Shown: piece by piece, positions 1 through 64,000 of the stretch
How the letters are laid out: each line of letters begins with the position of its first letter
Numbering within the stretch: the stretch's first letter is position 1
Assembly: GCF_000763385.1 (NCBI RefSeq)
Contig: NZ_JQFA01000002.1
Coordinates: forward strand, 2,480,001 to 2,544,000
DNA: 64,000 nucleotides
Source of the DNA: Leptolyngbya sp. KIOST-1
Lineage (GTDB): Bacteria; Cyanobacteriota; Cyanobacteriia; Phormidesmidales; Phormidesmidaceae
Direction of reading: 5' to 3'
Notes under the pieces: generated by a model
Seen by the model: the letters and a program-made list of their open reading frames with translations, nothing else
What the model was told of the DNA's origin: nothing
Database searches by the model: none
Translations under genes and position numbers: made by a program

Positions 1-2061
1 CCGTTTAACGCCAATCGCGCCAGCCAACCCCGCAGCTACCGCATACAGTCCGGGAACGCCCCTGGTTATCGGCAGTCTACTCCCCCCGTGGAGGTGTACC
101 GCAAGAGTAAACCCGTGGATCTGGCCCGCATAGACCGCCGTGGCAATTTGCGCTGGGCGATGGAGCATCGCTTTTACTTGCGCCTGCCAGCTCCCCTGTC
201 GCCGGGACAAACCTATCAAATTCAGTCGGTCGGACAAAATTTGCCCCCGTTGAGGCTAACCTACCAGCCCGAACACCAGCTGAGTGAGGCCGTCCATGTC
301 TCAGCGGTGGGTTTTCGCCCCGACGATTCGCTCAAAGTTGGCTTTTTATCGACCTGGATGGGAACAGGGGGCGGACTGAGTTACCCGGAGGGCCTACCGT
401 TTCGGGTGATCGACGAAGCCACCGATCAGGCCGTATTCACCGGGCAGGCCCAACGCCGCCACCACAGCGGCGACATCGAAGACCCCCGCGATCGCACCTA
501 TACCCTCGCCGACGTTGACGAACTCGACTTTAGCACCCTCGACCGGCCCGGTCGCTATCGCCTCTGCGTCGACACTGTGGGCTGCTCCCACCCCTTTGCC
601 GTCGCCGAGGATGCCTGGCAGCAGGCTTTTTACCTGGCCGCTCGGGGGTTTTATCACCAGCGCAGCGGCATTGCCCTGGGTCCCCCCTACACCGATGTGG
701 TACGTCCCCGCCCCTTCCATCCCGACGATGGGGTCACCGTCTACCATTCGAACACAGGGCTGATGGACACGGGCAACGGCCTCAACGCCCAGGGCACCGA
801 TGAAGGCAACTTTGCCAACCTGGTCAAAGGCAAAACGACGATTCCGGTCGACAATGCCTGGGGCGGTTACTTCGATGCGGGCGACTGGGACCGCCGCATT
901 CAGCACCTGGAGGTAGCCCGCTGGTTACTCGAGCTGATCGAACTGTTCCCCCAGCCGATGGAACTGGCCCTCAACATTCCAGAGTCCGATAACGACCTCC
1001 CCGATCTGCTCGACGAAGCGCTATGGGGCGTTGACTTCTTCCGCCGTCTGCAAACCCCTGAAGGTGGAATTCGCGGCGGCATTGAGTCGGAGGAGCATCC
1101 CAGGCGCGGCGAGACCAGCTGGCAGGAGTCGCTGTCGATTATGGCCTATGCCCCCGACCCCTGGAGCAGCTACATCTACGCTGGGGTCGCCGCCCGCACC
1201 GCCCGACTACTCGGCACCTACGCCCCCGACCAGGTCCAGGGCTACCGCGACAGCGCCCTGGCGGCCTGGACCTGGGCCGAAGACCGCCATTGCCAGGGCA
1301 TTGAGGCCCTGGACTGGGTGGGCGATCGGATTGAGGCCGATCGCGCCCTGGCCGCCCTGGAGATCTATCGCCTGAGCGGCGATCGCGCCTGGCACGATCG
1401 CTTCCTCGCCGCCCACTCAGCCATCCCCGCCGATGCCCGTGACAACCACCTGGTCGCCCCTCCCCGGCAGGAAATCGATTTTCTCTATGGTTCCATGCCC
1501 GCCGACCAGGTTGATGCCGATCTGCAAACAGATTTGCAAGCCGAGCTTCTGGCCGAAGCCGATGCCGCTATGGCAACTGGCCAAACCACTGCCTTTGGCT
1601 GGGCCAAGTCCCACCCCTACGCCCCGGTGGGCTGGGGCAACGGCCTAGGGGCACCGAAGGCGCGCACCCTGCTGCGGGCCCACGCGCTGACGGGTCAAGA
1701 CCGCTATCTCAATGCGGCCCTCCTGGCCTGCCAGTTCTCCGCCGGGGCCAACCCCGACAACATGACCTATACCACCGGTCTGGGCCACAAATCGCCCCAG
1801 CACCCGCTGATTGTCGATCAGCGCATCACTGGAGACTTGCTGCCGGGCATTACTCTTTATGGTCCCATCGACACAGGGTTCTACGGCGATGAATGGCACT
1901 TTGGAGTGCTGGAGTCAGTGACCGTGCCTCCGGCCCGCCAGTGGCCCTCCGTTGAGACCTACTTAGATATTTACTTTGTGCCCAGCATCAACGAGTTCAC
2001 CGTGATGCAAAGCATGGCCGATGCCGCCTATGCCTGGGGCTATTTGACCGGGCGAACCTGA
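1..2061 (+). CDS. Glycoside hydrolase family 9 (cellulase-like), 5' end cut by window edge
   Basis: The reading frame is open from base 1, so the true start lies outside the window; the first internal start is a GTG at 88. The protein begins with an Ig-like cellulase N-terminal domain (the HVSAVGFRPDDSLKVGF strand pattern near 291-345) followed by an (alpha/alpha)6 GH9 catalytic domain. The GH9 signature GGYFDAGDWDRR lies near 863-898 and supplies the paired catalytic aspartates. The C-terminal SINEFTVMQ segment near 1984-2010 carries the likely acid/base glutamate (codon 1993-1995). The family hydrolyses beta-1,4-glucans or similar beta-glucosides with inversion. I cannot see whether a signal peptide exists because the N-terminus is missing. 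The substrate is not determined by sequence, and cyanobacterial GH9 enzymes may act on the organism's own exopolysaccharide or cellulose. Confidence 0.85.
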   Translation, partial: PFNANRASQPRSYRIQSGNAPGYRQSTPPVEVYRKSKPVDLARIDRRGNLRWAMEHRFYLRLPAPLSPGQTYQIQSVGQNLPPLRLTYQPEHQLSEAVHVSAVGFRPDDSLKVGFLSTWMGTGGGLSYPEGLPFRVIDEATDQAVFTGQAQRRHHSGDIEDPRDRTYTLADVDELDFSTLDRPGRYRLCVDTVGCSHPFAVAEDAWQQAFYLAARGFYHQRSGIALGPPYTDVVRPRPFHPDDGVTVYHSNTGLMDTGNGLNAQGTDEGNFANLVKGKTTIPVDNAWGGYFDAGDWDRRIQHLEVARWLLELIELFPQPMELALNIPESDNDLPDLLDEALWGVDFFRRLQTPEGGIRGGIESEEHPRRGETSWQESLSIMAYAPDPWSSYIYAGVAARTARLLGTYAPDQVQGYRDSALAAWTWAEDRHCQGIEALDWVGDRIEADRALAALEIYRLSGDRAWHDRFLAAHSAIPADARDNHLVAPPRQEIDFLYGSMPADQVDADLQTDLQAELLAEADAAMATGQTTAFGWAKSHPYAPVGWGNGLGAPKARTLLRAHALTGQDRYLNAALLACQFSAGANPDNMTYTTGLGHKSPQHPLIVDQRITGDLLPGITLYGPIDTGFYGDEWHFGVLESVTVPPARQWPSVETYLDIYFVPSINEFTVMQSMADAAYAWGYLTGRT

Positions 2062-2072
2062 CTTGCCAGTAC

Positions 2073-2140
2073 AAAACCCCGGTCTCTCAGCCAACGGACA
2101 GGTCATGCCGTCGGAACTGGGAAAGAGAAACCGGGGTTTT
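2073..2140. repeat. Inverted repeat, 11-bp arms, downstream of GH9 gene
   Basis: The arm AAAACCCCGGT at 2073-2083 is the exact reverse complement of ACCGGGGTTTT at 2130-2140, with a 46-base loop. It begins 11 bases after the GH9 stop codon. It could act as a transcription terminator for GH9, although the T tract is inside the stem, or it could be a small palindromic repeat. A similarly built hairpin follows the acyl-CoA dehydrogenase at 57523-57585. Confidence 0.6.
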
Positions 2141-2202
2141 ATCAGCAGATTTTGAGGTTGAGCCCATCCAAACACTTTGATTCTAGGTTGGGGTTCTGTG
2201 CT

Positions 2203-2219
2203 GGTGGGCAGTGCCCACC
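2203..2219. repeat. 17-nt palindrome GGTGGGCAGTGCCCACC
   Basis: A perfect palindrome around a single central base, flanked by CTACG. The same 17-mer, differing only at the central base, occurs at 54897-54913 in the opposite flank orientation. This suggests a dispersed REP-like unit rather than a gene-specific operator. Confidence 0.6.
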
Positions 2220-2291
2220 CTACGGCACATTAAGGCGCTTGGCCATCCATCAAACGCGAGTTGGTGGTTTTGAGATAGGCCCTTAGAAGAA

Positions 2292-2999
2292 CTAGAAGAA
2301 CGACGGCTGGTGGCGAATCAGGCTGAGAAACTCTTCTCGAGTTTTAGAATCCTCCTGAAATACCCCCAGCATGGCGCTAGTCACCGTCCAGGAACCGGGC
2401 TTTTGCACACCGCGCATGACCATGCACATGTGGCTGGCTTCCACCACCACAGCCACCCCTTTGGGGTCAAGAATTTCCTGCACCGCTTCGGCAATCTGGC
2501 GATTGAGTCGTTCCTGCACCTGGAGACGGCGGGAATACATCTCGACGATGCGCGCCAGTTTGCTCAGCCCCACAACTCGCTGGTTGGGAATGTAGGCAAC
2601 GTGGGCCCGCCCCATAAACGGCAGCATGTGATGCTCACAGAGGCTAAACAGGTTAATATCCCGCACCAGCACCATCTCATTGTGGCCCTCGTCAAAGATG
2701 GCCCCGTTGACAAGCTCTTCCAGGGACTGCTGGTAGCCACTGGTGAGAAACCGCATTGCCTCTGCCACGCGCTTGGGCGTTTTGAGCAGCCCTTCCCGCT
2801 CAGGATCTTCGCCCACCGACAGCAGCATGGTGCGCACGGCGTCGGTCATGTCTTCGTGGCTGGTCTCGGGAATGGGGTACTGATCGGCATCGCTGCGGTA
2901 GCTGCGGGTGCGATCGGGACGAATTTCGGGCTGGGCGATTTTAGGAATACCATTGACGGTAGCTTTGTCGTTCAGGCTGTTCGAGGATGCGATAGTCAT
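2292..2999 (-). CDS. folE: GTP cyclohydrolase I
   Basis: Converts GTP to 7,8-dihydroneopterin triphosphate, the first step of tetrahydrofolate and pterin synthesis in the cytosol. The zinc-binding CEHH motif ([11 protein letters not shown]), the [20 protein letters not shown] block and the C-terminal zinc cysteine in [11 protein letters not shown] are all present, so the enzyme looks intact. About 45 N-terminal residues precede the conserved core, as is common in cyanobacteria. I place the start at the ATG at 2999 rather than the GTG at 3014; the start is not certain. It lies 81 bases downstream of the SDR gene on the same strand, so the two may be cotranscribed. Confidence 0.93.
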
Positions 3000-3080
3000 A
3001 GGGGTTTTAAACACTCCAAAGGTTCAACAGAATTGAGGCCACTCGCTGAGTAGGCCGGGTTGCTACAGGGTAAAAACTTA

Positions 3081-3818
3081 CTAGAGGGCACCGCCAGCGG
3101 GCATCAGGGTGAGATCTTCGATCACCGCCGCAGGAGGCATGAGAATGGTGTGCAGAACGGTTTGAGCCACCACATCGGGGCTGAGCATGGCCGATCGGTC
3201 GAAGTCGGCCTGTACCGTGTCGGTATCCCAGATAGAGGTGTTCACCGCGCCCGGAGACACCGTCACGACCCGAATGCCGTGGCCCCGCTCCTCTACGGCC
3301 AGCACCCGCGATAGAGCTACCAGGGCCGCCTTGCTGACGGTATAGGCTCCCCAGTCGGGAAAGGCGGATTTGGCGGCAACGGAGGCAATATTGACAATGG
3401 TGCCGCCGCCCCCGGCCCGCAGGGTAGGCAAAACAGCCTGAATACACTGAAAAACGCTGGTCAAGTTGAGATCCATTACCCGCTGCCAGTCGGTCAGCGG
3501 CATAGTGGCGATCGCACCCGTATAGCCCATCCCAGCATTGTTAACCACAACGCTGAGGGGACCAAAATCCGCCAGCACCTCGACCATCCGTTCCTGCACC
3601 TGCTCTACCTGGGCCAGGTCGATGGCGTAGGCCTTCGTGGTCACTTCAAAGGCGGCCAGGTCCGCCTGCACGGACTGGAGCGACTCCAGGGAACGGCCCA
3701 GCAAAGCCAGATCATATCCCGCCTGGGCCAGGGCCTGGGCGATCGCTTTTCCGATACCACGGCTGGCCCCTGTTACCAGGGCACGACGCGGCAGGTCAGA
3801 AAATGTAGACGTCTGCAA
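3081..3818 (-). CDS. Short-chain dehydrogenase/reductase (classical SDR)
   Basis: A 245-residue Rossmann-fold oxidoreductase of the classical SDR type. The cofactor motif TGASRGIG is near residues 17-24, NNAG follows near residue 92, and the catalytic YTVSK has its serine upstream (NIASVAAKS). The arginine-rich start of the cofactor loop suggests NADP(H), which is an inference. The start appears to be TTG at 3818; no ATG fits without deleting the cofactor strand. It sits immediately upstream of folE in the same direction. A sepiapterin- or pteridine-reductase role linked to pterin synthesis is therefore plausible, but a FabG-like 3-ketoacyl reductase cannot be excluded. Confidence 0.85.
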   Translation of the reverse strand: MQTSTFSDLPRRALVTGASRGIGKAIAQALAQAGYDLALLGRSLESLQSVQADLAAFEVTTKAYAIDLAQVEQVQERMVEVLADFGPLSVVVNNAGMGYTGAIATMPLTDWQRVMDLNLTSVFQCIQAVLPTLRAGGGGTIVNIASVAAKSAFPDWGAYTVSKAALVALSRVLAVEERGHGIRVVTVSPGAVNTSIWDTDTVQADFDRSAMLSPDVVAQTVLHTILMPPAAVIEDLTLMPAGGAL

Positions 3819-4085
3819 TAGAAAGTACCAATTGACAAAAACGTGATTTGCAGAACCCCGGACAATTCCAAGGCACAGGAGGCAGCTCAGCCATCAGCCC
3901 AAACCAGACCCATTCACCATGTTAACAAATGTAAACGGTTTATTAACGTCATCGGCATTGACAAGCACCGGGGGTTTACATCGACCCTGGCGCTGGCCTA
4001 AAGCTGACAACTACGCACGACTCAACTCCTTCCTGGATAGGGGGCTAAAAAAGGCTTAGACCTGGGCTGGCTTCTTCACTATGCC

Positions 4086-5066
4086 CTAAGCAGCTTCGGC
4101 AAAAACACCAATCTGACGGTATTTTTGGTAACGCAGCTGCTGTAGTGCGGTCGGGGTGAGCTGAGAGAGCTCGTTTAGCTGCTGCACTAGCGCCTGTTTC
4201 AGGCTGTCCGCCGCCTCAATGGGATGGGCGTGGGCACCTCCAACGGGCTCAGGCAGCAGCACATCTAACAGCCCCAGCTGCTTCAGGTCCCAGGAGGTAA
4301 TCTTGAGGGCTTCGGCAGCTTCCCCGGAGCGGGCCGCATCTTTCCACAAAATGGCGGCACAGGCTTCGGGGCTGGCTACGGTGTACACCGAGTGCTCAAA
4401 CATCATCAGGCGATCGCCCACCCCGATGCCCAGCGCCCCGCCGGAGCCCCCCTCACCAATGATGGTGCAGACGATGGGTACCGTGAGACCAAACATTTCC
4501 CGCAGGTTATAGGCGATCGCTTCCCCCTGGCCCATTTCCTCGGCTTCGTAGCCGGGGTAAGCGCCTGGGGTATCAATAAACGTAATGATTGGCATTGAAA
4601 AACGATCGGCGTGGCGCATCAGCCGCATCGCTTTGCGGTAGCCCCCTGGCGAGGCCATACCGAAATTGCGGGCCACATTGTCCTTGGTGTCGCGCCCCTT
4701 TTGATGGCCTAAAATCACCACAGGGCGACCTTCCAGGCGGGCAACGCCGCCGACCAGGGCCGGGTCGTCTTTGCCGGAGCTGCGATCGCCGTGCAGCTCA
4801 ATCCACTCGTCGGCAATGGCTTGAACATAGTCGAGGGTGCTGGGGCGGCGGGGATGGCGGGCTACCTGCAGCCGCTGAGCCGGCGTCAGGTTGGAGAAGA
4901 TTTCCTGGCGCAGGTGGCTAGCGCGGGCCTCCAGCTGGCGCAGCTGTGCCGAGACGTCCACATCATTTTCTTCGGCCAGGTCTCGAATTTGATCAATTCG
5001 AGCTTCCAGCTCAACCAGGGGCTTTTCAAAGGACAGCAAAATCGACTTGCGCTCAGGTGGGGCCAT
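4086..5066 (-). CDS. accA: Acetyl-CoA carboxylase carboxyltransferase subunit alpha
   Basis: Forms, with AccD, the carboxyltransferase that moves the carboxyl group from biotinyl-AccB to acetyl-CoA, giving malonyl-CoA for fatty acid synthesis. Sequence hallmarks include the N-terminal helical region starting [20 protein letters not shown], then [18 protein letters not shown], the [10 protein letters not shown] block and the [16 protein letters not shown] oxyanion region. The frame extends to a TTG at 5081, but the ATG at 5066 gives the normal family N-terminus. The subunits of this complex are usually scattered in cyanobacteria and no other acc gene is seen here. It lies on the same strand just beyond the olefin synthase genes, which consume malonyl-CoA. 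Confidence 0.95.
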
Positions 5067-5385
5067 GGCCAGGGGAGTCAACCGTTAAAAATACAGACGC
5101 TCAAAACACAAATACTGAGGCCAAGCAGCCCGGCTGCCCGAACTAGCAATGGTCTCCGCTCTTCTAGAATACCAAGCCAGGCCCCCTCAAGATCGCCTCT
5201 CCGACCGGGGCATCCCCTACCGCCAGGGAGGGATATCCGCTGGCTAACTCCAGGTGACGTTGTGCCCCGGTTATGCCATTGCTAGAACCGTTAGGCCATT
5301 ACCGATCCGATGGGCGCGAATGGCTGTAGGTCATGGGCCATGACGTGCAAAATTTGCAGGTGACCAGGTTGAGGGCAATCCGACC
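5067..5385. other. 319-bp spacer upstream of accA
   Basis: Non-coding on both strands as far as I can judge; open frames here have no recognisable product. It must hold the accA promoter and leader unless accA is read through from the olefin synthase cluster. I saw no clear terminator hairpin after the 5386-6330 gene and no strong repeat. Confidence 0.5.
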
Positions 5386-6330
5386 TCAGGGCTGGGCTCT
5401 GGAGCGCAGAAATTTGACTAAGGGAGCCACCACGCCCAGCATCTCTGGGGTTTTCGGATGTACCCGGAGAATATAGACCCCCTGTTCGGTCATGGGGTCC
5501 GTAGTGTGGTGGTCTTGGGTGATGGGATACCAGTCGTAGGGAAAGCAGTCGCGGCTGTAGAGGCTGAAATAGAGGCGATGGGTGTCGAGCAGGTGGGCGG
5601 GCAGGTCCAGGGTAAGCTGCTCGCCCCGGTCTAGGGCACCGTAGAAAAAGTGAGTCTCGGGGTTGGGAACCGGCAAAAAGGTCGGTTTGACAAAGGATCG
5701 CGGCAGCCACTGCATCCAGCGCAGTAGCGGATAGACGTAGAAATTTAGCGCACTGAACAGCAGACCCCGGCGGGCGGCCAGCCCGCGATAGAACTGGTTG
5801 AAGTCGGGCGGGGCCGATCGCGACTCCGAGGCCAGGGCGGGGGCACCGTCTACAACAATGGCGGGCAGCTGCACCGGATCGCGCCAGTCGTAGTGGCGTA
5901 ACCCCACCAGGTAGCGACCAGGCGGCAGCTCAATGGTCGCGGTATCTTGATCGGGCGACACCGTGAGGGAGCTAATGCTGGTCAGGGTTTTGTAGCCCTT
6001 GAGGGTGTAGACCACGGCGGTCCAGGTGGGGGCCGACTGCCAGAGCGATCGCACATCCAGCGTAATGGTGGACTGCACGGTGAAGGGGCCTGCGATCGCG
6101 ATCAGCGCATGCAGGTTCCAGCGAGCCCGGCTCATAGTCCACAGCAGCTTGACGGGCGACTTCAAAAAGTCCGCCGACACGATTTGCCAGTCAGCCTCAA
6201 CCTTGGTATCGGTGGGGTTGTAGTAGCGGCTGATCAGCGTCAGGGTTGCCTTGACTACCCGTGAGAAACCGTAGGACAGTAGCCCCAGAGGAATCTCCCA
6301 AAGTACGGACAGCTGGTGAACTAGGGGCAT
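5386..6330 (-). CDS. Unknown protein directly downstream of the olefin synthase
   Basis: A 314-residue protein that I do not recognise by function. The first ~40 residues are hydrophobic and amphipathic (LWEIPLGLLSYGFSRVVKAT), and a second hydrophobic stretch (ALIAIAGPFTVQSTITL) is near residue 75. The middle part reads like beta-sandwich strands ending in PPGRYLVGLRHYDW, and a C-terminal portion contains conserved-looking aromatic residues (HFFYGALDRGEQLTLDL). No signal peptide is obvious and no catalytic motif is evident. It starts only 27 bases after the polyketide synthase stop and points the same way, so it is almost certainly cotranscribed with it. A role in olefin handling or membrane placement is inferred only from position. 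Confidence 0.75.
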   Translation of the reverse strand: MPLVHQLSVLWEIPLGLLSYGFSRVVKATLTLISRYYNPTDTKVEADWQIVSADFLKSPVKLLWTMSRARWNLHALIAIAGPFTVQSTITLDVRSLWQSAPTWTAVVYTLKGYKTLTSISSLTVSPDQDTATIELPPGRYLVGLRHYDWRDPVQLPAIVVDGAPALASESRSAPPDFNQFYRGLAARRGLLFSALNFYVYPLLRWMQWLPRSFVKPTFLPVPNPETHFFYGALDRGEQLTLDLPAHLLDTHRLYFSLYSRDCFPYDWYPITQDHHTTDPMTEQGVYILRVHPKTPEMLGVVAPLVKFLRSRAQP

Positions 6331-6357
6331 TGACGAGGCTCCGATGGGGACCGACGC

Positions 6358-9300
6358 CTAACCCGCAGGGGCAAGGGCGGCGTGAATGATTTGGGCTAAC
6401 CCGCCCGGGGTTTCCAGGGGCAGGTCATGCCCCCCGGCTAGAGATACCTGATTGGCCTGGGGCAGGTTTTCTCGCAAAAAAGCCAGGTCTTCAGGGCGGT
6501 TAAACTGGCTATTCTGGCCAAATATTACCGTAGTAGTCCGCTGAATGCCCCGCAAAATTTGGCCGTAGCCCTGGCGGTCAAGCAGACCACCGCTCAGGCT
6601 CAGGGTCGTGCGCGTCTGCAAGCGCGGATCGCTGCGCCAGATCACGCCCCCTTCCACCGTCTGGGTCAGGCGCTGGGCCATCGCCTCGGCCACAGGCTGA
6701 CTCAGATAGGGCTTGAGGGCCAGCAGCCTTTGGGTTGCCACTGCTACCGACGCCATCACAGTCGGTTGCGGAGCATGGGCCAGGGCATCGAGATGGGCCA
6801 CCAGCTGGGTGGCGGGTTCGAGGGATGGCCCAGTGGCGGGCACTACCGGCTCCACCAACACCAATTGCTGCACCCGCTCCGGCCGCAGACTGGTCAAAAC
6901 TGCCCCCAGCACCGCCCCCATGGAGTGCCCCACCAGCACAACGGGGGAGTCCAGCGTGGCGGTCAGGCAGTCGAGGTCGCCCAGAAAATCGAGCAGTTGA
7001 TAGCCGCCATTGGCACCTGCGTGGGCCGAGCGGCCGTGGCCCCGCAGGTCGGGGGCAATAACGTGGTAGCCCTGGTCCGCCAGGGCCGTTGCCACCCCAT
7101 CCCAGGCGGCTCCGTGCTCCAAAATGCCGTGGAGACAGAGTACCCTGGGGCCCTCCTCCGACCCCCATTGGCATAGGGTGTAGGGTTGCTCACGCAGCAC
7201 TATTGTTTCTTCTCGCATCGCTCCCAGCGGCACGTAGCTGGAGGGTTCTGAGGCCGACTCAACCAGCACGGTTGCCGAAGTGGCCGCAGCCGAAGTGGCC
7301 GCAGTCGTCGCCTGTTCCTGGGGCAGGGGATAGTTAAACTGGGCCGCCAGGGCCTGGCTGGTGGGGCTCAGCCGATGGGGCAGCTGAATACCCTGCCAAA
7401 TTTTGGCCAGGTGGGCCTCAATGCGGCTGCGCTGCCGAAAATTGGGGTCATCCACGGCCATCGACTGGGCACTCACCCCGTCGGTCATGCGTCGCCCCTC
7501 GTAGGGGGTCAGCACCGCCGGGTCAAAGGGCAGCTCCAGAAAGGCACACAGGTCGCGCATGGTCGGTTCTGGATCGACCACCAAGTCTTCGTAGCGCAGG
7601 GTATGGTGGCGATCGCCGTCCAGGGCGCTGGCAAAGGTGCGAATGTTTTGGTTGCAGGCCTGCCACACCTGTTCCGCCAGCTGGTAAGGGTCATCGGGCT
7701 CCAGATCAAAGATTTTGTACATGCGGTTGTGCACAAAGGATTCGATCACGGCGTAGGGGTGGCGCACCAGATGGATGTATTTGGCCCCCTCAAACATCTG
7801 TTCAGCCCGCTCCAGGGTCTCCAGACTGAGGCTATAGGTGGGCGATTTATCCACCAGTAGCCGCCCTGCAGCCATTTGCTGAAGTTTGTCGTATACCGCT
7901 GGAACTGTGGTGTGGTGCTGCCGCCATTCGCTCAGCAGAGCCCCGGCCTGGTCGGCGCTCACCTGCAAGAGCTCCATCACTGCCCGCTGGAGGCCCTCTT
8001 GCAGGTAGCTGTAGCCCAGGGCCGTAGCCTGGGCCTCCAGGGTGTTGAAGGGCAGCAGGTGGAGTTCCGGCGGGCAGAACAGATTGGGATGGCCCGCCAG
8101 CATCACCCGCAGCAGGGTAGACCCCGATCGCGGCGCCGACAGCAAAAAGACCATCGGTGGGTTGCGGCGGGCGGGCAGTGGCTCCAGCGGAGCCGGGGCC
8201 TGCCAGGGGCTCTTGGGTAGAGCTGTGTCCGCCTCTTCTGATAACTCTGTCGCTGCTAAACCTGCGTCATGCCGATCGCTGGCGGCAGGACGGTGCACCC
8301 GCACCAGCTCCCGAGCAATGTATGCCGCCAGGGCTGCCACCGTGGGATGGGCCAGCACCTCGCGGGGGTAGAGCACCAGATCCAGGTCCTGCTTGCACAG
8401 GGTCAGCAGTTCCATGGTCATTAGCGAGTCGATGCCCAAATCCATTAGGGGCGCGTCCACAGGGACAGCCTCCGACAGCCCCATGACTGTGGCTACCTGG
8501 GTTTGCAAATAGGTGGCCACCGTGGCGACGCGATCGCCCTCGGGCTGGGCCAAAATCTGCTCCAGGGAGGGCACGATCGCCTGCTTGCTAACAGGGTCAA
8601 CCTCCTGGCGCTGCGGGACCAGAACCGCCTTTTCCTCGGTGACAAACGCCGAGATGATCGCTGGTGGGCGATCGGTGGGCAGGTAGCGGAACAGGCGAGG
8701 CCAGTCCAGGCGGGCGATCGCTACTGTTGCAGGCGTTTCAGCAGTTAGCAATCGCCCAAGCCACTGCCACCCCTCAGAGGCTTTCAGAGGCGGCATGCCC
8801 CGCTGGGCAAGGGCAGTAGCGCTCTGGTGGTCGGCCATGCCCGCTCCCTGCCAGGGCCCCCAGTTGATGCTCAGAGCCGGTAGCCCTTGCTGGCGGCGGT
8901 ACTGGGCCAGGGCATCCAAACCCGCGTTGGCTGCTCCGTAGTTGCCCTGACCAGGGGAACCCAGCACCGACGTAATGGACGAAAACAGTACGAACCAGTC
9001 CAAATTTAGCGTCTGGGTGAGCTGGTGCAGATGCCAGGCCCCCTCCAGTTTGGCGGGCATTACCTGCTGGAACTGCTCGACGGTCTGGTTGGCCACAAAG
9101 CCATCCGCCAGGACCCCCGCCGCGTGAAAGACGCCGCGCAACGGCGGCAACTGCTGCTGTATGCGGTCGATCAGGGTGGCCAGGGCCGTGCGATCGCTCC
9201 CATCCACCGCCTCCACCCACACCGTCGCTCCGGTCTGACGCAAGGGTTCCAGGGATTTCTCCAGCTCGGGGCTGCTGCCCCGACGACTGGTGAGTACCAA

Positions 9301-12300
9301 ATGCCGGGCCCCTTGCTCGACCAGCCAGGCGGCCAGCTGCTGGCCCAGAGCGCCAGTGCCCCCGGTAATTAAATAGGTAGCCTCAGCCTGAATGGCCTGG
9401 GCTTCAGCCTTAGCCACAGCGGCAAAATCCAGCGCCTGGAGCCGGGGTACCCAGGTCTGCTCTTCGCGCAGGGCAATCTCATCTTCGCCCTGGGAATTCG
9501 TGATCTGGGCAATCAAGTTGTCGAGCCAGGGAGCCGCTGCTGACGCATCCGCCGGGTTGGGCAAATCCACCAGACCGCCCCAAAATTCGGGATGCTCCAG
9601 GCGCAGGGTACGGCCTAGCCCCCACAGCACGGCCTGCTGGGGCCGGGTGATGGCATCGGCGGCGGCCACGGATTGAGCGCCCTGGGTCATCAGCCAGAGT
9701 TTGGTCTGGCCAGGGCTCGGCTGTTGAGCCAGCTCCTGCACCCAGTGCAGAATCGGCTCGGTGATGGCCTGCGTATTGAGCCCCCCATCGGTGGTTTCAG
9801 GAGCAAACACGAGCAGTCGGGACGGCTGAGCGTCGAAAGTCGCCATCAGCGCCGCAAAGGGACGATCCTCGGCCAGCGAGACCTGGTATTGGTGGGGCTG
9901 CAAGGTCTGGAAGCGATCGCCTTCTACCACCCGAATGGCCTCAATTCCCTGCTGCCGCAAGGTCTGACTCAGGCTATCCCAGAGGGCATCGCTGGCCCCA
10001 CAAATTAGCCACTGTTCACCCGCTCTGGCGGCGGCGGGGGCGATCGCCTGGGGCTGCCAGACAATGCCGTAGGCGGTGCTAGGAACAGGGGCGGGCTCAC
10101 TGGCGACAGCCGATGCCGCGCTGGGCTGAGGCAGAGCCAGGTCAATCCAGTAGCGCTGCCGCTGGAAGGGATAGGTGGGCAGGCTCAGCCACTGGCGCTG
10201 GTAGGGGCGATCGAAGCTGGCCCAGTCGATACTGAGCCCCCGCTGGTAGAGATGGCCCAGGCTGGTGAGCAGGGTGTGCCAGTCGGACTGGCCACGGCGC
10301 AGCGACGGCAGCCAGGTGTGGGAGTTGTGGGGCACACAGCGTTTGCCCATGGCACTGAGCACCGGATGGGGGCCAACCTCCAGGAACAGGGTGTGGCCTG
10401 CTGCGTTCAGAGTTGCGATCGCATCGGCAAACCGCACCGGCTGGCGGGCGTGGCGTCGCCAGTAGCGGGCATCGAGGGGCAGATCGGGGCCAACAAATTC
10501 CCCGGTCAGATTAGACACCAGCGGCAGCGTTGGGGCATGGAAGTTGATGCCCTGGGCGCTCTGCTCAAACACATTGAGAATAGGATCCATCAGTGCCGAG
10601 TGGAAGGCGTGGGACACCTGGAGGGGCTTGGTGCGAATGCCCTGGCTGTGGAGGTCGTCAACCACGGTTTCTAGGTCGCTTTGGGAACCAGCGATCACGG
10701 TATTGTCTGGCCCATTTAGGGTAGCCAGGGAGACGGTACTGGGCAGCGCCGCCGCCACGGTATCGGCATCGGCAAACACCGCCACCATACCGCCGTTGGC
10801 GGGCAGGGTCTGCATCAGCCGCCCCCGCAGGGCCATCAGTCGCAGGCCATCCTCGAGGCTAAACACTCCGGCCACGCAGGCGGCCACGTATTCGCCCACG
10901 CTGTGCCCCATCACCGCCGCCGGACGAATGCCCCAGGCCATCCACAGCTGAGCCAGGGCGTATTCCAGGGCAAACAGGGCGGGCTGGGTGTAGCCCGTTT
11001 GGTGCAGGGGAGCGGCGGGTGAATCTAGCCCATCCCCATCTTCTCCAAACAAAAGACGCTGTAACGACAGGTCCAGGTAGGGTTGCAGAAGCTCGTCACA
11101 GCGGTCGATGGTCGCTCTAAATACGGGCTGGGTGTCGTAGAGCTGTCGACCCATGCCGACGTATTGGGAGCCCTGCCCGGTGAAGAGAAAGACGACGCCG
11201 GGGGAGAGATGAGGGGATGATGAGGTGGAGAGTTGGGAAGGTGAAGAAGATTGATTGAGGGCGGTGACGAGGGTAGGGAGGTCTGGGGCCAGGAGGGCCA
11301 GGCGATGCTCGAAAGCGGTGCGGCCAGCGTTGGCGGTGTGGCAAATGTCGCCCAGGTCGGCCTGGGGCATTTGGGCCAGGGCGGTGGCCATGGTCTGGGC
11401 GTAGGCGGCCAGGGCGGGCTGCGATCGCGCCGACAGGCAAAACAGGTGCAGCGGTCGTTCTAGAGCTGGGTGGGTAGTGAAAATGGGGGCAGCCTGGAGG
11501 GCGACGTGGGCGTTGGTGCCGCCAAAGCCAAAGGAACTCACCCCGGCGATCGCCATGTTCTCGGCTTCGGCCCAGGGCTCGCGCTGCTGCTGCACCCGCA
11601 GGGGAATCTGGTCAAAGGGAATGTAGGGGTTGGGGGTATGGAAATGTAGGCTGGGCACCAGGGTGCGGTGCCGCAGGCACAGAGCCACCTTGATCAGGCT
11701 GGCGATGCCCGCCGCCGCCTCGGTGTGGCCAATGTTGCTCTTCACTGAGCCCATCCGGATGGGCCGATCGAGGCTGCGGCAGGGGCTAAATACATTTCCC
11801 AGGGCCTTGGCCTCGATCGGGTCGCCCAGCAGGGTGCCAGTGCCGTGGGCTTCAATGTAGTCAACCTGCTGGAGCGGAATGCCCCCGCGCTCGTAGGCGG
11901 CCTTGACCACCGCCTCCTGCGCGGCGGGGTTGGGGGCCGTAAGACCGTTGGTACGGCCATCCTGGTTGGTGGCGCTGCCCCGAATCAGGGCATAGATGCG
12001 ATCGCCATCGGCCAGGGCTTGACCCAGGCGTTTGAGCACCACCGTACCCACGCCCTCGGAGCGCACAAAACCATTGGCGGCCGCATCAAAGGCTTTGCAG
12101 CGCCCGTCGGGAGAGAGGGCGGTCAGTTTACTGAACCCCACAGTGACGGTGGGGGTCAGGATCAGGTTGACACCTCCGGCCAGGGCCAGGCTGCTCTCTC
12201 CAGTCCACAGGCTCTGGCAGGCCAGGTGCACCGCCACCAGCGACGACGAGCAGGCCGTATCGACCGTCAGGCTTGGACCCTGCAGGTTGAGCAGGTAGGA

Positions 12301-12852
12301 CACCCGGTTGGCCACCATGGTCGAGGCCAGACCCGTGGCGGTATAGGTGCCCACCACCTCAGGCCCCTGCAACAGCATCTGGCCGTAGTCCAGGGTTGAG
12401 GCGGCGGCAAACACCCCCACAGATTGCCCACCCAGAGTGTGGGGCACGATGCCAGCGTCCTCCAGGGCCTCCCAGACGCTTTCCAAGAACAGCCGCTGCT
12501 GGGGGTCGATGTAGGGGGCTTCGCGGGGGGCAATGCCAAACAGCGCCGGGTCGAACTGATCGACTGCGTCTAAAAACCCGCCCCAGCGACAGTAGGTTTT
12601 GCCCGTAGACTGGGGGTCGGCATCGTAGAAAGCCTCGACGTCCCAGCGATCGGCGGGAACCTCGCGAATGGCGTCTTGCCCTTCACTCAATAGCCGCCAG
12701 TAGGCCTGGAGGTTGGAGGCTGCCGGTAACCGACAGGCCATACCCACAATAGCAATGGGTTCTGGTAGCCCTCGTTTACGCTGCAACTGTAGCTCTAACA
12801 GCAGCCGTTTCTCTGGGGAAAGGCTGCTAATTCGCCTTGCGAGATCCTCCAC
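6358..12852 (-). CDS. ols: Olefin synthase elongation/termination polyketide synthase (KS-AT-KR-ACP-ST-TE)
   Basis: A 2164-residue type I modular PKS. Domains in order: ketosynthase ~33-450 with Cys201 in DTACSSSL and HGTGT and NIGHTEAA motifs; acyltransferase ~550-860 with Ser651 in GHSVGEY and a HAFHS motif typical of malonyl-CoA; ketoreductase ~1000-1340 with TGGTGALG and a GNYGAAN active site; ACP with Ser1476 in GIDSL; PAPS-type sulfotransferase ~1560-1830 starting FLLSAPRSGSTLLR; thioesterase ~1900-2160 with Ser1977 in GHSMG. There is no dehydratase or enoylreductase. In the known Ols/CurM route, the beta-hydroxyacyl chain is sulfated and the TE decarboxylates and eliminates sulfate to give a terminal alkene. 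The start is GTG. It follows the FAAL-ACP gene after 24 bases. In Synechococcus PCC 7002 both halves are one protein; here they are split. Confidence 0.93.
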   Translation of the reverse strand: MEDLARRISSLSPEKRLLLELQLQRKRGLPEPIAIVGMACRLPAASNLQAYWRLLSEGQDAIREVPADRWDVEAFYDADPQSTGKTYCRWGGFLDAVDQFDPALFGIAPREAPYIDPQQRLFLESVWEALEDAGIVPHTLGGQSVGVFAAASTLDYGQMLLQGPEVVGTYTATGLASTMVANRVSYLLNLQGPSLTVDTACSSSLVAVHLACQSLWTGESSLALAGGVNLILTPTVTVGFSKLTALSPDGRCKAFDAAANGFVRSEGVGTVVLKRLGQALADGDRIYALIRGSATNQDGRTNGLTAPNPAAQEAVVKAAYERGGIPLQQVDYIEAHGTGTLLGDPIEAKALGNVFSPCRSLDRPIRMGSVKSNIGHTEAAAGIASLIKVALCLRHRTLVPSLHFHTPNPYIPFDQIPLRVQQQREPWAEAENMAIAGVSSFGFGGTNAHVALQAAPIFTTHPALERPLHLFCLSARSQPALAAYAQTMATALAQMPQADLGDICHTANAGRTAFEHRLALLAPDLPTLVTALNQSSSPSQLSTSSSPHLSPGVVFLFTGQGSQYVGMGRQLYDTQPVFRATIDRCDELLQPYLDLSLQRLLFGEDGDGLDSPAAPLHQTGYTQPALFALEYALAQLWMAWGIRPAAVMGHSVGEYVAACVAGVFSLEDGLRLMALRGRLMQTLPANGGMVAVFADADTVAAALPSTVSLATLNGPDNTVIAGSQSDLETVVDDLHSQGIRTKPLQVSHAFHSALMDPILNVFEQSAQGINFHAPTLPLVSNLTGEFVGPDLPLDARYWRRHARQPVRFADAIATLNAAGHTLFLEVGPHPVLSAMGKRCVPHNSHTWLPSLRRGQSDWHTLLTSLGHLYQRGLSIDWASFDRPYQRQWLSLPTYPFQRQRYWIDLALPQPSAASAVASEPAPVPSTAYGIVWQPQAIAPAAARAGEQWLICGASDALWDSLSQTLRQQGIEAIRVVEGDRFQTLQPHQYQVSLAEDRPFAALMATFDAQPSRLLVFAPETTDGGLNTQAITEPILHWVQELAQQPSPGQTKLWLMTQGAQSVAAADAITRPQQAVLWGLGRTLRLEHPEFWGGLVDLPNPADASAAAPWLDNLIAQITNSQGEDEIALREEQTWVPRLQALDFAAVAKAEAQAIQAEATYLITGGTGALGQQLAAWLVEQGARHLVLTSRRGSSPELEKSLEPLRQTGATVWVEAVDGSDRTALATLIDRIQQQLPPLRGVFHAAGVLADGFVANQTVEQFQQVMPAKLEGAWHLHQLTQTLNLDWFVLFSSITSVLGSPGQGNYGAANAGLDALAQYRRQQGLPALSINWGPWQGAGMADHQSATALAQRGMPPLKASEGWQWLGRLLTAETPATVAIARLDWPRLFRYLPTDRPPAIISAFVTEEKAVLVPQRQEVDPVSKQAIVPSLEQILAQPEGDRVATVATYLQTQVATVMGLSEAVPVDAPLMDLGIDSLMTMELLTLCKQDLDLVLYPREVLAHPTVAALAAYIARELVRVHRPAASDRHDAGLAATELSEEADTALPKSPWQAPAPLEPLPARRNPPMVFLLSAPRSGSTLLRVMLAGHPNLFCPPELHLLPFNTLEAQATALGYSYLQEGLQRAVMELLQVSADQAGALLSEWRQHHTTVPAVYDKLQQMAAGRLLVDKSPTYSLSLETLERAEQMFEGAKYIHLVRHPYAVIESFVHNRMYKIFDLEPDDPYQLAEQVWQACNQNIRTFASALDGDRHHTLRYEDLVVDPEPTMRDLCAFLELPFDPAVLTPYEGRRMTDGVSAQSMAVDDPNFRQRSRIEAHLAKIWQGIQLPHRLSPTSQALAAQFNYPLPQEQATTAATSAAATSATVLVESASEPSSYVPLGAMREETIVLREQPYTLCQWGSEEGPRVLCLHGILEHGAAWDGVATALADQGYHVIAPDLRGHGRSAHAGANGGYQLLDFLGDLDCLTATLDSPVVLVGHSMGAVLGAVLTSLRPERVQQLVLVEPVVPATGPSLEPATQLVAHLDALAHAPQPTVMASVAVATQRLLALKPYLSQPVAEAMAQRLTQTVEGGVIWRSDPRLQTRTTLSLSGGLLDRQGYGQILRGIQRTTTVIFGQNSQFNRPEDLAFLRENLPQANQVSLAGGHDLPLETPGGLAQIIHAALAPAG
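7275..7304. repeat. 15-bp tandem duplication in the ST-TE linker
   Basis: CCGAAGTGGCCGCAG occurs twice head to tail inside the polyketide synthase gene. It encodes an Ala/Thr/Ser-rich linker between the sulfotransferase and thioesterase domains and keeps the frame. It is probably a neutral length-variable linker. Confidence 0.7.
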
Positions 12853-12876
12853 AGGCTAACTCCCACGCTCCATTGT

Positions 12877-15174
12877 TTAATGACTCTGTCTGCCCAGCAG
12901 GGTTTGCACCTCTGCGTCTGACAGCAGCTCCAATTCTCTTACGATCTGCTCCAATTCCCGCTGGTCAACGGCCTCTACCAGGGGGTCAGCGACAGTGGTG
13001 GTGTCCCTAGCCGAAGCTAAATACACCGACAGCGCCTCTATGGTGGGGTACTCGTAGGCCAGGGTAGGCGATAGGGGTACCCCCAGCACCGATTCCAGTG
13101 CCTCCGCTAGCTCCACTGCCGCTAAGGAGTCAAGCCCATGCTCCGCCAGGGGTTGACGCACATTGAGGGTGTGTTTGGGTACGCTCAGGGCATGGGCCAG
13201 CCAGCTCACCATCCAATCTGCGATCGCATCAGCGGTCATCAGCGGGCTCGGCGACAGGTTAGCGGTGACGGCGGTCGAGCGGCCCCCTTCCCCAAGCGAG
13301 CTCTGGGCTATCGGCGCGATCGCATCATCGAGTTGCGCGTCACCGTTCAGGGCCTCTGCGGTAGCCAGTGCCTGAGCGGCCTCTATCGCAGGCCAGCCAT
13401 GGACCACATCAAACTCTCCCGCCAGGAACATCGATCGACACAGGTGGCGCTGTACCTTACCGCTGGAGGTTTTGGGCATGGCGTTGGGCTTGAGCAGGAC
13501 GATCGCCCCCACCTGCAAGTCATGGTGCTCGGCCACCTGGCGGCGCAGGGCACTAAAGATGGCCTCGGGGTCGGCGGTGCGCAGGGCGCTGCGCTCCAGT
13601 TCGTGAACAATCACCAGGTGCTCGGTGTCGTCCCACACCACCGAAAAAGCCGCACCGCTGCCCTGTCGCAGGGCGCGATGGGCCTGTTCTGCCGTGGCTT
13701 CGATATCTTGGGGGTAGTGGTTACGGCCCCGGATAATGATCAGGTCCTTGAGGCGACCCGTAACGTAGAGGTCGTCGCCGTGGAGAAAGCCCAAATCGCC
13801 CGTGCGCAGAAACGGCCCCCCAGACCCATCGGCCACGGTCCCATCGGCCAGGGTAGCCTGAAAGGCCTCTCGGGTGGCGGCTTCTCGCCGCCAGTAGCCC
13901 TGGGCCACGCTGCGAGACCAGCGCACCCAGATTTCGCCAATGGTGCTGGCAGGGCAGGGCCGATGGCTGTCAGGGTCAACAATGCACACCTGGCTGGCGA
14001 TCGCCGGGGGGCCACAGCTGACGATCGGCCGAGCCGCATCTTCATCGCTAGCATCCACCAGAGTGACCCGGTTTTGCTGCAAGTCGCTGGCTTTGAGAAT
14101 CAGGTGCTTGGGCTCAGTCTGCACCGCCTCTCCGGTCACCAGCAGGGTGGTTTCGGCCATGCCGTAGCAGGGGTAAAAGGCCTGGGGCCGAAAGCCGCTG
14201 TCGGCAAAGGCGGCGGCAAACTGGGTCAGGGTGGCCTGCTGCACTGGCTCAGCCCCGCTAAAGGCCAGCTGCCAGGCGCTCAGATCCAGCGATCGCCGCT
14301 GTTCTGGGGTCGTTTTGCGCACGCAGAGGTCGTAGGCAAAATTGGGCCCGCCGCTGGTGGTGGCTCGGTAGTGGGAAATGGCCTCAAGCCAGCGCACCGG
14401 ACGCTGTAAAAACGAAACCGGGGCCATCAGCGTCATCTCTGCGCCCACGTACAGCGGCTGCAAAATACCACCGACCAGCCCCATGTCGTGGTAGGGCGGC
14501 AGCCAGGAAACCCCCCGGCTCTCGGCGGTGTTGCCAAAGCAGCGGCCAATCAGCTCAGAGTTGTGCAGCAGGTTGTCGTGGCTGATCATCACCCCCTTGG
14601 GCAGGGCAGTGGAGCCCGAGGTGTACTGCAACAGGGCCAGGGTAGAGGCCTGGATAGCTGGGGGCCGCCACTGCTGAGCCAGGTCGGGCTGGAGGCCATC
14701 GGTGCTGAGGCAGTAGAGCGATCGCAGTGAGGGAGTCTCCGCCAGTCGCCGCTCCAGCTTTTGCAGGGTGGCGTTGTCGGTCAGAGCGACGGTAGCTCCA
14801 GCATCCTGGACCATGGCCTGGATGCGATCGAGCGATCGGTTGGGGCGAGGGGGGTAGGCGGGAACGGCGATCGCCCCGGCATAGAGGCAACCAAAAAAGG
14901 CAGCAATGTAATCTAAACCGGCGGGGTAGAGCAGCAGCACCGGCTGACTTTGGCAGTTTAGATCCTGAAGCAGCACCGCAATGGCCTGGGCCTGCTGCTG
15001 CAGCGCCCCGTAGGTCATGGGCTGGGCCGTCTCGGGGGTGCCCTCTGCCAAAAACCGATAGGCTGTGCCCCGGGGAGTCTGCGCAGCCCGCCAGCTCAAC
15101 AGATCCACAAAGGTTTCAACCGTTGCCAGGGGCTGTAGCGACGTCTGGTTCACGGTTCGGTTCAACATATCCAC
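12877..15174 (-). CDS. Fatty-acyl-AMP ligase with C-terminal acyl carrier protein (olefin synthase loading module)
   Basis: A 765-residue protein that adenylates a free fatty acid and transfers it to its own carrier domain. The adenylation domain (~25-600) carries LLQYTSGSTALPKGVMISH and the FAAL-type continuation DDLYVTGRLKDLIIIRGRN. The ACP at about 640-720 has the phosphopantetheine serine, Ser683, in HGLDSL. The C-terminal helix after the ACP probably acts as a docking segment for the downstream KS, since the two modules are on separate chains here. The start is GTG at 15174, with an ATG two codons later. It lies 24 bases upstream of the polyketide synthase, same strand, so they form an operon. 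The expected substrate is a long-chain fatty acid (C16-C18) released by acyl-ACP turnover. Confidence 0.92.
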   Translation of the reverse strand: MDMLNRTVNQTSLQPLATVETFVDLLSWRAAQTPRGTAYRFLAEGTPETAQPMTYGALQQQAQAIAVLLQDLNCQSQPVLLLYPAGLDYIAAFFGCLYAGAIAVPAYPPRPNRSLDRIQAMVQDAGATVALTDNATLQKLERRLAETPSLRSLYCLSTDGLQPDLAQQWRPPAIQASTLALLQYTSGSTALPKGVMISHDNLLHNSELIGRCFGNTAESRGVSWLPPYHDMGLVGGILQPLYVGAEMTLMAPVSFLQRPVRWLEAISHYRATTSGGPNFAYDLCVRKTTPEQRRSLDLSAWQLAFSGAEPVQQATLTQFAAAFADSGFRPQAFYPCYGMAETTLLVTGEAVQTEPKHLILKASDLQQNRVTLVDASDEDAARPIVSCGPPAIASQVCIVDPDSHRPCPASTIGEIWVRWSRSVAQGYWRREAATREAFQATLADGTVADGSGGPFLRTGDLGFLHGDDLYVTGRLKDLIIIRGRNHYPQDIEATAEQAHRALRQGSGAAFSVVWDDTEHLVIVHELERSALRTADPEAIFSALRRQVAEHHDLQVGAIVLLKPNAMPKTSSGKVQRHLCRSMFLAGEFDVVHGWPAIEAAQALATAEALNGDAQLDDAIAPIAQSSLGEGGRSTAVTANLSPSPLMTADAIADWMVSWLAHALSVPKHTLNVRQPLAEHGLDSLAAVELAEALESVLGVPLSPTLAYEYPTIEALSVYLASARDTTTVADPLVEAVDQRELEQIVRELELLSDAEVQTLLGRQSH

Positions 15175-15569
15175 AGCCCTGAGAAACTTAAAGGAGGGTT
15201 AACCCTGCCAGCGGTAGACACGAAGACCAGGCAATGCCCTGGCCCAGAGGCCGTCCTGGCACCACCTCCCCATTGACTAAGGAAAAACCGCCAAACCTTT
15301 GGCCAAGAAAAGGGAGAAATTGGGGGCAGCAAATTTGGTCGGGGCTCAAGCGGCACCATAGCCAGAACAAGTACAGCAGTAAAATAACGGTGAAACAGAC
15401 AGCAATCTCTCCCCATCCTAAAAAAAGCCCATCCTAAAAGAGGACTGTCCAGGCGCACTCTAGAATACCAATAGAGGTATCCGATTACCTAGGCTTAACC
15501 CGGTAACGCTGACTGGCCGCTACCCCGACCACTCCGGGGCCTGGGGACCAGCAGACCGCTCAACTCTGG
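15175..15569. other. 395-bp spacer upstream of the olefin synthase operon
   Basis: I find no convincing gene in it. It should contain the operon promoter because the neighbour at 15570-15749 is on the same strand but short and separate. No clear terminator, palindrome or repeat was seen; a purine-rich tract lies near 15281-15330. Confidence 0.5.
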
Positions 15570-15749
15570 CTATATCGCTGTAAGGCTATAGGTGAACATC
15601 CCCACCAGGGTAGATATCGGGGCGGGCACCATGTCGCCGCGAAAATCCAGAATTTGAACCAGCACGAGATAACCAACCGCTAGCAGCAGGGAGATTACCC
15701 CGGTAATCACTGCTACCAGTTTTGAACGGTCAACCTTAAAGCGATCCAT
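15570..15749 (-). CDS. Small single-pass membrane protein
   Basis: A 59-residue protein beginning MDRFKVDRSKLVAVITG and carrying one strong transmembrane segment (ITGVISLLLAVGYLVLVQIL), then a short tail with DFRGDMVPAP. The open frame extends upstream to 15878, but the extra 43 residues look non-coding and the ATG at 15749 gives a compact protein with a positively charged N-terminus. I recognise it as similar to short hypothetical membrane proteins of cyanobacteria; no function is known to me. Confidence 0.65.
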   Translation of the reverse strand: MDRFKVDRSKLVAVITGVISLLLAVGYLVLVQILDFRGDMVPAPISTLVGMFTYSLTAI

Positions 15750-15967
15750 AGAGTGATTTATCAAATGAGGGTGAATGGAACCTAAGCTAAACGTATTCCT
15801 TGGCAGGCAGACCCTGGCGTTGCCAACCGCTAGAGGCACTGCCTGTATCCGTTTAACCTTGGCACAACGAAAGCTCAAGCGGCCCCTGGCAAGGGAGAGG
15901 TTTTCGAAGGGTAATCTAGGAAGGAGTCCTTACTGATTGTCGTCTATTTGGTCTTAGCACGGTTTCT

Positions 15968-16963
15968 ATGAGCGCTCCACTACCGATTGATCCTACCCAG
16001 TTAGATAACCGTCCGCCAGACAATCGCCCCGCTGTGGTACAGACCCAAAGGTTAACCAAAGCCTATCGCACCGGGTTTTGGCTCAATCAACGGGTCACCT
16101 CGCTGCAAAATTGCACCCTTAACGTCTACCAAGGCGAAACCTTTGGGCTGCTGGGCCCCAACGGGGCGGGTAAAACCACCCTGCTAAAAATCTTGCTGGG
16201 CATCATTCGCCCCACCGCTGGTAGTGCCACCCTCCTGAACCATCCCCTGGGGGAGAGCGCCGTGAAGCAGCGCATCGGGTATCTTCCCGAAAATGCCTAC
16301 TTCTACGACTTTTTGACCGGCTGGGAGTTCTTGCAGTACACCGCTGGGCTGTTTGGCCTGTCGCGGGCAGCCCAGCAGCGCCGAATTGTCGAACTGCTCG
16401 ACCTGGTGGGGCTACCCCAGGCGGCCGCGAAGAAAAAACAGCTGCGCCAGTACTCCAAGGGCATGCTGCAGCGCATCGGTATGGCGCAGGCGCTGATGAA
16501 CGATCCGGACGTGGTATTTCTCGACGAGCCGATGTCGGGGCTGGACCCCACCGGCCGATTTCAGGTGCGCGAGATTATTCTGGCCCTGAAGCGGGAGGGC
16601 AAAACGATTTTTTTCAACAGCCACATTCTGTCGGATGTGGAGGTGATCTGCGATCGCATCGCCATTCTGGACCAGGGCGAACTGATCGCCATCGGTAGCC
16701 TGGACGAACTGCTGGGCACCGCCGACCAGTACGTGGTCAAAGGGCGGGGCGGGCGCAGGGGCGAGCTGGAACCCTGGCTCGACCAGATGAGCGTTCAGGG
16801 CGACCTCTGGGCTGGGCACATCAAAGGCGACCCCTACGACTTTGCCAAGCAGATTCCCCTGGCGGGGGGGCATCTGATCACCCTGCAGCAGACTCGCCCC
16901 ACCCTGGAGGAGTTCTTTATCGACCAGATCGGGCGGCGGCGTGGGGCACAGGACCGGCGGTGA
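15968..16963 (+). CDS. ABC transporter ATP-binding protein (ABC-2 / NatA type)
   Basis: A 331-residue ATPase that would power export through a separate membrane partner. Visible motifs are Walker A GPNGAGKTT near residue 75, the ABC signature YSKGMLQRIGMAQAL (a KGM variant of LSGGQ seen in this subfamily), Walker B VVFLDEPMSGLDP and the switch histidine in FFNSHILSD. The C-terminal ~90 residues after the nucleotide-binding domain resemble the DUF4162-type extension of ABC-2 drug/polysaccharide exporters. No permease gene is adjacent: the next gene is on the other strand. Its partner must be encoded elsewhere, so the substrate cannot be named. Confidence 0.88.
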   Translation: MSAPLPIDPTQLDNRPPDNRPAVVQTQRLTKAYRTGFWLNQRVTSLQNCTLNVYQGETFGLLGPNGAGKTTLLKILLGIIRPTAGSATLLNHPLGESAVKQRIGYLPENAYFYDFLTGWEFLQYTAGLFGLSRAAQQRRIVELLDLVGLPQAAAKKKQLRQYSKGMLQRIGMAQALMNDPDVVFLDEPMSGLDPTGRFQVREIILALKREGKTIFFNSHILSDVEVICDRIAILDQGELIAIGSLDELLGTADQYVVKGRGGRRGELEPWLDQMSVQGDLWAGHIKGDPYDFAKQIPLAGGHLITLQQTRPTLEEFFIDQIGRRRGAQDRR

Positions 16964-16977
16964 GTGAAAACCCCCAA

Positions 16978-18426
16978 TTAGGCGGCGATGGCCACCAGGG
17001 CTGAGCGCGGCGGCAGAGTCAACCGATCGCTGTCCCAGGTTGCGCCGTGGTAAGCGAAGACCTGCTCCGCCGATTTGACCGCTGGGGTGAGGGCCTCGGT
17101 GGGCAGGGTAACGGTGTCCTCGGTGCCGGAGTTTAGCGCCACCACCACGCGATCGCCCCCCAGGCTGCGGCTAAAGACGTATCCCATCCCCTCAGCGTGC
17201 AGAACGTCGTAGGTGCCGGTGTGCAGAGCCGGGTAGCGGTGGCGCAGGGCAATCAGCTCGCGGTGGACTTTGAGCAGATCGCGGTGCCACTCTTTTTCGG
17301 GGGGAAAGGTGCGGCGGCAGTCGGGGTCAAGCTCGCCGGGCAGGCCCACCTCATCGCCGTAGTAGATGCTGGGTGCCCCCGGAAAGGTAAACAGCAGCAG
17401 GGTCGAGAGCACCATGCTGGCGTCGTCTTCGCCTACGACCGAGTAAATGCGGGCGACATCGTGGCTGGAGAGCAAATTGAGCTGGGTGAGCTGAATCTCC
17501 CAGGGGTATAGCTTCAGCAGGTGCTGAATTTTGTCGGCATAGCCTGCCGCATCCAGGGCGGGGTAGGGGTAGTAGTGGGGATCTTCTACCAGGTCCATGT
17601 GAACGCGATCGCCCGCAGCAAAGGCAATGGTTGGCCCCGTAAACAGGTAGTTCATCACCCCGTCAAACTGGGTGCCGTCGAGCCACTGGCGAGCGTCGGT
17701 CCACACTTCGCCGACGATGTAGGCTTCGGGGTTGATGGCCTTGACGCGATCGCGGAACTCCTGCCAGAACCCCTCCGTCTTGACCTCAAAGGGTACATCC
17801 AGCCGCCAGCCGTCGATACCCTGGCGCACCCAGTACTCCCCCACCCGCATCAGGTACTCGCGCACCGCCGGGTGGTCGTGCTTGAACTGGGGCAGCGCCC
17901 GGTTGTCAACCCAGCTTCTGTAATTGGCGGGGAGCGCCCCGTCGTAGGCCGACAGGGGCCAGCCCTCCACCTCAAACCACTCCAGCCAGGGGGAGTTGGG
18001 GCCGTTTTCAAGAATGTCGTTGAAAAAGAAAAAGCCGCGACTACAGTGGTTAAACACGCCGTCGAGCACCACTTTCATATCTTTGGCGTGGGCGGCCTCC
18101 AGCAGGTCAAAAAAGGCCGGGTTCCCCCCCAGCAGCGGATCGACCTGGTAGTAGTCGTGGGTGTGGTAGCGATGGTTGGACGCCGACTGAAAAATCGGCG
18201 TCATGTAGATGGCCGTGACCCCCAGGTCCACCAGGTAGTCCAGATGTTCAGCCACGCCCCACAGATCGCCGCCCTTGTAGCCAAAGGGGGTCGGCAGCGT
18301 TTCCCAGGGTTCCAGGGTGACGGCCATGGCGGGGTGGTCCAGATGGCGCTGGGTACGGGCAAACCGATCGGGAAAGATCTGGTAGAAGACAGCGTGCTTC
18401 ACCCAGTCCGGGGTTTGAAATGCCAT
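16978..18426 (-). CDS. Alpha-amylase family glycosidase (GH13, neopullulanase/cyclomaltodextrinase-like)
   Basis: A 482-residue TIM-barrel enzyme acting on alpha-1,4 (and possibly alpha-1,6) glucans. The start VKHAVFYQIFPDRFAR, the GGDLWGVAEHLDYL segment, DGVFNHCSRGFF (region I), the nucleophile aspartate in GWRLDVP, the acid glutamate in IVGEVW and the transition-state aspartate in NLLSSHD are all present. There is no signal peptide, so it is cytosolic and probably takes part in glycogen or maltodextrin breakdown. It lacks the extra N-terminal ~120-residue domain of dimeric neopullulanases. It converges with the ABC ATPase gene with only 14 bases between the stops. Confidence 0.9.
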   Translation of the reverse strand: MAFQTPDWVKHAVFYQIFPDRFARTQRHLDHPAMAVTLEPWETLPTPFGYKGGDLWGVAEHLDYLVDLGVTAIYMTPIFQSASNHRYHTHDYYQVDPLLGGNPAFFDLLEAAHAKDMKVVLDGVFNHCSRGFFFFNDILENGPNSPWLEWFEVEGWPLSAYDGALPANYRSWVDNRALPQFKHDHPAVREYLMRVGEYWVRQGIDGWRLDVPFEVKTEGFWQEFRDRVKAINPEAYIVGEVWTDARQWLDGTQFDGVMNYLFTGPTIAFAAGDRVHMDLVEDPHYYPYPALDAAGYADKIQHLLKLYPWEIQLTQLNLLSSHDVARIYSVVGEDDASMVLSTLLLFTFPGAPSIYYGDEVGLPGELDPDCRRTFPPEKEWHRDLLKVHRELIALRHRYPALHTGTYDVLHAEGMGYVFSRSLGGDRVVVALNSGTEDTVTLPTEALTPAVKSAEQVFAYHGATWDSDRLTLPPRSALVAIAA

Positions 18427-18609
18427 GGATTGTTGCCTCGGTTTCTACCGATAGGCTACCGTCATCTGAGCGAAGTGACCAGGATAAAACGCCTGGTGGC
18501 CGGCCTGAACCAACCGCTGTGGGTCCTCCCCAGCTCGTTCAATCCTCAGTCAATCGCCTCAGTCAAACGGTTGATGACGGGTTGCGCCGCCTAAAAGAAA
18601 CAGCTTAAC

Positions 18610-18770
18610 GTTCTAGAGCGTTGCTGAATGCAGGTACGATGTGCCCCCCAGCCCCCCAATTCTGGGGGGAGTCGAAATCTCGAAGTCCCTCAAAATTGGG
18701 GAATTTAGGGGGGATGAAAGGATGTTAAGTTTACAGGTTCATTACTCGATTCAGCAACGCCGGTTCTAGA
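18610..18770. mobile_element. MITE-like element with 12-bp terminal inverted repeats
   Basis: GCGTTGCTGAAT at 18618-18629 is the exact reverse complement of ATTCAGCAACGC at 18749-18760. The pair is flanked by identical octamers GTTCTAGA at 18610-18617 and 18763-18770, which look like a target-site duplication (two bases separate the right terminus from its copy). The ~140-bp interior has no reading frame but contains self-complementary CCCCCCAATT/AATTTAGGGGGG-type stretches. It occupies the 416-bp spacer between the GH13 and NuiA-like genes; the rest of that spacer shows nothing recognisable. Related ends occur at 52332 and perhaps 54691. Confidence 0.7.
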
Positions 18771-18843
18771 TTCAAGACCAGCCATGGACCTGGAACCCGA
18801 AACCTGGAACCCCGACAAAGGTAGTTCCAGCTACCAGGCGGTC

Positions 18844-19257
18844 CTAGGTTTCCACAGTATGGGTGTAAATTCCTACGTGGCAGCCGCTGGCGTGGCGACC
18901 GAGCAGATATAGGTTTACATCCACAGTTCCCACCCGGTAGAGATGGAGATCCTCGAGGTGGGTCTGCAAAATCTCCTGCAGCTGCCTGTACCGCTGGGTC
19001 AACTGACCGCCCTGGGGCGTACTCCAGTAGAAATTGTCGAAGATGGGGCGAAAGAAGGCATCGGCGGGCTGATGCTGGTAGGTGTCGGCGTTGCTGCCCA
19101 GCTGCTGACCCAGGCTGGTGGCGTCGAGGTTGGGGTCGGCGTAGATGGCGATCGCCAGGGGGGCGTCGGTTTCACTGGGGTACCAGAGACCGGCGATCGC
19201 CTCCTCCAGGGCGGTCAGACAGGCCACAAAGTCGCTGTGGTGGGGCTGAAGTTCCAT
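18844..19257 (-). CDS. NuiA-like nuclease inhibitor family protein
   Basis: A 137-residue acidic protein resembling NuiA, the Anabaena inhibitor of the sugar-non-specific nuclease NucA. The shared pattern includes the GLWYPSETDAP segment near residue 23, ADAFFRPI near 65, the block RYRQLQEILQTHL, then LYRVGTVDVNLYLLG and a terminal TVET, which match corresponding NuiA positions from memory. The central inhibitory loop differs, so the target nuclease is not assured. No nuclease gene is nearby. Its start lies one base past the stop of the peroxiredoxin gene, so the two are translated from one transcript. Confidence 0.72.
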   Translation of the reverse strand: MELQPHHSDFVACLTALEEAIAGLWYPSETDAPLAIAIYADPNLDATSLGQQLGSNADTYQHQPADAFFRPIFDNFYWSTPQGGQLTQRYRQLQEILQTHLEDLHLYRVGTVDVNLYLLGRHASGCHVGIYTHTVET

Positions 19258-19258
19258 A

Positions 19259-19720
19259 TCAAGTTGCCTGTAGGGTTTTCAAAATTCCCATCGCTTCGGC
19301 CACATGGCCCTTGGGGTTGAACTGCGAGTTAAAGATGTGGCGCACTGTACCCTGCTGATCGATCACGTAGGTCACTCGCCCCGGCAGCAATCCCAGGGTA
19401 GCCGGCACGCCATAGGCTTTGCGAACCACCGAGCCGCTGTCGCTGACCAGGGTAAAGGGCAGACTGTGCTTGCTGGCAAAGGCCCGGTGCGAGTCGGGCG
19501 AGTCGCTGCTGATGCCAATTACCTCGGCACCCTCCGCCACAAAGTCTTCGTAGCTGTCGCGAAACGAGCACGATTCTACAGTGCAGCCGGGGGTGTCATC
19601 CTTGGGGTAGAAGTATAGCACCACAGCCTTCTGGCCCTGGAAGCTACTGAGGGTCACCGACTCGCCCGTCTGGCTGGACAGGGTGAAATCTGGGGCGCGA
19701 TCGCCAACCTGAATTGCCAT
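19259..19720 (-). CDS. Peroxiredoxin of the BCP/PrxQ type
   Basis: A 153-residue thiol peroxidase that reduces hydrogen and organic peroxides using thioredoxin. The peroxidatic Cys46 and resolving Cys51 are in TPGCTVESC, the five-residue spacing characteristic of PrxQ. The usual YFYPKDDTPGC approach and the conserved arginine further on (GRVTYVIDQ) are seen. There is no targeting peptide, so it is cytosolic. It is the first gene of a two-gene unit with the NuiA-like inhibitor and is divergent from the photolyase-family gene, which suggests a shared 81-bp promoter region. Confidence 0.93.
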   Translation of the reverse strand: MAIQVGDRAPDFTLSSQTGESVTLSSFQGQKAVVLYFYPKDDTPGCTVESCSFRDSYEDFVAEGAEVIGISSDSPDSHRAFASKHSLPFTLVSDSGSVVRKAYGVPATLGLLPGRVTYVIDQQGTVRHIFNSQFNPKGHVAEAMGILKTLQAT

Positions 19721-19801
19721 AAATCATCAAGCTCCTGCGCGGGGGTTAATAGTTCTTTAGAATACTTAATAATGTGACTCACTGACCAATCCCTGCCGCC
19801 C

Positions 19802-21277
19802 ATGACCTCCCTCGTCTGGTTCCGTAACGACCTCCGCCTCCACGATCATCAGCCTATGGATGAGGCCCTGCGAGCCGGAAAACCAATTGTGCCGCTCTAC
19901 TGCTTTGACCCCCGCCAGTTCGGCCAGACCTGCTTTGGCTTTGCCAAAACGGGGGCTTACCGGGCACAGTTTTTGCTGGAGAGCGTGGCCGACCTGCGGC
20001 GATCGCTGCAGGCCCTGGGCAGCGATCTGGTGGTGCGGGTCGGCAAACCCGAAGCCATCATTCCAGAGTTGGTCAAAGCCCACGGGGTCGAGGCCGTCTA
20101 CTGGCACGAGGAGGTGACCCGTGAGGAAGTGCAGGTCGAGCAGGCTGTAGAAGCCAGGCTGGGGAGCCTGGGTTGCAAGGCCGAGGTCTACTGGGGAGCC
20201 ACGCTTTACCACCCCGACAACCTCCCCTTTGCCCTGCCCCGGCTGCCCGAAGTCTTTACCCAGTTCCGTAAGAAGGTGGAGCAGCACAGCACGGTCGATG
20301 GGGTGCTGCCCACCGCCGTCAAACTGCCGCCGCTGCCCCCGGTGGAGCCCGGCCCACTGCCAACCCTGGCTGACTTTGGGCTGGAGCCGCCCCGCGCCGA
20401 CCCTCGCGCCGTGCTGACCTTTGCCGGGGGCGAAACCGCGGGTCTGGCCCGCCTGCACCACTACGTGTGGGAGGCCGACTGCCTCAAGACCTACAAGCAA
20501 ACCCGCAACGGCATGGTGGGAGCCAACTATTCGGCCAAGCTCTCGGCCTGGCTGGCCTTGGGCTGTCTGTCACCCCGACGCATTTACGAAACAGTGCAGG
20601 CCTACGAAGCCGAACGCCTTCGCAACGAGTCCACCTACTGGCTGATCTTTGAACTGCTGTGGCGGGACTACTTTCGCTTTGTCTGCGCCAAGCACGGCGA
20701 TCGCGTATTTTACCCCTCCGGCCTGCGGGGACTACAGATTGAGTGGAAACAGGATTGGGAGCGCTTTGACGCCTGGCGCAACGGCACCACTGGATTTCCT
20801 TTGGTCGATGCCAACATGCGTGAACTGGCCTGCTCGGGGTTTATGTCCAATCGGGGCCGACAAAATGTGGCTAGCTTCTTAACCAAAAATTTGGGCATTG
20901 ACTGGCGGATGGGGGCCGAGTGGTTCGAATCGCTCCTGATTGACTACGACGTGTGCAGCAACTACGGCAACTGGAACTACACCGCGGGAGTTGGCAACGA
21001 CGCGCGCGGGTTTCGCTACTTCAACATTCCCAAGCAGGCCAGGGACTACGACCCCGACGGGCTCTACGTCAAACACTGGCTGCCCGAACTAGAGGCCGTT
21101 CCCGCCGCTAAGGTACACGAACCCTGGAAACTACAACCCGTTGAGCAAAAGCGCTTTGGCGTCACCCTTGGGGTTGACTACCCGCGCCCCATTGTAAATT
21201 TGCAAAAGTCGGTGCAGGCCAATGAGAAAATTTATCTAGCGGCCAGAGAAATTCGTCGTCCCGCAAAATTTCGATAG
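19802..21277 (+). CDS. Cryptochrome DASH / photolyase family flavoprotein
   Basis: A 491-residue protein with the photolyase alpha/beta N-terminal domain (LVWFRNDLRLHDH) and the helical FAD-binding domain. CRY-DASH features are the TYKQTRNGMVGANYSAKLS segment, the MSNRGRQNVASFLTKNLG block and the C-terminal GNDARGFRYFNIPKQARDYD stretch. CRY-DASH proteins bind FAD and an antenna (MTHF) and repair cyclobutane dimers mainly in single-stranded DNA. No long C-terminal extension is present. It is divergent from the prxQ-type gene, and both would respond to light or oxidative stress. Confidence 0.93.
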   Translation: MTSLVWFRNDLRLHDHQPMDEALRAGKPIVPLYCFDPRQFGQTCFGFAKTGAYRAQFLLESVADLRRSLQALGSDLVVRVGKPEAIIPELVKAHGVEAVYWHEEVTREEVQVEQAVEARLGSLGCKAEVYWGATLYHPDNLPFALPRLPEVFTQFRKKVEQHSTVDGVLPTAVKLPPLPPVEPGPLPTLADFGLEPPRADPRAVLTFAGGETAGLARLHHYVWEADCLKTYKQTRNGMVGANYSAKLSAWLALGCLSPRRIYETVQAYEAERLRNESTYWLIFELLWRDYFRFVCAKHGDRVFYPSGLRGLQIEWKQDWERFDAWRNGTTGFPLVDANMRELACSGFMSNRGRQNVASFLTKNLGIDWRMGAEWFESLLIDYDVCSNYGNWNYTAGVGNDARGFRYFNIPKQARDYDPDGLYVKHWLPELEAVPAAKVHEPWKLQPVEQKRFGVTLGVDYPRPIVNLQKSVQANEKIYLAAREIRRPAKFR

Positions 21278-21649
21278 AAATTTTGATAAGAGTTTTGCTT
21301 CTGTGATTCTTAACAACGTTTGCTCTCCCAACCAGCCAGAACCGTCCCGACTGGAGCTGAGGCCTTCAACTCGGTAGGAGCCAATGCCGCCCCTGCTATG
21401 CCGCCCGCAATTTTGCCGCGCTACGTTGTTGTTTTACTTAACCGTAGTCTTTGTAACGGCGGGCAATGTTGAGCTAACATAGAATCTATTGCAGTGTTGA
21501 CAATGTCATAGTTTACTGACTGAGCCTTGCGGCATGTCCCTACGGACAGCCCTACAGGTAAAGAGAGATGCTAGGGCAAAGCTAGCGCTAACGCATTTTC
21601 ATAAATCAAACCCTTAAATCAAGTCGTTGAATCAGCCATTTAACCCATA
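21278..21649 (+). ncRNA. Candidate leader RNA or small RNA ending at a strong terminator
   Basis: A ~370-base gene-free stretch after the photolyase gene. Near its end are ordered hairpins: TGTCC/GGACA around 21535-21550, then GCCCTA paired with TAGGGC around 21549-21577, then the intrinsic terminator at 21650-21677. A TTGACA is present at about 21495, but a good -10 box is not clear. The arrangement (folded RNA followed by a terminator ~150 bases before the MFS start) would suit an independent small RNA or an attenuated leader of the MFS gene. I do not recognise it as Yfr1, 6S RNA or a known riboswitch. Confidence 0.35.
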
Positions 21650-21677
21650 CCCCAGCTCTGGACGGCTGGGGTTTTTT
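21650..21677 (+). terminator. Intrinsic terminator
   Basis: CCCCAGC at 21650-21656 pairs with GCTGGGG at 21665-21671, with an eight-base loop, followed at once by six T residues. It is oriented on the plus strand, 370 bases after the photolyase stop and 150 bases before the MFS start. Confidence 0.85.
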
Positions 21678-21825
21678 GTGGGTATTTTTTTGGGCATTGA
21701 TCGGTGAGGCAAAATGGGCCGATCGCAGGACTGGAGTTGATAGGATAGCTGCACCGTATTGGTCTGGCCGCGTCGCTTCGATTTTTCCTTCAACCCCGTC
21801 AACCACCCATCCCTCGATTAAACCC

Positions 21826-23085
21826 ATGGCTGCCACTTCCCAGAGCTCTCCCTTAACCCTGTTTGGGCTGCCCGCTGAACGGGGTCGCTGGCTGCTGATT
21901 CCCCTGGGCATTGTGGTGCTGATGTGCCTGGGCACGGTTTATGCCTGGAGCATTTTTAGGAAACCGTTAGAGCTGGAGTTGGGCATTGGCGCGACGGAGA
22001 GCCTGCTGCCCTACACCGTAGCACTGGTCTTTTACGCCGGGCTGATGCCCGTGGCCGGTTTTTGTATTCCGCGCTGGGGTCCGCGTCTGGTGGCGACCCT
22101 AGGGGGCCTGGTGCTGGGAGCGGGCTACATCCTGGCCAGTATTGCCCCCCATATCGGCATCATCACCCTGGCCTACGGTGTCATTGCCGGCACCGGAGTT
22201 GGCCTGACCTACGGCGTGCCGATGGCGGTGGTGGCCCGCTGGTTTCCAGAGCGCAAGGGGTTGGCGGTGGGCACCACGATTGTCGGGTTTGGCCTCTCCC
22301 CGCTGATTACCGCCCCCCTGGCCAACAGCCTGATTGAAGCCTTTGGAGCGCGGCTGACCCTGCGCGTTTTTGGCATCGTGTTTACGGCCATCATTCTGGC
22401 GATCGCTACAGCCCTGCGGTTTCCGCCCAAGGGCTGGTATCCCGCCTCGGACAGCCGGCTCCAGGCCCAGGCGGCAGCTCGTCCCTACCCAACCCGACTG
22501 CTCACCAGTCGCGCCTTCTACGGACTGTGGATTTGCTACGCCATCGGTACCCTGGTAGGGCTGAGCGCCATCGGTATCTCTAGCCCGGTGGGCGAAGAGA
22601 TCATTCGCCTTGACCCTGCGCTAGCGGCCAGCAGCGTGGCACTGTTTGCGCTCTTTAATGGGCTGAGTCGTCCTCTGTTTGGCTGGTTGAGCGATCGCTA
22701 TCGCCCGCACCACGTAGCGATCGCCTCCTACAGCCTAATCGTCATAGCCTGCGTTCTAATGCTCCACGCCCAAACTGGACAGGTCCTTACCTATCTGGTG
22801 GCCTTTTGCCTGTTCTGGTTTTGCCTGGGAGGCTGGCTAGCCATGGCCCCCACCCTCACCCTGCGCCTGTTTAACCCCGACCAGTACGCCCAAAACTACG
22901 GCCTGGTCTTTACTGCCTATGGGGTAGGTGCCCTGGTCGGCACCCTGAGCGCGGGGCAAATTCGCGACTGGTGGGGCAGCTATACCTATGCGTTTTACCC
23001 CATGATGGGGCTGGCGATCGTCGGCATCGGCGTAGCCACGGTTCTGCTCAAGCCCGACCCCGGCCCCGGCGATCGCCGGGGATAA
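21826..23085 (+). CDS. MFS transporter of the oxalate/formate antiporter (OFA) type
   Basis: A 419-residue twelve-helix carrier in the cytoplasmic membrane. The first helix pair (IPLGIVVLMCLGTVYAWSIF, with the OFA-like GTVYAWSIFRKPLE), the CIPRWGPRLVATLGG loop and the central GLSRPLFGWLSDRY repeat of the MFS signature are clear. The frame is open from 21676, but that part overlaps the terminator and has non-coding character. The ATG at 21826 gives the family-like N-terminus. OFA members exchange small carboxylates such as oxalate/formate or pyruvate; the substrate here is not decided by sequence. Confidence 0.88.
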   Translation: MAATSQSSPLTLFGLPAERGRWLLIPLGIVVLMCLGTVYAWSIFRKPLELELGIGATESLLPYTVALVFYAGLMPVAGFCIPRWGPRLVATLGGLVLGAGYILASIAPHIGIITLAYGVIAGTGVGLTYGVPMAVVARWFPERKGLAVGTTIVGFGLSPLITAPLANSLIEAFGARLTLRVFGIVFTAIILAIATALRFPPKGWYPASDSRLQAQAAARPYPTRLLTSRAFYGLWICYAIGTLVGLSAIGISSPVGEEIIRLDPALAASSVALFALFNGLSRPLFGWLSDRYRPHHVAIASYSLIVIACVLMLHAQTGQVLTYLVAFCLFWFCLGGWLAMAPTLTLRLFNPDQYAQNYGLVFTAYGVGALVGTLSAGQIRDWWGSYTYAFYPMMGLAIVGIGVATVLLKPDPGPGDRRG

Positions 23086-23179
23086 CCATCGCCGTCCTTC
23101 CCCCAAGACCGATCCCATCGGTCGGGCGCGTTTGGTTTAAGATCACCACAGATAACCTGTACCTCTCTACCGTTTGGGA

Positions 23180-24235
23180 ATGGCTCAGTCTTCTACGCCC
23201 CGACGTCCGCTGGTCAGCCCCTGGGACCGCCTGGTGACCTTCTCCACCAGCGAAACCGTCCTCTATGTGGTGAAGCGTCTGCTGCAGGCGGCGCTGACGC
23301 TGCTGCTGGCTTCGGCGCTCAGCTTCTTTGTGATTCAGCTTGCTCCCGGTAACTTTCTCGACCAGTACCGCCAGAGCCCCCAGTTCTCGCCCGAAACCCT
23401 GGCTCAGCTCGAGGCCCAGTTTGGCCTCGACCAGCCGGTGTGGCGACAGTACCTCAACTGGCTCTACCAGGTCATTTTCCACGGCAACTTTGGCCTCAGC
23501 TTCGCCTACCAACGCCCGGTGGGCGACCTGCTGTGGGAGCGGGTGCCCAATACCCTGCTGTTGTCCTTCGCGGCGATCGTCGTCACCTGGCTGATTGCTC
23601 TGCCTATGGGCATTGTGGGGGCTGTCAACCAAAACCGTTTCCTCGACAAAGCGCTGCGGGTGCTGAGCTACCTGGGCCAGGGTATGCCCACCATTGTGAC
23701 TGGCCTGCTGCTGCTGTTTTTTGCCCAGAGCGTAGCGCCTCTGTTTCCCATTGGGGGCCGCACCAGCATCATCCACGACGATCTCAACTGGTTTGGCAGA
23801 ATTGTCGACGTGGGCTGGCACCTGATTTTGCCGACCCTGGCCCTCAGCATTACCAGCTTTGCCGGGCTCCAGCGCATCACCCGGGGTCAGCTGCTCGACG
23901 TGCTGCGCCAAAACTACATCCAAACCGCCCGGGCCAAGGGCCTTTCTGAGAATCGGGTGGTGTACGTCCACGCCCTGCGCAATGCGGTCAACCCGCTGAT
24001 TACCCTGTTGGGCTTTGAGTTTGCCAGTCTGCTGGGAGGCGCATTCATTACCGAGACTTACTTCAACTGGCCGGGGCTGGGCAAGCTGATTCTCGAAGCG
24101 GTGCAGGCCCAGGATCTGTATCTGGTCATGGCCAGCCTGATGATGGGAGCCGTGATGCTGATCATCGGTAACCTACTGGCGGATCTGGCCCTGAGCTTTG
24201 TGGACCCCCGCATTCGCCTCTCAGATATAAATTAG
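23180..24235 (+). CDS. ABC transporter permease, DppB/OppB type
   Basis: A 351-residue inner-membrane subunit of a peptide/nickel-type ABC importer. It has a long N-terminal segment with LLQAALTLLLASALSFFVIQ, the LAPGNFLDQYRQSP periplasmic start, GDLLWERVPNTLLLS, and the ATPase-contacting EAA loop near YIQTARAKGLSENRVVYVHA. Six membrane segments are apparent. The start ATG at 23180 is preferred over the TTG at 23174. The usual DppC, DppD/F and binding-protein genes are not beside it: the following gene is a small unknown. It probably pairs with components encoded elsewhere, as is common in cyanobacteria. Confidence 0.9.
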   Translation: MAQSSTPRRPLVSPWDRLVTFSTSETVLYVVKRLLQAALTLLLASALSFFVIQLAPGNFLDQYRQSPQFSPETLAQLEAQFGLDQPVWRQYLNWLYQVIFHGNFGLSFAYQRPVGDLLWERVPNTLLLSFAAIVVTWLIALPMGIVGAVNQNRFLDKALRVLSYLGQGMPTIVTGLLLLFFAQSVAPLFPIGGRTSIIHDDLNWFGRIVDVGWHLILPTLALSITSFAGLQRITRGQLLDVLRQNYIQTARAKGLSENRVVYVHALRNAVNPLITLLGFEFASLLGGAFITETYFNWPGLGKLILEAVQAQDLYLVMASLMMGAVMLIIGNLLADLALSFVDPRIRLSDIN

Positions 24236-24327
24236 CGGTCTGCCAAGCCAAAAATAACGGGTCAGTAGGGTTTAAGGTGGGTTGTAAGGTGTACGGCTTC
24301 AGGTACAGGGCTGTCCTTGGACCACAG

Positions 24328-24485
24328 ACCTGAAACCTTGCACCCAGGCTACAGATCCCGCTGTTATCAGATTGACTAAGTACTAGTACGCTGCGGCATA
24401 AGTCAGCCAACTGTTCCTGAAACCTGAAACCCAGCACCTGAAACCCTCAGCAATGGTTGCCCTATTTCTGACAACCCGTACTAGT
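24328..24485. repeat. Short direct repeats in the 24236-24518 spacer
   Basis: CCTGAAACC-type units occur at about 24329-24337 and three times between 24416 and 24446. In addition GTACTAGT at 24380-24387 recurs at 24478-24485, flanking ~90 bases. The octamer pair resembles a target-site duplication, but no inverted termini were found, so this is only a repeat-rich spacer. Confidence 0.4.
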
Positions 24486-24518
24486 GACCTACGATCGCCC
24501 TCCCCTAAAGATTAGACT

Positions 24519-24821
24519 ATGGTGTCTCAGCTTTATTATTTGCTGCGATCGCGGGTCGACGGCAGCTACCTGGTCGCCCGGCCCCACGGCCAGAGCAGCC
24601 CTGACCAGCCACCGCCGCCGGGGTTTTTGTTAGTCTTTACCGCCGACTACGACGCCCTCAGCTACCTGAACGCCCATGCCCCTGACCTGAGCGACAAGTT
24701 TGCGATCGAAACCGTGACGGCCTCTACCCTCAAGCCACTGATCAACCGCTGGGGATTTCAGGGGCTGGGCATGGTCAACGACCCCCGCCTACCCCAGGTG
24801 GAGTTCTTTAACCGCAGCTAG
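24519..24821 (+). CDS. Conserved-looking hypothetical protein, 100 aa
   Basis: A small soluble protein with an even alpha/beta pattern: YYLLRSRVDGSYLVARP, then GFLLVFTADYDALSYLNAHAP, and ending PQVEFFNRS. Coding character is good (the proline-rich loop SSPDQPPPPG sits between two hydrophobic strands). I do not recognise a domain; I believe similar ~100-residue proteins occur widely in cyanobacteria. It ends seven bases before the stop of the convergent fusion gene. Confidence 0.7.
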   Translation: MVSQLYYLLRSRVDGSYLVARPHGQSSPDQPPPPGFLLVFTADYDALSYLNAHAPDLSDKFAIETVTASTLKPLINRWGFQGLGMVNDPRLPQVEFFNRS

Positions 24822-24827
24822 CCGCAG

Positions 24828-26021
24828 CTAAATGTCCGCGCCGCGATCGCGCCGGCTAAACAGCCTGAAATAGATCCCCCGGCTCAGTTCTTTTAGCGGA
24901 AAGGCGAGATAGGTCAGTGGGTTGATGGTAACAATAATGTTGCGCACGTTCCGCTTGGCCAGCGCCACCACCGCCCAGGCCACCCAATCCGCAGACATGA
25001 CTCCGATCGGGTTAAGTTTGCTCTTAAACGGTCCCAAAATAACTTTACGCACCACACAGGGGGCATCGAGCCGCCGCAGGCTGACCAAATCCCCCATCAG
25101 CCGCTTAGACACCTCGTAAAGCGGGCTAAAGGCCGGACTGACCTCGGCCTCGGAGGTGTTGACCCACACCTCTTTAGTAGCCCGCTGGGGCGATGTCTCT
25201 ACAGTGCTAAAGAAAACCTCCATCAGCCGATAGCCCGACAGGGCGTTGACCTCCAGGGAGGTATGAATGGCCTCGGGGGTGCGATCGCCGTGCACATTCA
25301 GCCCGTGGTTGAGGATCAAAATATCGACCTTTTTGAGGGCTGTCTGCAACTCGGCTTCGGCCCCAGGCTGCCACCTCCAGCAGGGAATGTCGCCTGCAAA
25401 GGTCGCGGCGGCGGAGGTGGTGAGGGCAATGGGGCGGGCCTTTTGCCGGGTCAGCTCCTGCAGCAGGGCGCGGCCCAGAGTGCCTGAGGCTCCGGTAACG
25501 GCAACGGTTTTGCCCTTGAGGGAAACAGCGGTGCCCATGAACTTATCCAGAAAGGTCAGGTAGCCAGAAAAGTAAGCGGTAGTGTCGTCAAAGTGGTGCC
25601 GCCAGTGGTAAGTGCGGTTCACTCGCCAGTTGCCGGGAATGGTCGTGAGTTCACCGGGTTCGTGGGTGAGGTCGGTGGTCAGCAGCCAGCCCTGAGAGCG
25701 GGCAATCGCCGCCGCCAAAAAGCTCAAGCCGTAGGCCACCCCCAGCCAGAGCCCGGCGATGCCCGTCGATATGGCCAGTCCCGCCAGGGCCCCTGTCATA
25801 ACAATGGCTTCGGGAGCATCGTTGTAGAGTTGAGCCTGGCGATAGAGGGTGGGGCTGACCGGGGAAAAGTCCTTTTTGTAGGCTCGATGGTGCCAGTTGT
25901 GGAGCCGCATGAGAGGGGGCCAATAGTGGCTGACCACGTGGTACACGTCCCGAATGGCCTCTGCCATCACAATGGAAACCGCACCCCACAACCCTTGCCA
26001 AACAACCGTTTCAAGCGGCAT
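24828..26021 (-). CDS. Bifunctional fatty acid hydroxylase/sterol desaturase-like and short-chain dehydrogenase fusion
   Basis: A 397-residue two-domain protein. The N-terminal ~165 residues are a di-iron membrane hydroxylase-like domain with histidine clusters HVVSHYW, LHNWHHRAYK, LTHEPGE and HWRHHFDD and hydrophobic segments between them. From about residue 170 a Rossmann SDR domain begins with TVAVTGASGTLGRALLQEL and continues with LILNHGLN and YEVSKRLMG (YxxxK). Hydroxylase and dehydrogenase activities on one chain suggest oxidation of a lipid or carotenoid-like alcohol. The substrate is unknown to me, and the hydroxylase part is shorter than free-standing family members. The gene starts at ATG and stands alone on the minus strand. 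Confidence 0.82.
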   Translation of the reverse strand: MPLETVVWQGLWGAVSIVMAEAIRDVYHVVSHYWPPLMRLHNWHHRAYKKDFSPVSPTLYRQAQLYNDAPEAIVMTGALAGLAISTGIAGLWLGVAYGLSFLAAAIARSQGWLLTTDLTHEPGELTTIPGNWRVNRTYHWRHHFDDTTAYFSGYLTFLDKFMGTAVSLKGKTVAVTGASGTLGRALLQELTRQKARPIALTTSAAATFAGDIPCWRWQPGAEAELQTALKKVDILILNHGLNVHGDRTPEAIHTSLEVNALSGYRLMEVFFSTVETSPQRATKEVWVNTSEAEVSPAFSPLYEVSKRLMGDLVSLRRLDAPCVVRKVILGPFKSKLNPIGVMSADWVAWAVVALAKRNVRNIIVTINPLTYLAFPLKELSRGIYFRLFSRRDRGADI

Positions 26022-26094
26022 AAAAAATATTCACACTAAATCGAGCAATTCACATTCTGACACGACTTGAGCGAGGTGTAGAGCGGGGGACCAA

Positions 26095-26131
26095 AGAGAA
26101 AGCCCAGGGCTCTGGCCCTAGGCTTTTCTCC
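26095..26131 (-). terminator. Probable intrinsic terminator after the proline-rich protein gene
   Basis: A hairpin AAGCC-c-AGGGC / GCCCT-a-GGCTT (arms ~26100-26110 and ~26115-26125, one mismatch) with pyrimidine-rich flanks on both sides. On the minus strand it lies about 25 bases past the stop of the 26151-27155 gene, and a CTTTCTCTTT tract follows the stem. Confidence 0.6.
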
Positions 26132-26150
26132 AACGGTTGCCAGATGGGCC

Positions 26151-27155
26151 TCAGACCGATGGTTCATCGGCAGGGGTGGCTGGAGCACCTACCGGGCGAG
26201 ACACTTCAATGCCGTTTTGTTCCAGCACGACCACCGGATCACTGCCCCGGACCTCAATTCGCTTCACCAGCACCTGACCATTGGCTACGCGCTGACCAGC
26301 TCTGACGTATTGGCTGCCAGCGGAGGTTTCTACCACCGCAAAGTTTTGGTTGCCGATGGTCATCACCCCAGTCACCAGAACGGCTTCAGCCAGGGTAGGC
26401 TGCGGCAAGGGGGGTAGGGGTGCCAGGGCACCCGGCTGTGCTGCGCCCGGAGTCCCAGGGGCCGCACCAGCGCCAGGGGCCGCGCCAGCACCAGGGGCCG
26501 CACCAGCACCAGGAGCCGCGCCAGCACCAGGGGCAGGAGTACCAGGGGCGGTAGCCACAGGTGTTCCTGGACCGCCGGCAGTACCTGGGGTCGCCGCACC
26601 GGGGGCAGGAGCCCCGGGTGGAGTGGGCGGAGCTACAACCTGGGGCGGCGGTGGAATGGGCACGGCTGCAAAGGGGTCTGGACGGCTGCGGTTGATTTGC
26701 TGGAGCCGCTCATTGGGGTCGGTCGATTGAATCAGGTCAGCTCTGGCAATGGGCGCAAGCTGAGGCGCGACGGGCACCAGAGGTTCGGCAAATTGCTCGT
26801 CAGTGGCCACCTGATCGTCTGGCACCGGCACCGGATCAATGACCACGCCCTCGGCGGGCATTCCGTCGTCGGGAGCCGTACCAAACTGGCCCGATCGCTG
26901 GGCGATAAAGGCTCCTAGCAAAGGGGTCGAGAGCAACATCACCCCCAGTCCGCCCAGGCTCATGATGAGGCCATTGCGCGCCCACTTACGTCCCCAGAAT
27001 TTGATGCAGTAGACCAGCAGCACAAAGGGAACTAGCAGTGAGAGTAAACCCCAAACTGGGCTGACTCGAAACGCGTCCACCAAGCCTATAATGCCGCCAA
27101 TGGTAGACAGCAAGAAACCCAGCACAAATAAAATTAAAAACGCGATCGCCCCCAT
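26151..27155 (-). CDS. Membrane-anchored protein with Pro/Ala/Gly repeat linker and PilP/GspC-like C-terminus
   Basis: A 334-residue protein. Three hydrophobic segments occupy the first ~105 residues (FLILFVLGFLLSTIGGIIGL; LLSLLVPFVLLVYCIKF; LIMSLGGLGVMLLSTPLL). A long low-complexity linker rich in Pro, Ala and Gly includes a six-residue unit repeated four times. The C-terminal ~70 residues (LVTGVMTIGNQNFAVVET to EVRGSDPVVVLEQNG) resemble the small beta domain of PilP/GspC pilus or secretion proteins, where such domains contact a secretin; this match is weak. GGAGG sits seven bases before the ATG at 27155, which is why I prefer it to the TTG at 27161. Function unknown. Confidence 0.7.
   Translation of the reverse strand: MGAIAFLILFVLGFLLSTIGGIIGLVDAFRVSPVWGLLSLLVPFVLLVYCIKFWGRKWARNGLIMSLGGLGVMLLSTPLLGAFIAQRSGQFGTAPDDGMPAEGVVIDPVPVPDDQVATDEQFAEPLVPVAPQLAPIARADLIQSTDPNERLQQINRSRPDPFAAVPIPPPPQVVAPPTPPGAPAPGAATPGTAGGPGTPVATAPGTPAPGAGAAPGAGAAPGAGAAPGAGAAPGTPGAAQPGALAPLPPLPQPTLAEAVLVTGVMTIGNQNFAVVETSAGSQYVRAGQRVANGQVLVKRIEVRGSDPVVVLEQNGIEVSRPVGAPATPADEPSV
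26461..26532. repeat. 18-bp tandem repeat, four copies, in coding sequence
   Basis: The unit GCCGCRCCAGCRCCAGGR occurs four times head to tail (26461, 26479, 26497, 26515) with only single-base changes. It encodes an Ala-Pro-Gly hexapeptide on the minus strand in the linker of the 26151-27155 protein. Being a multiple of three, copy-number change would not break the frame. Confidence 0.9.
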
Positions 27156-27243
27156 AGCCAAGCCTCCTCGCTTCGTGAGCCGATGTTCCTCAACGATAGC
27201 TCAATTCTGCCAATGCGGCTCAATTCTGCCGATGTAGCGTTGT

Positions 27244-28023
27244 TTAAGCCCTTTCATCCTCTCCAGAAGCCATCAGCGTTTGGAGGTGGCTGAGCCCCTG
27301 CTTCACGCGGCGCGATACGGTAACCGCGCTGATACCCATCCGTTCGGCGGTTTCTTTTTGGGTGAGGTCGTAGAGAAAGACAAACTCCAGGACTTCGCGA
27401 GTGCGCTGTTCGAGCTGGTGCAACGCCTGCTGCAGCCGGATTTGGTCTTCCTGGGCCAGTTGAAAGCTCTTATATTTCAGATCGGGTAGCAGATCGCCCA
27501 GGCAGGCCGACTCCTCGTCCTGCACCGGAGCATCGAGACTGAGGAGCGATCGGTTGCGGTTGGCCAGCTTGACCTCCTGCCACTCGGCCAACCCAATGTC
27601 GAGGGCGGCGGCTATTTCTGCATCGTTAGGAGTCCGGCCCAGGTCAGCCTGCAGCTGACGAATGACGCGAGTCGACTGACTCTGCAACGCCTGCCACCGT
27701 CGCGGGATGCGCATGGAGGTACTCTTGTCGCGAAGGTAGTGCTGAATTTCGCCTCGAATGTAGGGAATAGCGAAGGAGCTAAACGCATAGCCCTTGCCCA
27801 TATCAAACCGCTCAATGGCCCGAATCAGCCCCAGACTGCCCACCTGCATTAGGTCGTCAAAGGTTTCGGTGGACTGCTGTAGCCAGCGATAGGCTTCACG
27901 GCGCACCAGACCAATGTTGAGCTGTACCAGCTGATTCCGAAGGGAGAGGTCAGGGTTGCTTTGATACTGCCGCAGCAGTTCCAGGGTGTTGCCTTTAGCT
28001 TGAAACCGAGAAGTAGCGACCAT
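27244..28023 (-). CDS. sigF: RNA polymerase sigma factor, group 3 (SigF-like)
   Basis: A 259-residue alternative sigma factor with region 2 (LVRREAYRW to FDDLMQVGSLGLIRAIERFD, then FSSFAIPYIRGEIQHYLRDK), region 3 (IPRRWQALQSQSTRVIRQLQ) and region 4 with helix-turn-helix LTQKETAERMGISAVTVSRR. The pattern corresponds to cyanobacterial SigF, a group 3 factor linked to pili, motility and cell-surface functions. The longer frame starts at 28044, but the ATG at 28023 (MVATSRFQAKGN) gives a typical SigF beginning. It is followed, same strand, after 88 bases by the membrane protein with the PilP/GspC-like tail, which fits a surface theme but is only suggestive. Confidence 0.88.
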   Translation of the reverse strand: MVATSRFQAKGNTLELLRQYQSNPDLSLRNQLVQLNIGLVRREAYRWLQQSTETFDDLMQVGSLGLIRAIERFDMGKGYAFSSFAIPYIRGEIQHYLRDKSTSMRIPRRWQALQSQSTRVIRQLQADLGRTPNDAEIAAALDIGLAEWQEVKLANRNRSLLSLDAPVQDEESACLGDLLPDLKYKSFQLAQEDQIRLQQALHQLEQRTREVLEFVFLYDLTQKETAERMGISAVTVSRRVKQGLSHLQTLMASGEDERA

Positions 28024-28822
28024 GGCGATTTCAGGAAACGTCAAATCCAGCTGGACAATTGAGCACGTGCATCCCCGCTGACCAAACTCGGCACAGAGTA
28101 AACTCTTGCCAAATCGGGAGGCTGGTGGCGGCCTGTGGCGACAAGGGCTCGCCGGTTAGAATCGGTGATTTTAGATTCTGTGGATGGCCACTGGCAATAC
28201 GGGATTGATGGGCACGGGTGTCAGACGACACAGGGCGGGAACACAGTTGTCAGAGGAATCGTGTGCTTGTGATATCAGTCTATAGGGTGAGGATAAAAAG
28301 CCACACTAGCGGAACTACGGATCATCCTGGACTCGCCTAATCAGTATAGAGTCTGCTGCTTGTATTCTCAAAAGCGTTGCCACCATTGGCGACAATCCGG
28401 TGTGCAATGGCATTTTAAGGCTTCTGTAGCAGCTTGCTCGATTGCCCCTAACCCTTATCCCGTCGAGCATTCAGCCCTATTTATGAAAGATCCACAACTC
28501 TGTGAATTTTTAGTTAAAAGATCCAGTTCTCTGCGGTTGCGCCTGAAACAGTTTAAATTTCTATCCGACGACACAGCCAAATGATTGGCTGTGGTTCGCC
28601 CCGTTCTCCGTAGATTCCTCAGAATAGATACAAGAATGTTACAAAAGCATGAGGATTTGTAGGGCGTCTTATCCATCCGGCTGTCTAGAAGTGTTTGCAG
28701 CTGATGGTCTCAGGTCATCCTCATCTTCCCATGCGCTGATCGTGCCATGATCTGGCGGGTGGGCAGGCGATCGCTCCCTTGGCCCTATCGTAGTCGTCCA
28801 TCGTGCTTGGCTAACATTACGT
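28024..28822. other. ~800-bp gene-poor spacer between sigF and msrP
   Basis: This stretch is more AT-rich than its surroundings and I cannot support a gene. A frame at 28360-28584 on the plus strand ends in the short peptide MKDPQLCEFLVKRSSSL, without recognisable similarity. A strong hairpin, CACAGCCAA at 28572-28580 with TTGGCTGTG at 28585-28593 (four-base loop), spans its stop but lacks a T tract. The region presumably contains the promoters of sigF and msrP. Confidence 0.5.
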
Positions 28823-29809
28823 ATGGTTTTCTTCAAGGCTCGTCCTGGCTGGCAATCGCCCTACCCTAAGGTTACGCCCGAGGGGGTATTCTGGCGGCGG
28901 CGGCGGTTTATGACCTCATTGATTGGGGCCGGGGTGGGGTTGGCGGCCTCGGCGGGGGGGTGTCGCCGCTCTGGACCGATGGATGCCGACCTGGAGCGCA
29001 GCCTGGGAGTTCCCCTACCAGCGGTGCCTCGTCATCGGGCTTTCGCGGATGCAGGGCGAGAACCGACGCCCCAGCGGTACGCCAGCAGCTACAACAACTA
29101 CTACGAATTTGGCGGCAGCAAAAACATTTGGGCCAGTGCCCAGGCGCTGCCCACCGATCCGTGGAAGCTGGATGTGAGCGGGCTGGTTAAGAACCCAGTC
29201 AGCTTTGACCTGGAGGATTTGACCCGGCAATTTGAGCTGGAAGAGCGCATCTATCGGTTTCGCTGTGTGGAGGCCTGGGCAATGGTGGTGCCCTGGATTG
29301 GCTTTCCCATGCGGGCGCTGATGGCCCTGGTGGAACCGACCGCTGCGGCAAAGTACGTGCGGTTCACCTCCTTCTATGACCCAATGGTCACCCCCGGCCC
29401 TAACTTTGGCTTTGCCCGCAACCTGCCCTGGCCCTACACCGAGGGGCTAACAGTGGCAGAAATGGCCAACGAACTGGCCTTCTTTGCGGTGGGGGTCTAT
29501 GGTCGCACGCTGCCCAAACAGCACGGTGCCCCGATTCGCATGGTGGTGCCCTGGAAGTATGGCTTTAAGGGGGCTAAGGCCATCGTCAGGATCGAGTTTG
29601 TGGCCGAGCAGCCCGCTACCTACTGGAATACCCTCGCCCCCAATGAGTACGGATTTGAGGCCAATGTAGAACCCGATGTGCCCCACCCCCGCTGGTCGCA
29701 GGCCAAGGAGCGGTTGGTAGGGGAGAGCACGGCCCTGTTTACCTGGGAGGAGCAGCCGACAGTGATTTACAACGGCTACGGGGAGTGGGTGGCGGGGCTG
29801 TATGGGTAG
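28823..29809 (+). CDS. msrP: Protein-methionine-sulfoxide reductase catalytic subunit (YedY-like molybdoenzyme)
   Basis: A 328-residue sulfite-oxidase-fold molybdopterin enzyme exported by the Tat pathway. The twin-arginine signal is WRRRRFMTSLIGAGVG (residues 24-39) and is followed by a short hydrophobic segment. The molybdenum ligand should be Cys148 in YRFRCVEAWAMVVPW. The conserved C-terminal KYGFKGAKAIVRIEFV block is also present. The family repairs oxidised methionines in periplasmic proteins, receiving electrons from the haem membrane protein MsrQ. No msrQ gene is adjacent, unlike in Escherichia coli, so the electron donor is encoded elsewhere or differs. It uses molybdopterin without the GMP added by the mobA product encoded at 45118-45789. 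Confidence 0.92.
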   Translation: MVFFKARPGWQSPYPKVTPEGVFWRRRRFMTSLIGAGVGLAASAGGCRRSGPMDADLERSLGVPLPAVPRHRAFADAGREPTPQRYASSYNNYYEFGGSKNIWASAQALPTDPWKLDVSGLVKNPVSFDLEDLTRQFELEERIYRFRCVEAWAMVVPWIGFPMRALMALVEPTAAAKYVRFTSFYDPMVTPGPNFGFARNLPWPYTEGLTVAEMANELAFFAVGVYGRTLPKQHGAPIRMVVPWKYGFKGAKAIVRIEFVAEQPATYWNTLAPNEYGFEANVEPDVPHPRWSQAKERLVGESTALFTWEEQPTVIYNGYGEWVAGLYG

Positions 29810-29851
29810 GCGGGTGGACGGGTAGGCGGGTAGGCGGGTGGACGGGTAGGT
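29804..29851. repeat. Octamer array, six units, overlapping the msrP stop
   Basis: Six head-to-tail 8-base units alternate GGGTAGGC and GGGTGGAC; the TAG stop of msrP lies in the first unit. Read on the minus strand the consensus is CCGYCYAC, the same octamer pattern as the array at 56020-56075 in the opposite orientation. Confidence 0.85.
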
Positions 29852-29974
29852 GAGCTGATTTACAAGCTAAAGTTGCTTTCAAAAATAGCCGTTCCCATCA
29901 ACTTCGCTCAGGGAGCGGCTGTGACTATTGCTGAGGGTGTCGTGCTGTCGCCACGGACGATTGGTATGGATTTG

Positions 29975-30076
29975 TACCGAATCCTATTCGGCTACCCCCG
30001 ATTGGTCGGGGCGTAGCATGGTACGCCCCGACGGGGTTGCTGGTTGTGAATCGGGGTTTTTGACTCGGATTTGGTA
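29975..30076. repeat. Dispersed palindromic repeat, copy A
   Basis: A ~100-bp block starting TACCGAATCCT, containing the inverted repeat TCGGGGCGTA (30006-30015) / TACGCCCCGA (30022-30031), then CGGGGTTGCTGGTTGTGAATC and ending CGGATTTGG. The same order of segments occurs at 53056-53155. It abuts the cobW stop codon and could serve as its terminator. Confidence 0.75.
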
Positions 30077-31132
30077 TTAGGCAGCGATCGCAGCCCGGAT
30101 CACCGCTTCATTCAGATCTTTGCCGATCACCACCAGGCGGGTTTGGCGCGGTTCGCTGGGCTGCCAGGGGCGATCAAAGAACGAATCAAACCGCTGACCG
30201 ACGCCGTGGACCACCAGCCGCATGGCCTTGCCGGGCACATCGACGAACCCCTTGATGCGGTAGATTTCGTGGCTGGAGGCCAGGTTCTCTAGCCGCTTGA
30301 TCAGGGGTTTGGGGTCAAACCCGCGATCGAGCACGATGGGGATAGCCACAATATCGTCATCGTGGTCGTGGTCATGCTCGTGGTCGTGGTGGGTGGGGCG
30401 GTTGTCAAGGTTGTCTTCGACGGCGGCGTTGAAGCCCAGCAACAGGTCGGGGCTGATGGGAGCACTGCCCTCACCCCCGGCCAAGCCCAGGACTTTGACG
30501 GACTGGGGTACCTGCTGAGTGAGCCAGGTTTCAATGCGGGTGCGATCACCTTCGTTCACCCTGTCCACCTTGGTCAGCAGCACCAGGTCGGCGCAGTTGA
30601 GCTGGTCTTCAAACAATTCTTCGAGGGGCGTTTCGTGATCGAGGCTGTCGTCGGCCTGGCGCTGGGCCTCCAGGGCGGGCAGGTCACCGACCAGATCTCC
30701 GGCCGCCAGGGCCTCACAGTCAACCAGGGTAATTACGCTGTCGACAGTGGCGGCGGTGCGAATCTCAGGCCAGCGAAAGGCCTGCACCAGGGGCTTGGGC
30801 AGAGCGAGGCCCGAGGTTTCGATCACAATGCAGTCGATCTGGTCGCGGCGGGTGATCAACTGCTGCATGGTAGGCAAAAACTCCTCCTGCACGGTGCAGC
30901 AGAGACAGCCGTTGGTGAGTTCGAGAATGTTGGTTTCAGCCGGGGCGGCGACCTCGTCTTCGTCGCACACCTGGCAGCTGTGCAGTAGGTCGCCATCGAT
31001 GCCGACTTCGCCAAACTCGTTGACCAGCACGGCAATGCGCCGCCCCTGGGGATTTTGCAGCAGCTGACGAATCAGGGTGGTTTTGCCTGCCCCGAGAAAG
31101 CCGGTGATGATGGTGACTGGAATTTTGTGCAT
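30077..31132 (-). CDS. cobW: CobW-family GTP-dependent metallochaperone
   Basis: A 351-residue G3E GTPase. The P-loop GFLGAGKTT (residues 11-19), the metal-binding GCLCC (75-79) within ELTNGCLCCTVQEEF, the G-motif TKVD (187-190) and a C-terminal CobW_C domain are present. A His/Asp-rich tract at 248-260 would bind divalent metal. The ELTNGCLCCTVQEEFLPTM context resembles genuine CobW, thought to deliver cobalt for cobalamin synthesis, more than the zinc-linked relatives. No cobalamin gene or zinc-responsive site is next to it, so the metal is not certain. Confidence 0.85.
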   Translation of the reverse strand: MHKIPVTIITGFLGAGKTTLIRQLLQNPQGRRIAVLVNEFGEVGIDGDLLHSCQVCDEDEVAAPAETNILELTNGCLCCTVQEEFLPTMQQLITRRDQIDCIVIETSGLALPKPLVQAFRWPEIRTAATVDSVITLVDCEALAAGDLVGDLPALEAQRQADDSLDHETPLEELFEDQLNCADLVLLTKVDRVNEGDRTRIETWLTQQVPQSVKVLGLAGGEGSAPISPDLLLGFNAAVEDNLDNRPTHHDHEHDHDHDDDIVAIPIVLDRGFDPKPLIKRLENLASSHEIYRIKGFVDVPGKAMRLVVHGVGQRFDSFFDRPWQPSEPRQTRLVVIGKDLNEAVIRAAIAA

Positions 31133-31265
31133 AGCCCACCGAAAAATTGCTGCCTCTCAACCTAGCACGGGGGCGGAGGGCAAGAGCATTAGCCATCATG
31201 CTGCGTAGGGCACCTGGTCATAACAGCGGTCTACAATAATAGACACAATGCGATTTCTCTGGCCC

Positions 31266-31832
31266 ATGGTACAAACTCCTGCCAAAACAATTACCCTGGC
31301 TGAGTTTCTGCAACAGCCAGAGACCAAGCCTGCCCGCGAATATATCGACGGCCACATTATTCAAAAACCCATGCCCCAGGGACGGCACAGCCGCATCCAA
31401 CAAAAGCTGATCAATACTATTAACGCAGTCACTGAGGATAGTCGCGTTGCCCTGGCCCTGCCTGAACTGCGCTGTACGTTTGGCGGCAGATCCATCATTC
31501 CCGATGTATCAGTATTTCGCTGGCAGCGGTTGCCGACAAATGAGGATGGCACCATTGCCAATACCTTTAGCGCCGCCCCTGACTGGACGATCGAGATTTT
31601 GAGCCCTGAGCAGTCGTCAACGCGGGTGGTGAGCAACATTCTGCACTGCCTCAACCACGGCGGGCTAGGGGGCTGGCTGATCGACCCCGACGAGAATTTG
31701 GTGCAGCTCTATCTACCTGACCGTCTACCCGCTTCCCTGGAAGAGGCAGAGAACCAGTTGACGATGCCAGACCTGGCCCCCACTCTGGTGCTAACGGTAG
31801 GGCAGGTTTTTGGCTGGCTACAGGTAGGGTAG
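31266..31832 (+). CDS. Uma2 family endonuclease-like protein (DUF820)
   Basis: A 188-residue protein of the PD-(D/E)XK-fold Uma2 family that is greatly expanded in cyanobacteria. Typical features are the N-terminal TLAEFLQQPETKPAREYIDG, the RHSRIQQKLI helix, the VPD-like RSIIPDVSVFRW motif, and DWTIEILSPEQSSTRVVSNI with the catalytic acidic residues. The frame starts at 31248, but the ATG at 31266 (MVQTPAKTIT) is the usual beginning. No restriction or transposon partner is nearby; the biological role of the family is poorly known. Confidence 0.9.
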   Translation: MVQTPAKTITLAEFLQQPETKPAREYIDGHIIQKPMPQGRHSRIQQKLINTINAVTEDSRVALALPELRCTFGGRSIIPDVSVFRWQRLPTNEDGTIANTFSAAPDWTIEILSPEQSSTRVVSNILHCLNHGGLGGWLIDPDENLVQLYLPDRLPASLEEAENQLTMPDLAPTLVLTVGQVFGWLQVG

Positions 31833-31892
31833 AGGCCGCTGGGGAGCAGCCGAGGGGCGAGGTAGGAAGCGTTTACTCGTTGGTCCAGCGCT

Positions 31893-32327
31893 CTATTGGG
31901 CATCTCCCACTTGTTTCTGCTCAACCTCGCCAAAGATGGCGCTGGGGTGGCAGTAGTATTTAAACTCCAGCAGGTTAAAAAATGGATCCTGCAAAAAGAA
32001 GGTGCGATGCTCCAGCGTGGTGCCGGGAAAGCGGCGCTTTTCGCTCTGGTGGAACAGGAGCTGATTTTCCTGGGCCCGGTGCAGCAGGGCTTCCCAGTCG
32101 GTTTCTGCTAAAAATACCAGGCCAAAGTGGCGAGGGTAGATGCCCTGCTGGGGAGTGATGTCAGCGGTTGTATGGGCCACCAGCTGATGGCCGTGCAGAT
32201 TGAGAATGAGCGAATTGGCGGTTTCTCGCCCGGGTTCACAGCCCAGCCCCTCGATGTAAAAGGTCTTGGCGGTGGAGATGTCGGCCACGGGAAAGGCCAG
32301 GTGAAACAGGACAGCGGCAGAGTTCAT
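31893..32327 (-). CDS. VOC/glyoxalase superfamily protein
   Basis: A 144-residue protein of the vicinal oxygen chelate fold. The paired beta-alpha-beta units are visible: VLFHLAFPVADISTAKTFYIE at the N-terminus, then IYPRHFGLVFLAETDWEALL, and FFLQDPFFNLLEFKYY near the C-terminus, with His and Glu at positions expected for metal ligands. Substrates vary across the family (lyases, dioxygenases, resistance proteins), so none is assigned. It follows the 32332-32943 gene by four bases on the same strand and is likely cotranscribed. Confidence 0.85.
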   Translation of the reverse strand: MNSAAVLFHLAFPVADISTAKTFYIEGLGCEPGRETANSLILNLHGHQLVAHTTADITPQQGIYPRHFGLVFLAETDWEALLHRAQENQLLFHQSEKRRFPGTTLEHRTFFLQDPFFNLLEFKYYCHPSAIFGEVEQKQVGDAQ

Positions 32328-32331
32328 GACT

Positions 32332-32943
32332 TTAGGCCATCACCTTGCGATCGACGGCGTTGAGCAGAGCTTTGAGGGCGGTGTCTTCGGCCTGGCTGAT
32401 CTGCTGGTCGAGCAGGGCAATATGGATGGCCCTGGACAGCACAAAGGCAGCCACCTCGGGCTCTAGCTGCTCAACCAAAAACTCCATGGGCATGGGTGCC
32501 TTGAGGGCACTGTGAATGCCCACCACCATGGCCTCCTCCATACCCATCGCCGTCAGGCGGGGACGCAGGCTGTTCCAATCAGCCAAGGGGTCCTGCCCGC
32601 TGGCGTGGAGAATGGTGGCCAGCAGGCGCTGGACCTTGCTCTGCTGGGCCGGGGACATGGTGGTATAGATCAGGGTGTCGGCTTCGACGGCGGTGCTGGT
32701 GTCCTGGTTGAGGTTGTTGAGAATTTGCTGCCACTCGGACTGGGTGCACTGCTCGGGTTTGCCCACGCAAAGCGACACCTGAATGCGATCGCCCGCCGTG
32801 TGTAGCTGAGTCACCTCCGCATGGATGCCCAGGTAGCCCAACCACTGGGACACCATGCCTACCAGTTTGCCGCTGGCCGACTGGGCCTGGGTGAGCATTT
32901 GCACCTGGGTACGCACCAGGGGGCGAACAAGCTGTACAAGCAT
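32332..32943 (-). CDS. Hypothetical protein, possibly with a TerB-like C-terminus
   Basis: A 203-residue protein that I do not recognise. The N-terminal ~110 residues contain a beta-rich section (HAEVTQLHTAGDRIQVSL). The C-terminal ~70 residues are helical and end with LLDQQISQAEDTALKALLNA, which recalls the TerB pattern of an acidic turn between helices; this is a weak resemblance. No signal peptide or clear membrane segment. It is the upstream partner of the VOC gene, four bases apart. Confidence 0.6.
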   Translation of the reverse strand: MLVQLVRPLVRTQVQMLTQAQSASGKLVGMVSQWLGYLGIHAEVTQLHTAGDRIQVSLCVGKPEQCTQSEWQQILNNLNQDTSTAVEADTLIYTTMSPAQQSKVQRLLATILHASGQDPLADWNSLRPRLTAMGMEEAMVVGIHSALKAPMPMEFLVEQLEPEVAAFVLSRAIHIALLDQQISQAEDTALKALLNAVDRKVMA

Positions 32944-33096
32944 GGGCGCTGCCTCAAAACCGGGTGATCACACATCGCTTTGATCTTACCCAACCCTTTG
33001 AGTAGCCGCAGTAGTGCAGTACGCCATTGCACAGGTAGCGACCTGACCAATGACAGCCGGAACGGCTATCCCTCTTTGAGGCTGACGCCTGGTTGT

Positions 33097-33714
33097 CTAG
33101 CTGACGGGGCCGAGGCGATCGAGGGGCCAGAAGCGATACCGGGCGCGGCCAATGATGTTTTGCTGGGGCAGCCCGCCCCACACGTGGGAGTCGTTGCTGT
33201 CGTTGCGGTTGTCGCCCATGACAAACACCTGCCCGGCTGGTACCTTTACCGGAGCCAGGCTGTAGGCCGGCGGTTCGAGGGTGTAGGGCTCCTGAAGGGG
33301 TTGCCCGTCGACGATCACCTGTCCCTGCACCACTTCGACCGTTTGACCCGGTTCGCCAATGATGCGTTTGATGAAGGCCTGGCGGGTTTCGTAGCCGAGG
33401 CGAGCGAGCTGGGGCGGAGGTGCAAACACCACAATGTCGCCCCGGTGGGGGGGCTGCCAGCGATAGCTGATTTTGTCGACCAGCAGGCGATCGCCGATAT
33501 GCAGCGTCGGGTCCATGGAGTTGGAGGGGATGTAGCGCGGTTCTGCAATCAGCACCCGCACCGTCAGGGCGATCGCCAGAGCGATCGCCAGCACCCGCAG
33601 ATTGCCCCACTGCCCCTGCCACAGCGATTTCCAGCCCCCCTCAGCGGCTTTTGCCGGAACGGCGCGATCGGCTTTGGCAGGGGTTGACGCTTGGTCAGGC
33701 AGCTTGGGATCCAT
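33097..33714 (-). CDS. lepB: Signal peptidase I
   Basis: A 205-residue type I leader peptidase that cleaves signal peptides of exported proteins at the outer face of the plasma or thylakoid membrane. One N-terminal membrane anchor (VLAIALAIALTVRVLI) is followed by box B with Ser66 in IPSNSMDPTL, the box D lysine (Lys116) in FIKRIIGEPG and box E MGDNRNDSNDSHVWG. The start ATG at 33714 (MDPKLPDQAS) is preferred to the frame start at 33771. It is transcribed in the same direction as, and about 100 bases downstream of, the large TamB gene, an arrangement consistent with envelope biogenesis. Confidence 0.94.
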   Translation of the reverse strand: MDPKLPDQASTPAKADRAVPAKAAEGGWKSLWQGQWGNLRVLAIALAIALTVRVLIAEPRYIPSNSMDPTLHIGDRLLVDKISYRWQPPHRGDIVVFAPPPQLARLGYETRQAFIKRIIGEPGQTVEVVQGQVIVDGQPLQEPYTLEPPAYSLAPVKVPAGQVFVMGDNRNDSNDSHVWGGLPQQNIIGRARYRFWPLDRLGPVS

Positions 33715-33815
33715 GGGTATGCAAAACAACGAGGGTCGGGCAAATTGCCCCGCTTTAAACCTTACAGGCAATGGTGGAGAAAGGTATTTTCATTAGCGGC
33801 CAGTCGATCACAGCC

Positions 33816-36800
33816 TTAAAATCGAAACTCTAGGATCGCCCCAGTGTTTTCATTGAATTGTTCGTAGCTGGTAATGGCCCGCAGCGTAATCTGGTCGGTA
33901 ACCCGATAGCGGACGCTAAAGAGCGCTGGGGTAACGTTGGTAAACACCTTCTGCACCGAGACCGAAATGGTGGGCGAGAAGTTGAACCCGATCTCACCGC
34001 CGATGTCGATGGCACCTCCCTGCTGGTTGCCCGGTGGCGAGGCCGAGAACAGGCGCAGGTCGGTGCGCTCCAGACCTGCCCCCAAAATGTTTTGGAGGTT
34101 GTTGAGCAGTGCCGACCCAGCAAAGGCCAGCAGTCCCTGAAACCCATCGCCGCCACCGGACACGCTGCCCAGGGTAGATTCCAGGGCCGCCAAAAAGCCG
34201 CCGCTGATCAGCGCCACAATTTCACCCTCCGAGCGGGGAGGTGTGCTCTCTAGCTCCACGCCCTGGAGATTGACCACCCGACTGGCGCGGCCGTTGACAT
34301 TGGCACGAATACGAACGGTTTGGACTCCCGCCTGGGTGAGGCCCAGCTGATCGATTCTGGACTCGCTGATTTCGTTGCGGGGAAAGGGGGTGGCGGCCGT
34401 CAGGGTAGCACCAGCAGCCGCGCTGTCGGGGACAGCCGCCGACAGCGTGGCCACCAGCAAGGGGTCAATGGTGTCGTCGAGTTCACTAAACTCGGCGAAG
34501 TTTTCGCTGCCCGTGAGCCGAAACTCGGTGGTCAGCAGGTTGATCCGGCCAGAGGGCAGATTGATTCGGCCAACGGGCTTGATATCGGGGGCGGTCCCCA
34601 CTAAATCCAGGGTGCCCTCGGCGCGCACATCGACAATGCCTGGAACCGCAATGCGGACGTTGTCAGCCAGGATCAGCTTAAAATCCTCCAGAATGGGAGG
34701 AATGGGGTCAAAAATACTGGGTTCGCGCATGGGCCCAAAGGCAGTGGGCGTTCCTCCGCCTTCGCCGACCTCGGGTAGCGTGATCAACCCATTGGAGAGT
34801 CTTACCTCGCCGTAGACGAGGGGAGGCAGCAGAAATACGCTGCCGTCTACCACCACGTTGCCATCCACTCGCCCCCGGTAGGTGCCCGCCGGGTTCCGCA
34901 GGTCAAGGGCAATGTTGTCCAGGCTGACTCGAAACGGATCGCGGCCTTCGGCTTCGGCCGAGCGAGCCGTGCTGCCGTTATTGAACAGGCCGGGAGCCAG
35001 ATCCTGCACCGAGGGGAGCAGTTTTAAGTTGCCCTGGGCCACCACCTGACCGTTGCTAAAGTCACCGCGCAAATTTTGAAAATCAAGCACCAGGCCATCG
35101 GTATAAACCGAGCGGGCCAGGGTCGTGGCCGGACTTTCGACCACGCGAATGCTGCCCCGAATATTGGTTAAGGGTTCGGGCAGGTTGCGAGCGCTAATGG
35201 TGACGCCGTCGAAGTTGGCTTCGCCGATCACATTCAGCGTTGTCAAGGCCTCTTGCACCGACTGATCGGTGGGCCAGCGCCCTTGAACCGCCAGATTGAG
35301 GTTGGCATTGCCAGACTCCCAAGTAATCGCCTGGGTGAGCAGATTGACCAGGGCAAAGCCGTCGTCGCGCATTCTGAGCGTGATGTTGACGGTGTCGGTC
35401 TCGGGCTGCTGGTTGAAGCCGGGCAGGGTAAGCGGCACACTGGCTACCAACCGCAGCGGATCCTCAACCTCCTCATCCACAGCCACCCGGCTGATTAAAT
35501 TGAGTCGGGCGTCTTCGTAGCTGAAGTTAGCGGTGGCCAGATCGATGGTGTTGCGGTTGATGGTGGCTTCGTTGACCGCCAGCCGGCCCCGCACCTGGGG
35601 ATTGGCCAAACTACCCGTGAGGGTGGCTCCCAGGTTCATCAGTCCGTCCAGGTTCTCGGGTAGCCGCAGGGGCTGCCGCACGGCATTGAGAGGAACGTTG
35701 CTGACCTCCAGACGCAGGGTGCGCGGTTCGGGATCGTCGGGGTCAAAGCTTAACTCGCCGTTGAGGCTGGCCAGAGCCACCCCCTGCTGGGTGGTCGGCG
35801 AAAAGTCTGAGAAGTCCGACCTCAGGCTTACCGGGTCGAGGCGCAGGATGCTGTCCTGGTAGCTACCCTGGGCAATGACTTCGTCAATCCGGTAGACGGC
35901 TCCGTTGCTGCCGTCGGGTTTGCCCCAGACCCAGTTGCCCCCGGCCAGGTCGAAGTTGACCGTGAGGTCGTCGGGAATAGCGCCGCTGGCGGTGACGGTG
36001 CCCGAGAAGCGGCCGGTCAGTTCCTCCAGGGGGGGCAGCGGCATGGCTTCGGCTTGGGCGGCCAGGGTATCTTGCAGCTCCTGGACTTCGGCCAGTCGGC
36101 GCAGCTGGTCCAGCAGGCTGGCGTTGCGATCGCCCACCGGAGTTACCTGCTCCAGGGACGCTACCTCGGCGGGGGTCGCGGGGCGGAACCAGTCGGGCGG
36201 ACTGAGCAGATTGGGGCGAAAATCGGCCCAGTCAAAAATCAGCAGGGTCTGCAAAATATCCTGAACCTGGCCGTTCTCGACCACCAGTTCGCCGTTAATG
36301 CTGGGGGTGTCCCCAAGGGTGTAGGTGCCGCTAGCCAGGTAGCGACTGAGGCCAGAGGCCGATTCCAGCGTGACCCCGGCCAGACTGAGTACGTTGTTGG
36401 CGAAGGAAATATTGCCCCGCAGGCGACCGTAGCGGGTTGTATCCAGGGGGCGCTCCGGGGCGTCTGGGTCCAAGGTCGTCAGAACGGTCTCTGAGGGCAG
36501 CCGGATGTAGCTAATGCTGGGATCTTGAATATCAAAGCTGGCCCGCACGGCAGGTTGGCGCAGGTCAGCGACGATTTCGGCGGAGGTGATCAGGCCGCCG
36601 AAGGTGCCAAGGCCAGCGGTGCCCGCCTGGGGCAACCGCAGATCGCTAAGGGGTAAGTTTTCGACGGTGGCAAAGAGGGTGCCCGCCTGGGTATAGCCCG
36701 TGGCCAGGGCCTCGCCGCCGCGCACCTCGAAGCGGAGGTCGCGGTCGTCCTGGGCGGTGGCGACAAACACGCGATCGCCCCCGCCGACCAGATCGATCGC

Positions 36801-39299
36801 CAGTGGGCCGCCCTGGGTGAATGCGATTGGACCCCGGAGGGGAGAGGCAAAGGCCAGATCGCCCGCTCGCAGAGCCACCAGGGAGGCATCGCCGGTCAGC
36901 ACCAGGGCGCCGGGTCGGCCCCGCAGCCGGCCGTCGAAAAAAGCGTTGCCGGTCACGGGCAGAACGGGGGGCAGGGGCAGCGCCGCCAGGCTATAGCCAT
37001 CGAGGTTGAGATTGAGGTCAAGGTTGGCGATCGCGGGCGCCCCGGGTCCATCCAGCCGGGGCGTGATCACACCGCTGGCCTGGAGACCGGCGGAGCTGGC
37101 CCGCTGCACCAGGATCGACTGGCCGTTCCAGGCCAGATCGGCGGTCAGGGGCTGGCGCACCTGGGCCAGTTGGGGCGCGCGACCTGCCGCCGCCGCCAAC
37201 CCGTCCGAAAGTGTCACCTCACCCTCGCCGCGGACCCCGGCCAGGTTGAGGGCATCGGTGCGGCCCCTGAGCTGAAAGCGCCCTTCGGCGGTGCCCTGCA
37301 GATCGGGGGCAAAGGCCGATAGCTGGAGGTTCTGGCCCCGCAGGTCGGCAACCCACTGGCCGCCCTCCAGGGTGGCGCGGCTGTTAATGGTGCCTCCGGC
37401 TAGCACCGCCTGACCAATTCCCTGCCCCTGGATGCCGCCGATGCCGCCGTTCAGCCCTCCAGAAAACTGCGCCAAGCCATTCAGCACCCCGTCGACGCCA
37501 GCGCCCAGCAGGGCGAGCTGAAGGGCATCGGCCCGGACACTTGACTCCCACTGGCGGCTGCCCAGATCCAGGCTGCCCATGCCGATCAGGGTACCTCCGG
37601 CCACCTGGACAAAGGTGTCGGTGAAGCGCAGGACGTTGTCGGCCAGGCGCAGATCGCCCCGGGCCGGATAGTCTCCCGCTGAGGCGCGCCAGCTGGCGGT
37701 GCCGCCCAGCTGGTTGATGGGCCCGCTCAGCTCGGCCTCCAGGGACACAGGCCCCAGGGCCACGGTGTCGGGCAGGCCGTAGGGCTGGGCCAGGGCAGTG
37801 ACGGGCAGGCGATCGCCCGTCACCGAAAGGGCCAGCTGGCGGGGTTCCTGGAAGCTGTAGGTGCCGGTGCCGGTCAGGGTTCCCCCGGCCTGAGGCACGG
37901 CTAGGAAGCGATCGATGGTCAGGCCAGAGGCCACCAGGGTGGTGCTGACTTCCACCTGGGCAAAGGCCACCCGATCGATGGTGATTGGCCCCTGGGAAAC
38001 GAAATCAGTGGCGATCACAGGCCGCTGCAGGGGGCCCGTCATGGCGACATTGGCCAAAAAGGTGCCCGCCGTGGGTACCGGCAGCGTCGCCTCAAACAGG
38101 TCGGTAAACTGGGCCAGGGTAAAGGGATTGACCTGCCCTCTCAAATTGTAGTCCCCATCAAAGTCGAGGGTGCCCTCTGCTGATGCAGTCAAGTCCCCCA
38201 GGCTCGCCGTCACCCCCTCAAACTCGATCACCCGGCCCCGAAAGCGCATGTCGCCCTGGAGGTTTTGCATAGGCTCTGGCAGTCCAGGGGCGATCAGCGA
38301 GGACTCCTGGACGCGGGCGGTGCCGACGATGGTAAACGGCTCCCCACCACCGCTTTCGATATCGACCTGGCCACTGACCACCCCACTGGGGAACTGCACC
38401 GGCAGCGGATTTTCGAGGAAAGAGTCGATCAGGGGCATGATATCGGTGGCGCGGGCCGCCTGGGTGCGCAGGTTGATCCTGGCCTGCAGGCCAGGACCGG
38501 GCACCTCGGTGGCGTCGGCCACCGCGCCAGAATCTTCGGGGGGCGGCAGCAAAACAGCCCCCCTGACGTCAATCTTGCCGCCCTGGAGGGAGTTGCCGCT
38601 CAGGGCCAGGTCGAGCTGCCGGGTTTCCAGCGGAGAATTGGGGTCCTCGGGCACATCGATAAACCGATCGCTGAACTGGAGCTCACCCTGAATGTCGGCG
38701 ATCGCCACCCGCACCGGATCGACATCCCCGGTGACGTAGGGCACCATGGTCAGCCGCCCGTCTCGGACGTTGATAGTATCGACGCTGACGGCGATAAACG
38801 GATCGCGATCGGGGTCGCGATCGGGCAGATCGATGTCGAGGTCAAACCACTCCCCTGCGGCGTTTTGCTCCAGGTAGAGATCCCCCTGAACCAGGGTAAG
38901 GGTGAGGGGCAGCCGCCGCCGCCACAGGTCAAACAGCCTGAACCTGAGCTCCACCGACTCCAGGGCGAGGGAGTCTGGGTCGGTGGCGGTCGGGGGAATT
39001 GATGAGGGCCCTACCCGGATGCCGGTCGGCCCAATCTGCTCCAGCGGCCCCAGCTCGACCGGGCGATTCAAGGTTTCCGAAAGCTGATCCTCAACCCAGG
39101 GAATCAGGTTATTGCGGCTCCACAGCCAGCCCCCCAGCACCGTACTGCCCCCCAGCACCAGCAGCCCGGAGCCTACAACCAGAGCCGAGGTTAGCCAGGG
39201 TTTACCGCCGCCCTTAGCAGGCTCTGGTGGTGGAGCGGGCTCTAGTTCCTGAGAAGACTCGGGCTCTTGAGAAGGCTCTGATTCTTGAGGAGGGGTCAT
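33816..39299 (-). CDS. tamB: Translocation and assembly module TamB-like protein (DUF490)
   Basis: An 1827-residue protein with an N-terminal signal anchor (SALVVGSGLLVLGGSTVLGG, preceded by a Pro/Glu-rich tail) and a long repetitive beta-taco body of the AsmA/TamB type. The C-terminal ~450 residues form the conserved TamB domain, including LTEFRLTGSENFAEFS, LTQAGVQTVRIRANVNG and the end segment SVRYRVTDQITLRAITSYEQ. TamB spans the periplasm and, with an Omp85 partner, helps insert outer-membrane proteins or moves phospholipid. Cyanobacterial homologues are longer than the ~1260 residues of Escherichia coli. No omp85/tamA gene is adjacent. I see no internal frameshift across the 5.5 kb. Confidence 0.93.
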   Translation of the reverse strand: MTPPQESEPSQEPESSQELEPAPPPEPAKGGGKPWLTSALVVGSGLLVLGGSTVLGGWLWSRNNLIPWVEDQLSETLNRPVELGPLEQIGPTGIRVGPSSIPPTATDPDSLALESVELRFRLFDLWRRRLPLTLTLVQGDLYLEQNAAGEWFDLDIDLPDRDPDRDPFIAVSVDTINVRDGRLTMVPYVTGDVDPVRVAIADIQGELQFSDRFIDVPEDPNSPLETRQLDLALSGNSLQGGKIDVRGAVLLPPPEDSGAVADATEVPGPGLQARINLRTQAARATDIMPLIDSFLENPLPVQFPSGVVSGQVDIESGGGEPFTIVGTARVQESSLIAPGLPEPMQNLQGDMRFRGRVIEFEGVTASLGDLTASAEGTLDFDGDYNLRGQVNPFTLAQFTDLFEATLPVPTAGTFLANVAMTGPLQRPVIATDFVSQGPITIDRVAFAQVEVSTTLVASGLTIDRFLAVPQAGGTLTGTGTYSFQEPRQLALSVTGDRLPVTALAQPYGLPDTVALGPVSLEAELSGPINQLGGTASWRASAGDYPARGDLRLADNVLRFTDTFVQVAGGTLIGMGSLDLGSRQWESSVRADALQLALLGAGVDGVLNGLAQFSGGLNGGIGGIQGQGIGQAVLAGGTINSRATLEGGQWVADLRGQNLQLSAFAPDLQGTAEGRFQLRGRTDALNLAGVRGEGEVTLSDGLAAAAGRAPQLAQVRQPLTADLAWNGQSILVQRASSAGLQASGVITPRLDGPGAPAIANLDLNLNLDGYSLAALPLPPVLPVTGNAFFDGRLRGRPGALVLTGDASLVALRAGDLAFASPLRGPIAFTQGGPLAIDLVGGGDRVFVATAQDDRDLRFEVRGGEALATGYTQAGTLFATVENLPLSDLRLPQAGTAGLGTFGGLITSAEIVADLRQPAVRASFDIQDPSISYIRLPSETVLTTLDPDAPERPLDTTRYGRLRGNISFANNVLSLAGVTLESASGLSRYLASGTYTLGDTPSINGELVVENGQVQDILQTLLIFDWADFRPNLLSPPDWFRPATPAEVASLEQVTPVGDRNASLLDQLRRLAEVQELQDTLAAQAEAMPLPPLEELTGRFSGTVTASGAIPDDLTVNFDLAGGNWVWGKPDGSNGAVYRIDEVIAQGSYQDSILRLDPVSLRSDFSDFSPTTQQGVALASLNGELSFDPDDPEPRTLRLEVSNVPLNAVRQPLRLPENLDGLMNLGATLTGSLANPQVRGRLAVNEATINRNTIDLATANFSYEDARLNLISRVAVDEEVEDPLRLVASVPLTLPGFNQQPETDTVNITLRMRDDGFALVNLLTQAITWESGNANLNLAVQGRWPTDQSVQEALTTLNVIGEANFDGVTISARNLPEPLTNIRGSIRVVESPATTLARSVYTDGLVLDFQNLRGDFSNGQVVAQGNLKLLPSVQDLAPGLFNNGSTARSAEAEGRDPFRVSLDNIALDLRNPAGTYRGRVDGNVVVDGSVFLLPPLVYGEVRLSNGLITLPEVGEGGGTPTAFGPMREPSIFDPIPPILEDFKLILADNVRIAVPGIVDVRAEGTLDLVGTAPDIKPVGRINLPSGRINLLTTEFRLTGSENFAEFSELDDTIDPLLVATLSAAVPDSAAAGATLTAATPFPRNEISESRIDQLGLTQAGVQTVRIRANVNGRASRVVNLQGVELESTPPRSEGEIVALISGGFLAALESTLGSVSGGGDGFQGLLAFAGSALLNNLQNILGAGLERTDLRLFSASPPGNQQGGAIDIGGEIGFNFSPTISVSVQKVFTNVTPALFSVRYRVTDQITLRAITSYEQFNENTGAILEFRF

Positions 39300-39541
39300 A
39301 CCCGTTTACGCTACCGCAGAACACCCAAACCATAGTAGTTAACTGCCGAAACTTCTGCCTACCACCTGCAATGAACTGATGGAATTTGAGTTAGCGGATG
39401 CCTGGGATCCTCTGTGCGTTTAAGTTGTGCTACCACACCAGGTTTTCGCGCTCCAGTTCATAGACGATCGCCGGGGTAACTTTGTTCGCGTTGCGATCGC
39501 CCGCTAGAGTAAACAGATAATGCTGTTTGTGAGATAGGGCT

Positions 39542-39940
39542 ATGGTGGTGTACGTGCTGTTGTTTAACGCCCGCACCGACAATGAGGGCATCCACGCCGA
39601 AACCATAAATGGAGAAAACATAATCTTGATGTTTGAGCATCAGGACGATGCTACCCGCTACGCCCTGATGCTCGAAGCCCAGGATTTTCCGGCGGCCACC
39701 GTGGAGGGCTTTGAGCAGGGCGAAATTGAAGAATTCTGTGCCTCGGTGGGCTACGGGAATCGCCTGATTCCGGAGGGAACCCTGGCGGTCCCCCCCGACC
39801 AAAACGCGGACGAGTACCTCTGGGACCCCGACCAGCCCAATCCCCAACCTGGCCCCGGGGCCGAGGGCGATGCTGAACCCGGCGGCTTCTCCCAGGCCGA
39901 GCTCGATCGCATGCGCCAGCAGCTGGAGAAATTGCTCTAG
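39542..39940 (+). CDS. DUF3110 domain protein
   Basis: A 132-residue protein whose first ~95 residues match the cyanobacterial/plastid DUF3110 pattern: VYVLLFNARTDNEGIHA, IILMFEHQDDATRYALMLEA, PAATVEGFEQGEIEEFC and a glycine-containing EGTLAVPP segment. The remainder is an acidic/proline tail and a helical end (ELDRMRQQLEKLL). The function of the family is unknown. It lies 11 bases upstream of the DUF4870-like gene, so the two are probably translated from one message. Confidence 0.88.
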   Translation: MVVYVLLFNARTDNEGIHAETINGENIILMFEHQDDATRYALMLEAQDFPAATVEGFEQGEIEEFCASVGYGNRLIPEGTLAVPPDQNADEYLWDPDQPNPQPGPGAEGDAEPGGFSQAELDRMRQQLEKLL

Positions 39941-39951
39941 ACCCTCCCGCC

Positions 39952-40839
39952 ATGTCGACTCCCCTCGCCATCTTGATCGACCGCGCCCGCCAGGGCGACG
40001 CCCGCGCGATCGCCCATCTAATTGCGCGATCGCTGGCGGCTGATGGGGTTGTGGCCCGCGGTCAGTGGCGGGGGGAGCAGCTGTACCTCGAGCTGGAGTC
40101 CTCCACTGCCCTCGATCGCGATCGCCTGGTTCCCCAGATTCAGCGGGGGCTGCTGCGCCTGGGGCTCACCTGCCCGCTGAATACGGTGCAGCTGACCGCC
40201 CGCCGGACGGGATTGGCCGAAGCCGACTGGCGGACCAGCTTTGGCCTCGATGCCCCCCTGGCGACCCCTGCGGCCAGGACCGAGGCAGAGCCTGACCCTG
40301 CCCCCCCTGCCCCTGGAGGGGGTACGACTGCCCCAAGCCCGGTTCCAGCTATGGCGTCGTCTAACGGCTTGCCGGTGGACGGCCTGCCTCCTATCGATCA
40401 GCCCACCGCCTCGTCCAGCCACGCCCCCGATGCCACCCTTTCGGACACCACCCTGGTGGCCCTGGTCCACCTGGCTCCCCTCCTCAGTTACCTGGTGTTG
40501 GGCAGCCAGTGGCTGGGGGGCTGGCCGCTGCTGTGGGGCGGTTCATTTTTATTGCCCTGGCGAGTGGTGGCCCCCCTGGCGCTGCTGTTGGCCAAGGGGA
40601 CCGGGGCAGCGGCGGCTACCCACCCCACCTTCAGCCAGCGCCAGGCCAAGGCCGCCCTCAACTTTCAGCTGACGATGTTTATCGCCTGGGTGATCACGAT
40701 CGCCCTGATGGTGGTTCTGGTCGGTTTTTTGCTGGTGGTGCCCCTGGCGCTATTTGAAATCGTCAGCTGCATTGTGGCGGCGGTAACGGCTTCGGAGGGC
40801 AAGCCCGTCCGCTATCTGGCGATCCGGTTTGTGCGCTAG
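39952..40839 (+). CDS. DUF4870/Tic20-like membrane protein with N-terminal cytosolic domain
   Basis: A 295-residue protein. The first ~95 residues form a soluble domain (LAILIDRARQGDARAIAHLI; VQLTARRTGLAEADW) found repeated in other cyanobacterial proteins. A proline-rich linker follows (~100-165), then four hydrophobic segments: ALVHLAPLLSYLVLGSQWLG, LPWRVVAPLALLL, FQLTMFIAWVITIALMVVLV and LLVVPLALFEIVSCIVAAV, with the DUF4870 signature HPTFSQRQAKAALNFQLTM. Function unknown; some relatives resemble Tic20. Confidence 0.8.
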   Translation: MSTPLAILIDRARQGDARAIAHLIARSLAADGVVARGQWRGEQLYLELESSTALDRDRLVPQIQRGLLRLGLTCPLNTVQLTARRTGLAEADWRTSFGLDAPLATPAARTEAEPDPAPPAPGGGTTAPSPVPAMASSNGLPVDGLPPIDQPTASSSHAPDATLSDTTLVALVHLAPLLSYLVLGSQWLGGWPLLWGGSFLLPWRVVAPLALLLAKGTGAAAATHPTFSQRQAKAALNFQLTMFIAWVITIALMVVLVGFLLVVPLALFEIVSCIVAAVTASEGKPVRYLAIRFVR

Positions 40840-40883
40840 GCCCGTCATCCTCTACATTGGCGGGAGTATTGATTGTCCTGGGA

Positions 40884-41831
40884 ATGCTGCCTGTGCCTGC
40901 GAGTTCGTCTGCTCATCCACCCGTTGACCCCGCCGATCGCGGCCATCTGCTCACCGAGCAGGCCAACCCCCGCAGCACCGACCTCGATCGGCTCAGCAGC
41001 CTGGAGTTGGTGGATCTGTTCAACCGCGAAGACCAGCGCACCCTGGAGGCGATCGCCGCCGCCCGAGCGCCCCTGGCCGCCGCCATCGACGCCGCTACAG
41101 CGGCCCTGGCAGCGGGCGGTCGCCTGTTCTACGTCGGGGCCGGTACCAGCGGACGGCTGGGGGTACTGGATGCGGCGGAGTGCCCCCCCACCTTTTGCAC
41201 CCCCCCCGACCTGGTGCAGGGGCTGATTGCGGGCGGGGCCAGCGCCCTGGTGAAAAGTTCTGAGGGGCTGGAAGATGTGGCCGAAGACGGGGCCGCCGCG
41301 ATCGCCGATCGCAACCTTCAGCCCCAGGATGTGGTGGTGGGCATCACCGCCGGGGGCACTACCCCCTACGTGCGGGGGGCGATTGCCGCCGCTCGCCAGC
41401 GCGGAGCCACCACGGTCTTCATCGCCTGCGTGCCCGCCGACCAGGTGGCGATCGAGGCCGATATTGACATTCGCCTACCGGTGGGGCCAGAGCTGCTGGC
41501 CGGTTCCACCCGGCTGAAGGCGGGCACCGTGACCAAAATGGCCCTCAACATTCTGTCTACCGGGGCGATGGTACGCCTGGGCAAGGTCTACGGCAACCGC
41601 ATGGTGGATGTGGCGGTGACCAACACCAAACTGCGCGATCGCGCCCTGCGCATTCTCTGCGACCTCACCGATCTGGACCGCGCCGCCGCCGCCACCCTGC
41701 TCGATCGCAGCCACCAGCAGGTGAAGCTGGCGTTGATGATGCATCTGGGCAATCTGGAGGCGGAGGCCGCCGCCGAGCGCCTGGCCCGCCACGGCGGCCA
41801 CCTGCGGCAGGCCCTAGAGACTGGAGGATAG
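40884..41831 (+). CDS. murQ: N-acetylmuramic acid 6-phosphate etherase
   Basis: A 315-residue lyase that cleaves the lactyl ether of MurNAc-6-P to give GlcNAc-6-P, used in peptidoglycan recycling. The SIS-domain motifs are clear: TEQANPRSTDLDRLSSLELV, FYVGAGTSGRLGVLDAAECP, GITAGGTTPYVRGAIAAARQ and STRLKAGTVTKMALNILSTG, followed by GNRMVDVAVTNTKL. The conserved glutamates for catalysis are within the expected segments. The ATG at 40884 fits better than the frame start at 40857. Its 3' end overlaps that of the convergent pentapeptide gene by 18 bases. No anhydro-MurNAc kinase gene is close. Confidence 0.93.
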   Translation: MLPVPASSSAHPPVDPADRGHLLTEQANPRSTDLDRLSSLELVDLFNREDQRTLEAIAAARAPLAAAIDAATAALAAGGRLFYVGAGTSGRLGVLDAAECPPTFCTPPDLVQGLIAGGASALVKSSEGLEDVAEDGAAAIADRNLQPQDVVVGITAGGTTPYVRGAIAAARQRGATTVFIACVPADQVAIEADIDIRLPVGPELLAGSTRLKAGTVTKMALNILSTGAMVRLGKVYGNRMVDVAVTNTKLRDRALRILCDLTDLDRAAAATLLDRSHQQVKLALMMHLGNLEAEAAAERLARHGGHLRQALETGG

Positions 41832-42380
41832 CTCCGGGTGGGGCGGATCGACTTCGTCGAACCAGGCCCGATCGAGACAGGCGCCCTGGAGCTGAGCGAT
41901 CGCCAGGTTGGCCCCGCGCAGGTTGGCTCCAGTCAGGTCAGCCCCGCGCAGGTCGGCCCCAGTCAGGTCGGCCCCGCGCAGGTCGGTATAGCTGAGGTTG
42001 GCCTGGCGCAGGTCGGCCTGGGGCAGACTGCTCCGGTGCAGCGTCGCCAGGCGCAGATCGCTGCAGCGCAGGTCGGCGGCGGTCAGATTCACCCCGCTCA
42101 AATCAGCTCGAATTAGCACTGCGCGAGCCAGATCGGCCCCTTCTAAATTGGCCCCGCACAGGTTGGCCCGCCACAGATTGCAGCCGCTGAGCCTGGCCTT
42201 CGCCAGTTTGGCCTGCTGCAGATTAGCCGATACCAGGTTGGCCAGGCTCAGGTCGATACCAGGCAGCTCTAGCCCAGGCATCCAGGCTTCATGGAAGTCG
42301 AAGTGGCTAAAATCACGCCGCCCTGTAGCGTACAGGTTGAGCATCTGAGCCAGGGTGATGCTGACTGACTGACTCTCCAT
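41814..42380 (-). CDS. Pentapeptide-repeat protein
   Basis: A 188-residue protein consisting mainly of A(D/N)LXX pentapeptide repeats, from about residue 45 onward (LANLVSANLQQAKLAKARLS through ADLTGADLRGADLTGANLRG), which would fold as a right-handed quadrilateral beta helix. No signal peptide. The nucleotide sequence of the repeat core (about 41930-41990) shows near-identical 30-base units, suggesting recent expansion. The start may be the ATG at 42380 or the one at 42428. The role of such proteins is usually unknown. It overlaps murQ by 18 bases tail to tail. Confidence 0.87.
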   Translation of the reverse strand: MESQSVSITLAQMLNLYATGRRDFSHFDFHEAWMPGLELPGIDLSLANLVSANLQQAKLAKARLSGCNLWRANLCGANLEGADLARAVLIRADLSGVNLTAADLRCSDLRLATLHRSSLPQADLRQANLSYTDLRGADLTGADLRGADLTGANLRGANLAIAQLQGACLDRAWFDEVDPPHPELSSSL

Positions 42381-42655
42381 AGGACTTGTTTCAACCACCC
42401 GACATTCCTCCCTTCGATTTTTGGCCACCGACTGGTCGCCTGCCCCTCGCCTGCAATGACCAGAAACCGGTTTACCGCCAGGGCTGTTGCCAAATATTAC
42501 GTATTTGTAAATTAATGTAACAATTCTTCATCCCTGCGACAAGCCCCAGGGGTTAACCCGACCCTGAAGGCTTGCAATTGCTTGAATGCCGGGTTTGATG
42601 AGAGGTATTTTGGCCGTCAAGCGCCTGTGTTGTACTCCCTCGACACGATACACAG

Positions 42656-42688
42656 AGGGGTGGCCAATCCCGGTGATTGGCCACCCCT
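42656..42688. repeat. Perfect 14-bp hairpin in the 42381-42723 spacer
   Basis: AGGGGTGGCCAATC at 42656-42669 pairs exactly with GATTGGCCACCCCT at 42675-42688 around a five-base loop. It lies 36 bases beyond the rhomboid gene stop on the minus strand and may help end that transcript, although no T tract follows. The rest of the 343-bp spacer shows nothing else recognisable. Confidence 0.7.
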
Positions 42689-42723
42689 ACGATCGGCGTG
42701 AGATGTGTCCCTAGGGAAAGCGC

Positions 42724-43455
42724 CTACTCCACCCCTGGGCTGTCGGCGGAAACCTCCAGGTCGGGCTGGCTAAACAGGCCAAACAGCGGCCCCAGCAGCG
42801 CCCCAATCGCAAAGCCTCCAGCGTGGGCCCAGTAGGCAATGCCGCCCCCCTCCATGCCAATCATGGCGGGGGCACCCAGGCTGGCAACGCCGTAGATGGC
42901 CTGCTGCACAAACCAGAGGCCCAGGTAAAACAGGGCCGGTATTCTCAGCGGCAGGGGAAAAGGCCCCAGGGGCACCAGGGTGAGAATTCGCACCTGGGGA
43001 AAGCGGAAGATGTAGGCTCCCATCACCCCTGCGATCGCGCCGCTGGCCCCCAGGGACGGAATGCCTGAATCCATAGCAAAAAACCACTGGGCCAGGTTCG
43101 CCAGGGTGCCGCACAGCAGGTAAAACACCAGGAACCGGAGGTGCCCCATCTGGTCTTCTACGTTGTTGCCAAAGATCCACAGGTACAGCATGTTGCCCGC
43201 CAGGTGCAAAAAGCCCCCGTGGAGAAACTGACTGGTGACGACGGTCAGCCATTCTTCGGCGTTGACGACCGAAACCCCGGTGGTGAGGCTGGTCGAAAAC
43301 TCCTGGGGCACCACCGCCCAAGCGTGGAAGAAGTCGGTCAGCCCGTAGGTGGGCAGGGTGAGTTCGTAGATAAAAATGGCGATGTTGAGCACAATCAGCC
43401 CGTAGGTGACGTAGGGCGTGCGCTGGCCGGGGTTGTAGTCTTTTAGGGGTACCAC
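42724..43455 (-). CDS. Rhomboid family intramembrane serine protease
   Basis: A ~243-residue six-helix membrane protease. The catalytic serine lies in SLGASGAIAGVMGAYIF (GxSG) and the catalytic histidine in YWAHAGGFAIGALLG (AHxxG). The loop ~ FLHGGFLHLAGNMLYLWIFG carries the conserved HxxGNxxxLWIFG motif. The frame opens at 43575, but those 40 residues look non-coding. A GTG at 43455 starting VVPLKDYNPGQRTPYVTYG matches the usual beginning of cyanobacterial rhomboids, so I end the gene there. Substrates are unknown. Confidence 0.88.
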   Translation of the reverse strand: MVPLKDYNPGQRTPYVTYGLIVLNIAIFIYELTLPTYGLTDFFHAWAVVPQEFSTSLTTGVSVVNAEEWLTVVTSQFLHGGFLHLAGNMLYLWIFGNNVEDQMGHLRFLVFYLLCGTLANLAQWFFAMDSGIPSLGASGAIAGVMGAYIFRFPQVRILTLVPLGPFPLPLRIPALFYLGLWFVQQAIYGVASLGAPAMIGMEGGGIAYWAHAGGFAIGALLGPLFGLFSQPDLEVSADSPGVE

Positions 43456-43696
43456 CGATGACCTCGCTTTGGCTAGAAAACGGCTGGGGACAGCCCCACT
43501 ATTGCAGAGAGTCCCCAAAATTAAAATCCTCCCCTGGTCGGCCTTTCGTTCGTGGGGGCTGGTGACGACTTTCAATCGCCGGCCCCAACCCGGTAGCGCA
43601 ATTTCCTAAACTGTAGTCAGGGCGTACGTCGTCAGGGCGTACCGTCAACCCCTTCGGTTCTGGCCATCCTGTCGTCTACCCGCTCCCTCCACTGCC

Positions 43697-45070
43697 ATGA
43701 CCTTCCTGTTCTCCTCCCGTGGCGTGCCAACGGCGGCGATGATGGTGGGCATTTTGCTCACCTGCTGCGCCGGACGGTCCAATCCCCTGGCTACCGTTCC
43801 CCTTGCTCCTGGGGCGGGGGGCGAGAACGGGGCGGCGATCGCCGCCCACGACCCCTGGCAGCAGGCCGTGGGCGAAGCCACCCAGGCCACCCAACTGGCC
43901 GCCACAGCTACTACCGCCGCCCAGTGGCATCAGGCGGCGGGGGCCTGGGGTCGAGCGGTGGCCCTACTGCAAGACCTGCCCGCCGATGACCCCCGCCAGG
44001 TGTTTGGCCAGCGCAAGGCGCTGGAGTACCAGCAAAACCTTTACCTGGCCCAGCGGCAGGCGGCTCAGCAGGGACTGCCCCGCGCGTTTCCGGCCCTGGG
44101 CAGTGACGTGCTCGACGAGCAGGTCAGTCTGTACCGCGCCTACGTAGCGGCTCAGGGGCCGCCCGATGTGCTGATTGTGGGCAGCTCGCGAGCGCTACAG
44201 GGGGTCGATCCCCAGGTGCTTCAGCAGGCGCTGGCGGCCCAGGGCTATCCCGGCCTGCGGGTCTACAACTTTAGCGTCAACGGAGCGACCGCCCAGGTGG
44301 TGAGCTTCCTGACCCGGCAACTCCTGGCCCCCGACCTGCACCCGCGACTGATTGTCTGGGCGGAGGGGTCGCGCGGGTTCAACAGCGGCCGCTTCGATCG
44401 CACCTTTGCCGAAATTCTCGCCTCCCCCGGCTATGCCGCCGTCCGCGACGGTGCGGTGCTCACCCTGGACGATCGAGAGAAATCGCCAGTGGCCGCCGCC
44501 AATGGTGACCCGACAGCCGCTGCCCCCCCAGCGCCCGAGTTTGGCACCATTCCCCCCAGCCCGATCAACGCCCAGGGGTTTTTAGCCGTCAACGACCAGT
44601 TCAACCCGGCAGTGTATTACCGCAGCTTTCCCCGGGTGCGGGGCCAGTACGACAACGCCTACCGCCCCTTTCGCCTGGAGGGGGTGCAGACGGTGTCCTT
44701 TGAAGCCCTGACCCAGTTTCTGCGGGGGCAAAACATTCCCCTGGTGTTTGTGAACCTGCCCCTCAGCAACGACTATTTAGATGGGGTGCGGCTGGGCTAC
44801 GAACGCCAATTTCAGCGATTTTTGCAGGGCTGGGCCAACCGGGGTACCCTCACCCTGGTGGATCTGCTAGAGGAATGGCGCTGGCAGTCGCACCTGTTTG
44901 CCGACCCCAGCCACATCAACCGCTACGGGGCCCGCGAAGTGGCCCGCCTGCTGGCCGCCGACCCCCGCATTCCCTGGCCCAGGCCTGCGGCGGAGGCTGC
45001 ACCGACTGAGCCTGAGGCAGCGCCGCCTGAACCTGAGACAGAGGCTGTGCCCCCTAGGTCAGAGAACTAG
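43697..45070 (+). CDS. SGNH-hydrolase-like protein (DUF1574-like), probably exported
   Basis: A 457-residue protein with a hydrophobic N-terminal stretch (AAMMVGILLTCCAGRS) that could be a lipoprotein signal with the lipobox LLTC. A helical region rich in Ala and Gln follows. The catalytic-like domain starts near residue 150 with PDVLIVGSSRALQGVDP (block I serine in GSSR), continues with VYNFSVNGATAQVVSFLTRQ (asparagine/glycine blocks) and ends with DPSHINRYGA (block V Asp-His). These are the hallmarks of SGNH-fold deacylases or acetyl-transfer proteins in polysaccharide modification. The C-terminal ~30 residues are Pro/Glu-rich. The exact substrate is unknown. Confidence 0.72.
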   Translation: MTFLFSSRGVPTAAMMVGILLTCCAGRSNPLATVPLAPGAGGENGAAIAAHDPWQQAVGEATQATQLAATATTAAQWHQAAGAWGRAVALLQDLPADDPRQVFGQRKALEYQQNLYLAQRQAAQQGLPRAFPALGSDVLDEQVSLYRAYVAAQGPPDVLIVGSSRALQGVDPQVLQQALAAQGYPGLRVYNFSVNGATAQVVSFLTRQLLAPDLHPRLIVWAEGSRGFNSGRFDRTFAEILASPGYAAVRDGAVLTLDDREKSPVAAANGDPTAAAPPAPEFGTIPPSPINAQGFLAVNDQFNPAVYYRSFPRVRGQYDNAYRPFRLEGVQTVSFEALTQFLRGQNIPLVFVNLPLSNDYLDGVRLGYERQFQRFLQGWANRGTLTLVDLLEEWRWQSHLFADPSHINRYGAREVARLLAADPRIPWPRPAAEAAPTEPEAAPPEPETEAVPPRSEN

Positions 45071-45117
45071 CACCGCTGCGCGGAATTCAAAATGCAAAGT
45101 TCAAAATTCTCAGTCCT

Positions 45118-45789
45118 TCACACGTCCTGAATATCCGGCCCGTGGCTGTCTGGCGGTAGCGGGGGTGGCCTGCGCTGCTGCCACTGCTCCAGGTCGGCGG
45201 GGGTGTTGAGGTTGGCCAGCATGGCGTCGTTGACCTGGGCGATCGGTAAGACCGGGTGCTGGTGGAGCCAGCCCTGCAGCGATCGCCCCGAAGATGCGAT
45301 CGCGTACTGCCGCAGCGACTCCAGGGCCGTGGCCCGGTAGAACCCACACAGCGGCTCCCAGCGCTGCTGACGCTGGGGCAGGTAGGCCAGGTAGGGCGAG
45401 GGAATGGCGGCCAATTCGGTGCGCCAGGTGGCCAGGGTGGTTGCGGATAGGTTGGGCATATCGCAGGCCAGCACCAGCACCCAGTCGGGGCTACCCCCAG
45501 GCCGATTTTGAAACCAGCTCAGCGCCTGAACCAGGGCCACCAGCGGGCCTGGAAAGGTTTCGGGCAGCTCCGGCAGGGGGTGCTCTGGGATGAACTGCAC
45601 CGAGGCGGGCAGGAGCGGGCGGTAGCGATCGCCCCAGGAGGTGACCACGTACACCGCGTCGGCACCGGCGATCGCTACCCGGCAGGTGCGCTGAATCAGT
45701 GTTTCAGACCCCAGCGAAATCAGAGCTTTGTCGCGGCCCATGCGCGAGCTGCGCCCCCCGGCCAGCACCACCGCCGCCACCGCTGTCAT
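45118..45789 (-). CDS. mobA: Molybdenum cofactor guanylyltransferase
   Basis: A 223-residue nucleotidyltransferase that attaches GMP to molybdopterin, making the MGD cofactor for enzymes such as nitrate reductase. The N-terminal LAGGRSSRMGRDKALISLG is the diagnostic loop; LVLACDMPNLS carries the metal-binding aspartate, and QQRWEPLCGFYR and AMLANLNTPADL are typical of the C-terminal half. It is the only molybdenum cofactor gene in the window, although msrP at 28823-29809 encodes a molybdoenzyme that uses the simpler form. It is convergent with the SGNH-like gene, 47 bases apart. Confidence 0.92.
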   Translation of the reverse strand: MTAVAAVVLAGGRSSRMGRDKALISLGSETLIQRTCRVAIAGADAVYVVTSWGDRYRPLLPASVQFIPEHPLPELPETFPGPLVALVQALSWFQNRPGGSPDWVLVLACDMPNLSATTLATWRTELAAIPSPYLAYLPQRQQRWEPLCGFYRATALESLRQYAIASSGRSLQGWLHQHPVLPIAQVNDAMLANLNTPADLEQWQQRRPPPLPPDSHGPDIQDV

Positions 45790-45843
45790 CGCGGTCCCTC
45801 GCCGTCCACCATCGCTCTCAAAGTCAATATCCGGCTCAACCGG

Positions 45844-46560
45844 TCACACTTTGCCCTTTACCCCGCCGCCCAGGGCCACCCGGCGCAGCCGAGCGGTCTC
45901 AGCCTCGGCCAACCCCTTAAAGAAATAAATGACCCCAGTCAGCCCGGCCAGCACCATGTAAAACAGGCGAATGCCCACCCCGGCACCGTCAAAGACCATG
46001 GAAAACACCCCCGGCTCAATGCCGCTGAAGCGGGTTAGCTCGGAGCGAAACCACTTCTGGTCTTCGGCCATCCGCTCCAGCTCCTCAACGGAGGCGGGCA
46101 GAATGGGCATGCGGGTGGTGGTGGTGTAGTACCCCCAAAACCCCTGGCTTCCCCCCTCGCGGCTGAGGGCCTGGTTGGCCAGGGCGGTGATTTGCTGGCG
46201 AGTCAGCGTGGACTGGGCGGTGAGCTGGCCGAGCCACAGCTGGTGCCGCAGCCAGTAGCTGCTAAAAAACACCAGGGGCAGGGCGACCAGCAGGGCGATC
46301 GCCTTGATTCCCAGGGGGGTCTTGGCCGACAGGTGGCGGGTGGCGCTGCCCAGCCCAAACCCCAGGAAGGCAAACAGCACAATCACGCTGAACTCAATGA
46401 TCTCCAGGCTTTTGAGCCAGCCCCCCAAAATCGGAATGGGGTGCAGAAAAAGCTCCGCCGCCCAGGTGACTAAAAACCGCGCTCCGATCACGGCAGCAAT
46501 GACGACGAGGACCGTCAGCAAATACCTGGCAACGTTGGCGGGGGGGCGCGGGGTGGGCAT
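45844..46560 (-). CDS. Hypothetical multi-pass membrane protein
   Basis: A 238-residue protein with four likely membrane segments: YLLTVLVVIAAVIGARFLV, IIEFSVIVLFAFLGFGLG, AIALLVALPLVFFSSYWL and the C-terminal GIRLFYMVLAGLTGVIYFF. Between segments three and four is a ~90-residue loop with TRQQITALANQALSREGG. I do not recognise the family. It lies 54 bases upstream of mobA on the same strand and may be cotranscribed with it. Confidence 0.65.
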   Translation of the reverse strand: MPTPRPPANVARYLLTVLVVIAAVIGARFLVTWAAELFLHPIPILGGWLKSLEIIEFSVIVLFAFLGFGLGSATRHLSAKTPLGIKAIALLVALPLVFFSSYWLRHQLWLGQLTAQSTLTRQQITALANQALSREGGSQGFWGYYTTTTRMPILPASVEELERMAEDQKWFRSELTRFSGIEPGVFSMVFDGAGVGIRLFYMVLAGLTGVIYFFKGLAEAETARLRRVALGGGVKGKV

Positions 46561-46666
46561 GGCTGGGCGAGGGGAAACGGGATGACGAGCAGCGGTTCCC
46601 CCTAATCATAATGATGCAGCGCCAGAGAGCGCCGTTTGCTCCAGAAAAGTCAACGCTCCGGTGGCC

Positions 46667-47752
46667 CTACGCCGTTTGCAGTTCCCCCAACCGATCGGGG
46701 ATAAAGGCCCCTTTTTCGGTCACGATCGCGGTGATCAACCGGGCCGGGGTCAGGTCAGAGGCGGGGTTGTAGACGTCGGCCCCGCCGGGAACAACGGTGA
46801 CCTGTTGCCCACCCCGCACTGCGGTCTGGCTGTAGCCCAACTGGTAAATTTCTTCCGGCGGGTGCTCGGCGATCGCCATCCCCTCTCCCGTGGCCACGCC
46901 AAAGTCGATCGTGGAAATCGGGGCCGCCACCAGGAAGGGGAGCCGGTGGGCCTGGGCCAGCACAGCCAGGCTGTAGGTGCCGATCTTGCTGATCGTGTCG
47001 CCATTGCCGGCAATGCGATCGGCCCCGGCCAGCACAGCGTGGACGAGCCCCTGCTGCATGCAGTGGGCGGCCATGCTGTCGGTAATCACCGTCACCGGAA
47101 TGCCCTCCTGCACGCATTCCCAGGCGGTCAGCCGCGACCCCTGAAAGGTGGGGCGAGTTTCGGCGGCGTAGACCCGCTCCAGGCGACCCGCCTGCCACAG
47201 CGATCGCATCATGCCCAGGGAGGTGCCATAGCCCGAGGTAGCTAGCGCCCCGTGGTTACAGTGGGTCAGCACCGTGAGCTTGGCTGGGGAATTGGGCAAC
47301 ACCTGCAGGCCAAAGTCCCCAATCGCGTGGCAGAGGCGAAAATCCTCGGCCTGCATGGCCTGGGCCTGGGCCAGCAGCTGCACCCTCAGGGCCTCGATCG
47401 AAGCAGTGGAGTGGTGCACCACCCTCAGCATGGTGTCCACCGCCCACTGCAGGTGGGCCTTGTCGGGCCGGGTCTGCTTAAACTGCTCGCCAATCGCCTC
47501 GATCCGCTCCCAAAAGGCGGTGGGGTCGTCAGTCTGAATTTCGGTGGCCCCCAGGTAGAGGCCGTAGGCCGCCGCAATGCCCAGGGCAGACCCGCCCTGC
47601 ACAATGCCCGACCGCAGCGATCGCACCACGTCGTCGCAGCGGTGGATCGACACAATGTTGTACCGCTCTGGCAGCTGCCGCTGGTCAATCAGCACCAGGT
47701 GGTCGTCTTGCCAGAGCACGGGGTAAACGTGGGTATCGCTGGGAGCAATCAT
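46667..47752 (-). CDS. mtnA: S-methyl-5-thioribose-1-phosphate isomerase-like protein
   Basis: A 361-residue member of the eIF2B/MtnA family. MtnA converts methylthioribose-1-phosphate to methylthioribulose-1-phosphate in methionine salvage. The catalytic cysteine is in VLTHCNHGALATSGYG and the catalytic aspartate in GADRIAGNGDTISKIG, both retained. The substrate-phosphate signature that normally reads RGAPAIGIAAAYG is here QGGSALGIAAAYG, a notable change. The start is taken as the ATG at 47752; the frame runs to 47791. No other methionine-salvage gene is adjacent. Another family member (for example ribose-1,5-bisphosphate isomerase) seems less likely. Confidence 0.82.
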   Translation of the reverse strand: MIAPSDTHVYPVLWQDDHLVLIDQRQLPERYNIVSIHRCDDVVRSLRSGIVQGGSALGIAAAYGLYLGATEIQTDDPTAFWERIEAIGEQFKQTRPDKAHLQWAVDTMLRVVHHSTASIEALRVQLLAQAQAMQAEDFRLCHAIGDFGLQVLPNSPAKLTVLTHCNHGALATSGYGTSLGMMRSLWQAGRLERVYAAETRPTFQGSRLTAWECVQEGIPVTVITDSMAAHCMQQGLVHAVLAGADRIAGNGDTISKIGTYSLAVLAQAHRLPFLVAAPISTIDFGVATGEGMAIAEHPPEEIYQLGYSQTAVRGGQQVTVVPGGADVYNPASDLTPARLITAIVTEKGAFIPDRLGELQTA

Positions 47753-47954
47753 GGCAGCTCTAGGGAAATAGGGGGCAGGCAGGCATCCCATGCCCTTCAG
47801 TATGGAGGTTTCTTCGCCGCTGTCAATTCATCCCCGCCCCTGCAGGGAAGGTTTTAGGGCGGCCATTGAACACGATTGATCACGATCACAATCCTCTGTC
47901 CGGAGCATAGCTGATCCCCGCTGGAGGTTAAAGCGACACCCCAGGAGAGCCACT

Positions 47955-49754
47955 ATGTTTACCCTGCGCTTTGCCACCGTTGACTACCGCCCCGATCGCC
48001 AGATCACCCTCCGCACCAACCTGGACAACTGGACCAAAGATATTCCCGGCCTCTACGAAAATGGAGCCTGGCGCTTCGAGCTGCCCGTTGCCCGCTACGG
48101 CGGCGGCTTCACCTTCAAGTTTGTGCTGGAGCGCACCTACTGGCAAACCGGCCCCGACCTGTTTCTGCAGCCCGTGCCGGGCGGCGACTACTTCTATGCG
48201 GCCCCCACCGTCACCTTTCCGCCCCTGTCGGAGCTGGTGGTGGAAAATCCCCACGTGCAGCAGCAGTTCTTTCCCCCCAACCTGGACGAAAATCGCCTCT
48301 ACGACGTGATTGTAGTGGGCTCCGGCATTGGCGGCGGCATTCTGGCCGACCAGCTCTCTGACCTGGGCCTGGATGTGCTGGTGCTGGAGGCGGGCAGCTA
48401 CCTGTTCCCCACCCACACCGCCAACCTGCCCCGCCAGCACCGCGTCGGCCAGTTCGACAAGCATGTCTGGAACCTCTACGAACGCTTCAAGGTGCAGAAC
48501 TTTGCCAACGGCTTTGGCTCCACCTTCGACGGCGGTCAGGCCTTCAACCTGGGCGGCAAATCGATCTTCTGGGGCGGCCTGATTCCCCGCATGGCCTGGT
48601 GGGAGCTCGATCGCTGGCCCCGCAGCCTGCGCTGGTTTCTGGAGGGCGGCGGCTACCAGCAGGCCGAAGACCTGATGAACCGCGTGCCCCTGCCCCCCAC
48701 CCCCTACCGCCGCCGCGTCAAGCAGTTTCTGCGCCAAACCCTGGCCGAGTTCACCGCCTTCGACGCCCCGATGGCAGTGCAGTACTCCAACCCCCAAGAC
48801 CTCAGCACCGTGCCCACCGGCATGTTTTCCACCGCCGACCTGCTCACCGAGTCGATGCTGACCGATGGCCCCCAGGGCAACCAGCACCTGTTCATCAACC
48901 TCAACCACCCCGTCAGCCGGGTGGAGACCCAGGGCAACCGGGTGAGCCGCGTGGTGGCCTACGACCTGATTGCCCAGCAGGAGCGCAGCTACCAGGGGCG
49001 GGCGGTGGTGCTCTGCGCGGGCACCGTCGAAAGCGCCAAAATTGCCCAGCTCAGCGGCCTGGCGGACCCCACCAACAAAATTGGCGTCGGCATTACCGAC
49101 CACCCCATCTACTTCACCCACTTTGCCCTGCCCGCCACCGCCGACCTCTACGACCCCAACAGCACCAGCAAAGTGCTGCTCCAGCCCAACGATGGCCCCA
49201 CCCGTCCGTACAACATCGTGCTGGAGTTTGGGGCCGACTTTAACCAGGGCCGCTATGTCGATCTAGCCCTGCTGGAGCGCCACCGCCGCGAACGGGGCAA
49301 CGTCATGCTCTGCGAAATTGTGTTTTTGATGGATGCGCCCCTGATGGAGCAAAACACGATTCAGCAGGCTGGCCCCGCCTACGCCAGGCCCGTCGTGCAG
49401 ATGCAGCCCAGCCCCCTCGGCGACCAGTACTACGGCGCAATGAGCGCGCTCAAAGACCAGCTGATCGCCGCTTTGGGCGGGCAACCCCTGGTCAACAACG
49501 ACCTCAGCCTCAGAGTCGCCGGGCTGGGCGGGGTGGCCCACGAGGTCGGCAGCCTGCGGATGAGCGGCGAAACCCCAGACGGTCAGTCGCTCAACGATGG
49601 CGTGGTCGATACGGACCTCAAGTTTTTGGCCTACGACAACCTCTACGCCTGCGATCTGTCGGTGTTTCCCTCCTCGCCAGCAGCGAACCCCACCCTGACC
49701 CTGGCCGCCCTGGCCATTCGCCTGGCCGAACACCTGCGAGAGGTGATCGGATAA
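47955..49754 (+). CDS. GMC-type FAD oxidoreductase with N-terminal starch-binding-like domain
   Basis: A 599-residue fusion. Residues 1-~90 form a small beta domain (ITLRTNLDNWTKDIPG; FTFKFVLERTYWQTGPDLF) resembling the CBM20/48 starch-binding fold. From residue 115 comes an FAD Rossmann domain with YDVIVVGSGIGGGILADQL (GxGxxG at 122-127), VLVLEAGSYLFP, a GKSIFWGGLIPRM segment, VVLCAGTVESAKIAQLSG, and a C-terminal GMC-like end with HEVGSLRMSG and NLYACDLSVFPSSPAANPTL (NPT motif). The family oxidises alcohols or sugars with FAD. AGGAG lies before the ATG at a normal distance. No signal peptide is seen, so it should be cytosolic. The substrate may be a polysaccharide or sugar, an inference from the N-terminal domain. 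Confidence 0.85.
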   Translation: MFTLRFATVDYRPDRQITLRTNLDNWTKDIPGLYENGAWRFELPVARYGGGFTFKFVLERTYWQTGPDLFLQPVPGGDYFYAAPTVTFPPLSELVVENPHVQQQFFPPNLDENRLYDVIVVGSGIGGGILADQLSDLGLDVLVLEAGSYLFPTHTANLPRQHRVGQFDKHVWNLYERFKVQNFANGFGSTFDGGQAFNLGGKSIFWGGLIPRMAWWELDRWPRSLRWFLEGGGYQQAEDLMNRVPLPPTPYRRRVKQFLRQTLAEFTAFDAPMAVQYSNPQDLSTVPTGMFSTADLLTESMLTDGPQGNQHLFINLNHPVSRVETQGNRVSRVVAYDLIAQQERSYQGRAVVLCAGTVESAKIAQLSGLADPTNKIGVGITDHPIYFTHFALPATADLYDPNSTSKVLLQPNDGPTRPYNIVLEFGADFNQGRYVDLALLERHRRERGNVMLCEIVFLMDAPLMEQNTIQQAGPAYARPVVQMQPSPLGDQYYGAMSALKDQLIAALGGQPLVNNDLSLRVAGLGGVAHEVGSLRMSGETPDGQSLNDGVVDTDLKFLAYDNLYACDLSVFPSSPAANPTLTLAALAIRLAEHLREVIG

Positions 49755-49936
49755 CCACTCCCCAGACCCTAGACCTACCATTCCCGACCCCAGGAACTTA
49801 TAGACGACAAAATCAGTCAGCAGAAGCTTGGCTGGGCTTGTCTCAGCTTGGGGTTTTGCGGCTGAGCGCTACCCCAGGGGGGGTAACGGCCTCCCCTCCC
49901 TACCGTCTATAGTTCATAGATTGACAATTCCTGCCA

Positions 49937-51598
49937 ATGACTATGACCGCTTCGTCCCGCAACTTTCCATCCGAGTCGAAACCGCTGGGGGGCCGTTACC
50001 GCCTGCTGCAGCCCCTGGGAGTCGGGGGCTTTGGGCAGACCTTTAGCGCCCAGGATTTGCACCTGCCGGGGCATCCGATCTGCGTGGTGAAGCAGCTCCA
50101 GCCCCAGGTGAGCACCCCTGAGGAGTTGCAGACGGCGCGGCGACTGTTTGATACCGAGGCCCAGACCCTTTACCGGCTGGGGTCGCACCCGCAGATTCCG
50201 GGGCTGCTGGCCCACTTTGAGGAAGATCAGGAGTTTTACCTGGCCCAGGAGTATGTCGAAGGGCACGCCCTGACCGAGGAGTTGGGTACGCCCTGGAGCG
50301 AGGCCCAGGTAACGGCTTTTCTGGGCGATTTGCTGGGGATTTTGGCTTTTGTGCACGGCCACGGTGTCATTCATCGCGACATCAAGCCGTCGAATTTGAT
50401 TCGCCGCGCGGGCGACAACCGCATCGTGCTGATTGACTTTGGCGCGGTGAAGCAGGTCAGCAGCCAGGCTACCGCCCTGCGATCGCACCTCAGCCACACC
50501 ATTTCCATTGGCACCCAGGGGTACATGCCCAGCGAACAGGTGGCGGGGCGGCCCCAGTTTAGCAGCGACATCTATGCGGTCGGCATCCTAGGCATTCAGG
50601 CTTTGACCGGGTACCCGCCCACGGAGCTGCACCCCGACCCCCACAGCGGCGAGCTGGAGTGGCGGCACCTTGCCACCAAGGCCCACCCGGCCCTGGTGGA
50701 GGTGCTGGATACCATGGTGCGCTACGACTTTCGCACCCGCTACACCACCGCCGCCGAGGCGCTGGCGGCGCTGCGGAGCCTGCCCCCGGCCCTGAGTCGG
50801 TACGTACCCCAAGCGGAGATAGCCGCCCTCGGCCAGTTGCCCAGAACCACCGTCCCCACGGTGGCGGTCGGGCGACGACGCGACACCCGACTCACCACCC
50901 AGGCTGCGGCCCCCCGGACCTCGGCCCAGGCTCTGGCTCGACGGCGAGATTATTCCCCGGCGTCGCCCTGGCTGCCGCTGGTGGCGGGGGCGCTGGCGGT
51001 AGGTGTGGCGGCGATCGCGGCCCTTGTGGGCTGGCAGGCCTGGCGCTCAGCCTCTTCCCCCGAGGCCGAAACCCCGATCGCAACCACCGCCCCCGCAGAC
51101 CCCGATCCGGTGGAGGCAGCGCCTGAGACCCCTACCCCGCCCCCCGCTGCCGCTGAACCCGCCGCCGAGCCCGAGGCCGAGGCCGAGCCCCCGGCCACCC
51201 CAGAACCAGCGGCGACCACCGCTCCGTCCCCCGCCGAGGATGCCCCTGCACCAGCCCCCGCCTCTGACCTCACCCCAGAGGCGGCCCAGGCGACGGTCAG
51301 TGCCCTGTACGGCTACGTCTCGAGCCAGGCGTGGGATGCGGCGCGATCGCAGTTTGGCGGTTCCCTGGCCCAGCAGTTTGACCCCGGATTTTTTGCCCAG
51401 TTCGATCGCGTCTCGGTGGAGAACCTGCGAGTGACCGGGCAAACCGCCAACACCGTGGAATTTTTGGGCGAGAATACCTACGTCTACCCCGATGGCTCCA
51501 CCCAGCGCGAGCAGCGCAGCTTCACGGTGCAGATGCAGGACGGTCGGCCCCGCATTGTGGCCTCCAGCTTTAGGGGGGTGGTGCAGCCGCGTCGCTAG
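49937..51598 (+). CDS. Serine/threonine protein kinase with transmembrane helix and C-terminal NTF2/SnoaL-like domain
   Basis: A 553-residue Hanks-type kinase. The glycine loop is PLGVGGFGQTFSAQD, the ATP-binding lysine is in VVKQL, the catalytic loop is VIHRDIKPSNLIRR and the DFG motif is LIDFGAVKQ, followed by GTQGYMPSEQ. After the kinase (~1-280) come a basic linker, one membrane helix (WLPLVAGALAVGVAAIAALVG near residue 345), a Pro/Ala/Glu-rich stretch and a C-terminal ~100-residue domain starting EAAQATVSALYGYVSSQAWD that resembles NTF2/SnoaL-like sensor domains. It would sense an external or periplasmic signal. The gene ends directly before a LanC-like relic. Confidence 0.9.
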   Translation: MTMTASSRNFPSESKPLGGRYRLLQPLGVGGFGQTFSAQDLHLPGHPICVVKQLQPQVSTPEELQTARRLFDTEAQTLYRLGSHPQIPGLLAHFEEDQEFYLAQEYVEGHALTEELGTPWSEAQVTAFLGDLLGILAFVHGHGVIHRDIKPSNLIRRAGDNRIVLIDFGAVKQVSSQATALRSHLSHTISIGTQGYMPSEQVAGRPQFSSDIYAVGILGIQALTGYPPTELHPDPHSGELEWRHLATKAHPALVEVLDTMVRYDFRTRYTTAAEALAALRSLPPALSRYVPQAEIAALGQLPRTTVPTVAVGRRRDTRLTTQAAAPRTSAQALARRRDYSPASPWLPLVAGALAVGVAAIAALVGWQAWRSASSPEAETPIATTAPADPDPVEAAPETPTPPPAAAEPAAEPEAEAEPPATPEPAATTAPSPAEDAPAPAPASDLTPEAAQATVSALYGYVSSQAWDAARSQFGGSLAQQFDPGFFAQFDRVSVENLRVTGQTANTVEFLGENTYVYPDGSTQREQRSFTVQMQDGRPRIVASSFRGVVQPRR

Positions 51599-51605
51599 CG
51601 TTCTG

Positions 51606-51788
51606 GATGAGCGGTGGTTGGAGCGAACGCGCCAGTTTGCCATGCATGCGATCGCGCAATACCAGCGCCAGAAGGAGCGCTACGGGCTGGGGCGCTACAG
51701 CCTGTGGACGGGCGATCTGGGCCTGGCCGTCTACCTGTGGCACTGCATCACCACCGAGGCCGACCTGCCCGGCTTAGATGTTGTGTAA
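51606..51788 (+). pseudogene. C-terminal relic of a LanC-like (lanthionine synthetase C) protein
   Basis: In a frame different from the kinase, the ~60 residues ending at the TAA at 51786-51788 read DERWLERTRQFAMHAIAQYQ then RYSLWTGDLGLAVYLWHCIT and finish LPGLDVV. This has the sequence of the C-terminal end of LanC-like proteins, where (S)L(W/F)xGxxG and a terminal (F/L)P(A/G)(F/L)(E/D) are conserved. The upstream part of this frame is only the shadow of the kinase, and no start codon or ribosome site precedes it. So it is a truncated remnant, presumably left by a deletion that joined the kinase to the end of a former neighbour. Confidence 0.7.
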
Positions 51789-51877
51789 AATTTGGAGAAT
51801 TGACGACACGCCCTGGCGCTAGCCGTGCCCGAAGGGCTATCCGCACAGCAATGCACCGCACAGGAATTGAGTGAGCC

Positions 51878-52315
51878 GTGAGCGACGCCTACTCAACTGA
51901 TTTTAGCCAATGGACCCGCCAAACCGCCCAACTGCTGAGGGAGCGGCGCTGGCAAGACATTGACGTGGCCAATTTGATCGACGAGGTGGAAGATTTGGGC
52001 AAAAGTGAGCGACGGGCGATCGCCAGCCAGCTGACCCGCCTTCTACTCCATCTGCTCAAATGGCAATATCAGCCCCAGCGCCGCTCCGATAGCTGGCTCG
52101 ACTCCATTACCGACGCTCGTACCCAGATTCACTTGGCAATTCAGGATAGCCCTAGCCTCAAGGGCTACCCAGCGGAGCAACTCGCAGACTGCTATCGCCG
52201 CGCCCGCCATCAGGCTGCCACCCAAACAAAGCAAGAGCTTTCGGTGTTTCCAGCCACTTGTCAATATGCTTTGGACCTGATTCTGGCCGAAGACTGGCTC
52301 CCAGAGGGCTATTGA
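51878..52315 (+). CDS. DUF29 domain protein
   Basis: A 145-residue helical protein of the DUF29 family, common and often multi-copy in cyanobacteria. Hallmarks are YSTDFSQWTRQTAQLLRERR, the D-rich DVANLIDEVEDLGKSERRAI segment, LTRLLLHLLKWQYQPQRRSDSW and the C-terminal DCYRRARHQAATQTK and DLILAEDWLPEG. The start is a GTG. The function is unknown; some DUF29 genes accompany mobile elements, and a MITE-like end lies 16 bases downstream. Confidence 0.92.
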   Translation: MSDAYSTDFSQWTRQTAQLLRERRWQDIDVANLIDEVEDLGKSERRAIASQLTRLLLHLLKWQYQPQRRSDSWLDSITDARTQIHLAIQDSPSLKGYPAEQLADCYRRARHQAATQTKQELSVFPATCQYALDLILAEDWLPEGY

Positions 52316-52331
52316 CGGCAAGCGGGCAGCG

Positions 52332-52360
52332 GCGTTGCTGAGGGCAGGTATGATGGGTCC
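52332..52360. mobile_element. Degenerate terminal fragment of the MITE-like element
   Basis: GCGTTGCTGA at 52332 followed by GCAGGTATGATG matches the left end of the element at 18618-18646 in 24 of 29 positions. No second inverted end is found before the next gene, so this is a solo or decayed end. Confidence 0.55.
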
Positions 52361-52404
52361 CACTACCCACGCTCTTTTTGTATTGCCAATCACGTTTAAA
52401 ACCC

Positions 52405-53040
52405 ATGATTAAGATGTTTCGCTGTTCCGCACTGCTGCCCCTGGGGCTAACCCTGCTGCTGACGACAGCCGCCTGCACCCGTACCCCAGAGGCTCCCAAT
52501 GCCGAGGGTACCAACCCTGTGGTCACCGATCCGGTGGATCCGGCCCCGGTGGACCCCGCTCCCGCTGACCCGGTGGAGGATACCGAATCGCTGCTCTCCC
52601 TTTCGGGTGAAGGGCTGCAGCTGGTAGGGGACCAGAGCGGTTCAACCGTTACCCTCGCCTTTGGCACCGAAATGACCGTGGTGGAAAATGCCCTCACCCG
52701 GCTGGTGGGGGAACCGATTGAGTCGGGGGAAAACGAGGAATGTGGCGCGGGCCCGCAGGTGATCACCCAGTGGCCCAACGGGCTGGTGCTCCATGCCGCC
52801 AATGGCGAATTTATCGGCTGGTCGGCTCGCCCCGCTACCGACGCCACCCTAACCACCCTGTCCGGCATCGGCATCGGCTCAACCCTCGGTGACTTGGAGG
52901 CGGTTTACACTGTGGACGTGTTCGAGAGCACCCTGGGAACCGAATTTTCCACGGGCGACATGTCTGGTCTGTTGAGTTCTGCCGCACCCGATGCCACAGT
53001 CACCAATCTTTGGGCGGGTACCGTTTGTAACTTCCGCTAG
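52405..53040 (+). CDS. Putative lipoprotein of unknown function
   Basis: A 211-residue protein with a lipoprotein signal: MIKMFRCSALLPLGLTLLLT followed by the lipobox TAAC. A Pro/Asp/Glu-rich stretch follows (DPVDPAPVDPAPADPVEDTE). The mature part is beta-rich with alternating glycines (TVTLAFGTEMTVVENALTRL, GIGIGSTLGDLEAVYTVDVF) and two cysteines (EECGAG and the final TVCNF) that may form a disulfide. The ATG at 52405 gives the best signal peptide; the frame opens at 52378. I do not recognise the family. Confidence 0.75.
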   Translation: MIKMFRCSALLPLGLTLLLTTAACTRTPEAPNAEGTNPVVTDPVDPAPVDPAPADPVEDTESLLSLSGEGLQLVGDQSGSTVTLAFGTEMTVVENALTRLVGEPIESGENEECGAGPQVITQWPNGLVLHAANGEFIGWSARPATDATLTTLSGIGIGSTLGDLEAVYTVDVFESTLGTEFSTGDMSGLLSSAAPDATVTNLWAGTVCNFR

Positions 53041-53055
53041 CCTCTAATCTTTTAA

Positions 53056-53155
53056 TACCGAATCCTAGCTGAACAAACCCGCTTTGTAGGGGCGTAGCGT
53101 GCTACGCCCCTACGGGGTTCCTGGTTATGAATCGGGGTTTACCAAATCGGATTTC
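53056..53155. repeat. Dispersed palindromic repeat, copy B
   Basis: Begins TACCGAATCCT and contains the perfect 13-bp inverted repeat GTAGGGGCGTAGC (53086-53098) / GCTACGCCCCTAC (53101-53113), then ACGGGGTTCCTGGTTATGAATC and CGGATTT. It matches copy A at 29975-30076 in order and sequence. It lies 15 bases beyond the lipoprotein stop. Confidence 0.75.
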
Positions 53156-53186
53156 CTATAACGCCTGGGTAGTCAAATCCAAACAC

Positions 53187-53218
53187 AAAAAAGGTGCTGC
53201 CCCAGTTTGGGGCAGCAC
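53187..53218 (-). terminator. Intrinsic terminator of the DUF2267-like gene
   Basis: GTGCTGCCCC (53194-53203) pairs perfectly with GGGGCAGCAC (53209-53218), loop of five. On the minus strand the stem is followed by a run of T residues (A run at 53187-53192 on the plus strand). It lies 32 bases past the stop of the 53250-53813 gene. Confidence 0.9.
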
Positions 53219-53249
53219 TTATCCAAAAATGAGCGTGAGGGTTAAAACC

Positions 53250-53813
53250 CTAGGCCTGCTGCCAGAGATCGAGAACTTCGCCCTCGGGCATCCAGGTAGC
53301 AATTTCCTGAATTCGCTCCTGCGATAGCTCGGCTTTGGTAGCAGAAAAAACGGCCTTTACAGCCTGGCTGCGGACGGCATATTTGTCCTCTTGGGGTCGC
53401 TTGAGACCGCCTTCGTTTGCGACCCGAAACATGAAGCGATCGGAGTCAATTTTGAAGATGCCAGGGCCTTGCCAGGGTGGACGAACCCGGCTGAGAAATC
53501 CCACCAGGGGATTGGTATCGCGCCACAGTTCAACCACATCCATATGCAGGGACTTGTCGTTGGCATTGGGCAAGGTGTCTTCGTTTTTAAGTTCTTTAGC
53601 CACGCGATCGGCGGCTTCCGTCGTCATCAGATCGCGCATAACGCGAAAGACAATTTCGGTAAAGTCGCGAGCGTCGTAAACATCAGGAAAACCACCTTCG
53701 GTGGCGACTTTCTCCAGAAAGGGGCGATCGCGATCGGCAATTTCAGGGCGGGATGTCTGAGCATTAGCAGGCTCACCACCCGACGGATTATTGGCTTTGG
53801 TAGCATCTACCAT
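53250..53813 (-). CDS. DUF2267-like protein
   Basis: A 187-residue soluble helical protein with two tandem halves. The first reads RDFTEIVFRVMRDLMTTEAA to ELWRDTNPLVGFLSRVRPPW, the second QAVKAVFSATKAELSQERIQ to EIATWMPEGEVLDLWQQ. This arrangement of a degraded helical duplicate with W-(M)-P(E)G-x-x-x-LW resembles DUF2267; the function is unknown. It is expressed alone, judged by its own terminator and the 165-base upstream spacer. The N-terminal ~28 residues are disordered-looking. Confidence 0.7.
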   Translation of the reverse strand: MVDATKANNPSGGEPANAQTSRPEIADRDRPFLEKVATEGGFPDVYDARDFTEIVFRVMRDLMTTEAADRVAKELKNEDTLPNANDKSLHMDVVELWRDTNPLVGFLSRVRPPWQGPGIFKIDSDRFMFRVANEGGLKRPQEDKYAVRSQAVKAVFSATKAELSQERIQEIATWMPEGEVLDLWQQA

Positions 53814-53978
53814 GCTTGTTTCCTTTACTGGTTAACAGCAATAAGCTTCTGAACCAGGTTAAGAAAAATTACGCCAATTCCTTTCCTCCACAGGGATGGA
53901 CTTGCGCAGGTCAAAAGGTAGAGATTGTTAACAAACCGCGCAAGTTCAAGGGCTGTGGACAGTCCAGTCTAGAAACCA

Positions 53979-54719
53979 TCAAAACGGGAAAGGTTTCCAG
54001 GGAATCCACTCGGCCCAGAGGTTGGCCATGGTGCCGTCGGCCAGGGCAGCGGCGATCGCGGCATTGAGGGTGGCATTCAGCGTGGGGTTCTGTTTGGGGG
54101 TGGCGATCGCAAAGGGCACCCGCGTCGGCAGGGTAAAGGCAATTTCCAGCGAGTCGTCATCCTCAGCAGCCACCACCAGCACCAGTTCGTCGTCGATCAG
54201 GGCGTCGATATCCCCCGCCCGCAGGGCCGCCAGCATCTCCGGCAGCACCTGGTCGCTGCCGGGGTAGGGCACCGCCTTCGCCCCCGGGAACCCCTCTACC
54301 AGCGCGATGTTGGTGCTGTCCGCTAGCCCCCCCACCCGCTTGCCTGCCAGGTCGTCGATTGAGGTAATGCCCCTGCCTTTTTTCACCAGCACCGCTTCGT
54401 CAAACAGGCCATAGGGCTGGGTAAACCCTACGACCTGGAGGCGGGCGGGGGTAATCGCCTGGTTGAACCACACCACGTCGTACTGACCGGTACTCAGGCA
54501 GGTGTAGAACTCGGCCATGGGCAGGTTGTGCCATACCGGTGTCAGCCCCAGGGATGCACAGATGGCGCGGGCCAGTTCGGGTTCGTAACCGGTGCGGTGA
54601 CCGTCAGGGGTCAAAAAGCTCATGGGACGGGCATCGAAGTCGCTGGCGGCGATGTGGAGAATTCCAGACTCAACGGTCAGACCGCTTAGAGATTCAGCAA
54701 CGGGTAACGGAGGACACAT
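53979..54719 (-). CDS. Extracellular solute-binding protein family 3 (amino-acid type), lacking a signal peptide
   Basis: A 246-residue periplasmic-binding-protein-fold polypeptide of the polar amino acid type. Visible are ILHIAASDFDARPMSFLTP near the start, GYEPELARAICASLGL, YDVVWFNQAITPARLQVVGF, and IDDLAGKRVGGLADSTNIAL. There is no signal peptide: the homologous part begins at about residue 17, and an in-frame TAA stands 18 bases upstream of the ATG, so a longer form is impossible. It is therefore cytosolic, non-functional for transport, or exported in an unusual way. Its first codons include a 12-base match to the end of the MITE-like element. No permease or ATPase gene is adjacent. Confidence 0.8.
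   Translation of the reverse strand: MCPPLPVAESLSGLTVESGILHIAASDFDARPMSFLTPDGHRTGYEPELARAICASLGLTPVWHNLPMAEFYTCLSTGQYDVVWFNQAITPARLQVVGFTQPYGLFDEAVLVKKGRGITSIDDLAGKRVGGLADSTNIALVEGFPGAKAVPYPGSDQVLPEMLAALRAGDIDALIDDELVLVVAAEDDDSLEIAFTLPTRVPFAIATPKQNPTLNATLNAAIAAALADGTMANLWAEWIPWKPFPF
54691..54702. repeat. 12-bp match to a MITE-like element end inside the solute-binding gene start
   Basis: GATTCAGCAACG at 54691-54702 is identical to positions 18748-18759 in the right terminus of the element at 18610-18770. It covers codons 6-10 of the solute-binding protein, before the conserved domain begins. This may be chance or a remnant of an insertion. Confidence 0.35.
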
Positions 54720-54896
54720 AATCTTTGGGGGGAGAACTTATTATGACAAGTACATCCGGCTCCCCCGGTTTTGTCAACAAAGTCGTGCTCGATTCGGCCT
54801 GGTGAGTTGGTGAAACCTAACGCTGGATCTAGCCTGTTGGGTTCCGCTAGCGCTCCACCCAACCTACGACTTTGCTCCAGCTGATCGCTCCCGTAG

Positions 54897-54913
54897 GGTG
54901 GGCATTGCCCACC
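54897..54913. repeat. 17-nt palindrome GGTGGGCATTGCCCACC
   Basis: The same palindrome as at 2203-2219 except for the central base, preceded by CGTAG (the reverse complement of the CTACG that follows the first copy). Another inverted pair, GTTGGGT and ACCCAAC, is close by at about 54836-54863. Both lie in the 284-base spacer upstream of the dioxygenase-like gene (54720-55003), which otherwise shows no gene. Confidence 0.6.
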
Positions 54914-55003
54914 ACATCTGGATTCTTGTCAATCAACCTTCTCCTAAGGCCAGTCAAGTCTCTCCCGTTCCTGTGTTTCCTGCACCCAGACCATCTGTTT
55001 GCA

Positions 55004-55900
55004 ATGGACTATCAACCGATTCAACTCACCCCCGAGCAGATTCAGCAGTTCCAGGAGGACGGCTTTTTGATCCTGGAAAACTTTCTGCCGTCCGACTACG
55101 CCCAGCGCCTAGCCGATCGCCTGGAGCCCATGTTCCACGGCGAGTTTGAGACCGGCATTTTCCCCGACGAGTGGCACTGGCGACCGCGCATGAGCCTGCC
55201 CGACATCACCCGCGAAATCTGCAACGGCTGGAAGAGCGATCGCACCATCGCCAGCCTGGTGCTCTCCTCAGAAATTGGTCGCCTCAGCGCCATGCTAGCT
55301 GGGTGGGACGGGGCCAGAATTGGCCAGGACAGCCTGTGGATGAAGCCGCCCAATGCCCAGGCGATCGCCATGCACCAGGACGGTGTCTACATCGACTACC
55401 TCAACCCCGCCGAGATGATGACCTGCTGGGTCGCCCTAGACCGCGCCACCGCCGCCGACGGCACCCTGGTCTATGCCAAGGGCTCCCACAAATGGCCGAT
55501 TTCCAGCGTTGAAGGCGAGTTCCATGCCCCCACCAAGGACTACCGCTGGGCCATGCTGCAAGCGGCAGAGAATGCGGGAGTGACCGAACCCGAGCTGGTT
55601 GTGGTCGATATCCCCGCCGGGGGCTGCGCCTTCCACCATGGGCGCACCTGGCACGGCCTTGGCCCCACCACCCGCACCGAGGGTATGTTCCGCAGCATTG
55701 GGTTGCACACGATTCCCGCCAGCGCCCAGTTCCACCCCACCAACCCCCAGGGCTACATCTACGGTCGCTACAAGCGGGTGGGCAATACAGAAATGGATGA
55801 GAGTTTTTTCCCCATTCTCTGGCGCGAAGACGGCTACCGCAGTCCGCACCTAGCGGAGTATTGCAAAGATCCGCTGGGGGCGGCGATGGCGATCGCGTGA
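55004..55900 (+). CDS. Phytanoyl-CoA dioxygenase (PhyH) family protein
   Basis: A 298-residue Fe(II)/2-oxoglutarate-dependent oxygenase of the PhyH type. Iron ligands are the HxD pair His124/Asp126 in AIAMHQDGVYIDY and the distal histidine, probably His217, in HHGRTWHGLGP; an arginine for 2-oxoglutarate follows (TRTEGMFR). It begins with a typical QIQQFQEDGFLILENFLP segment. The frame opens at 54872, but the ATG at 55004 is the natural start. Such enzymes hydroxylate acyl-CoA, amino acids, or small molecules, so the substrate is open. It is the first of three same-strand genes with an acyl-CoA-dehydrogenase-like and an amine oxidase gene. Confidence 0.88.
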   Translation: MDYQPIQLTPEQIQQFQEDGFLILENFLPSDYAQRLADRLEPMFHGEFETGIFPDEWHWRPRMSLPDITREICNGWKSDRTIASLVLSSEIGRLSAMLAGWDGARIGQDSLWMKPPNAQAIAMHQDGVYIDYLNPAEMMTCWVALDRATAADGTLVYAKGSHKWPISSVEGEFHAPTKDYRWAMLQAAENAGVTEPELVVVDIPAGGCAFHHGRTWHGLGPTTRTEGMFRSIGLHTIPASAQFHPTNPQGYIYGRYKRVGNTEMDESFFPILWREDGYRSPHLAEYCKDPLGAAMAIA

Positions 55901-56019
55901 TGACCTTAAATTCCGGTCGCTGAGCTTGTCGAAGCGTGGATTGGTGGCGTAGTACCCCGGTGGTGGGTTACGGCCAGGTCTCAAGCGATCGCCAACCCCA
56001 CAGTTATCTAAGGCCTAAC

Positions 56020-56075
56020 CCACCCACCCATCCACCCTCCCACCCGCCAACCCATCCACCCCCCTACCCATCCAC
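56020..56075. repeat. Octamer array, seven units, ending four bases before a start codon
   Basis: Seven consecutive 8-base units fit CCNYCYAC or differ at one position (CCACCCAC, CCATCCAC three times, CCTCCCAC, CCGCCAAC, CCCCCTAC), and the array stops four bases before the ATG at 56080. It replaces the expected purine-rich ribosome-binding site. The array at 29804-29851 has the same consensus on the other strand. Confidence 0.85.
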
Positions 56076-56079
56076 CCCT

Positions 56080-57504
56080 ATGTCCACCAAAACCTGGAAC
56101 GGTCTCCCTTTTACCGGCCTCAGCGAAGACTTCGACCCCCAGTGGCTGCTGACGCCCGAGCAGCAGGTGCTTCAGTCAAAGCTGATTGAACTATGCGCGG
56201 CGGTACTCAGGCCCAATGCGATCGCCTCCGATCGCGGCCTGATCTACCCCCGCGAGAATTTCAAAGCCCTGGCTTCCCTGGGGTTGCTCAGCCTGTTTGT
56301 GCCCAAGGAGTGGGGCGGCCTGGGGGAAAACCACATTTGCGCCGCCATGGTGGTAGAAACGATCGCCCGCTACGGCTGCCCCAGCACGGCGATGTGCTAC
56401 ACCATGCACCTGGGGGCGGTGGCGGCGGCCCTGTTCCGCGCCCACGACAGCCCGGAATTGCAGGGTTTGCTGAAGCGGCTGGACAGCGAGGTGCTGATCG
56501 GCACGCTTTCCTATTCCGATCCCGAGACGGGCTCCCACTTCTGGTACCCCGTTTCGTCTAAGGCGACGGCCACCCCCGATGGCTGGCAGGTGAACAAAAA
56601 GGCGTCGTGGACCACCTCGGCGGGGTTTGCCGACTGGTACATTGTCCAGACCACCAGCCCCCACTTCAACGGCGATTTCTCTGACCTGTCGTGCTTTTTG
56701 ATCTACGCGGAGGAAGTCCAGGCCGAACCCCACAAATGGGACGCCCTGGGCCTGCGTGGCAACCAGTCGGGCACGCTGCTGGTGGATGGGGTGACGGTAC
56801 CGCGCGATCGCATGGTTGGCCCCGAAGGCGACGGCACCGCCAGCAATGACGAGATCGTCGATCCGTTCTTTTTGCTCTGCTCGTCGGCCTGCTGGAACGG
56901 CATTGCCCTGGGGGCGATCGACATTGCCAGGGGCCACGTCACCCGCAAAAAGCACGTGGATGTGGGCATGCGGGTAGCGGATTATCCGACGATTCAAGAC
57001 TACTTCGGTGAGGCGATCATGGACACCACCGCCTGCCGCATGTTCACCTTCTCCATGGGCCAGCTGATGGATCAGCTCACCAACGGCTGCGACTGGGCGA
57101 TCCACGCCGATGTGACGGCCCTGCCCCGCGCCGCCTACCTGCACTGGTACTGGCAGATCAAGTTTGAGGCCGCTAAGAATGTGGCCCACGTCTGCGACAA
57201 AATGCTCCACGCCTGCGGCGGTTCCGGCTTCAAAAAAGACATGGAGATCGAGCGCTACCTGCGCGACGGCAAGGCGGGCTGGGTGATGGGGCCGACCAAC
57301 GAGGTGCTGCGCCAGTTCGTTGGCAAGTCGGCCCTGCTGGGCTTCGACGCACTTGACTACTGGAACCAGTCGGTGAACGAGCGGGTGCTGCACAACGAGC
57401 TAAAGAAAATGGACGCCGATGCCAAGCGCAAGCTAGCCGAGGCGCTGCTGGCGGATCTGGAGGAGGCCGAAAAACCCACCCCGATTCCCGTCGCCGCCGC
57501 GTAG
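56080..57504 (+). CDS. Acyl-CoA dehydrogenase-like flavoprotein
   Basis: A 474-residue ACAD-fold flavoprotein. The N-terminal helical domain (LTPEQQVLQSKLIELCAAVL, LGLLSLFVPKEWGGLG), the middle beta domain starting TLSYSDPETGSHFWYPV, then KASWTTSAGFADWYIVQT, and the C-terminal helical domain with VADYPTIQDYFGEAIMD and CDKMLHACGGSGFKKDMEIERYLRD are evident. The frame extends to 55936 through a proline/histidine-rich stretch produced by the octamer array, so I use the ATG at 56080. True acyl-CoA substrate is uncertain: the family also includes nitroalkane and amine-type oxidases and hydroxylases. It follows the PhyH-like gene by 179 bases and precedes the amine oxidase. Confidence 0.87.
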   Translation: MSTKTWNGLPFTGLSEDFDPQWLLTPEQQVLQSKLIELCAAVLRPNAIASDRGLIYPRENFKALASLGLLSLFVPKEWGGLGENHICAAMVVETIARYGCPSTAMCYTMHLGAVAAALFRAHDSPELQGLLKRLDSEVLIGTLSYSDPETGSHFWYPVSSKATATPDGWQVNKKASWTTSAGFADWYIVQTTSPHFNGDFSDLSCFLIYAEEVQAEPHKWDALGLRGNQSGTLLVDGVTVPRDRMVGPEGDGTASNDEIVDPFFLLCSSACWNGIALGAIDIARGHVTRKKHVDVGMRVADYPTIQDYFGEAIMDTTACRMFTFSMGQLMDQLTNGCDWAIHADVTALPRAAYLHWYWQIKFEAAKNVAHVCDKMLHACGGSGFKKDMEIERYLRDGKAGWVMGPTNEVLRQFVGKSALLGFDALDYWNQSVNERVLHNELKKMDADAKRKLAEALLADLEEAEKPTPIPVAAA

Positions 57505-57522
57505 CGTACTTTCCGCTGCCCC

Positions 57523-57585
57523 AGAACTCGGGGTTCTGCGGTAAACCCACATCCTCTGGCACGCCCGAGAAGAACCCCGAGTTCT
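57523..57585. repeat. Perfect 15-bp inverted repeat after the acyl-CoA dehydrogenase gene
   Basis: AGAACTCGGGGTTCT at 57523-57537 is the exact reverse complement of AGAACCCCGAGTTCT at 57571-57585, with a 33-base loop. It begins 18 bases after the stop and is followed by TTTCCT. It may attenuate transcription before the amine oxidase gene, or be a palindromic repeat like that at 2073-2140. Confidence 0.75.
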
Positions 57586-57691
57586 TTCCTCACGGCCTTC
57601 TCCATCCTGCCTCTTTATCCCCCGTACGGGCGCACAGCCGTGCGCCCCTCCCCCCCAACGCCAACCCAACTACCCCACCGGAGCGTATCCC

Positions 57692-59623
57692 ATGACCATT
57701 GCCCAAGAGCGTCCTACCACTGTCTCCATCGCCCACCCCCTCGAACCCCTTACCCCTGGGGAGATCGCCGCCGCCGTCGCCATCCTGCGCCAGGAAAAAT
57801 CCCTGGGGGCCAGCACCCGCTTTGCCACCGTCACCCTGAACGAACCAGCCAAGGAAACGGTGCTGGGCTTCAGGCCGGGGGATGCGATCGTGCGGGAAGC
57901 CTTTGCGATCATTCTCGACAACGCCACCGCCCAGACCTACGAGGCGATCGTCTCGCTCACCGAAGGCACCGTGATCTCTTGGAAACACATTCCCAATGTG
58001 CAGCCGCCGATCATGCTGGATGAGTTTTTGGAGTGCGAGAATGCGGTCAAGGCTTGCCCAGAGTTCATTGAGGCGATCGCCAAGCGCGGCATCACCGATA
58101 CCAGCCTGGTGATGGTTGACCCCTGGTCTGCGGGTAACTACGGCGTTGCTGACGAAGAGGGCGTGCGCCTCTCCCGCGCCCTCTGCTGGGTGCGGGCCAA
58201 CCCCACCGACAACGGCTACGCCCGCCCCATCGAAGGCGTCATCCCCGTGGTTGACCTCAACAAAATGGAGGTCATCCGGGTCGAAGACCACGGCGTGGTG
58301 CCCCTGCCGCCCAACTCCGCCAACTACTCCCAGGAGTACATCAAAAACTTCCGCACCGACCTCAAGCCCCTGGAGATCATCCAGCCCGAAGGCCCCAGCT
58401 TCACCGTCGAGGGCCACCAGATTTCCTGGCAGAAGTGGAAAATGCGCATCGGCTTCACCCCCCGCGAGGGGCTGGTGCTCTACACCGTCAGCTATACCGA
58501 CGGCGGCGAAGAGCGGCCCATTCTCTACCGCGCCTCCCTGGCGGAAATGACCGTGCCCTACGGCGACCCCCAGCCCCACCACTACCGCAAAAACGCCTTT
58601 GATGTGGGCGAGTACGGCGTCGGCACCCTGGCCAACTCCCTCAAGCTGGGCTGCGACTGCCTGGGCGAAATCCGCTACTTCGACGCCTTTATGACCAACT
58701 CGCGGGGCGAGGTGGCCCAGATCGAGCACGCCGTCTGCCTCCACGAAGAAGACTTTGGCATTCTCTGGAAGCATGTGGACTGGCGCACGAATGAGACCGA
58801 GGTAAGGCGATCGCGCCGCCTGGTGGTTTCCTTCATCGCCACCGTGGGCAACTACGAGTACGGCTTTTTCTGGTACTTCTACCAAGACGGCACCATTCAG
58901 TACGAGGTCAAGCTCACCGGTATGCTCAGCACGGCGGCTTTCCCCTCCGGCGAAGTGCCCAAGTACGGCACCCTGATCGCCCCGCAGCTCTACGCCCCCG
59001 CCCACCAGCACATCTTCAACGTGCGGATGGATATGTGCATCGACGGCATGCAGAACTCGGTGTATGAGGTGGATGTGGAACCCGAGGAAGACGAAACCCT
59101 CAACCCCTACGGCAACGCCTTCTACGCCAAGTCCACCCTGCTTACCACCGAACAGCAGGCCCAGCGGCTGATCGACCCCATGAAGGCCCGCTACTGGAAG
59201 ATCGTCAACCCCAACGAGACCAACGCCGCGGGCTACCCCACCGCCTACAAGCTGATGCCCGGCGAAAACACCCTGCCCCTGGCTCGCCCCCACGCCAGCG
59301 TGATCAACCGCGCCACCTACATGACCAAGCACCTGTGGGTGACCCCCTACGCCCCCGACGAGAAGTTCCCGGCGGGCGATTACCCCAACCAATCGCCTGG
59401 GGGTGAAGGGCTGCCCAAGTGGACCGAGGGCGATCGCCCCGTGGACAACACCGACTTGGTGGTGTGGTACACCTTTGCCCACACCCACATTCCCCGCGCC
59501 GAAGATTGGCCGGTGATGCCCACCGCCTATATTGGCTTCATGCTCAAGCCGCTGAACTACTTCGACGAAAACCCCGCCAACGACGTGCCCCCGGCGGCTA
59601 GCAAACACAGCTGCTGCAACTAA
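57692..59623 (+). CDS. Primary-amine oxidase (copper amine oxidase)
   Basis: A 643-residue copper/TPQ enzyme that converts RCH2NH2 to an aldehyde, ammonia and hydrogen peroxide. The self-processed topaquinone tyrosine is Tyr388 in ATVGNYEYGFFW (NYE/DY motif). The catalytic base is Asp304 in NAFDVGEYGVG. Copper ligands are His438 and His440 in PAHQHIFNVRMD and the third histidine in FAHTHIPRAEDWP. A C-terminal SKHSCCN with two cysteines is unusual. There is no signal peptide, so unlike many bacterial forms it should be cytosolic; a GGAG site precedes the ATG. The enzyme is rare in cyanobacteria in my experience. Its substrate may be a monoamine, diamine or arylamine. Confidence 0.92.
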   Translation: MTIAQERPTTVSIAHPLEPLTPGEIAAAVAILRQEKSLGASTRFATVTLNEPAKETVLGFRPGDAIVREAFAIILDNATAQTYEAIVSLTEGTVISWKHIPNVQPPIMLDEFLECENAVKACPEFIEAIAKRGITDTSLVMVDPWSAGNYGVADEEGVRLSRALCWVRANPTDNGYARPIEGVIPVVDLNKMEVIRVEDHGVVPLPPNSANYSQEYIKNFRTDLKPLEIIQPEGPSFTVEGHQISWQKWKMRIGFTPREGLVLYTVSYTDGGEERPILYRASLAEMTVPYGDPQPHHYRKNAFDVGEYGVGTLANSLKLGCDCLGEIRYFDAFMTNSRGEVAQIEHAVCLHEEDFGILWKHVDWRTNETEVRRSRRLVVSFIATVGNYEYGFFWYFYQDGTIQYEVKLTGMLSTAAFPSGEVPKYGTLIAPQLYAPAHQHIFNVRMDMCIDGMQNSVYEVDVEPEEDETLNPYGNAFYAKSTLLTTEQQAQRLIDPMKARYWKIVNPNETNAAGYPTAYKLMPGENTLPLARPHASVINRATYMTKHLWVTPYAPDEKFPAGDYPNQSPGGEGLPKWTEGDRPVDNTDLVVWYTFAHTHIPRAEDWPVMPTAYIGFMLKPLNYFDENPANDVPPAASKHSCCN

Positions 59624-59703
59624 GGGGGGAGACGTGCTTCCAGTCGCCCTGAGGTACAAAATCGAGTGTTTTTTCGATCTCGATTAAGGACTGGGCTTTG
59701 GTT

Positions 59704-59739
59704 TTGTTGGTCCTGAGGTTATGCCATCAGGACCAACAA
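59704..59739. terminator. Bidirectional stem-loop between convergent genes
   Basis: TTGTTGGTCCTGA (59704-59716) and TCAGGACCAACAA (59727-59739) form a perfect 13-bp stem with a ten-base loop. It lies midway between the stops of the amine oxidase (59623) and the creatininase-like gene (59763). No long T tract follows on either strand, so it may act as a bidirectional terminator or an RNA-stabilising stem. Confidence 0.6.
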
Positions 59740-59762
59740 CGATGCTATCGTGCGTCGTATCC

Positions 59763-60512
59763 TCACTCCGCCGCCAAAAAGGCCAGATAGTCGCTGGTTA
59801 GCTCTTTCACCGCCGCCTCGTAGAGCTGCTGCCCGTGCTCGGGGGTGGCCAGGGCGGGATTTGAACCCATACGGCCATCGGGGTAGTGCTGGCGAAAATC
59901 AGTAGGGCTGTAAATGGCGTGCCCTCTGGGGGCAACCTGCGGCTCCAGGGGGGCGTGCTTGATGAAATCGGGATAGGCGTACTGGGTCAGGGCCACCTCG
60001 CTGGGGGTGGCGTGGGAGCCCTCCTGGTCGCCGTATAGATCCTTGGCCAGGGTATAGACCGACTGGGCCATAAACCAGTTGGCCGTCTTGCAGCGTACCC
60101 GCTCAGCGTTGGGAATGCGATCGGCGGCCAGGGCACTGTAGGTTTCGGCAAAGGCGGCCTTGAGGGTGGCGATGTTGCCGCCGTGGCCGTTGATAAAAAA
60201 GAAGCGGGTAAAGCCGTAGCGTACCAGGGGGGTGAGATAGTCCTGAATCAGCGCGATCAGGGTGGTGGGGCGCAGGGTCATGGAGCCGGGAAAGGCCGTG
60301 TGGTGCAGGGCCATGCCGACATTGATGGTGGGACCAACCAGGGCCTCGGCAGCGTCACCAACCCCTTTGGCGACGACTTCAGCACAGATGGCGTCGGTGC
60401 CAATCAGGCCGGTGGGGCCATGCTGCTCGGTTGAACCAATCGGCAGAATGATGCCCGTCGATCGGGTCAAATAGGTCTCAACTTCAGGCCACGTACAGAG
60501 GTGGAGCAGCAT
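59763..60512 (-). CDS. Creatininase family amidohydrolase-like protein
   Basis: A 249-residue metal-dependent protein of the creatininase fold. Metal ligands are in ILPIGSTEQHGPTGLIGTD (Glu/His/Asp), INGHGGN (His) and the glutamate of GSHATPSEVALTQY. The family includes creatinine amidohydrolase, FAPy deformylase and the MftE peptidase of mycofactocin synthesis. No other mycofactocin gene is present, so an amide-hydrolase role is the better guess. The ATG at 60512 (MLLHLCTWPE) fits the family beginning. It faces the amine oxidase gene and might act on a related nitrogen compound, which is inference. Confidence 0.87.
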   Translation of the reverse strand: MLLHLCTWPEVETYLTRSTGIILPIGSTEQHGPTGLIGTDAICAEVVAKGVGDAAEALVGPTINVGMALHHTAFPGSMTLRPTTLIALIQDYLTPLVRYGFTRFFFINGHGGNIATLKAAFAETYSALAADRIPNAERVRCKTANWFMAQSVYTLAKDLYGDQEGSHATPSEVALTQYAYPDFIKHAPLEPQVAPRGHAIYSPTDFRQHYPDGRMGSNPALATPEHGQQLYEAAVKELTSDYLAFLAAE

Positions 60513-60884
60513 AGGGCAGGGCGGCAAGGGCTAGGGTTTCACTATAGCGCTCACGTCTGGCCTCGTAGGAGGGATGATTGTATGACTGGTTACACTGTGG
60601 GGATAGATTCACTGATAAGAGAGAGGTGGTGCGCAGCCTGCCCCAGGTGATTAGGCTGACGGGTTCCCTGGGAATATTAAGGTACAGACCCAGAATTAGC
60701 TAAGATCATGAGCGACGGATCATCTACCCAAGGGCTGAAGCGTAAGTTTATTGGGAGCCATACCAATCCACGGCACCAAACCAAAGCCGCCACCTGAAAT
60801 GCTGCCCAAGAGCAGCCAGAGACCGCTCCTGTTCGCCATCTGGGCGATACGAGCGTTGATGTTACCTGTGAAGGAGACGCGACT
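60513..60884. other. 372-bp divergent spacer
   Basis: Lies between the start of the creatininase-like gene (minus) and the start of the 60885 gene (plus), so it holds both promoters. No gene or strong hairpin was found. A GAAGGAG ribosome-binding sequence sits eight bases before the ATG at 60885. Confidence 0.5.
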
Positions 60885-61196
60885 ATGCTACACCGCAAGA
60901 TCTATCAACTCTGTTGTGATGGTCAAGATGTGTGGATTTTTCTACGGGATCAACAGCGTTGGATTGAGCGGGCCAAAATTTTAGACATCGAAGGGGACCT
61001 GGTAACCTTCCGCTACGAGACGGAGGAAGACGACGAGATTTGCTCCTGGGAGGAGATGGTGCGCCTGGAGAGCATTGGCGCTGTCACCAAGCGTCTGGCG
61101 GCGGTACCCCGGGGCGATGTCGAACTCCACGTCTCTGAGGATTGCCCCGAAACCGAGCAGCTCAGCGATCCCTACCCAGAATCAAACGCCGACTAG
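60885..61196 (+). CDS. Small conserved cyanobacterial protein, function unknown
   Basis: A 103-residue protein with a beta-rich, SH3-like-looking core (KIYQLCCDGQDVWIFLRDQQ, RAKILDIEGDLVTFRYETEE, EICSWEEMVRLESIGAVTKR) and an acidic C-terminal tail. A strong GGAG ribosome-binding site precedes the ATG. I believe it belongs to a cyanobacterial family (perhaps DUF6679, not verified). No partner gene is apparent. Confidence 0.75.
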   Translation: MLHRKIYQLCCDGQDVWIFLRDQQRWIERAKILDIEGDLVTFRYETEEDDEICSWEEMVRLESIGAVTKRLAAVPRGDVELHVSEDCPETEQLSDPYPESNAD

Positions 61197-61210
61197 GGTA
61201 GCTATCCATG

Positions 61211-61250
61211 AATGAATCGATGGCCCACGAAATGAATCGATGGCCCACGA
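61211..61250. repeat. Perfect 20-bp tandem duplication
   Basis: AATGAATCGATGGCCCACGA occurs twice in a row (61211-61230 and 61231-61250), just after the stop of the preceding gene. It is probably a replication slippage product. Confidence 0.9.
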
Positions 61251-61366
61251 GCATTGGTTCGGGGCCATTCGAGGTTACACCTTCACCTGGTTTTTGACTT
61301 GGGCATAGCAAGCCTAATGGGGGAGGGGTTGCAGCCAGCCCTGAGAACAATCCACGGAGGACGAGT

Positions 61367-62386
61367 TCAATTGGGTGGCCCGCTGGGGTCTGCGAAGGTG
61401 TTGATATAACCATTACCTGTGTAGACGCCCGGGGGGCGGGGGGCCGAGAAGGGCGGTGGCACAGGCTGGGGCGGCAGGGTGATGCTGGGCAGGGTGCCCG
61501 GTGACCCTGCGGGCGATCGCACCTCTACACTCCCGGCGGGTGCCGTTACCGGAGCACCGAAATCGAGATTGAGCCCGGCTGGGGCGATCGCTTCAGTCTG
61601 GGGTGCCGTTACCCCTGGGGCTGGCGCGATCGCCGCTGGCGGGGTGTAGCCCGTTGTGCCCGGTGGCGGCGACATCTGCGGCGTGGTGCGAATAAAGCGC
61701 TGATCAACTCCCGGCAGGCTCCCTTCTACCATCCAGGGTAGGGGCGTCAGCCCGCTGGGTGCCTCTTCGCCAGGGGCGCTGGCCTCTGCCCTGGGCACCC
61801 CCACGGGGTTTGCACTGGAGGCTGGGCTGCTGCTGCCACTGAGTCGTTCGGCCAGAGCCTGCTGAAGCGGGCTGGGGGGAAGTGCCGTTGGGGTAGCGGG
61901 GGAGAGGCCTGGTCGCTGGCCCGCCGCTGGTTCGGTCCCGGCCTCGACGCTGGGGCTAAAGCGAAACCGATGGCGCTCCAGGTACTGGGCGAAGGGGCTG
62001 GCGGGTGAGGTTTCTGTAGAGCCTGGTGGGGGGGGCTGAACGGTGGCTGGGGGCAGAGCCAGACGGTCGGGGGCGGCGGGTTGTTCTAGTGCTGTGGCGG
62101 TAGTGGGCTGCAGCTGGTTGAGCAGCAGAGCCAGGTTGTCAATTTCCGCCAGGTCGGCCAGATCTTCACTGGACAGCGCGCCCAGATCGGTGCCGGGGGT
62201 GAGGGTTGGACTCTCGGTGCTGCCGTTGTACCGGCTGCGCCACTCGGGATGACGCAGGTACTGGGGCACCACCACCGCCCCCAGCCCCAGTGCCGCCAGG
62301 ATGCCCCACACCGCCGGACGCCGGAGGGGGCGGCTGACGGCCTGGAGGCGCACCAGGCGATAGCGTATAGCGGGGGGAAGGGCCAT
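61367..62386 (-). CDS. Proline-rich membrane-anchored hypothetical protein
   Basis: A 339-residue protein with one N-terminal membrane segment (VWGILAALGLGAVVVP, residues ~26-41) preceded by a basic cytosolic start (YRLVRLQAVSRPLRRP). The rest is a low-complexity extracytoplasmic stretch rich in Pro, Ala, Ser and Thr, with a few conserved-looking islands: FAQYLERHRFRFSPSVE, TPLPWMVEGSLPGVDQRFI and a terminal PRPPGVYTGNGYINTFADPS. I do not recognise it. It lies 137 bases downstream of tilS on the same strand. Confidence 0.65.
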   Translation of the reverse strand: MALPPAIRYRLVRLQAVSRPLRRPAVWGILAALGLGAVVVPQYLRHPEWRSRYNGSTESPTLTPGTDLGALSSEDLADLAEIDNLALLLNQLQPTTATALEQPAAPDRLALPPATVQPPPPGSTETSPASPFAQYLERHRFRFSPSVEAGTEPAAGQRPGLSPATPTALPPSPLQQALAERLSGSSSPASSANPVGVPRAEASAPGEEAPSGLTPLPWMVEGSLPGVDQRFIRTTPQMSPPPGTTGYTPPAAIAPAPGVTAPQTEAIAPAGLNLDFGAPVTAPAGSVEVRSPAGSPGTLPSITLPPQPVPPPFSAPRPPGVYTGNGYINTFADPSGPPN

Positions 62387-62523
62387 GGTCGAAGGGCGGG
62401 TGAAGCGGCAACGCCTTTTATTTTAGAACCTCCTTTAAAACCTCTCATCCACCATTGCTAAACCCAGGGCCGCTGCCCATGCTCATCCTGGGGCCGGTCG
62501 GCCTGTATCTTCAGGATCCCCAC

Positions 62524-63522
62524 TTACCGACTCACCTCTACCCAATCCCCCTGCACTACCGCAATCGCTCCACCGGGGAACGGGTCGCTCTGGCTGCCGT
62601 TGGGGGCTACCAGCAGGGCCACCAGTTTTTCCACGTGGTCAAAGCCCACCTGGGCCACCGTTGCCTGCTGGAGCACGCGCCGCAGCACCCGTCGCTGTAG
62701 AGCCAGGGGAGCCGCCCTGAGGGGCGATCGCTGAATTTTCCAGCCTCCGCCGTCGGTGGCCGGGGGCGTAACCGCCGCCGCGTGGAGTTCCGCCGCCAGC
62801 GTTTCCAGTAGATCGACCTCAGCGGCCAGGACCTCCGCCGTGTGGGCCAGGGTCATTTCTAAGCCTGGGTTGAAGTGCGATCGCAGGTAGGGCAGCAGCT
62901 CCAGGCGAATGCGGTTGCGGGCGTAGCGGGTGTCCTGGTTGGTGGCATCCTGCCAGACGGGAAGGTCGAACTGGCGGCAAAATTCCCCGGTTTGCTGGCG
63001 GGTGAGGGCCAGCAGGGGGCGCACCACAGCAACAGCGCTATTGGGCGCTAGGGGCCGCTGCCAGGCCAGGGCCTGCAGGCCATCGGTGCCGCTGCCCCGC
63101 AGCAGATTGTAGAGCAGGGTTTCGGCGCGATCGCTAGCCGTATGCCCCGTCGCCACATGGGTACAGCCTGCTTGTGTCGCCACCTCGGCAAACACCCGGT
63201 AGCGCCACTGGCGAGCGGCGGCCTCGGTGGCGCAGGGGAGCTCAGCGATCGCCCGATGGCAAGGAATGCCCCACGCCTGGCACAGCTCCTGCACAAACTG
63301 GGCGTTGGCCCCAGAGTCGGCCCGCCACTGGTGGTCGCAGTGCACCACCCGCAGCGACCAGCCCCACCTGGGCCGTAAATCGACCAGCAGCCTGAGCAGA
63401 CAGAGCGAATCTTGACCGCCCGAAACCGCCGCCAGCACCCTTGCCCCCTGGGGCAGCAGGGAGCGGTCTTTAAGCTGTTGATGCACCGCCGCGTGGGTGG
63501 TGCTCCAGGAACCGCCGCCCAT
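62524..63522 (-). CDS. tilS: tRNA(Ile)-lysidine synthase
   Basis: A 332-residue N-type ATP pyrophosphatase that turns C34 of the tRNA-Ile CAU anticodon into lysidine, an essential step in decoding AUA. The PP-loop SGGQDS is at residues 34-39, and further hallmarks are THVATGHTASDRAETLL and the arginine-rich RYARNRIRLELLPYLR. The length fits the shorter cyanobacterial form, which lacks the full C-terminal domain of Escherichia coli TilS. The gene starts with ATG at 63522. Confidence 0.93.
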   Translation of the reverse strand: MGGGSWSTTHAAVHQQLKDRSLLPQGARVLAAVSGGQDSLCLLRLLVDLRPRWGWSLRVVHCDHQWRADSGANAQFVQELCQAWGIPCHRAIAELPCATEAAARQWRYRVFAEVATQAGCTHVATGHTASDRAETLLYNLLRGSGTDGLQALAWQRPLAPNSAVAVVRPLLALTRQQTGEFCRQFDLPVWQDATNQDTRYARNRIRLELLPYLRSHFNPGLEMTLAHTAEVLAAEVDLLETLAAELHAAAVTPPATDGGGWKIQRSPLRAAPLALQRRVLRRVLQQATVAQVGFDHVEKLVALLVAPNGSQSDPFPGGAIAVVQGDWVEVSR

Positions 63523-63631
63523 GCCCTAACCCGCCACCTAGAGGATTGAACGTCTGTTTTTCTAAGCTACCCTACCGCCGCCGTTTCGCCAGGTTTGGCC
63601 GTCAACGCCCCTCCGGATGGGGCTGAATCTC

Positions 63632-63663
63632 CCAAAAATCTGTGGCGCCAAAAATCTGTGGCA
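63632..63663. repeat. 16-bp tandem repeat, two copies
   Basis: CCAAAAATCTGTGGCG and CCAAAAATCTGTGGCA lie head to tail in the divergent spacer between tilS and the right-edge gene. It could provide paired binding sites, but nothing else supports that. Confidence 0.75.
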
Positions 63664-63721
63664 CACTTGGGGCAACGGCACCTTTTTGCATCTCCGCACC
63701 CTTTGAACGGCATGGCGACCC

Positions 63722-64000
63722 ATGGCTCAACCATACCAAACGCTCATCGACGATATTGTGGCCGCAACCCTCAAGGGCAAAATTCAGTCGAAGCAGCAGG
63801 TTTACCGCATGCTGCAGGCCGGGGTAGAGCCGGGCAGTGGGGAACTGTTCGAGCGAACCCTAGCCGCTACCCTGGCCGCCCTGGAGCCGGATTTGGCCCC
63901 CGGCGATGACGAGTTTAAACACGCCAAAGCCGTGCGTAAACACCGGGCCCTGCGGACAATTCAGGGGGAGTGGCAGCGCTGGCAGGCCGACAACCAGGCG
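63722..64000 (+). CDS. Unidentified protein, 3' end cut by window edge
   Basis: An open frame of 93 codons runs from the ATG at 63722 off the right edge. The N-terminus reads MAQPYQTLIDDIVAATLKGK, then IQSKQQVYRMLQAGVEPGSG, ELFERTLAATLAALEP and a basic helix KAVRKHRALRTIQGEWQRWQ. It is helical, without a signal peptide or membrane segment. I have an impression of large cyanobacterial proteins starting this way, but I cannot name a family from this portion. Confidence 0.65.
   Translation, partial: MAQPYQTLIDDIVAATLKGKIQSKQQVYRMLQAGVEPGSGELFERTLAATLAALEPDLAPGDDEFKHAKAVRKHRALRTIQGEWQRWQADNQA

Follow-up and report, generated by a model that had tools for sequence, protein, structure and literature searches.

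Gene content of the locus

The window, that is the whole 64,000-nucleotide stretch of the Leptolyngbya sp. KIOST-1 genome analysed here, contains the following neighbouring genes:

53979..54719, minus strand: protein with an amino-acid-type solute-binding-protein fold (SBP; PF00497, 2.2e-26), divergent from PhyH
55004..55900, plus strand: PhyH-type Fe(II)/2-oxoglutarate (2OG) oxygenase (PF05721, 8.5e-20)
56080..57504, plus strand: ACAD-fold flavoprotein (PF02771, 7.1e-15; middle domain PF02770 at 30.1 bits, below the 33.3 cut-off)
57692..59623, plus strand: copper/topaquinone amine oxidase (CAO), AGAO-like (PF01179, 8.9e-171; NCBIfam primary-amine oxidase NF008559, 995 bits, cut-off 651)
59763..60512 or 60527, minus strand: creatininase-family protein (PF02633, 8.5e-68), convergent neighbour of CAO

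Pfam and NCBIfam matches confirmed that the PhyH, ACAD, CAO and creatininase genes named in a preliminary description, together with the binding-protein-like gene upstream, are real. On the plus strand, PhyH, ACAD and CAO are separated by gaps of 179 and 187 bp. A promoter and terminator scan revealed no more signals than shuffled sequence, and hence a PhyH-ACAD-CAO operon is not demonstrated. No RNA family reached the gathering score in positions 47000-64000 of the window or in four related loci, and neither ACAD (1e-60) nor PhyH (1e-20) had a match on plasmids.

Conservation of the gene set

In a sample of 386 cyanobacterial genomes from 143 genera, ACAD was found in two genomes and PhyH in five. 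The reading that the set is not conserved, taken from these counts, was overturned by a scan of genome contigs for ACAD that reached MAGs and close relatives. Among the 80 best ACAD loci (29 cyanobacterial, 51 non-cyanobacterial), PhyH, ACAD and CAO occur together at eight (L051, L055, L057, L059, L060, L071, L075 and L121), and SBP is also present at seven of these. L051, with a 95% identical ACAD, is the cluster of Nodosilinea nodulosa PCC 7104. Such loci hold methylated-amine genes, in line with the earlier proposal of an amine-processing locus.

The creatininase-family protein, to which release or trimming of an amide had been ascribed, has to be removed from this picture. The gene scores 228.7 bits against PF02633 (cut-off 31.3) and 93.5 against the NCBIfam creatininase equivalog (cut-off 235). 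Its convergent position here, and its closeness to SBP in L055 (0.8 kb) and L057 (5 kb), would fit a protein trimming an amide for the oxidases. However, it is present in 147 of the 386 cyanobacterial genomes and yet at only 2 of the 80 best ACAD loci. CAO and creatininase genes within 0.2 Mb on one contig were found in the window genome only, a count in which pairs on separate contigs of draft genomes are not judgeable. This distribution rules out membership; the creatininase is an ordinary bystander outside the system, and amide trimming on behalf of the oxidases can hardly be its role.

Tdm and other methylated-amine genes accompany ACAD

A Tdm-type (TMAO demethylase) gene is present at 56 of the 80 best ACAD loci and elsewhere in 16 of 20 further genomes. 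Three non-cyanobacterial copies were tested, and all passed the curated cut-off of 1100 (1212, 1281 and 1261 bits). In the window genome, Tdm, a gene for a small protein of unknown family and a divergent gene of the ammonium-transporter (Amt) family lie on the contig of the ACAD cluster, ∼106 kb further downstream:

L131:15374-17290: Tdm of the window genome (DUF1989 + GCV_T + GCV_T_C)

Among NCBIfam models, TMAO demethylase fits this protein best (787 bits, below the 1100 cut-off); the match covers model positions 147-763, and ∼146 N-terminal positions are missing. The neighbouring small protein was rejected as the missing N-terminal part (profile comparison probability 0.1). Tdm is present in 3 of the 386 cyanobacterial genomes, the window genome being one, and all three are among the five with PhyH (hypergeometric 1e-6, uncorrected for relatedness). 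Genome G005 carries ACAD, Tdm and the small gene as fragments; its Amt, MgsABC, PhyH, the GS-like gene and CAO are apparently whole. At L062, PhyH and Tdm are fragmentary and ACAD and CAO whole. Independent distribution in relatives, which the preliminary description would have counted against a common function, was found for creatininase and in part for CAO, which also occurs alone, but not for PhyH, ACAD and Tdm.

Searches of the window genome yielded no match for Tmm (G011 was positive in the same search), for the heme-dependent N-demethylase HODM (PF11927; the genome of L118 was positive) or, at 1e-70, for the N-methylglutamate synthase gene MgsC. The earlier remark that no described pathway with this set was known needs correction: the set relates to aerobic trimethylamine (TMA)/TMAO catabolism, though it uses enzymes other than those described for that pathway.

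The ACAD-fold flavoprotein as a candidate TMA monooxygenase

The ACAD fold was confirmed by structure comparison (Foldseek E 1.2e-16; VIA Z 40.9, 370 aligned, rmsd 2.9 versus human SCAD). The underlying model has an overall pLDDT of 76.7, and the active-site end (residues about 380-430) is near 50-60. Gly404 and Phe263 occupy the usual alignment positions of the catalytic Glu, which we take to be those of the YEGT-type motif and of the IVD type, and both residues are invariant in 27 sequences. Among solved structures, the closest are ordinary acyl-CoA dehydrogenases and not group D monooxygenases; the flavin monooxygenase 5z8t ranks 14 and XiaF (5lvu) 41, behind dehydrogenases. Profile matches include DnmZ (4zxv) and 3m9v/4kcf, presumably KijD3.

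A flavin reductase gene is found at 40 of the 51 non-cyanobacterial ACAD loci (40 of 80 overall) and at none of the 29 cyanobacterial ones; at 32 of the 80 best loci, a reductase of HpaC/HsaB type lies within 700 bp of ACAD. The Xanthobacter and Zoogloea orthologues have a flavin reductase beside them. The window genome has six PF01613 (flavin reductase) matches, none close to ACAD. Tmm is present at 2 of the 80 best ACAD loci (L088 and L104, which hold both genes) and was above cut-off in none of seven ACAD genomes searched. Conversely, G011 and G121 contain Tmm, PhyH and Tdm, and no ACAD was found there at 1e-40. Locus L118 combines a GMAS-like gene, MgsABC, a TMAO permease, a DMA monooxygenase, ACAD, a flavin reductase and Tdm. 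This leaves the oxidation of TMA to TMAO as the early step for which no known gene is present there. On balance, it is fairly likely that the ACAD-fold protein is a two-component flavin monooxygenase converting TMA to TMAO in Tmm's place; such an unrecognised enzyme probably opens the pathway here and in numerous further bacteria. Evidence against it comes from the dehydrogenase-like nearest structures, the low model confidence at the active-site end, the lack of reductase genes at cyanobacterial loci and the two loci with both Tmm and ACAD.

A different assignment would have ACAD and flavin reductase act on dimethylamine or a related N-methyl amine in organisms that begin from imported TMAO. 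In its favor, 22 of the 80 best ACAD loci carry TMAO-permease-like genes, and no HODM was seen at the two loci with both Tmm and ACAD. However, HODM genes for dimethylamine are present at 25 of the 80 best loci and would make such an ACAD redundant. Moreover, ACAD decayed along with Tdm in G005, where the genes of later steps stayed. We consider this assignment quite unlikely.

The copper amine oxidase

Alignment of CAO with Arthrobacter AGAO recovered the motifs GNYEYG, HQH, HTHIPR and FDVGEY, corresponding to topaquinone, copper ligands and base; we take the Tyr of NY(D/E) to form the topaquinone, three His to bind copper and the Asp to be the base. No signal peptide was seen. CAO had been called unusual in this phylum, which is roughly right: it is present in 42 of the 386 genomes and 28 of the 143 genera, a few copies being fragmentary. 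At the 80 best ACAD loci it was found 14 times.

Many cyanobacteria have CAO and lack the rest of the cluster, mostly without PhyH, Tdm or ACAD. The best PDB relatives are phenylethylamine oxidases, and the unlinked copies in L031 and L032 adjoin amino-acid permeases. These observations would fit a general primary amine oxidase for aromatic amines or polyamines, its position just partly tied to the pathway. Linkage argues against this: 13 of the 14 linked copies share the strand of ACAD and sit no more than 500 bp away from it, and all eight tested ACAD genomes without CAO at the locus have it elsewhere. Furthermore, MgsC is present in one of eight CAO-linked genomes versus six of eight others (Fisher p 0.04), as if CAO substitutes for MgsC. 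A general oxidase therefore appears unlikely to us, and we give methylamine oxidase, as a candidate function, about an even chance.

PhyH and its SBP partner

In an alignment of 18 PhyH sequences, the metal ligand H124 is present in all and D126 and H217 in 17; the window copy has all three. It also has R230, presumably the 2OG arginine ∼11-13 residues past the distal His (position taken from PHYH), where 8 of the 18 sequences have His or Asn. Fold matches are 2OG oxygenases, with SnoN and MysH ahead, proline hydroxylase from rank 18 and EctD at rank 49. PhyH was found solely in cyanobacteria in this analysis.

SBP and PhyH are both present at 15 other related loci, adjoining and divergent at 13. 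By eye, no signal peptide was seen in the N-termini of the window SBP and its orthologues, and the protein is therefore probably cytosolic. None of the ten proteins examined was an ABC permease or ATPase. NtcA-type GTAN8TAC boxes occur in 6 of 14 SBP-PhyH intergenic regions (300 base shuffles: mean 0.8, maximum 5); the window's own region and seven others have none.

HODM genes are found in G011, in the genome of L075 and in G005 (4 kb from PhyH), and hence PhyH is not the sole candidate for dimethylamine there. An HODM-type gene near PhyH in L042 makes PhyH less likely to be a demethylase of free dimethylamine. PhyH may instead demethylate a gamma-glutamyl (di)methylamide: a GS-like ligase would attach the amine to glutamate, the cytosolic SBP-like partner would hold the product, and glutamine would finally result. 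In favor of this scheme, free dimethylamine is already covered by HODM in the three PhyH genomes above. A GS-like ligase (GS5a) occurs at 11 cyanobacterial SBP-PhyH-type loci and adjoins MgsABC in L094 and L096; the copies are 74-88% identical to that of L065. At L042, the genes after PhyH encode a type III GS/GMAS-like ligase (591 bits, cut-off 469.6) and a member of the gamma-glutamyl hydrolase family (C26), and the amino-acid hydroxylases among the fold matches also fit. Yet GS5a was not found in the 64-kb window, and of the 49 loci listed, L041 and L042 alone showed the C26 gene cluster. We regard the gamma-glutamyl scheme as somewhat unlikely. That the candidate PhyH works at the dimethylamine stage in some form, free or as the gamma-glutamyl amide, is possible, with slightly less than an even prospect.

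A proposed two-part gene set for methylated-amine nitrogen

The following proposal builds on what was observed, namely gene identities, linkage and co-occurrence, the loss of the catalytic Glu and, in one genome, the joint decay of genes; the substrates of all pathway enzymes are inferred. It is likely that the cluster serves a methylated-amine (TMA-type) nitrogen pathway. SBP-PhyH-ACAD-CAO would be one half of the gene set of this Nodosilinea-like host, and Tdm, the small protein and Amt the other. ACAD would oxygenate trimethylamine to TMAO with reduced flavin from an unlinked reductase, replacing the FMO-type Tmm. Tdm would cleave TMAO, yielding dimethylamine plus a one-carbon unit that is passed to folate or freed as formaldehyde. 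The next demethylation would fall to PhyH, with free dimethylamine or the gamma-glutamyl amide formed from it as substrate, and CAO would turn methylamine into ammonia, formaldehyde and H2O2. As a whole, this two-part set with its four-step route is the explanation we favor, with moderate confidence.

More tentatively, ACAD may represent a second, so far overlooked entry enzyme for aerobic TMA oxidation, a two-component flavin monooxygenase of the ACAD fold. Cyanobacteria would have rebuilt the pathway further, adding a copper methylamine oxidase and an Fe/2OG N-demethylase whose substrate may be a gamma-glutamyl amide. On the same tentative reading, the range of the entry enzyme would take in Cyanobacteria, Xanthobacter, Zoogloea, Rhodospirillales, Latescibacterota, Gemmatimonadota, Acidobacteria and an archaeal MAG.

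Methylated amines are an important organic nitrogen pool, and tmm, tdm, dmm and gmaS are used as markers of users. If ACAD makes TMAO from TMA, tmm-based surveys miss a group of soil, freshwater and mat bacteria. Phototrophs would likewise gain a route to trimethylamine nitrogen, of which the literature searched reports none for cyanobacteria. In the passages covered, SAR11 is reported with Tdm but without DmmABC (PMC5520151). PhyH would be one candidate answer to this recurring gap, though found here only in cyanobacteria.

Comparison with known systems

In the passages covered, aerobic TMA oxidation in Ruegeria pomeroyi and Methylocella silvestris is described as proceeding by Tmm, Tdm, DmmDABC, GMAS and NMGS (PMC7574528, PMC5520151, PMC13390433). 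As far as these passages go, the clusters compared share Tdm-type, permease/Amt-type, GntR-type regulator and N-methylglutamate genes, and the logical order of steps is the same. Unlike that pathway, the window genome is without detected Tmm, HODM and MgsC (1e-70) and has the ACAD-fold flavoprotein, PhyH and CAO instead; unlike the hosts compared, its own is photosynthetic. Neither a cyanobacterial version of the pathway nor an ACAD-fold TMA monooxygenase is reported in the open literature covered (among others PMC13352529, PMC7574528, PMC5520151, PMC13390433, PMC5023230), which takes in few subscription papers and no bioRxiv preprints.

With group D two-component flavin monooxygenases (HsaA, DszC, DnmZ type), the window ACAD shares the ACAD fold and the absence of the dehydrogenases' catalytic Glu. 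As in those systems, most non-cyanobacterial ACAD loci have an HpaC/HsaB-type flavin reductase gene; unlike them, the window protein is closer in sequence and fold to true acyl-CoA dehydrogenases. We know of no group D member shown to oxidise TMA.

The PhyH of the window has the fold and metal ligands of PHYH, EctD, SnoN and MysH. It differs in that the 2OG Arg is not kept in all orthologues, in having no CoA or ectoine context and in its pairing with an SBP-like gene. CAO resembles the Arthrobacter P1/AGAO family in its full motif set and in passing the NCBIfam primary-amine oxidase cut-off. According to the passages covered of PMC5023230, the Arthrobacter P1 methylamine oxidase is a copper/topaquinone enzyme, and genes for both TMA monooxygenase and copper methylamine oxidase are reported in Arthrobacter methylotrophs. 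Unlike the P1 enzyme, the window CAO sits in a cyanobacterial TMA-type cluster with a different TMA-oxidising candidate. Overall, the cluster appears to be a variant of the known TMA/TMAO pathway with a new candidate enzyme assignment for ACAD.

The locus and its creatininase neighbour

The preliminary description proposed an amine-processing locus of PhyH, ACAD, CAO and creatininase genes with a binding protein upstream. All four are present, and the binding-protein-like gene lies divergently beside PhyH.

53979-54719, minus strand: SBP, binding-protein-like, divergent from PhyH
55004-55900, plus strand: PhyH, Fe(II)/2-oxoglutarate oxygenase
56080-57504, plus strand: ACAD-like, acyl-CoA-dehydrogenase-fold flavoprotein
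57692-59623, plus strand: CAO, copper amine oxidase
59763-60512, minus strand: creatininase family

The window (G000:C2:2480001-2544000) belongs to a 6.3-Mb genome. The top-ranked ACAD match outside this genome comes from Nodosilinea nodulosa PCC 7104 (95% identity). Among 386 sampled genomes of the phylum, CAO was found in 42, PhyH in 5 (E <= 1e-20) and ACAD in 2 (E <= 1e-40), one of them a fragment. Because creatininase relatives (E <= 1e-40) occur in 147 of the 386 genomes and at 2 of 80 ACAD loci, the creatininase-family gene (CREATININASE) is a bystander outside the system. The proposed amine locus is real and conserved, but creatininase was wrongly counted as a member.

Genes accompanying ACAD

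Contigs were scanned with the window ACAD as query, and the best 80 of 106 confirmed loci were kept. These loci (numbered L) and 20 control stretches were searched with 22 reference proteins, using bit-score thresholds of our own choice. Many contigs are short, so that presence counts at ACAD loci are lower bounds. At the 29 oxygenic cyanobacterial loci we found TMAO demethylase-type genes (Tdm, 16), SBP (15), PhyH (14), CAO (14), c11 (a small protein next to Tdm, 14), ammonium-transporter family genes (Amt, 13), the glutamine-synthetase-like ligase GS5a (8), gamma-glutamylmethylamide-synthetase-type ligases (GMAS-like, 3), creatininase (2) and the N-methylglutamate synthase gene MgsC (1). Flavin reductase, heme-dependent dimethylamine N-demethylase (HODM) and FMO-type trimethylamine monooxygenase (Tmm) were found at none of the 29. 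The 51 other loci, in which L107 (Obscuribacterales) and L079 (Armatimonadetes MAG) were placed, carried Tdm (40), flavin reductase (40), HODM (25), TMAO permease (21), MgsC (11), GMAS-like (6), Amt (5), GS5a (3), Tmm (2) and c11 (1), and neither PhyH nor CAO was found there. PhyH, ACAD and CAO occur together at 8 of the 80 loci.

Gene names were taken from family models. The flavoprotein of L040 scores as Tmm (798 bits against a cut-off of 675), the small flavoprotein of L098 is PF01613 (HpaC/HsaB-like), and HODM alpha (PF11927) is present in L092. Three genes of L068, encoding glutamate-synthase-like, GXGXG and class II amidotransferase proteins, were labelled MgsCBA; the Mgs names are assigned by us and by no family model. 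An ACAD and flavin reductase pair is found with Tdm in L107, a MAG of a non-photosynthetic cyanobacterial relative. The same pair is found in L130, a Euryarchaeota MAG, where Tdm was not found.

ACAD as a candidate TMA monooxygenase

Five observations indicate that ACAD is probably a TMA monooxygenase, converting TMA to TMAO. First, L118 contains GMAS-like, MgsABC, TMAO permease, HODM with its reductase, ACAD, flavin reductase and Tdm genes in one locus. N-methylglutamate dehydrogenase aside, this inventory lacks a known gene for the early step, TMA to TMAO, and ACAD with flavin reductase could take that place. Second, Tmm occurs at 2 of the 80 ACAD loci and above cut-off in none of 7 ACAD genomes, two of which gave weak matches below it. 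Genomes G011 and G121 do have Tmm (the G121 copy recognised by its 68% identity), together with SBP, PhyH and Tdm, and ACAD was not found in either at 1e-40. Third, the protein has the ACAD fold, but both known catalytic-glutamate positions are replaced (Gly404 and Phe263), invariantly in 27 sequences 64-95% identical to the window ACAD; the assignment is from sequence alignment, the structure model having low confidence in that region. Fourth, one study (PMC13352529) describes oxidation of DMS, the analogous sulfide, by two-component monooxygenases, with group C and D candidates screened. Fifth, in one stretch of genome G005, ACAD, Tdm and c11 are fragmentary, while the adjacent MgsABC, Amt, MOSC and GntR genes are apparently whole. 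GS5a-SBP-PhyH-GMAS and CAO are found elsewhere in G005. This decay is a natural record of the loss of the TMA-to-DMA part only. In the G005 contig stretch L044 (G005:C125), the decayed ACAD, Tdm and c11 lie at 5890-6663 and 10326-11180, next to N-methylglutamate and Amt genes that appear intact.

Several points speak against a TMA monooxygenase. The solved structures closest to ACAD are dehydrogenases, and Tmm and ACAD are both present in L088 and L104. Cyanobacterial loci have no linked flavin reductase, G000 having six PF01613 matches elsewhere. In L062, ACAD and CAO are whole but PhyH and Tdm are fragmentary.

Tdm and a second cluster in the genome

The DUF1989+GcvT protein matches the NCBIfam TMAO demethylase in L078, L092 and L104 (1212, 1281 and 1261 bits, cut-off 1100). 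The cyanobacterial copies in L065 and L066 score 830 and 807 bits, under this cut-off, and their N-terminal part is absent. These two and the copy of the window genome (L131) lack roughly the N-terminal 146-155 positions of the model. G000 carries its Tdm at C2:2645.4-2650 kb, ~106 kb from CAO, in a group with c11, an Amt-family gene and a gene for a small membrane protein; in L054 and L058 the same order follows CAO. Searches of G000 for Tmm, HODM and MgsC (the last at 1e-70) returned no match.

L131:15374-17290: Tdm, without the N-terminal part of the TMAO demethylase model, like the L065 and L066 copies
L131:18267-19664: Amt-family protein, beside Tdm, then a small membrane protein

Since the Amt-family protein scores 214.7 bits against an NCBIfam amt cut-off of 343.3, it may carry methylated ammonium instead of ammonium, and it is a candidate transporter of methylated amines. 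The c11 protein (170-190 aa) follows cyanobacterial Tdm and matches no Pfam or NCBIfam model. Profile comparison ruled it out as the missing N-terminal part.

Twenty-four ACAD loci had no Tdm in reach. Of these, 21 were chosen for a genome search, which covered 20; L052, L061 and L062 (which has Tdm fragments) were left out. Tdm was found elsewhere in the genome for 16 of the 20, among them G394 with a contig-end piece and G400 with two pieces, and not for L059, L094, L116 and L130. In the phylum sample Tdm (E <= 1e-60) occurs in 3 of 386 genomes (G000, G011 and G121), all among the five with PhyH (chance 1e-6, hypergeometric, kinship uncorrected).

PhyH, SBP and the dimethylamine step

SBP orthologues occur at 18 other loci examined, with PhyH in 15; the two are adjacent and divergent in 13, on the same strand in L069 and far apart in L121. 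In L067 and L076, SBP was found and PhyH was not. By eye, no signal peptide was visible at the N-termini of the orthologues. Perhaps this SBP-fold protein is a cytosolic sensor, carrier or enzyme and not part of a transporter.

HODM was not found in 7 of 9 cyanobacterial genomes tested; G011 and the genome of L075 have it, and G005, outside those nine, has one 4 kb from PhyH. In G121, Tmm, Tdm, PhyH and a GMAS-like gene are present and HODM was not found, which argues that dimethylamine is handled there by something other than HODM, with PhyH as candidate. The gene order of L042, where a GMAS-type ligase and then a gamma-glutamyl-hydrolase-family gene follow PhyH, opens the alternative that PhyH acts at the gamma-glutamyl stage. 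The metal ligands of PhyH are intact, and 8 of 18 sequences have another residue in place of the 2OG arginine. L043 (G300:C57) has two tandem PhyH relatives (9023-10823, 46% each); in the 9023-9898 copy, metal-ligand positions D126 and H217 are occupied by Asn and Arg. GS5a (L065:3923-5422 and orthologues) is 74-88% identical across cyanobacteria, is also part of the MgsABC clusters at L094 and L096, and scores below the type III GS cut-off. It is possibly an amine-glutamate ligase of a separate kind.

CAO linkage

The CAO motifs align with Arthrobacter AGAO. Where CAO is linked to ACAD, the two are no more than 500 bp apart at 13 of 14 loci, and all 8 tested ACAD genomes without a linked copy have an unlinked one. 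MgsC was found in 1 of 8 linked and 6 of 8 unlinked genomes (p 0.04; small, related sample), as would be expected if CAO replaced the N-methylglutamate route. CAO has other uses, since some cyanobacteria carry it and none of the remaining genes, with two such copies lying beside amino-acid permeases. These two unlinked copies (L031, with an M20 peptidase-family gene too, and L032) suggest other primary-amine substrates there.

Regulation

Exact GTAN8TAC boxes (the NtcA-type consensus) are present in 6 of 14 SBP-PhyH intergenic regions, which are related and so non-independent (300 base shuffles: mean 0.8, maximum 5). None was found in the other eight, the window's included. Within the window, no box was found upstream of PhyH, ACAD or CAO; one exact box lies within 60513-60812, upstream of the creatininase gene. 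Several ACAD-locus clusters include GntR-type genes. In Ruegeria, tmm is reported to be under a GntR repressor (PMC13390433).

Comparison with known pathways

The open literature searched, which excludes most subscription papers and bioRxiv preprints, showed no report of TMA catabolism by the proposed route in cyanobacteria, nor any TMA monooxygenase with an ACAD fold. The best reading of the window locus is a methylated-amine nitrogen pathway that has been rebuilt, a known pathway in new form. The most valuable part of this reading is ACAD as a proposed new enzyme for TMA oxidation.
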